IMG/VR virus record: IMGVR_UViG_3300025407_000156
Coordinates: 1 to 20,896 of that record
Source: a virus
DNA: 20,896 bases
Reading direction: 5' to 3' (one strand)
In this document: positions 1 to 20,896 of the stretch, piece after piece
Layout: each line of letters begins with the position of its first letter
Numbering within the stretch: position 1 is the stretch's first letter
The notes under the pieces: model-generated
The model's input: only the letters and a program-made list of their open reading frames with translations
What the model was told of the DNA's origin: nothing
Databases searched by the model: none
Made by a program: the position numbers and the translations under genes

Positions 1-740
1 CCAAACCAAACCCCAGGGGCTATAACAGTCTTATTGGGGTTTTTTGATAAATATGCCCCCCACCACGTAAAAGTTGAGTTAGAAATTACGAAATTTTGGC
101 ATAACGACAAGAACCATAATGCTTCGTGTCGTGTATAATCGACAAAAACTGTGTTAGGGAAGCTTAAATTCTGTTTACACCAGTCTAAATCATCACTAAC
201 TACAAAAATAGTATCAACTTTTGGTAACATTTCAGCAGCTTTATACAAATACTCTTTAGTTACAACAGGATGACGTGTAGGAAATGTTAAAAAGTCACCT
301 CTTCTCACGTTTATAACAGCATTTGTACCATTAGCTAATTGCGGATACTCCCGTAGTGCTTTTTCTACGAACGACTCTGTAGGTCCGAATAACTGTTTTA
401 CGTTTTCTGACTTGTCTTTAAAGTATTTTTCTGTTTCAAAGTACCCTCTAAACACAGTTGGTAGTGTATCATGCGGTTTATACTCAGTATAATGATAGGT
501 TGCATTAATTGTATGCACTTCAGGTGTTGCAGAAGGTGCATTGTCAATTAAAAAATCTAATTTTCTATGTACTGTATCATAATAATCACCTACAGAAGTG
601 TCACATATGGGTAAAACCAGTTGACGGTTATGTCTTAATGATTGTGCATATGCGTTTGCAATTTGAAACATCTGGTTACCTAACCGACCAATCATGTGAC
701 AAGTTACGTAGTTAGAGGAAAGTGTGAATTTTTCTTTCAT
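1..740 (-). CDS. GT11-family glycosyltransferase (alpha-1,2-fucosyltransferase-like), 3' end cut by window edge
   Basis: About 246 codons are visible, with no stop before base 1. The start ATG at 740 overlaps the TGA of the preceding gene (ATGA), so translation is probably coupled. Family signatures in order are GRLGNQMFQIANA (residues 18-30), INVRRGDF (143-150, the equivalent of the HxRRxDY motif with Asn for His), VSDDLDW (181-187) and SNSTFTWWGAYLS (220-232). These are the classic GT11 motifs, seen in bacterial alpha-1,2-fucosyltransferases that move fucose from GDP-fucose to a galactosyl acceptor. Donor and acceptor here are inferred from the family only. The gene is the last visible member of the sugar cassette and probably lacks only a short C-terminal part. 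No signal peptide or membrane segment is seen, so a cytoplasmic enzyme is expected. Confidence 0.88.
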   Translation of the reverse strand, partial: MKEKFTLSSNYVTCHMIGRLGNQMFQIANAYAQSLRHNRQLVLPICDTSVGDYYDTVHRKLDFLIDNAPSATPEVHTINATYHYTEYKPHDTLPTVFRGYFETEKYFKDKSENVKQLFGPTESFVEKALREYPQLANGTNAVINVRRGDFLTFPTRHPVVTKEYLYKAAEMLPKVDTIFVVSDDLDWCKQNLSFPNTVFVDYTRHEALWFLSLCQNFVISNSTFTWWGAYLSKNPNKTVIAPGVWF

Positions 741-1426
741 ATAAGTTCTTTATAGTTTTTATTTATTTTAATTTCAGGATTAAAAATAGCCCCCCACAGA
801 GGTTCGAAAGCATATGCACTTATACCGTATTTTCTAAACTGTACACGCTTTTGTAAGTCATTAGGATCACACCAATGCCAGGATCTGGTACCAGACAAGA
901 ACGATCTTTCGTGTAAGAGCTTATAAAACTCTAATGGTCTGCACAGTATATTTTCTTTAGGTAAGATACATTCTACACCTGTAGGATAAAGTACGGGTTT
1001 ATCGTATTCCGTTATATTGAATAAACCTCGAAGTAATGCTGTAATTTCAAGTGCAACTTCGTAATTGTACGGCTTTAACTCCCACATAGTCGAAACAAAA
1101 TCTGGCTTACTGATATTTAATGCGTCTATAAACGGCATATAAATAGGAGCATGAGGTGTATTAATGCCTTGTAATATCGTTTCATATGGTATTACAGGTG
1201 GGTTACCTCGAGGATCCCCTTGTAGAAATATAGTTATATCAGGTAAACGCTCGTAATGAGTAATGATATAGTGTAATAAAGTTTCTGCTTCTCTACCAGT
1301 ATTAGGTCTTGGTATTGTTATATCTAAAGGTACTTCTGATTTATCATATATTATAAACGGGTGCTTAGAACCCTGCACCCAGCTTATATCTTCCCGGTAC
1401 CTTGATACTACAACCAGTTCATTCAT
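737..1426 (-). CDS. DUF3431 family protein in glycosylation cassette
   Basis: 229 residues. Features typical of DUF3431 are an N-terminal VVSRYREDISWV (residues 6-17), a Gly-Arg-Glu segment (44-46), LLHYIITHYERLPDITIFLQGDP (50-72) and a C-terminal FEPLWGAIFN (207-216). The family is widespread in eukaryotes, bacteria and large viruses and often lies next to glycosyltransferases, but its biochemical activity is not known to me. The ATG at 1426 is one base past the TAA of the upstream GT25 gene, and the TGA overlaps the ATG of the GT11 gene, so the protein is translated as part of the cassette. A role as a glycosyltransferase or glycan-modifying enzyme is inferred from context alone. No membrane segment or signal peptide is visible. 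Confidence 0.8.
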   Translation of the reverse strand: MNELVVVSRYREDISWVQGSKHPFIIYDKSEVPLDITIPRPNTGREAETLLHYIITHYERLPDITIFLQGDPRGNPPVIPYETILQGINTPHAPIYMPFIDALNISKPDFVSTMWELKPYNYEVALEITALLRGLFNITEYDKPVLYPTGVECILPKENILCRPLEFYKLLHERSFLSGTRSWHWCDPNDLQKRVQFRKYGISAYAFEPLWGAIFNPEIKINKNYKELI

Positions 1427-1427
1427 A

Positions 1428-2090
1428 TTAGAACTGCTTTATTATTTTACCTTTAATAAAGTTTGTCTCCCAGTGATGGGGGTTAGGAGCAAACCCCCAT
1501 GCATCTAAATCACTTTTACTCTCTCTTTGTATTACAGCTAATGGGTATGCAACATATTTGTTAAGTTCAAGCCGTTCACCTAACCAGCCATCAACAGGGC
1601 AATGAAAAAAAGGATCATATTCCAAGAATTTTTTCATTCCTGTACTATTATACCCACATGCATGTAGTGTTAGTATTTCATTTGCTTTTAAAAGATTTTC
1701 AGATACTTGTTGTAATTCTTTACCGAAAGTGTAGCAACCAAAATACAGCATGTGCCAATCTGGAAACTGTTGTATTTGATCTAATGCTTTTTCTACAATT
1801 TCAATTGCACTTATACCATCTCTATCATAGAATTGTGCATCATCTTCAAATATAATAAAGCGTTCATAGCCCGCTTTTTGAGCCATTTTAAATATTCTTG
1901 CAAATGTAGCACCACAGTAGTTATGTTTTTTTAATTCTGCAGGTTCATTCACTCCATCAATACCACGCACTCTTTCGAAAAAGCCTTCAAGCCCTGCTTT
2001 TTTCATTTCAGCTTCAAACTCGGCTTTTCTATCAGGCCGACGATCAAGGTTTATGTAATATCCTTTTTGAAAGAATTCGTTTATTTTCAT
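1428..2090 (-). CDS. GT25-family glycosyltransferase, second tandem copy
   Basis: 220 residues. The N-terminal GYYINLDRRPDRKAEFEAEM (residues 10-29) is the signature of the GT25 family (LPS glycosyltransferase LgtB/LpsA type, also collagen galactosyltransferases). An acidic FEDDAQF motif (81-87) is the probable metal and nucleotide-sugar site, followed by LTLHACGYN (140-148) and a conserved C-terminal block around VIQRESKSDLDAWGF (186-200). The family usually transfers galactose or a related sugar from a UDP donor; the acceptor is unknown. The ATG overlaps the stop of the upstream paralog by four bases (ATGA). The first 29 nucleotides differ at one position from those of that paralog, showing a tandem duplication. 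The middle (about residues 48-75) has diverged most, so the acceptor may differ. Confidence 0.88.
   Translation of the reverse strand: MKINEFFQKGYYINLDRRPDRKAEFEAEMKKAGLEGFFERVRGIDGVNEPAELKKHNYCGATFARIFKMAQKAGYERFIIFEDDAQFYDRDGISAIEIVEKALDQIQQFPDWHMLYFGCYTFGKELQQVSENLLKANEILTLHACGYNSTGMKKFLEYDPFFHCPVDGWLGERLELNKYVAYPLAVIQRESKSDLDAWGFAPNPHHWETNFIKGKIIKQF
1755..1796. repeat. Internal block shared with first GT25 copy
   Basis: This 42-base block in the second GT25 gene matches 2408-2449 in the first at 40 of 42 positions. It is evidence of a fairly recent tandem duplication. Confidence 0.8.
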
Positions 2091-2773
2091 TTTTCTATTA
2101 TAATTTCAGAGTATGCTTTTTTCCAGTTATCGAGATTAGGTGAGTATCCCCATGCATCTATATCACTTACACCGTGTTGCTGTATAACTGCCATTGGGTA
2201 TACCAGATACTTTATAATTTGAGGGCGTGCAGATAACCATTCATCGTATATACAATCCTGTCTTGGTACATACTTTAGTAATTTTTCGAAAGACTTTCTA
2301 TTATACCCTACTGCATGAGCTGTTATCATACAATCAGCACGGAGAAGGTTAGGTGAAACTTGTCGGGTCATCTTATCTTTAACATACCCACCAAAATACA
2401 CTAAGTCCCAATCTGGAAACTGTTGTAATTGATCTAAAGCTTTTTCTACTATTTGTAAACCTGTTTCTTCACCACCATTATAAAAAAGCATATCATCTTC
2501 ACATATTAATACTCTTTCGTGGCCGTCTTCGCAAGCTTTTTTGTATAAATTGTAAAACGATTCACTACTTGCAGCAGCTTTCTTAATGTAAGGCATTTCA
2601 TGGGGTGGGGGTACATAATCATATGAATCACTTGCACCATCAAGTCCAGAGAAGCGTTCAAACCAACCTTCAAGTCCGATAGCTTTAGCTTCAGCTTCGA
2701 ATTGAGCCTTTCTATCAGTTCTCCGATCGAGATTTAAATAGTACCCTTTTTGAAAGAATTCGTTTATCTTCAT
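2087..2773 (-). CDS. GT25-family glycosyltransferase, first tandem copy
   Basis: 228 residues. GT25 features are GYYLNLDRRTDRKAQFEAEA (residues 10-29), the acidic motif CEDDMLF (91-97), ITAHAVGYN (150-158) and AVIQQHGVSDIDAWGYSPN (195-213). The reaction expected from the family is transfer of galactose or a similar sugar from a UDP donor to an LPS-type sugar or to a protein hydroxy amino acid. The ATG follows directly on the TAA of the GT4-type gene with no gap, and the stop overlaps the ATG of the second copy. There is therefore no separate ribosome binding site and translation is likely coupled. A Pro-rich loop (PPP at 55-57) occurs here and not in the second copy. No membrane segment is seen. 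Confidence 0.88.
   Translation of the reverse strand: MKINEFFQKGYYLNLDRRTDRKAQFEAEAKAIGLEGWFERFSGLDGASDSYDYVPPPHEMPYIKKAAASSESFYNLYKKACEDGHERVLICEDDMLFYNGGEETGLQIVEKALDQLQQFPDWDLVYFGGYVKDKMTRQVSPNLLRADCMITAHAVGYNRKSFEKLLKYVPRQDCIYDEWLSARPQIIKYLVYPMAVIQQHGVSDIDAWGYSPNLDNWKKAYSEIIIEK
2408..2449. repeat. Internal block shared with second GT25 copy
   Basis: This is the partner of 1755-1796, with two mismatches in 42 bases. A second shared stretch is the first 29 coding bases of each gene (2745-2773 and 2062-2090), with one mismatch. Confidence 0.8.
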
Positions 2774-3955
2774 TTAAGTAGTAAGTTGATTGATGTAGTC
2801 AACCCACATTTGACCTACTTTCTTAGCATTAAACTGACCTAATATATAATCTTTACCTTTTGCACGTATTTCTTCTTTAATTTGTGGGTTAGCTTCAAGG
2901 TAGTTAATCTTATTGACTATATTTTGAATGTTATCTTTAAATTTACCTTCTTCATCTTTTGATAATGATTCTTTTTGCATTGCAGCAGGATCAACACCAG
3001 CAGGGAAATCAATCCATGCACAGTAGCCTTCAAAATTATCTGGTAAAGCACCTAATGGGTAAGTAACTGGTATAGCACCTAAAGCAATTGCTTCAGCTAC
3101 TACACAGGAGAACGTGTCTTTGTGTACATCCTTGTATGGTGTATAAAGAGGGTATATAAAGTATTCACTCTCTGCTATTTGTGTAAAGAGTGTTCTTTTA
3201 TCAACCCCGTTATGATTAAAGAAGAACGTATCCCCATGAGGATGAACTACCAGTAGATAGTCAAATGCATGAAACTCTTTATCAGGCATATCTAACTGTC
3301 TTACTGCTTCTATAGCAACATCCCCACCACGTGGCCAAGCAGCATGGAACACAAAATTATGAGGTTTTCTTGTAGGTTTACTTTCTAACACTTCATTAAT
3401 AATGTCATCCATTACTGGGTTAGGTATTAATGTAGATGTAGTGTTAGAGTATTGAGAAACCGCATGCTGTATTGTACCGTTGTTTTGGTCTCTTTCCCAC
3501 GGAGAAATATTAACAAAGCCTAATTTTAAATTATTGGTTTTTGCATATTTTATAATATGATCAATACCATATATCCATTGCATATGGCACCAGTATATAA
3601 TAGCTTTAGATACTGTAATAGGTAGCTTATCGTAATCTTGAAACCATAAACTACTTATAACAACATCGAAATCCCTATTAACAATGTTTTCGAAGTCTTG
3701 ATTAGTATAATACACACCTCTCACTCTTTTACCAGGATTGAAGTGAATGCCTTCTTGTGCATAGCTTTCTTCAAGTGCTGGTTCAAGTTTATCAGAAGTG
3801 ACAACTACCTCATGGCCGTTAGCTGCCAGCTGTTCTGCAACTACTATAGTACTTGTATCAGTACCAGACCCACCACCCATACCATAGCGTAGCGTGTCTC
3901 CATCTAAGTAGTTACTTCTCCGGCTGTTACCGATTAATATAAATGCAATTCTCAT
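2774..3955 (-). CDS. GT-B fold glycosyltransferase, GT4-like
   Basis: 393 residues, the usual size for a GT-B enzyme. The N-terminal Rossmann part begins MRIAFILIGN and has a Gly-rich loop GMGGGSGTDTST (residues 25-36), then VAEQLAANGHEVVVTSD (39-55), the usual acceptor-side helix and strand. The C-terminal half starts near FVFHAAWPRGGDVAIEAV (201-218). It carries the donor-binding region DTFSCVVAEAIALGAIPVTY (280-299), which matches the GT4 pattern of an acidic residue in an Ala/Gly helix followed by a Pro strand. Donor and acceptor cannot be read from the sequence. The gene begins two bases after the stop of the GT60-type gene and ends exactly where the first GT25 gene begins, in the middle of the cassette. 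No membrane helix is evident. Confidence 0.85.
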   Translation of the reverse strand: MRIAFILIGNSRRSNYLDGDTLRYGMGGGSGTDTSTIVVAEQLAANGHEVVVTSDKLEPALEESYAQEGIHFNPGKRVRGVYYTNQDFENIVNRDFDVVISSLWFQDYDKLPITVSKAIIYWCHMQWIYGIDHIIKYAKTNNLKLGFVNISPWERDQNNGTIQHAVSQYSNTTSTLIPNPVMDDIINEVLESKPTRKPHNFVFHAAWPRGGDVAIEAVRQLDMPDKEFHAFDYLLVVHPHGDTFFFNHNGVDKRTLFTQIAESEYFIYPLYTPYKDVHKDTFSCVVAEAIALGAIPVTYPLGALPDNFEGYCAWIDFPAGVDPAAMQKESLSKDEEGKFKDNIQNIVNKINYLEANPQIKEEIRAKGKDYILGQFNAKKVGQMWVDYINQLTT

Positions 3956-3957
3956 TA

Positions 3958-5370
3958 TTATGCGTTATTTGTTAAACTTACTGGTAATAGTTGTTCGTAT
4001 CTTTGACCCCAACCTTTATTTTTCCAGTTAGCATACATAACAATTTTAAAAGGTTTATCCAGACTTCTAAAATGTGCTAAATGTCTAAAATTAGCAAAAG
4101 AAGTATAATCCGGATGCATTTGAGGGTTAAAATCGTTTCTATATAAGTTAACACCACTTTGTGTTTCAATACCAAATGTCAAAAAGTTTATTGAATCATT
4201 TTGGTTTTCAATTAAGAATTGCTTTGTATCCCACTCGCATTGAATTCTATATTCTTTAGATATGAATTGAGAATCGTAATCTGGTGGATTTGGTGGTTCA
4301 TTTACTTTTAAAGTAAAGTCCTGTATTCTACAGTTCTTAAAATCGAACCCGCCAAATAGTTCGTACTCTCTTAAAGTACGTACATTACCTAAACCGTAAA
4401 TGCCGAGTTCAATCCCGTGGTCTTCTTGCTGGAATATTTGACGGGTCTTGTCACGGGCATAGATATCTCTTTCACCGGATGTTTTACCTGTAAAACGTTC
4501 CTTACCATGATCGTCCCAGTGTTTTACACGGTAGTTACGAGTGTATTCGTGCCAAATATATTGACGGTAAGGACTAAAGAAGTCGTAACCCCGCGTCCAT
4601 GCCCTAACACTCATAGTGGTTTCTTCTGTATAACCACCGAAATAGATATCAGGATCATAAGGTACCTCTTCAATGAATTTACCGTTTACTAAGAAGAAGT
4701 GACCACTAATAGTACGAGCCTTAATTACACGAGTACGAGTCTTGTAGTCTTGAATATAATACGGCATACTCATGAGTAACTTATCTGAACTAAACTCATA
4801 CTGAGACATTAAGCAAGGTGCAGTATCAGTAATTGGTTGCTCAGGATTAAATGGTGTACAGTAGGTAGAAATAATTGGCTTTGAGGACATTGTTAATGCT
4901 TGTTCATAATCCTCTAAAAGCATTTTATCCCAATCCTGTGCAAAGCGATGATGAGAGTCTAATTGTAGTGTTAGCTCTTCTCCGTCATAAAGTGTATTAG
5001 TTAGTGCACGTGCCCAACCTAAACCTTCACTTTCTGTGTATGGTTTTTTGATAACTCTGTAATTTTCTTTACCATCAAACACATTAGGGTCTTCATCTGG
5101 CCCGTATTGCCAGCAAATACCAAACGAAAATTGTTCTGGGTTAGCTGCTTTAGCTAACATATCTTCAATTGTGGGTATCAACTGAGGGTCTCTATAAGAT
5201 GCAAACTGTACAAAGATACGAGGCTTTGCTTTTTGTGATTTTTTCTTCGGTGTAGGAGCTTTAACAGGCTCTGGCACTTTAATCGGTTCAGGAGTATTTA
5301 CTGCAGCATCCCTGACAGGTTTTTTCTTGCTTGTAGTTTTTGAAGCTTGAGGTTTAGTCGTTTTAGCCAT
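3958..5370 (-). CDS. GT60-type (GlcNAc-transferase, PF11397-like) glycosyltransferase
   Basis: 470 residues. After a Lys/Pro/Ala-rich disordered leader (residues 1-49) a GT-A domain begins at RIFVQFASYRDPQL (51-64). Key sites are QLDSHHRF (136-143, the DxD-like metal site), GHFFLVNGKFIEEVPYDPDI (223-242), the glycine- and glutamate-rich GGYTEE (245-250) and RAWTRGYDFFSP (256-267) with the following IWHEYTR. These match the family that includes the Skp1 hydroxyproline GlcNAc-transferase and related UDP-GlcNAc enzymes. About 140 C-terminal residues (330-470) look like an extra beta-rich domain of unknown role. The gene starts eight bases after the mutase stop, with a TAAATAATT box 15 nt before the ATG, and opens the run of coupled cassette genes. 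Whether the acceptor is a protein or a sugar is not shown. Confidence 0.85.
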   Translation of the reverse strand: MAKTTKPQASKTTSKKKPVRDAAVNTPEPIKVPEPVKAPTPKKKSQKAKPRIFVQFASYRDPQLIPTIEDMLAKAANPEQFSFGICWQYGPDEDPNVFDGKENYRVIKKPYTESEGLGWARALTNTLYDGEELTLQLDSHHRFAQDWDKMLLEDYEQALTMSSKPIISTYCTPFNPEQPITDTAPCLMSQYEFSSDKLLMSMPYYIQDYKTRTRVIKARTISGHFFLVNGKFIEEVPYDPDIYFGGYTEETTMSVRAWTRGYDFFSPYRQYIWHEYTRNYRVKHWDDHGKERFTGKTSGERDIYARDKTRQIFQQEDHGIELGIYGLGNVRTLREYELFGGFDFKNCRIQDFTLKVNEPPNPPDYDSQFISKEYRIQCEWDTKQFLIENQNDSINFLTFGIETQSGVNLYRNDFNPQMHPDYTSFANFRHLAHFRSLDKPFKIVMYANWKNKGWGQRYEQLLPVSLTNNA

Positions 5371-5376
5371 AAAGTT

Positions 5377-5385
5377 AATTATTTA
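5377..5385 (-). promoter_or_regulatory. TAAATAATT start-proximal box before GT60-type gene
   Basis: TAAATAATT on the minus strand; its first base is 15 nt before the ATG at 5370 and it overlaps the mutase stop codon. It fits the box seen before seven other genes here. No Shine-Dalgarno sequence lies between it and the ATG. Confidence 0.4.
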
Positions 5386-6491
5386 AGTGTGTTAAGAATA
5401 CCAGTGTTTTCCTTTTCAAAATCGTGTAAAGCAGCTGCTATAACTTGATGCATATCATAGTATTTGTACTCTGCTAATCTACCACCAAATAGTACATTTG
5501 GAAGTGTTTTAGTAAGCTCTCTATATTGGTTATATATTTTAGTATTCTTTTCGTTGTTAATTGGATAATACGGAGTCAAACCACGTTTCCAATCTTCTGG
5601 ATACTCCCTTGTAATCAAAGTATGCGGCACGTTTACTGGATCAAAATGCTTGTGTTCAATTATACGTGTATAAGGTACATTAACATCCGTATAGTTAATA
5701 AGAGCATTACCTTGGTAATCTTTAATGGGTACCATTTCATGCTCAAAACTTGTAGTTCTATAATCTAAATCTCCAAACTGGTAATTAAAGTATGCATCTA
5801 TAGGCCCAGTATAAAGTACTTTTTTAGCTACTTTATCCCAGGATTCTTTATTAGCTAAATAATCTGTATTGAGTTTTACTTCAATACCGGAAAGCATTTT
5901 TTCTATAATTTGTGTATAACCACCTACAGGAATACCTTGATATGTATCAAAATAGTAGTTATCATCAAAGTTAGTTCTAATTGGAATTCGTTTAATAATA
6001 AACGTTGGTAACTCTTTAGGATCAGTTTTCCATTGTTTTTGAGTATACCCTTTAATAAACGTTTCGTACAATTCTGTACCTATTTCATTTAAACACCACT
6101 CTTCCAAGTTTTGTGGGTTATCTATTTTTACTTTACTTGCAAGAAGCTTTTCAATTGCTTCTTCTGGTGTCTTTACACCCCAAAGCTGATACAACGTTAA
6201 CAGATTAATTGGAAATGAATAAACCTTACCCTTATAGTCTACTTTTGGTCTATTAACAAAATTGTTAAACGTTGCAAACTGATTAACATAATCCCATATT
6301 TTTTTACTGGACGTATGAAATATGTGAGGGCCGTATTCGTGTACGTGTATACCACCTACGTTCTTTGTATATATGTTACCACCTATATGCTCTTTCTTTT
6401 CAAGCACTAAGCAAGTTTTACCTGCTTTATTTGCTTCATGAGCAAACACGGAACCATATAAGCCTGACCCAACTATAAGATAATCGTACAT
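5379..6491 (-). CDS. glf: UDP-galactopyranose mutase
   Basis: 370 residues, the normal length of bacterial Glf. The enzyme is an FAD-dependent cytoplasmic mutase that interconverts UDP-galactopyranose and UDP-galactofuranose, the donor for galactofuranose glycans. Visible features are the FAD-binding GSGLYGSVFAHEA (residues 8-20), LEKKEHIGGNIYT (30-42), HEYGPHIFHTSSKKIWDYVN (51-70), the substrate-region segment KRIPIRTNFDDNYYFDTYQG (167-186), FEHEMVPI (249-256) and TREYPEDW (294-301), which includes one of the conserved substrate-binding arginines. The start is the only suitable Met and lies after a 37-base gap that contains a perfect 20-bp palindrome. It is the first gene after the baseplate spike and the head of the sugar cassette. 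None of the visible transferases is a clear galactofuranosyltransferase. Confidence 0.97.
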   Translation of the reverse strand: MYDYLIVGSGLYGSVFAHEANKAGKTCLVLEKKEHIGGNIYTKNVGGIHVHEYGPHIFHTSSKKIWDYVNQFATFNNFVNRPKVDYKGKVYSFPINLLTLYQLWGVKTPEEAIEKLLASKVKIDNPQNLEEWCLNEIGTELYETFIKGYTQKQWKTDPKELPTFIIKRIPIRTNFDDNYYFDTYQGIPVGGYTQIIEKMLSGIEVKLNTDYLANKESWDKVAKKVLYTGPIDAYFNYQFGDLDYRTTSFEHEMVPIKDYQGNALINYTDVNVPYTRIIEHKHFDPVNVPHTLITREYPEDWKRGLTPYYPINNEKNTKIYNQYRELTKTLPNVLFGGRLAEYKYYDMHQVIAAALHDFEKENTGILNTLK

Positions 6492-6494
6492 GTA

Positions 6495-6514
6495 GTATTA
6501 TTATATAATAATAC
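6495..6514. repeat. Perfect 20-bp AT-rich palindrome upstream of glf
   Basis: GTATTATTATATAATAATAC is identical to its own reverse complement and fills much of the gap between the spike gene and the mutase gene. It ends four bases before the mutase ATG on the minus strand. It has no GC-rich stem or T-tract, so it is not a typical terminator. It could be an operator or an mRNA hairpin that hides the start; a weak match to the start-proximal box (TAATAATAC) lies inside it. Confidence 0.6.
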
Positions 6515-6528
6515 CGCAATTATTCAAC

Positions 6529-8499
6529 TTAACCTGGTATACCGTTTACAGGACCGTTAGGGTTACTATTTTGATTACCACCAACTGAGTTGTAATGTGT
6601 AGCAGGAGCTGTAGCGCTTAATGCAGCAGTACCGCCATTTACAGTAGCTGCAGCTGTTTGTAGAGCAGCAGGGCTTGCAACAAGTGTAAGTGGAATATTC
6701 TTAAAGTAATGAGTGTGTGGTTGGTTTATTATCAATCTTATTGTATCACCGTATGTAACATTACCGCCAGTACCACCGCCAGGTTTAAGTATTTGTGCTC
6801 CGTTATCAATAATAGTTGAAGACTCTGTAACTTGAAACTCTATAGGTGCAGTTACGTGTTGTAAGAACGTTTCACCATTAATATAAGCACCACCACCTAT
6901 AACCACGTTCTTACTCACCCCTAAATTATCATCAACAACTACTTGCTGACGGTTACGAGTTCTTAATGTCATTATATTAGATATTACTGATAAATTTGTA
7001 CCACCATCAATATTGGTATCGTCTGATGAAGCAATATTAACTTGCTTACCAGCTAATGCCATTATAGTACCACTCATATTAATTGGGCCTGTTGTCTTAA
7101 TATCTATACCACCAGAACCTACTAATAAGTTATATCTATTACCAGTGGATACTGTATAGTTACCACCTGGCATATCATCAATGTGTGTATACTCTATTGC
7201 TGGTATTGTAGTAGTAACTTTACCTGTAGTATTATAATACTCTGTAATTGTTTTAGCAGTACCATTGTATCTTGTACTTGCAAACTGATTAAACACTAAC
7301 CCAACATTAACAAATTTATGTTTTGTTACAGTTTCAATAAAATTACCACCAAAACCAAGTGCAGCTTCTGCTTCTGCTAATGCATTGGCTTGAGAAGTTA
7401 TGATACTTGCAAGATTGTTTTTATTGCTTGCACTCTCTGGTTCTGCTAAGAGGTTTGCTATAGCCGTGTAAGCTGTAACCCACGAGTTCATTGCACTTGT
7501 GTTTAAGGAACCAGTTTTTACATAATAGTCCCCCTGTATAATACTATCAAAATCTCTACCCACCCACAAGTTATTATGTCCATTAATAGTTTCGAATTTA
7601 TCTCTTAGCGTTAGTAGTTGTAGGTTTTTAGGACTGAATAAAGAATTGTACTTGTTGTTAAACTCTAAGAAACCACCGGCAAAATGCGTTATCTTGAAGC
7701 GTTCTCTATCTGTAGTGTTAATGATTTCTAACGCTGCACCGCGTTGATTAATAACCATTTTATTGCGGTACGTCTCTGTATTAACATCGTTTGCATTTCT
7801 AACCGATTTACCCTCACTTTCAAATGTTTGTGGGTAATCTTGATATGTACCGTCATCTGCTCCAAAGATACTTTGGAAATCTTTTTGTCCTAACGATGCA
7901 CCCATATATACTGGGTATGTAGGTATACCATCTCTAAAGAATACCCATACATGTGCACCTACATTTGGTACTGCAAACACACCCTTTGCTGCATTTGAAT
8001 ATGTTGATGGTCTATATTGCCCACCAGTAGGATTAATATTGTTTGTATTATTGGCTACTGTATTAGTAAAAGCGTCTGTTAATTTAGTAGCATACTTTTC
8101 ATATACAAAACCAGGCTTCTCACCCATACGCTCTTGGTTTAAGTTAAATTGCGTGTATGAATTAGAAAAATTAGTACCGGATAAACTGTATGGGTAAGCT
8201 GCATCAGAAGTTGTACCTGTGTCTCCATGTGCATTATACGTTCCAGTAGAACTCTCTCCAGCTACCGGAGCACAATATTCTGCCCACGGTAAACTGTCTC
8301 TAAGGTCATTTATAATTAAGCTTAAATCTGAATTTATATTAAGCCCAGGAAATTTAAAATTACGATCTTGTTTTAAAGCTTCCCACTTGTTATATACACT
8401 TGCATTAACATGAGGTACCCATACCTTAATACGACCACGAAATTCCGGGTCGTTATTAGCTACTACTACACCGAGGTATATTGATGGGTAATTTTTCAT
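6529..8499 (-). CDS. Baseplate hub spike protein, gp5/VgrG-like, without lysozyme domain
   Basis: 656 residues. The N-terminus has an OB-fold like T4 gp5: IYLGVVVANNDPEFRGRIKVWVP (residues 7-29), LPW (70-72) and VPNVGAHVWVFFRDGIPTYPVYMG (178-200). Beta-rich repeats follow (about 248-330), including MVINQRGAALEII and IIQGDYYVKTG. An Ala-rich helical stretch (337-384) comes next. A beta-helix-like part (450-560) contains TGPINMSGTIMAL and KNVVIGGGAYI. An HTH triplet (595-597) sits near the C-terminus, like the iron-binding HxH of other phage spike tips. The protein should form the trimeric membrane-piercing spike under the tail tube. No lysozyme domain is present, unlike T4 gp5. The ATG overlaps the stop of the upstream gene (ATGA). 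The last about 55 residues are low in complexity (Ala/Asn/Pro/Gly). Confidence 0.85.
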   Translation of the reverse strand: MKNYPSIYLGVVVANNDPEFRGRIKVWVPHVNASVYNKWEALKQDRNFKFPGLNINSDLSLIINDLRDSLPWAEYCAPVAGESSTGTYNAHGDTGTTSDAAYPYSLSGTNFSNSYTQFNLNQERMGEKPGFVYEKYATKLTDAFTNTVANNTNNINPTGGQYRPSTYSNAAKGVFAVPNVGAHVWVFFRDGIPTYPVYMGASLGQKDFQSIFGADDGTYQDYPQTFESEGKSVRNANDVNTETYRNKMVINQRGAALEIINTTDRERFKITHFAGGFLEFNNKYNSLFSPKNLQLLTLRDKFETINGHNNLWVGRDFDSIIQGDYYVKTGSLNTSAMNSWVTAYTAIANLLAEPESASNKNNLASIITSQANALAEAEAALGFGGNFIETVTKHKFVNVGLVFNQFASTRYNGTAKTITEYYNTTGKVTTTIPAIEYTHIDDMPGGNYTVSTGNRYNLLVGSGGIDIKTTGPINMSGTIMALAGKQVNIASSDDTNIDGGTNLSVISNIMTLRTRNRQQVVVDDNLGVSKNVVIGGGAYINGETFLQHVTAPIEFQVTESSTIIDNGAQILKPGGGTGGNVTYGDTIRLIINQPHTHYFKNIPLTLVASPAALQTAAATVNGGTAALSATAPATHYNSVGGNQNSNPNGPVNGIPG

Positions 8500-9305
8500 G
8501 CTGTTATTGCAGCCATCGTGAGCTGTACTTGATTGCCTGTTGTTGTGTTGGTTAGATCAACAGTAACTGTAGTATCTCCTATAGTTGTTGTATCTTCATA
8601 CTCTATTTGAGTAGACCAGTTATATGGTACTATTAAGTTACCTATTACTGTGTTATTAAAAGGTAAAAATCTATTTAATACCGGATATAAACTGTTAATA
8701 TTTGTAATAAGAGCAGAGTTCGTGTTTACAATACGAGATAAGTCAGTATCTGCCATTATTAAATTACTATTGTTCGGGTTTACATCGGTACCTACCGGAC
8801 CAATATTAGATATGTTATTAACAAAAAGTGTATTTGCTGTTTTATAAAACGACTTTACTGTATCGGATATACCTGCAGGTAATAAGCGATCTATAATAGT
8901 ATTATAAGGAACACTATTAACGTTACTTTGATTGTTCATGTAGGATATATACGCTAAGCTACCTACTGATTCAGAAAAAGGCTGATAGTATAACGGAGCT
9001 ACTTGTGATATTGCACTTAACACTAAACTATTAGAGTAGTACATTGCTTCATCCCACCAATATTTGCCCCAAAAGTATGGTAAACTGTTTATAGTAGTAC
9101 CACTCAAACTAAGAACCGGGTTATTAGAAGAGATTCCAGCTAATAATGTAAAAAAGTCTATTTGAGAACCGATCGGATTAGATGAATACTGAGCTATATA
9201 ATAGGCCCGGGCTACACCGACTTGAGTTTCAAAACCAGTAACACTATAACCTTTCCAATAAAAGTTAGTGTTATATAAATCGAAGGTTCTGACGTTAGTA
9301 GCCAT
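8496..9305 (-). CDS. Hypothetical structural protein between hub and spike genes
   Basis: 269 residues; I do not recognise the family. The protein is rich in Asn, Ser, Thr and aromatic residues, with a cluster YFWGKYWWDEAMYYSNS near residues 77-93. It has no signal peptide and no convincing membrane helix. The C-terminus (about 225-269) looks like beta-strands rich in Thr and Val. It lies between the gp27-like hub gene and the gp5-like spike gene and overlaps the spike start by four bases (ATGA), so equimolar expression with the spike is plausible. A baseplate role is inferred from position alone. The ATG at 9305 is supported by a TAAATAATA box 12 nt upstream in a 29-base gap. The composition is like that of its neighbours. 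Confidence 0.75.
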   Translation of the reverse strand: MATNVRTFDLYNTNFYWKGYSVTGFETQVGVARAYYIAQYSSNPIGSQIDFFTLLAGISSNNPVLSLSGTTINSLPYFWGKYWWDEAMYYSNSLVLSAISQVAPLYYQPFSESVGSLAYISYMNNQSNVNSVPYNTIIDRLLPAGISDTVKSFYKTANTLFVNNISNIGPVGTDVNPNNSNLIMADTDLSRIVNTNSALITNINSLYPVLNRFLPFNNTVIGNLIVPYNWSTQIEYEDTTTIGDTTVTVDLTNTTTGNQVQLTMAAITA

Positions 9306-9308
9306 TGT

Positions 9309-9317
9309 TATTATTTA
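9309..9317 (-). promoter_or_regulatory. TAAATAATA start-proximal box before hypothetical baseplate gene
   Basis: TAAATAATA on the minus strand, first base 12 nt before the ATG at 9305, within the 29-base gap after the hub gene. No Shine-Dalgarno sequence intervenes. Confidence 0.4.
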
Positions 9318-9334
9318 TCCATGTACTATTAATG

Positions 9335-10867
9335 TTACAGTACATCGTCCGCTATACGCGTATCCTTATCCGCGAAAGGCTTTACTGCAGTAATATTATT
9401 AACGTAGTTGTTTTGTGTAAAAACATGCTCTACTTTCATAAGATACCACTGACCTAAAAACTTTTCATCAAAATCAGCATCAACTGATCCTATCAAGCGA
9501 TCAAGACCAATGAACCGGTTACATTTACGTATTGTAGTACCAGGTACAGTAAAGTGTAAGCACTGATTTAAAAATAAACCAGCCTTAAGTATAGAGTTTC
9601 TTGCATCTGGATATCTTTCAATTTTAGTACTATTATAAGAATAAGGCTGTCTAAAAGAAAGATTTTGTGTCTTGGTTTTATTTAAAGATAGTAATGCAGT
9701 TGGTGCTCTATTGTTTGAAAACTTTTGTATATAGTTATCTTGAAAGTACGTTTTTATATTATCAATAGAGTTGTCTACATAGTCTAAATTAAACTGCTTA
9801 TCTTTAATACTATTACTTGCACACGGTGTATTAATTAGTACAAATGCATTATCTATTGCTGACATATCTACAAACTGATAATTACTAACTGCACTCTTAC
9901 CACCAAAGTTCAGGTTAAGATACGACTCCTGGGTTTGAGGTGTCTTTAATAAAGAAGGTATAATAACCCCAGTAGATGTAGAAGAAGTTAAATAAAATTG
10001 CTCTAACTGCCACGGACCAGCAGCTTTGTTAACTACCGCTAACGACATTTCATTTGCAAATGAAGTTAATGTCCATTCTTTTGAGTATCTATCTCTATAA
10101 AGCAATGGTACATCACCGTCTATTTGTCCGTATTTTTTACTCGCTACGTGCTTATGAAAAATATAATCTAAATCATCAACAGAATTAAAATTCGTTGGTG
10201 GTGTGTAAAATATTTTACTTGCTCCTGGATCCCAAAACTGATTAAACTTTTGTACACCGCTTCTTGCGTTTAATGTATTTTGTATTAAACTTTTAATAGC
10301 TTCTCCTGTTGGTACCTTGCGTTGTTCATCTGAAAGCACACTCGATTTTCCGTTTAAAGTAGGATAAAGCTCGTATAATATTTTGTTTGTATTCCACCCT
10401 GTAGAAGTAGACTCTGCAAATAGTTGATAATCAAATTCCCAGAAATAAAGCTTTATATTTTTCTGATCGGGTTTATTACCTGGTATATCTTCTACATCGT
10501 ATACTGAAAATATGTAATTTAATTCCCAACCAGCTGAAGGAAATGCATCTGTCTCTATACTATCTGTAGCACCATCATATACTGGTTTAATGTTAACTAA
10601 TATAAGATCACGTCCATCATTTCTAAATTTGTAGTTAGCAGCAGACGAGATAAACTCATTTGGTCTACGCTCAATTATATTCTCTTTATTGTTGACAATT
10701 AAGTAACCTTTTTTAAACCACTCTCTGCTATCCTCTTCAATACAAAGCTTTACTAATGCAGAGGTGTTAATTGCAAAAAAAGTATCTTTTGCGTTAAACA
10801 ATGTTACACCAAACTCATATGTTTGGTCATTAACCCTTAGCTTAGTCGTTGATGGAGGCTGAGCCAT
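9335..10867 (-). CDS. Baseplate central hub protein, gp27-like
   Basis: 510 residues. The best evidence is the C-terminal block typical of hub proteins of contractile tails (gp27, P2 gpD and Mu gp44 type): VPGTTIRKCNRFIGLDRL (441-458), then LGQWYLMKVEHVF (471-483) and a beta-strand ending in ITAVKPF. Such proteins form the trimeric ring that links the tail tube to the spike. The central part contains LDYIFHKHVASKKYG and a WTLTSFANEM segment, consistent with the second hub domain. The gene starts three bases after the stop of the gp53-like gene and is followed by an unknown gene and then the spike gene. Sequence similarity to T4 gp27 itself is weak, and the assignment rests on the C-terminal block and gene order. 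Confidence 0.72.
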   Translation of the reverse strand: MAQPPSTTKLRVNDQTYEFGVTLFNAKDTFFAINTSALVKLCIEEDSREWFKKGYLIVNNKENIIERRPNEFISSAANYKFRNDGRDLILVNIKPVYDGATDSIETDAFPSAGWELNYIFSVYDVEDIPGNKPDQKNIKLYFWEFDYQLFAESTSTGWNTNKILYELYPTLNGKSSVLSDEQRKVPTGEAIKSLIQNTLNARSGVQKFNQFWDPGASKIFYTPPTNFNSVDDLDYIFHKHVASKKYGQIDGDVPLLYRDRYSKEWTLTSFANEMSLAVVNKAAGPWQLEQFYLTSSTSTGVIIPSLLKTPQTQESYLNLNFGGKSAVSNYQFVDMSAIDNAFVLINTPCASNSIKDKQFNLDYVDNSIDNIKTYFQDNYIQKFSNNRAPTALLSLNKTKTQNLSFRQPYSYNSTKIERYPDARNSILKAGLFLNQCLHFTVPGTTIRKCNRFIGLDRLIGSVDADFDEKFLGQWYLMKVEHVFTQNNYVNNITAVKPFADKDTRIADDVL

Positions 10868-10870
10868 ATA

Positions 10871-11239
10871 TTACGTTACGTCTTGTAATTGCGAAATAAC
10901 AAGCCTTACATATGCCGGTGTCAAATACTTTAACTGTGTACCAGCTGGTGGACTGAAAACAGGGTTTTCTGTATTATTAACTGAACAAATTAACCACCAT
11001 AGAAGTATAGTACCGTAAAGCTTATACGATATTAAAGTGTAAGGCATGTTTTCAGCTGGAACAGTATATACATCGTAGTATGCTTGTTCTATATTATTAG
11101 GAAAATTGGTTTTAGCTAAAATGTTATAAAAATAGTTATTATTATCGTTTTGATAGACGTTAAAGATGTTTTCATACCTAAACGTCTCAAGTGTAGGTAA
11201 GCTACTAATTTCACTTTGTAATTGTGGTGTTTGATTCAT
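10871..11239 (-). CDS. Baseplate wedge protein, gp53-like with LysM-like core
   Basis: 122 residues. The core, YYDVYTVPAENMPYTLISYKLYGTILLWWLICSVNN (residues 54-89), resembles the T4 gp53 segment in which a strand is followed by an aliphatic helix, a Tyr-Gly pair, a Trp pair and an Asn. The later AGTQLKYLTP (99-108) completes a LysM-like fold. In T4, gp53 joins wedges around the hub to close the hexagonal baseplate. The protein here is shorter than T4 gp53 (about 196 residues) and lacks its C-terminal part. It is tightly packed: it starts three bases after the tube-initiator gene and ends three bases before the hub gene. An alternative is a general LysM-type tail protein such as gpX of P2-like phages. 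Confidence 0.7.
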   Translation of the reverse strand: MNQTPQLQSEISSLPTLETFRYENIFNVYQNDNNNYFYNILAKTNFPNNIEQAYYDVYTVPAENMPYTLISYKLYGTILLWWLICSVNNTENPVFSPPAGTQLKYLTPAYVRLVISQLQDVT

Positions 11240-11242
11240 ATG

Positions 11243-12565
11243 TTACCCCGATAGACTTGTTGTTACTGTTACTTTTTGAGAAGGATCAGCATTAGATAAA
11301 AATAAATTACGAGTGTTTTTAAGTACACCGGTAAAACCAAGTGTAACTTTATACGCTTCTGGCATAAGCTTTACATAAGGGTCACCTGAATCTGCATTAA
11401 CAACTTCTCCTGTTGTTAAATCTACAAGTCTGGTGTTACCCATATTTTGTATAGATATATTGCTCAAATACGCTAAAGGTATTTGCTTATAACCTGGTAT
11501 ATCTATTCTATATAAACATGGTGCATCTAAAAAGTTTATACCTTTTCTATTAGGTAAGTTTTGATATGTTAATATATAACAAAGTTCCCAGTTTTTCTGT
11601 AACTGTGTTACATCTCCGTTATCGAGAGTATTATAAAGATAAAAAGACATCTCCGCGCCTTCTTTTTCACCTGAACCTTGATATGCTATAAGTTCTTCTT
11701 TAGCATTTTCTCCATAAGCACCAGCTGTTGCACCAAATAATACGTCTGTTGCTCCACCCATTACATCAAACATACCGCCCAGGGCTTTACCAAAGTCTCT
11801 TCCTGAGCCTTCATCTTCTCCTCCGCCACCACCAGCACCACTACCGGTAGCAGATTTTTTAGCTTTACCCTTAGCGCCACTAAAGAAATTACTAATACCA
11901 CCAGCTACTTTACCTAATCCACTACCTACACCTGTACCAGGAGCGCCCCACGTATTACCCACTTTTACCATATTAGTAGCTGTATAATAGGGTAGATAAT
12001 AAACAAACCCGGTAGTCTCTACTGCATATAATCCTGCATATGGATCCATTGCACTTGCAAAGTCGCTTGGGCTTTTTGGTGTAAAATCGAATTTTTTAGC
12101 TTTATCTAATATTGAAGTCGCAACAGATGTTGCAGCATTTACTGTAGCGTTAGCAGCTGTTTGTATAGCATTACCAACTGCACCTTGACCGGCGATGGTA
12201 GAAGCTGTTTTTACTTGTTGACCTAAAGATTGAGAAAAACCCGCTAAAGATTCTGTTGACCCTACCTTATTGGCTATAGACAGATCACTAACCGTACCGC
12301 GTATACTGTATAAGTAACCTCTCAATTCACTTGATTGTGTTTGCCTGTACTCTGTTATAATAACCTTAGGTATGTGTTGACGCCCGTCTGTTGGAGTTAA
12401 TGTCCACGGAAATAAATCAAATACGTTAATTGAAAGAGTCTTTGGTTTTAATGTAGGAGCACCTAACTTATCTGGCGATTGTTTCCAATCAAACAGCAAC
12501 CCAGTATAGCTTGGGGGCGTAAAGGTTGAGCTGTTACCTGAAGATGTGTACGTGGATGCTGGCAT
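11243..12565 (-). CDS. Tail tube initiator / baseplate-tube junction protein, gp48/gp54-like
   Basis: 440 residues. The outer parts look like the tube-like fold of T4 gp48 and gp54. One is SINVFDLFPWTL followed by HIPKVIITEYRQ (residues 45-75). The other is LDAPCLYRIDIPGYKQIPLAYLSNISIQNMGNTRL (346-380), with MPEAYKVTLGFTGVLKNTRN (401-420). Between them lies an insertion of about 200 residues rich in Ala, Gly and Ser (about 100-300), including SGAGGGGGEDEGSG (242-255) and a Lys-rich patch. T4 gp54 and gp48 have about 320 and 364 residues and no such insertion to my knowledge. In the baseplate such proteins form the first rings on which the tail tube grows. The gene starts one base after the tape measure stop, matching the T4 order gp29-gp48-gp54. 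Confidence 0.68.
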   Translation of the reverse strand: MPASTYTSSGNSSTFTPPSYTGLLFDWKQSPDKLGAPTLKPKTLSINVFDLFPWTLTPTDGRQHIPKVIITEYRQTQSSELRGYLYSIRGTVSDLSIANKVGSTESLAGFSQSLGQQVKTASTIAGQGAVGNAIQTAANATVNAATSVATSILDKAKKFDFTPKSPSDFASAMDPYAGLYAVETTGFVYYLPYYTATNMVKVGNTWGAPGTGVGSGLGKVAGGISNFFSGAKGKAKKSATGSGAGGGGGEDEGSGRDFGKALGGMFDVMGGATDVLFGATAGAYGENAKEELIAYQGSGEKEGAEMSFYLYNTLDNGDVTQLQKNWELCYILTYQNLPNRKGINFLDAPCLYRIDIPGYKQIPLAYLSNISIQNMGNTRLVDLTTGEVVNADSGDPYVKLMPEAYKVTLGFTGVLKNTRNLFLSNADPSQKVTVTTSLSG

Positions 12566-12566
12566 A

Positions 12567-14591
12567 TTATAATAAACCTCGAGCGTATAACATTGAGTTT
12601 CTATACTTACTACGCTCTATATAAGGTATATCTCTATCTGTACTATCTCCACCCTTACCGAGTATATTTGCAGTAGATGTATTTAAAATAGATGTTGTAG
12701 TGTTATTAGTACTGTTAGATACAGCAGAATTTTGTGTACTTGCAACCACCATAGGTTCAAGCGAAGCAATTAACTCATCCATCTTTTTAACCATGGTTTG
12801 AGCTAACTTAACCTGTGTTTCTTGTATTTTGTAAAGAGGTGTTTCCATCATTGCCTCTTTAGATTCAGGGGTAATTGCTATATTACCTAACTTAGCAGCT
12901 TCTGTAGAAGCAATTGTTGTAGAGGCTAACGCAGCGGACACTATAGTACCTGGTGTATTATTAGCTACAGAAGCCGGGCCCTGTATGCCTGGTAAAGCAG
13001 CTGCTGCAGGAACACCAAAATGTAAAGCGGCTGCAACTGCTGCTAATTTAAGCATATTAACACTGTTAACAGATTCAATAAATTTACTAAATGGATCGAA
13101 ATTTGTTTTTATATCGCCAAATGTGGACATAGCATCTTTTAAGCGATTAATGCTATTGGATAAATTATCTATATTGCTTGTTTGTTGACCTAAAGCTATT
13201 AGTTGATCAACGGGAGAATTTTGCTTAGATCCACCGCCGAGTAGGTTACCGAAAAAATTACCTATACCACTTATAAGCGAACCACCGCCAAACAAAGCCA
13301 TTGCACCCGCAATTGCTGTAATACCCGCAGCTGTGCTTAATAATCTTTCACCGCTTATACTGCTTAGAGTTAATACGCTATTAGCTACCTTTTCAATAAC
13401 ATCTCCAATTGCTTGACCTATAGTTTTAATTGGTAATGCTATAGCTGCCCCGATTTTGTCTATTATACCACCGATAACTTTAAATGTAGCTAAAGTTATT
13501 TCAGCTAACTTAACTGTAGACTCTGTATAAGCAGTTACTATATTACCAAATGCAGTAATTAATTTAGAAAACACACTACCCGCAATTTCTGCAAGTTTAG
13601 TAAAGAATGAAAATACTGTTTGAAGTATAGGTGCTAACTGTTTTAAAGCAGTTATTAATACATCACCTATAACTTTAGCAAGCGCTATAAAAACCGGCAC
13701 CACTGCTTGTATTGCTGGTGTAGCTATTCTTAAAGCAGTTGCCAGGCCTATTACAGCAAGTACAAGTACGCCAATACCAATTGCCCCGGTTTCAGCAACT
13801 ACAGCTATAGCCTCTAAGCCAGGTGCAACACCTGTCAAACCTTCACCAAGAGATGTTAAAAATATTTTTAATCCTTTACCCAAACCAGCTATACCCTTAC
13901 CTACACCTTCTCCGAGTGCCCCTATACCAGCACCTAAACCCTTACCTAAAGCAGCAATTATATTATTACCTACCCCGGCATCCGCACCTGTTTGCTTTGC
14001 CGTTTCAGTTTTTGTATTACCTATAGATGTAGAAAATATTTTCTTAATGGTTTCAACTGCTTCAGAACTAATACTTGCAATACTAACTGGTTGTACTTCC
14101 ACCTCTGCAAGTGCTGCTGCAGCTGCGGCCCCTCCTTCAAGATCAGCTGTAGTGCCTTTACTTGAAGTAGTCGTTACATTTTCAGATAGTTGCTTAGAAA
14201 GATCAGTAGCTAATTTCTTACTTCTATCATCTTCTTCTTTATCTTTTTGCTTTTTACGGGCATCATATTTCTTATCTTCTTCTTTAACTGCATCTGAATT
14301 CTTAATATCTTTATCGTACGCTTTAAACGAGTCAATCATTGTTTGCTTAAATGATGGACCTATTGCTTTAGATATACTATCTAAAGTGTTTATCTGTAAA
14401 ATATTTTGGGCAGTTATGGTTTTGTTACCAGTATCTATAGACGTTATAAGCGCTTTCATTTGCGCATTAGCGTTATTAGAATTTGCCAACATTGCATCTA
14501 ACCACTTTTGCGGTATAGATCCATTATCCTTAGGCTTTAATGTAGCTATTAAAGACGAAATAAATCCCGGATCGTTGGTTTGATCTGCCAT
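12567..14591 (-). CDS. Tape measure protein (T4 gp29-like role)
   Basis: 674 residues. It has a helical N-terminal part, a highly charged coiled-coil stretch rich in Lys, Asp and Glu (residues 92-135) and a long Gly/Ala/Ile-rich hydrophobic helical region (205-450) with several membrane-like segments (for example 258-290 and 296-345). A second helical part (470-620) and a Ser/Thr/Asn-rich linker (619-645) come before a charged C-terminus. This composition is characteristic of tape measure proteins, which fix tail length and are ejected through the tube; no specific sequence motif was used. At about 1.5 angstrom per residue it would give a tail near 100 nm, similar to T4. It follows the gp26-like genes and precedes the tube initiator. 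A TAAGTAATT box stands 15 nt before the ATG. Confidence 0.8.
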   Translation of the reverse strand: MADQTNDPGFISSLIATLKPKDNGSIPQKWLDAMLANSNNANAQMKALITSIDTGNKTITAQNILQINTLDSISKAIGPSFKQTMIDSFKAYDKDIKNSDAVKEEDKKYDARKKQKDKEEDDRSKKLATDLSKQLSENVTTTSSKGTTADLEGGAAAAAALAEVEVQPVSIASISSEAVETIKKIFSTSIGNTKTETAKQTGADAGVGNNIIAALGKGLGAGIGALGEGVGKGIAGLGKGLKIFLTSLGEGLTGVAPGLEAIAVVAETGAIGIGVLVLAVIGLATALRIATPAIQAVVPVFIALAKVIGDVLITALKQLAPILQTVFSFFTKLAEIAGSVFSKLITAFGNIVTAYTESTVKLAEITLATFKVIGGIIDKIGAAIALPIKTIGQAIGDVIEKVANSVLTLSSISGERLLSTAAGITAIAGAMALFGGGSLISGIGNFFGNLLGGGSKQNSPVDQLIALGQQTSNIDNLSNSINRLKDAMSTFGDIKTNFDPFSKFIESVNSVNMLKLAAVAAALHFGVPAAAALPGIQGPASVANNTPGTIVSAALASTTIASTEAAKLGNIAITPESKEAMMETPLYKIQETQVKLAQTMVKKMDELIASLEPMVVASTQNSAVSNSTNNTTTSILNTSTANILGKGGDSTDRDIPYIERSKYRNSMLYARGLL

Positions 14592-14597
14592 ATACCC

Positions 14598-14606
14598 AAT
14601 TACTTA
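14598..14606 (-). promoter_or_regulatory. TAAGTAATT start-proximal box before tape measure gene
   Basis: TAAGTAATT on the minus strand, first base 15 nt before the ATG at 14591. The longer string ACACCTAAGTAA is identical to the one before the first tail tube gene (19036). It lies in a 38-base gap with no other visible signal. Confidence 0.45.
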
Positions 14607-14629
14607 GGTGTAGAACAGTAAAAGCGTTA

Positions 14630-15439
14630 TTAACTTACAATAAACAGCGTGCTATCTATTAATAAAACCAAGTCATTAACTGTTTCACCGGTATCAATAT
14701 TTTCACCTGTAATAGTTAATAAATCCTTTTGTACTGTTACATACTTTTCCATATACTTTAGTACACCCTGTATTGCATTGTTAGGTAGCTTTTCAAGCAA
14801 TGCATGTCGTTTTGCAAAAGGTAAAGATGCATAGTTTACATCTTGAGTTTGATTATTATATGTAACCACCACACCTTTAATAAACTTAGATACTTCACCT
14901 ACAAACGCATCACCAATGGTATCGGTAATTTGAGATGAAAGTACCTGTTGATCGTTAATTGTTTTTTCTCTTAATTGTTTTTCTATACTATAATGCTCAG
15001 ATATTAGAGGTGCACCGACTTGTATGTTAAATGTACCATCATTAACAACGTCTCCTGCAGGTATGGTAACCTCTTTAAGAGCATCAATAATTGTTTGTAA
15101 ATTAACTTTGTATTTGTTTGCGCCTTGTTGTAGTGTGTAGCTTGTACCAGCAGTAAACACTCGTAACTGTACAGCAATTGCAGCTGCATCAATAGTGGTT
15201 AATAAAGATACAATAGCCGGTTCAGTACAATTTTCTTGTATTAAATTATAAAATGCGATCGTAAAGCGGGTCTGGAAAACTGGATTATCAACTGCAGCTT
15301 TTAGTATATTTTTTTGTTGACCTGTACTAATACTTTTAAACTTTACTTCTCTTTGCAGACTTGGTATATAAAGCGGTACTGTTACCTCCTTATTGATTGT
15401 ATCCAATACTGAAAGGATGTCGTTGAAATTGTTACTCAT
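14630..15439 (-). CDS. Baseplate hub assembly protein, T4 gp26/gp51-like (PF12322-type)
   Basis: 269 residues from the ATG at 15439. A longer reading from a TTG at 15472 would add 11 residues and overlap the upstream stop. The ATG is preferred because a TAAGTCATT box sits 11 nt before it, almost exactly as before the paralog at 16398. The T4 baseplate-protein pattern shows as VTVPLYIPSLQREVKFKSIS (residues 19-38), then LLTTIDAAAIAVQLRVFTAG (79-98), where the family has an Asp followed by an Arg in a helix. The motif LPFAKR (206-211) recurs as LPFDKR in the neighbouring gene. In T4, gp26 and gp51 take part in building the central hub. The assignment is by pattern and position. Confidence 0.7.
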   Translation of the reverse strand: MSNNFNDILSVLDTINKEVTVPLYIPSLQREVKFKSISTGQQKNILKAAVDNPVFQTRFTIAFYNLIQENCTEPAIVSLLTTIDAAAIAVQLRVFTAGTSYTLQQGANKYKVNLQTIIDALKEVTIPAGDVVNDGTFNIQVGAPLISEHYSIEKQLREKTINDQQVLSSQITDTIGDAFVGEVSKFIKGVVVTYNNQTQDVNYASLPFAKRHALLEKLPNNAIQGVLKYMEKYVTVQKDLLTITGENIDTGETVNDLVLLIDSTLFIVS

Positions 15440-15441
15440 AT

Positions 15442-15450
15442 AATGACTTA
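15442..15450 (-). promoter_or_regulatory. TAAGTCATT start-proximal box deciding the ATG at 15439
   Basis: TAAGTCATT on the minus strand, first base 11 nt before the ATG at 15439. The string ATAAGTCATTATA also precedes the paralogous gene starting at 16398. It argues against the upstream TTG as start. Confidence 0.45.
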
Positions 15451-15468
15451 TGGTTGCAATATTGTTTA

Positions 15469-16398
15469 TCAAGCAAACTCATTCGGTACATTCGCACCAA
15501 GACTTGCAGGGCTGTTGTTTGATTTCGGGTTACTTGCAGCTATCTCTTCTTGTACTTGTTGTACATAAAGATTCCAATACAATAGTTGTTCTGCAGGTGT
15601 TATAGAGTCTGCATAATCTGGTGTAAAGTTAGCTTTACTAATTAAGTTTAAATTTATTTTGTATAAATTAATTAAATCGTCATTAAAGATTAATTTACAA
15701 AATTCGAGAAGCACGTTCGTGTTTGTAGATATAGGTAAATCAACCACCGGTGTTTTGCTGTAAGGGGAAGGCACCACTAATAGCTTTAATTTAGATAATT
15801 CCACTTCAACTTCAGATAATGAATCATATACTTTAGTGGTTAATGACAGTGGTAGGGCATCCACGAATTCAACTCTTTTGTCAAACGGTAATAATTTAAA
15901 ATCGATAGTTTTATCTTCTACTAATAATGTATCAATACTGGAAGCTAATTGATAGCTAAACGTTTTTTCGGGTTCTAAGTTAACAAAATGTATTTCATCT
16001 TTAGCTTTAATAATACTATGAGTAACTGTAACATTTTCATGTAAAACAGTTCTATTATAAGTTACGCTTTCTAACTTAGATACTAAATCTTCAATACGTA
16101 AATTGTATTCAAACGTTTTTTTAGTTTCTACACAAGTTGCTTTAAGTTTAAGATCTGGACTTATACAAATAGACCTTACTTGAAGCAGTAATATGATCTT
16201 ATCTATAGCATTGAGTCCTCCCTGTAATATCCCGGGAGAAGCGTGTTCTATAAGCTGGTTTAAATGATGTACAAACTCTGTACTATCATTATTATAAAGG
16301 GATTTAACCAAGTCTTTATACAACTTGGATGTAACCTCTCCTACCCATATTTTCTTATTATTAAATCCGGGTAGCTTAACTCCATACGTAAATGCCAT
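15469..16398 (-). CDS. Baseplate hub assembly protein, T4 gp26/gp51-like, second paralog
   Basis: 309 residues. The N-terminal half fits the T4 gp26/gp51 baseplate family: VGEVTSKLYKDLVKSLYNND (residues 19-38), then GGLNAIDKIILLLQVRSICI (60-79) with the conserved Asp and Arg, and LKLKATC, often a small beta-sheet in this family. LPFDKR followed by a helix and LP (170-183) is shared with the downstream protein (LPFAKR). The two are therefore homologs with low overall identity. A C-terminal helical part (about 230-309) ends in an Asn/Pro/Ser-rich tail. The gene stands after a 33-base gap with a TAAGTCATT box. It is likely part of, or a chaperone for, the baseplate hub; the exact T4 counterpart cannot be told. 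Confidence 0.7.
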   Translation of the reverse strand: MAFTYGVKLPGFNNKKIWVGEVTSKLYKDLVKSLYNNDSTEFVHHLNQLIEHASPGILQGGLNAIDKIILLLQVRSICISPDLKLKATCVETKKTFEYNLRIEDLVSKLESVTYNRTVLHENVTVTHSIIKAKDEIHFVNLEPEKTFSYQLASSIDTLLVEDKTIDFKLLPFDKRVEFVDALPLSLTTKVYDSLSEVEVELSKLKLLVVPSPYSKTPVVDLPISTNTNVLLEFCKLIFNDDLINLYKINLNLISKANFTPDYADSITPAEQLLYWNLYVQQVQEEIAASNPKSNNSPASLGANVPNEFA

Positions 16399-16401
16399 TA
16401 T

Positions 16402-16410
16402 AATGACTTA
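16402..16410 (-). promoter_or_regulatory. TAAGTCATT start-proximal box before gp26/gp51-like paralog
   Basis: TAAGTCATT on the minus strand, first base 12 nt before the ATG at 16398, in a 33-base gap without a clear Shine-Dalgarno sequence. Confidence 0.45.
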
Positions 16411-16431
16411 TACCAGTAATATAAAAAATCT

Positions 16432-17175
16432 TTAAGCTCTACCTTGCGTATATAGTACTCTGTACTTGTTATATACAAAGCTTACAGGTGCTATTCTTAT
16501 TTCAGCTTTACCATAAGAATAAGAAGACTCACCAAGAGAAACCGGTGCACAGGACTGAAACTCAAATATCTTTCTTATACCTGCATTACCTTTGTCGTTA
16601 TTATTTTTATCGTAATGAACAACAGTTATATCAGTTCTAACATTTTGAGTAGATGTTTTAGCACGCGTTATTAAACCGTAATGCCCAACAAGCGTTATCC
16701 AAGGCCTGAGAACGAAGTCAATAAATGATTTATTTGTTTCTAAGAAACCTATTTTTAACGGTTCATATTGGCCACGAGAAGTACTAACTATTCCACCTAT
16801 TAAACCACCACTTGAACCGTCTAACGGCTCATGTCTTTGTGTGCCTACAGACTCACCGGGTATGTCTATACCTTGTGCAAACAGACATACCGGGCCACCA
16901 TGCACACCGTGAGTTTGTTTAGTTAGTTCTGTATATAAATCTTTTAATGACGGATTAACGTCCCAGCTGGTTTCATATGCTTGCCAAGGATCGGTATCAA
17001 CTAATTCTTCATCCGTCCATGCATCTGTAGTAAGTGCTTTAGGAAAATCAAAGCTTATTAAAAAATTTGATTCGACCGGTATCTGAGTGTTCGGGTCACT
17101 TAAAAACTTTATAAACGTGTTGACTTCAGAGCCAGCGTTTTGTGCGTTAGCTTTTGGTCCAATTAAAAAAGACAT
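16432..17175 (-). CDS. Tail-tube-fold protein, possible tube/baseplate junction protein
   Basis: 247 residues. The order of elements resembles tube-fold proteins. It runs from ESNFLISFDFPKAL (35-48) through CLFAQGIDIPGESVG (97-111) and GQYEPLKIGFLETNKSFIDFVLRPWITLVG (135-164) to FQSCAPVSLGESSYSYGKAEIRIAPVSFVYNKY (206-238). Thus a first strand is followed by a Pro-Gly-Glu strand, a long strand-helix and a C-terminal Pro-Val strand pair. This fits either a fourth gp19 homolog or a gp48/gp54-type initiator ring. The ATG overlaps the stop of the third tube paralog by one base (TAATG). The run AGGGGGTAGG before it gives one of the few Shine-Dalgarno-like signals in the window, and no TAAGTAATT box is present. 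A tube-fold role is inferred from pattern and position. Confidence 0.65.
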   Translation of the reverse strand: MSFLIGPKANAQNAGSEVNTFIKFLSDPNTQIPVESNFLISFDFPKALTTDAWTDEELVDTDPWQAYETSWDVNPSLKDLYTELTKQTHGVHGGPVCLFAQGIDIPGESVGTQRHEPLDGSSGGLIGGIVSTSRGQYEPLKIGFLETNKSFIDFVLRPWITLVGHYGLITRAKTSTQNVRTDITVVHYDKNNNDKGNAGIRKIFEFQSCAPVSLGESSYSYGKAEIRIAPVSFVYNKYRVLYTQGRA

Positions 17176-17834
17176 TACCTACCCCCTAATAAGTTTTTAA
17201 CAGTTTTGGTAACAAGTTTTGAAGCTATATTGCCTAAACCGTTAGTTACACCAAAATTATTACCTAAACTTAAACCTGATGTTATACCTGAACTTGGACC
17301 TGTTTGCCAGTATTGATACGCAATAGTAGCTTTTACTTCTTGTATACCACCTGACTTAGTTAAATCATAAGCTATATCATCAATCTTAGTAATGAATGCA
17401 CCTAATAGTGTATATACTTTAATTTCGTTTAACTGGTCATCGATGAGAGAAAGATTTATAATGTTTTGATTTAAATCTCTTGGCTCCATATTACCATATG
17501 ATTGAGTTTCATCAAACGTATCTGTAATTGAGTCCTCTAACATCGACCTTAAATTATAATCTTGAGTACAATAGAACGTAACGTTCCATGCATTGTTATT
17601 ATCAAACTTTACTGTACCGGGTATTTGAAAATCTAACCCCATAAAAGGAGCTGTTGTTGTGCTAATAGACTTACCAGGTAAACTTGCTGTCTTTAAAAAT
17701 ACTAAATCTTGATCTTGTAATGTAACACCGTTAACGTTAAATGACGTAATTCTAAATTGAAAATCCCTTGCAAAGCCGACGTTGGTTGCATTGGTGTAAA
17801 AATCTCTGATAGTTTGTCCTTGAACGGATGCCAT
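17175..17834 (-). CDS. Tail tube protein paralog 3 (gp19-like)
   Basis: 219 residues. It aligns by eye with the first tube protein along its length. Shared parts are TIRDFYTNATNVGFARDF (residues 8-25), SLPGKSISTTTAPFMGLDFQIPGTV (51-75), AWNVTFYC (82-89), a helix LRSMLED (95-101), LSLIDDQLNEIKVYTLLGAF (128-147) and KATIAYQYW (168-176). It has an extra C-terminal tail of about 40 residues (178-219), rich in Gly, Ser, Leu and Lys, absent from the other two paralogs. Tube-fold proteins stack as hexameric rings in the tail. A variant with an extra tail could form a special ring at one end or be a minor tube component. The gene starts after a 15-base gap with a TAAGTATAA box, and its stop overlaps the next gene by one base. 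Confidence 0.85.
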   Translation of the reverse strand: MASVQGQTIRDFYTNATNVGFARDFQFRITSFNVNGVTLQDQDLVFLKTASLPGKSISTTTAPFMGLDFQIPGTVKFDNNNAWNVTFYCTQDYNLRSMLEDSITDTFDETQSYGNMEPRDLNQNIINLSLIDDQLNEIKVYTLLGAFITKIDDIAYDLTKSGGIQEVKATIAYQYWQTGPSSGITSGLSLGNNFGVTNGLGNIASKLVTKTVKNLLGGR

Positions 17835-17837
17835 ATA

Positions 17838-17846
17838 TTATACTTA
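17838..17846 (-). promoter_or_regulatory. TAAGTATAA start-proximal box before tube paralog 3
   Basis: TAAGTATAA on the minus strand, first base 12 nt before the ATG at 17834. It occupies most of the 15-base gap after tube paralog 2. Confidence 0.4.
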
Positions 17847-17849
17847 TAA

Positions 17850-18440
17850 TTAGGATGGTAATAAATCTTCGGAAGTAATATACTGAAAACCTAAAGTTGC
17901 CTGTAATTTAGCTATATCACCACCAGCTGCTAAACTATATTCTATAGACCCCACGTTTTGTAAAAACGCACCAACAAGTCTGTATTTACGTATTACTGGG
18001 TATGTGTCAGGGCTGTTAGGTCCTGAGTTATTCAATAAATCTAACTCTACACTACAATCCCACCAGTTTGGTACATTAGATTGGGACGTATGTTCATCAA
18101 ATGTATCTACTGACCATTTTTCAAGAACGTTTCTCAATACGTAGTCTCTATCACAGTAAAATGTTAATGCCCAGCTGGCGGATTCAGGATACTGTGCAAC
18201 CATTGGAACTGTATACTTAAATGATTTAAAATCTACAGTGGTAGTTGTTATAGTACGAGACGGTATAGTACCGCTTTGAGCATACAAAAATAAGTTTTCA
18301 GAACTGTCAGATGCAGGGGCGTATATATCGGAAGTACCGCCTGTACCATTTCTTGATATAGAATTAATTCTAAACAGATTAGTACGAGCAAATCCACGAT
18401 TTGTTGCTGTTTTATAAAAGTCTGATATGCCCCTATCCAT
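17850..18440 (-). CDS. Tail tube protein paralog 2 (gp19-like)
   Basis: 196 residues. It begins with the same pattern as its neighbours, ISDFYKTATNRGFARTNLFRINSIS (residues 5-29). It continues with IPSRTITTTTVDF (59-71), SWALTFYCDRDYVLRNVLEKW (89-109) and RKYRLVGAFLQNVGSIEYSL (151-170), ending in ATLGFQYI (181-188). It carries an insertion of about 15 residues (32-50), a loop richer in Gly, Ser and Asp than in the other copies. It is the first gene after the terminator that follows tube gene 1 and has its own TAAGTATTA box. It therefore may be expressed at a different level from the major tube protein. The fold is confident by homology with tube gene 1, but its place in the tail is unknown. 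Confidence 0.83.
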   Translation of the reverse strand: MDRGISDFYKTATNRGFARTNLFRINSISRNGTGGTSDIYAPASDSSENLFLYAQSGTIPSRTITTTTVDFKSFKYTVPMVAQYPESASWALTFYCDRDYVLRNVLEKWSVDTFDEHTSQSNVPNWWDCSVELDLLNNSGPNSPDTYPVIRKYRLVGAFLQNVGSIEYSLAAGGDIAKLQATLGFQYITSEDLLPS

Positions 18441-18443
18441 CTA

Positions 18444-18452
18444 TAATACTTA
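18444..18452 (-). promoter_or_regulatory. TAAGTATTA start-proximal box after the terminator
   Basis: TAAGTATTA on the minus strand, first base 12 nt before the ATG at 18440 and about 13 bases after the T-run of the preceding terminator. A transcript must be re-started or read through here, which favours a promoter role for the box. Confidence 0.5.
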
Positions 18453-18464
18453 ATGTATGAACAT

Positions 18465-18493
18465 AAAAAAAGCCCTGCTTTTAACAGGGCTTT
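18465..18493 (-). terminator. Rho-independent terminator after first tail tube gene
   Basis: On the minus strand a 9-bp stem AAAGCCCTG / CAGGGCTTT encloses the 7-base loop TTAAAAG. The 3' arm runs into seven T residues in total. It lies 19 bases after the tube gene stop, in the largest intergenic gap of the window (71 bases), and would end the sheath and tube transcript. Confidence 0.9.
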
Positions 18494-18511
18494 GAATTAA
18501 AACTTTAACTA

Positions 18512-19036
18512 TTAAACATGTCTCCAATACTGGTATGCTAATTTAGCAGTAAAGTCTAAAGGCTTACCTGCACCCGAATTATCATATCCTGTAACAGCAC
18601 CTAAGTTTACAATATATACACCGTAAAGCTTATAAGTGTTGAGAACGTTTTGACTTTCATCAATTAGATCAAGTTGTATAACTTTATCTGTACCACGTAA
18701 TGAAAGATCTCCTGTGCTTGTTGCGTCATTAAACACGCCATTGATTTGCCAGTCTTCAAGTTTTTTACGAATAACGCCTTTAAGATCGTTGTAGAATTTT
18801 ACTTCCCAACCATCTGAACCAGTATAATCAACAGTACCAGGTACATTGAAGTTTAGTCCCATGTATGGTACTTTTTGATTGCTAATTTGGCGATCTGGAA
18901 GTTGTTTTGTTGTAATGTAAACAAAATCGTCTTCGGTAAACGTGTCTTGGCCAATAGAGCGAACTCGCATCATGAAATCACGTGCAAATCCGCGCTCTTG
19001 TGCTACTCTGTAGAAGTCTTGTATTGTCTGTGCCAT
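18512..19036 (-). CDS. Major tail tube protein (gp19-like)
   Basis: 174 residues, close to the 163 of T4 gp19. Features are TIQDFYRVAQERGFARDF (residues 4-21), LPDRQISNQKVPYMGLNFNVPGTV (46-69), GWEVKFYND (76-84), a helix VIRKKLEDW (88-96), IQLDLIDESQNVLNTYKLYGV (120-140) and a final KLAYQYWRHV. This is the strand and helix order of the contractile-tail tube family, which forms the hexameric rings of the inner DNA conduit. The position directly after the sheath gene, with a strong terminator after it, matches the T4 gp18-gp19 pair and suggests it is the major tube protein. The 20-base gap before it holds a TAAGTAAAT box and no clear Shine-Dalgarno sequence. Confidence 0.9.
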   Translation of the reverse strand: MAQTIQDFYRVAQERGFARDFMMRVRSIGQDTFTEDDFVYITTKQLPDRQISNQKVPYMGLNFNVPGTVDYTGSDGWEVKFYNDLKGVIRKKLEDWQINGVFNDATSTGDLSLRGTDKVIQLDLIDESQNVLNTYKLYGVYIVNLGAVTGYDNSGAGKPLDFTAKLAYQYWRHV

Positions 19037-19038
19037 AA

Positions 19039-19047
19039 ATTTACTTA
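19039..19047 (-). promoter_or_regulatory. TAAGTAAAT start-proximal box before major tube gene
   Basis: TAAGTAAAT on the minus strand, first base 11 nt before the ATG at 19036, inside the string ACACCTAAGTAA that is repeated before the tape measure gene. Confidence 0.45.
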
Positions 19048-19056
19048 GGTGTTATA

Positions 19057-20896
19057 TTATAGAAGCTCGTTGAAGTTTTGAGATGTCTTAGTTGCGTAGA
19101 AGTTTACTAAGATGAACTCAGCTGTTCTAACTGGCTTGATATAAATGTCTACTACCAATGTGTTGTCGTCAACTACAGCAGGAGTGTTGTTAGTTGAGTT
19201 ACAAACGAGCAAGTAATCGTATAAACCTTGAGTGTTACGAGCTAATTCAAACAATGGCGTTAACGTATTAACAACTCTACTTTGTGTGAAGGTAGTGTTA
19301 GGTTCGAATACGAAGAACTGCATCGTTTGGTTAGTAGCTTTTTCTAAGTAGAGGAATAAACGACGTACATTAATACGATCGAATGCGCTTGGAGCCTTTA
19401 ACAAGGTCTTTTGTCCCCATACTGTGTAGCCTTCATTAGGGAAGAATACTAAAGGATTAATAGAAATCTTGTAAAGTAGATCGCGTTGTTTTTGTTGTGG
19501 GTTAATAGCAATATCGCTAATACCAGTAATGATACCACGATTTAAACCAGCTGGAGCAGTCCAAATGTAATTGTTTGCATCGCTTGCTGTAGTCATTGCT
19601 GCTGCATAGCCCGAAAACGGTAACCACACGCTACGAGAAGTGTAAATGTCTTGAGCTAATACCCAGTTACCGTATGAAGTAGCATAACTTGAATTAATGC
19701 TACTATAAAGGTTACGTAGTGGCCAGTAAATGTTTTGCGAGAAGTTGTTGTTCTTGTTACTGAGAGTCTTATAGTTTGAACCTGTAACAAAAATATGGCG
19801 TATTGGATCAGAAATAAAGTAGTGATCTTTACGTACCTGACTTGCAAACTGCTCAAACATATTCGTAATTGTTTGCCATCCAGTTACGAATGGTGTTACA
19901 AAGTTTGTGCCACCGTCTGATTCTTGTAAAGCAGCAAGTGCATTTGTTATATCAGTAGTCATTGCTGTATCATCATACTGTAATGTAGCACTTGATAGGC
20001 TTTGTACAGCTGAGATTGTAGATAGACCAGCATCAATAGTAATGTCAATATCAACTACTTCTGGGTTTTCAGCAGCGTTAAGAGCGTATTGTAGTTTTTG
20101 TGCTACAGAACCAATTGCTTTAGCGCTATTTTGCGGTAAACTATTTGCATATGTACCTAATGCATAAAGATTGTTAGCAGGTAAGAATGTGCTGTTCTTT
20201 ATTGCAAGATATGAAGAAGCTGTAGTATAGAATGGATCACCGTCTGTACCAGTAGCATACTTGTATACTCTGACTTGTTTTGTTGAGTTACCATTATTGT
20301 CTAACCAATTTACATATGAAGAAATGTTAGGGTTAATATGTACTTCAATATTGTTCGAAGCATTATTAATAACCGTTCTTAGGTAGCTTGATTGAGGTGT
20401 ACCGCCATTGACGTCTTGAATTGTACGGTTTGCATAGAATGAACCTGCATAACCTTCTGTTAATACATATTGTAGTTGATTTGTATTAACTGAGAATGGT
20501 GAAGGACGTAATTTAAATAGTGAAATAATTGCACTATCACCATAACCGGAAGCTGCAATATTATATGTAGGAATGTTTTCAATGTCGTGGGAAAGACTTG
20601 TAACACTCGCTGTAGCAGGAGCGGTTATTGTAAAACCGATACGCGATGGAGGTACGATTGTGTATAGTGAATCTGTACATACCTGTGCATCTACAAAGTA
20701 TGAAGCACCGATAGAATAAACGTTTACTGCATCATCATACGCTGAGGAAGGATTGTTGCTCCAAGAATCGCCAATATTTAAATAGAAGCCTTGAAAGTTT
20801 TCATTAATTGTAGCCTTCGATGTATTGATAACAACAATACCTGCAGCGCCAAGGTTATTAACTGCTTGTGCACCAGATGTAACGAAGCTGGAAGTA
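19057..20896 (-). CDS. Tail sheath protein (gp18-like), 5' end cut by window edge
   Basis: The frame is open from the right edge to the TAA at 19057, giving 612 visible residues; internal Met codons (for example at 19962) are not the start. The C-terminal region shows the conserved sheath domain. It includes LLKAPSAFDRINVRRLFLYLEKATNQ, then FFVFEPNTTFTQSRV, a GLYDYLLVCNSTNNTP segment and DIYIKPVRTAEFILVNFYAT, close to the end. Upstream parts contain SGYGDSAIISLFKLRPSPFS and GYAGSFYANRTI, typical of the middle domains. The sheath surrounds the tube and contracts to drive it through the cell envelope. T4 gp18 has 659 residues, so perhaps a few tens of residues or more are missing at the N-terminus. 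The next gene is the tail tube, as in T4. Confidence 0.93.
   Translation of the reverse strand, partial: TSSFVTSGAQAVNNLGAAGIVVINTSKATINENFQGFYLNIGDSWSNNPSSAYDDAVNVYSIGASYFVDAQVCTDSLYTIVPPSRIGFTITAPATASVTSLSHDIENIPTYNIAASGYGDSAIISLFKLRPSPFSVNTNQLQYVLTEGYAGSFYANRTIQDVNGGTPQSSYLRTVINNASNNIEVHINPNISSYVNWLDNNGNSTKQVRVYKYATGTDGDPFYTTASSYLAIKNSTFLPANNLYALGTYANSLPQNSAKAIGSVAQKLQYALNAAENPEVVDIDITIDAGLSTISAVQSLSSATLQYDDTAMTTDITNALAALQESDGGTNFVTPFVTGWQTITNMFEQFASQVRKDHYFISDPIRHIFVTGSNYKTLSNKNNNFSQNIYWPLRNLYSSINSSYATSYGNWVLAQDIYTSRSVWLPFSGYAAAMTTASDANNYIWTAPAGLNRGIITGISDIAINPQQKQRDLLYKISINPLVFFPNEGYTVWGQKTLLKAPSAFDRINVRRLFLYLEKATNQTMQFFVFEPNTTFTQSRVVNTLTPLFELARNTQGLYDYLLVCNSTNNTPAVVDDNTLVVDIYIKPVRTAEFILVNFYATKTSQNFNELL

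Follow-up and report, generated by a model that had tools for sequence, protein, structure and literature searches.

Conserved boxes that resemble the -10 element of T4-type late promoters lie immediately upstream of structural genes in the window, a 20,896-base IMG/VR virus record representing part of the genome of an uncultured T4-superfamily phage, and in its relatives. We consider it likely that these start-proximal boxes are such -10-like elements and that the late mRNAs are leaderless or near-leaderless. The original prediction had proposed a T4-type late promoter, and this reading was supported by the core sequence of the box, by its bias toward structural genes and free upstream space, and by a gp55 homologue in relatives. 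In the proposed mechanism, host RNA polymerase carrying a phage gp55-type sigma factor would read each conserved box. As the box is placed mostly 11-16 nt before the ATG, transcription would begin on the start codon or at most about 5 nt ahead of it, and the resulting late mRNAs, leaderless or nearly so, would be translated without Shine-Dalgarno pairing.

All 20 called genes of the window lie on the minus strand. Among them are the genes of a tail module, which encode the sheath, three tail-tube-like proteins and a fourth protein whose tube match is weak, baseplate-hub-like proteins, and a tape-measure match. Glycosyltransferases and a UDP-galactopyranose mutase are encoded as well. An Rfam scan of the window gave nothing at the gathering score, and megablast against 50,697 phage records gave no near relative. 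Contig G007 was 100% identical to the window over the proteins compared and was excluded from the counts of TAARTA near starts. The relatives G001 and G003 encode homologues of C48C1 gp55, gp43, gp41, uvsX, uvsW, gp46, gp47, and gp18; G001 has in addition homologues of gp23, gp21, gp20, and gp44 and a clamp-like protein (phrog_223, E 2.7e-07). Judged by sequence, the relatives of the window are T4-superfamily phages. The capsid protein had no match of at least 60% in the phage records, the best among the matches listed being 32-35% identical. A Far-T4 assignment, considered from excerpts of PMC4360716 and PMC7198788, was rejected, since the capsid protein of G001 resembles those of HTVC008M, C48C1, and phiM12 more closely than that of RM378; its similarity to RM378 is also weaker than that to T4.

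Eight starts in the window had been predicted to carry a TAARTMWTW box at a nearly fixed distance from the ATG. All eight boxes were found at those places with the spacings claimed. The consensus itself held exactly at six of them, and the boxes of 19036 and 17834 each deviated by one base. The boxes, together with one terminator-like element, are as follows.

19039..19047, minus strand: late box TAAGTAAAT, whose first T is 11 nt before the ATG at 19036 of the tail-tube-like gene 18512-19036.
18465..18493, minus strand: intrinsic-terminator-like hairpin with a T run, between gene 18512-19036 and the 18440 box.
18444..18452, minus strand: late box TAAGTATTA, 12 nt before the ATG at 18440 of the tail-tube-like gene 17850-18440.
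17838..17846, minus strand: late box TAAGTATAA, 12 nt before the ATG at 17834 of the tail-tube-like gene 17175-17834.
16402..16410, minus strand: late box TAAGTCATT, 12 nt before the ATG at 16398 of the baseplate-hub-like gene 15469-16398.
15442..15450, minus strand: late box TAAGTCATT, 11 nt before the ATG at 15439 of gene 14630-15439.
14598..14606, minus strand: late box TAAGTAATT, 15 nt before the ATG at 14591 of the tape-measure-like gene 12567-14591.
9309..9317, minus strand: late box TAAATAATA, 12 nt before the ATG at 9305 of gene 8496-9305.
5377..5385, minus strand: doubtful box TAAATAATT, 15 nt before the ATG at 5370.

Seven of the boxes (19036, 18440, 17834, 16398, 15439, 14591, and 9305) were positionally conserved within a few bases in all four relatives compared. 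The 18440 box appeared as TTAAGTATTA in four of four. TAAGTA was present in all four before 17834 (at 11-16 nt), 14591 (at 13-15 nt), and 9305 (at 12 nt), and the 19036 box was either TAAATA or TAAGTA at 11-15 nt (G001, G002, G003, and G006). The remaining two were more varied in sequence: TAAGTC in G006, G002, and G003 and TAAGTT in G001 for 16398; TAAGTC in G001 and G006, TAAATC in G003, and TAAATT in G002 for 15439. The start at 15439 was preferred to a TTG at 15472 because the protein alignments extend back exactly to its first residue. The hairpin at 18465..18493 was conserved in part. The 5370 box overlaps the stop codon of the preceding gene 5379-6491 and was kept in G006 only, being absent from G001, G002, and G003; it is doubtful and may be a chance occurrence. 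The sheath start at 19962 is internal, as the sheath gene extends to the end of the window; in relatives, a box stood 21-29 nt upstream of the sheath start in eight of eight contigs, and the sheath genes of G002 and G012 had nearer boxes as well.

The proposed tie between the box and upstream space was borne out in the window: seven of nine starts that had 15 nt or more of free space carried a box and none of nine with at most 4 nt did, the 5370 start, with 8 nt, being the one further case. Likewise, hardly any of the eight starts had been thought to have a Shine-Dalgarno sequence, and none was found at any of them. Two other signals are located at starts for which no box was listed.

17182..17187, minus strand: Shine-Dalgarno-like AGGGGG before the ATG at 17175; the gene abuts its predecessor and has no box.
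6500..6527, minus strand: sigma70-like promoter TTGAAT-16-TATAAT of gene 5379-6491, the UDP-galactopyranose mutase.

The former, as AGGAGG or AGGGGG, was conserved in the window, G006, G002, and G003 and absent in G001. In the latter, the first T of the -10 element is 14 nt before the ATG, and the promoter was conserved in G001, G003, and G006 and altered in G002. The start at 6491 belongs to a sigma70-like, start-proximal kind.

In the whole window, TAARTMWTW was not enriched (13 matches on both strands vs 15.2 expected); the unusual feature was position, with 6 of the 13 matches 11-15 nt before a start. That boxes should mark starts rather than other positions was confirmed with a motif trained on G001, which scored at least 7 bits within -9 to -20 at 7 of 19 starts and at 1.7% of 346 other ATGs on the same strand as the genes. 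In 5000 random draws of 19 ATGs, never more than 3 reached 7 bits. The G001 training set contains orthologues of the window's own genes. When the motif was retrained on 77 G001 upstream regions from outside the orthologous region, 5/19 window starts were marked at 8 bits vs 1/346 other ATGs, and 5/19 vs 10/346 at 7 bits. The five were 5370, 6491, 9305, 17834, and 18440, while 19036, 14591, 15439, and 16398 fell below the threshold. Starts 16398 and 15439, both with TAAGTC, were below it under both trainings, and 6491, which has no TAARTMWTW box, scored as a match under both.

An unsupervised EM search of 89 G001 upstream regions gave TAAaTAat at a width of 8 (score 123; shuffles 61-70) and aTAAaTAaTaat at a width of 12 (score 153; shuffles 84-94). 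A first run with other settings did not recover the box; its motif was TTGA-like, with a score of 39 vs 24-31 for shuffles. TAARTA was present at -9 to -20 in 98 of 327 genes of the window, G001, G003, G002, and G006. It was similarly frequent near starts in further relatives (G008, 47/165; G009, 40/136; G012, 29/91), with shuffled means of 10.3, 7.1, and 5.2, respectively. Six reference phages were sampled as one 50-kb stretch each, two for C48C1, with the same in-house gene caller used throughout. Their counts at -9 to -20 were 3/56 (T4), 4/55 (HTVC008M), 0/79 (phiM12), 0/99 (C48C1), 0/23 (P-SSM4), and 2/88 (pf16), the last being a poor control because no structural genes are listed for its stretch. 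In eight contigs, genes with 40 or more free upstream bases (234 genes) had 67 boxes at -11 to -15; these contigs are related, so that the counts are not independent (212 box upstreams were distinct). The references had none there (156 genes), their boxes being commonest at -26 to -45. When the free-space limit was lowered to 20, HTVC008M had two boxes at -11 to -15; given its four near boxes, the start-proximal layout is not entirely exclusive to this lineage.

The T4 late core is the TAAATA part of TATAAATA, and this exact 8-base sequence was found at 13 places upstream of the 327 genes. Of the 212 unique boxes, 116 had A and 96 had G at position -8. The T4 pair TA at -13/-12 was poorly kept, with A 0.41, C 0.24, and T 0.23 at -13 and A 0.38 and G 0.34 at -12. 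The consensus of the variant box is about RTAARTAWT.

The box was distributed by gene class. Structural homologues in eight contigs, counted apart, had a box within 32 nt in 34 of 41 cases; of the seven misses, two were cut by contig ends and two were capsid genes whose box lies farther upstream. Among the replication homologues, a box was present in 4 of 32 cases. A TAARTM box preceded 167/383 genes that had either a divergent neighbour or a free upstream space of 15 bases or more, and 19/255 genes abutting their predecessor. The capsid gene had its box 67-77 nt upstream in 21/21 loci (capsid identity at least 77%), with a T run just ahead of the box in 20 of these loci and a second TAARTA within the leader in 11. 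In six loci searched against Rfam near this leader, the sole match was to Trp_leader, in one locus, at 25 bits and below the gathering score of 41. Terminator-like elements were found upstream of 12/167 box genes, 9/216 box-less genes with free space, and 0/255 abutting genes.

Shine-Dalgarno sequences were scarce throughout. They were present in 14 of the 327 genes and in 0 of the 98 with a box; with AGGG allowed, the counts in eight contigs were 30/719 genes and 5/214 box genes. Frequencies were 4% vs 5% in shuffles for G001 and 1% vs 4% for G008. Shine-Dalgarno pairing is not wholly absent from the lineage: among capsid genes, a Shine-Dalgarno sequence preceded 23 of the 30 that are more distant and none of the 21 near ones.

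A search for a gp55-like sigma factor gene elsewhere in the genome had been suggested. None was found in the window fragment, but a homologue was present in G001 and G003 (phmmer E about 1e-13), located between uvsW and gp47 in the same order as in C48C1. A scan of IMG/VR with the gp55 frame, an open frame that comprised gp55 and, ahead of its presumed start, about 51 further residues that overlap uvsW, yielded 92 relatives, of which 80 were kept. From this homologue and the boxes we infer that gp55 reads the box. The C-terminus of gp55, the site of the clamp motif in T4, consisted of variants of another stretch in 79 complete copies, and a C48C1-like tail was absent from the ends of these copies. 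A search for gp33 with one query, C48C1 gp33, did not find it (best match E 0.69). In T4, losing the gp55 clamp motif impairs activation and does not abolish it, according to excerpts of PMC7892883.

Excerpts of PMC2988020 describe the T4 late box as 8 bases from -13, one helical turn before the transcription start. When this register was applied to TAARTA, which then begins at -11, the offsets of 11, 12, and 15 nt gave leaders of 0, 1, and 4 nt, and offsets of 11-16 nt would correspond to predicted leaders of about 0-5 nt. The box offsets scatter over 9-20 nt overall, equivalent to leaders of 0-9 nt and no single leaderless start, so that 'near-leaderless' is the safer word. No marked base preference was observed at the predicted transcription start. 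The leaderless inference is one of geometry, with its register borrowed from T4, and on that footing it probably holds for the late transcripts.

Genes without a box also had promoter-like signals. With free upstream space, 34 of 83 had a TTGA-16-TATAAT-like pair near the start (shuffled mean 16.1, maximum 26 in 200 shuffles), and the -10 element was 9-19 nt before the start in 38 of 54 placements. Spacing 16 was prominent in a larger set (20/86, vs 11 at spacing 11). EM on box-less genes gave no motif clearly above shuffles. From this weaker evidence, early transcripts may also have very short leaders. A broader proposal is that most transcription units, early and late, are leaderless or near-leaderless, with sigma70 and gp55 promoters at the ATG and few leaders such as that of the capsid gene, and that late transcription is perhaps uncoupled from the clamp. 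We regard this as conceivable and rather doubtful. It was given less weight because abutting genes also showed a sigma70-like excess (23/99; shuffled mean 13.9, maximum 23); clamp uncoupling is possible because the gp55 of the lineage has no clamp tail of the T4 type and the one query used for gp33 did not find it.

The boxes themselves might be ordinary host sigma70 -10 elements that involve no phage sigma factor. The pairs at box-less genes would agree with this, as would a TTG at -35 spacing (15-18 from the box) for 24/116 TAAATA boxes (control spacings, 4-14). However, the TAAGTA boxes had no such -35 excess (10/96; controls, 1-14), and the pair was present in 32/108 box genes without clear excess (shuffled mean 23.6, maximum 36). 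The split between structural and replication homologues also argues against host sigma70, which we consider an unlikely general explanation, although a minority of the TAAATA boxes may be sigma70 promoters.

It had also been suggested that the box is a translation signal independent of Shine-Dalgarno pairing; it would then be an A/U-rich enhancer of initiation and no promoter. The closeness of the box to the ATG and the general scarcity of Shine-Dalgarno sequences are compatible with such a role, and all four start classes are A-rich and G-poor just before the ATG. Nevertheless, abutting genes, which mostly also lack Shine-Dalgarno sequences, rarely have the box, and the same applies to the replication homologues. 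The sheath and capsid genes carry the box 21-29 and 67-77 nt upstream, respectively, and the sequence equals the T4 late core. Gene class, free space, and the capsid and terminator data therefore favour a promoter, and a purely translational role appears quite improbable. Chance or base composition in compact, A+T-rich intergenic regions, combined with a motif chosen post hoc, would fit the lack of enrichment window-wide and possibly the 5370 box, but this explanation is hardly credible given that the unsupervised motif and the further contigs exceeded shuffles several-fold, that a motif trained outside the orthologous region still marked window starts, and that the boxes are positionally conserved in relatives.

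The late-promoter layout extended to more distant contigs. G014, G015, and G017, whose gp55 proteins were 45%, 42%, and 45% identical, had 24, 24, and 26 boxes at -11 to -20 among 50, 58, and 91 free-space genes, respectively, so that a layout confined to near relatives was ruled out. At a width of 8, in a search made without shuffled controls, a TAAATAAT-like motif was top-ranked in G014 and G015 and second-ranked in G017. Shine-Dalgarno sequences were slightly more frequent in these contigs than in shuffles (7-11% vs 4-6%). A start-proximal variant of the T4-type late promoter is probably present in a broad uncultured lineage, whose late mRNA is probably leaderless or near-leaderless. Late transcription of T4 is a textbook case, and the late boxes of the sampled T4-like phages mostly leave room for a ribosome-binding site. 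If the proposed arrangement is true, it would offer a late-promoter module usable for making leaderless mRNA, point to hosts that translate leaderless mRNA well, and aid start-codon and operon annotation in many uncultured phage contigs.

As for the host, the UDP-galactopyranose mutase of the window was uninformative, with cellular relatives at 54-64% in several phyla (best 80 of 579), and gp55 had no relative in genome_contigs. The Bacteroidota-type promoter motif is TAnnTTTG, and it was not enriched before box-less genes (2 vs 2.3 in shuffles). Bacteroidetes hosts were predicted for two uncultured T4-like genomes in excerpts of PMC7198788.

The lineage shares with the T4 late promoters (gp55/gp33/gp45), as described in excerpts of PMC2988020 and PMC7892883, the TAAATA core and its location upstream of structural genes, in addition to the gp55 and clamp homologues of the relatives. 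T4 has no general -35 element, to be compared with the above 10/96 for TAAGTA and 24/116 for TAAATA. The lineage differs from T4 in having R for A at -8 (TAAGTA), in not keeping TA at -13/-12, and in placing the box mostly 11-16 nt before the ATG, whereas it is at about 20-45 nt in the T4 stretch. Shine-Dalgarno sequences at chance level, a different gp55 C-terminus, and a gp33 not found with one query are further differences. The loss of TA was counted as variation and not as exclusion because the late box of Aeromonas phage Aeh1 also departs at -13/-12 (excerpts of PMC2988020). P-SSM4, HTVC008M, phiM12, and C48C1 have T4-superfamily gene content and TAAATA-type boxes upstream of genes in common with the lineage, but their own boxes are mostly 21-90 nt upstream and 22-51% of their genes have Shine-Dalgarno sequences.

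Mycobacterial leaderless mRNAs begin at or close to the start codon and have no Shine-Dalgarno sequence, and their 5' ends have been mapped in cells; the leaderless layout of the lineage, by comparison, is a phage promoter arrangement deduced from sequence. Excerpts of PMC5312081 describe phage transcripts as often leaderless in general, the leaders of AR9 itself being 26-491 nt. For Thermus phage P23-45, considered as a precedent for late mRNAs without leaders, the literature excerpts available gave no confirmation. Near-leaderless late promoters in T4-like phages were not found among the literature matches listed, which mostly leave subscription journals outside. An analogous start-proximal box of another sequence, TATTTAA, was spotted by eye in the cultured phage RM378 of Rhodothermus marinus, whose annotated sigma factor had no significant match to the lineage ORFs or to gp55. 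Like the lineage box, it stands mostly 13-16 nt before the ATG. ATTTAA was present at -20 to -9 in 25 of 140 RM378 genes (shuffled mean 2.45, maximum 7), and Shine-Dalgarno sequences were found in 0 of these 25 genes vs 23 of the 115 others.

A start-proximal box was also observed in the cultured Rhodothermus phage RM378 (L334-L336), in which TATTTAA lies near the starts of 25 of the 140 genes, as counted by its ATTTAA core. None of these 25 genes carried a Shine-Dalgarno sequence. The C-termini of the gp55 homologues of the group (L047-L126) were variants of AAYQEEVYS.IGP.VGVDDPVNP followed by a short variable tail, in place of the longer C-terminus of gp55 of the reference T4-like phage C48C1.

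Four further elements were located near gene starts:
Window 17182-17187: conserved Shine-Dalgarno sequence preceding one gene (start 17175) that abuts its predecessor
Window 6495-6514: palindrome GTATTATTATATAATAATAC surrounding the -10 element before start 6491
G001:C1:22347-22415, minus strand: capsid-gene leader with hairpin GTTGAAGTACTGTTAAGTACTTGAG, upstream of gp23
G001:C1:57213-57232, plus strand: hairpin AGGTCA-N8-TGACCT immediately 5' of the DNA polymerase gene's GTG

In the contigs that retain this Shine-Dalgarno sequence, such sequences occur at chance level. At the position equivalent to the palindrome, the related contig G002 has another, dissimilar palindrome-like stretch.

The gp23 leader with its hairpin was conserved in G001 and the capsid loci L226-L246. 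Among seven distinct aligned rows, both sides of the stem were changed at 3 of 7 pairs, and pairing was found in 98% of cells. Rfam searches of six capsid-leader loci yielded a sole match, below threshold, in one locus. T4 gp43 has an autoregulatory operator, and by analogy the DNA polymerase gene hairpin of G001 is perhaps such an operator.
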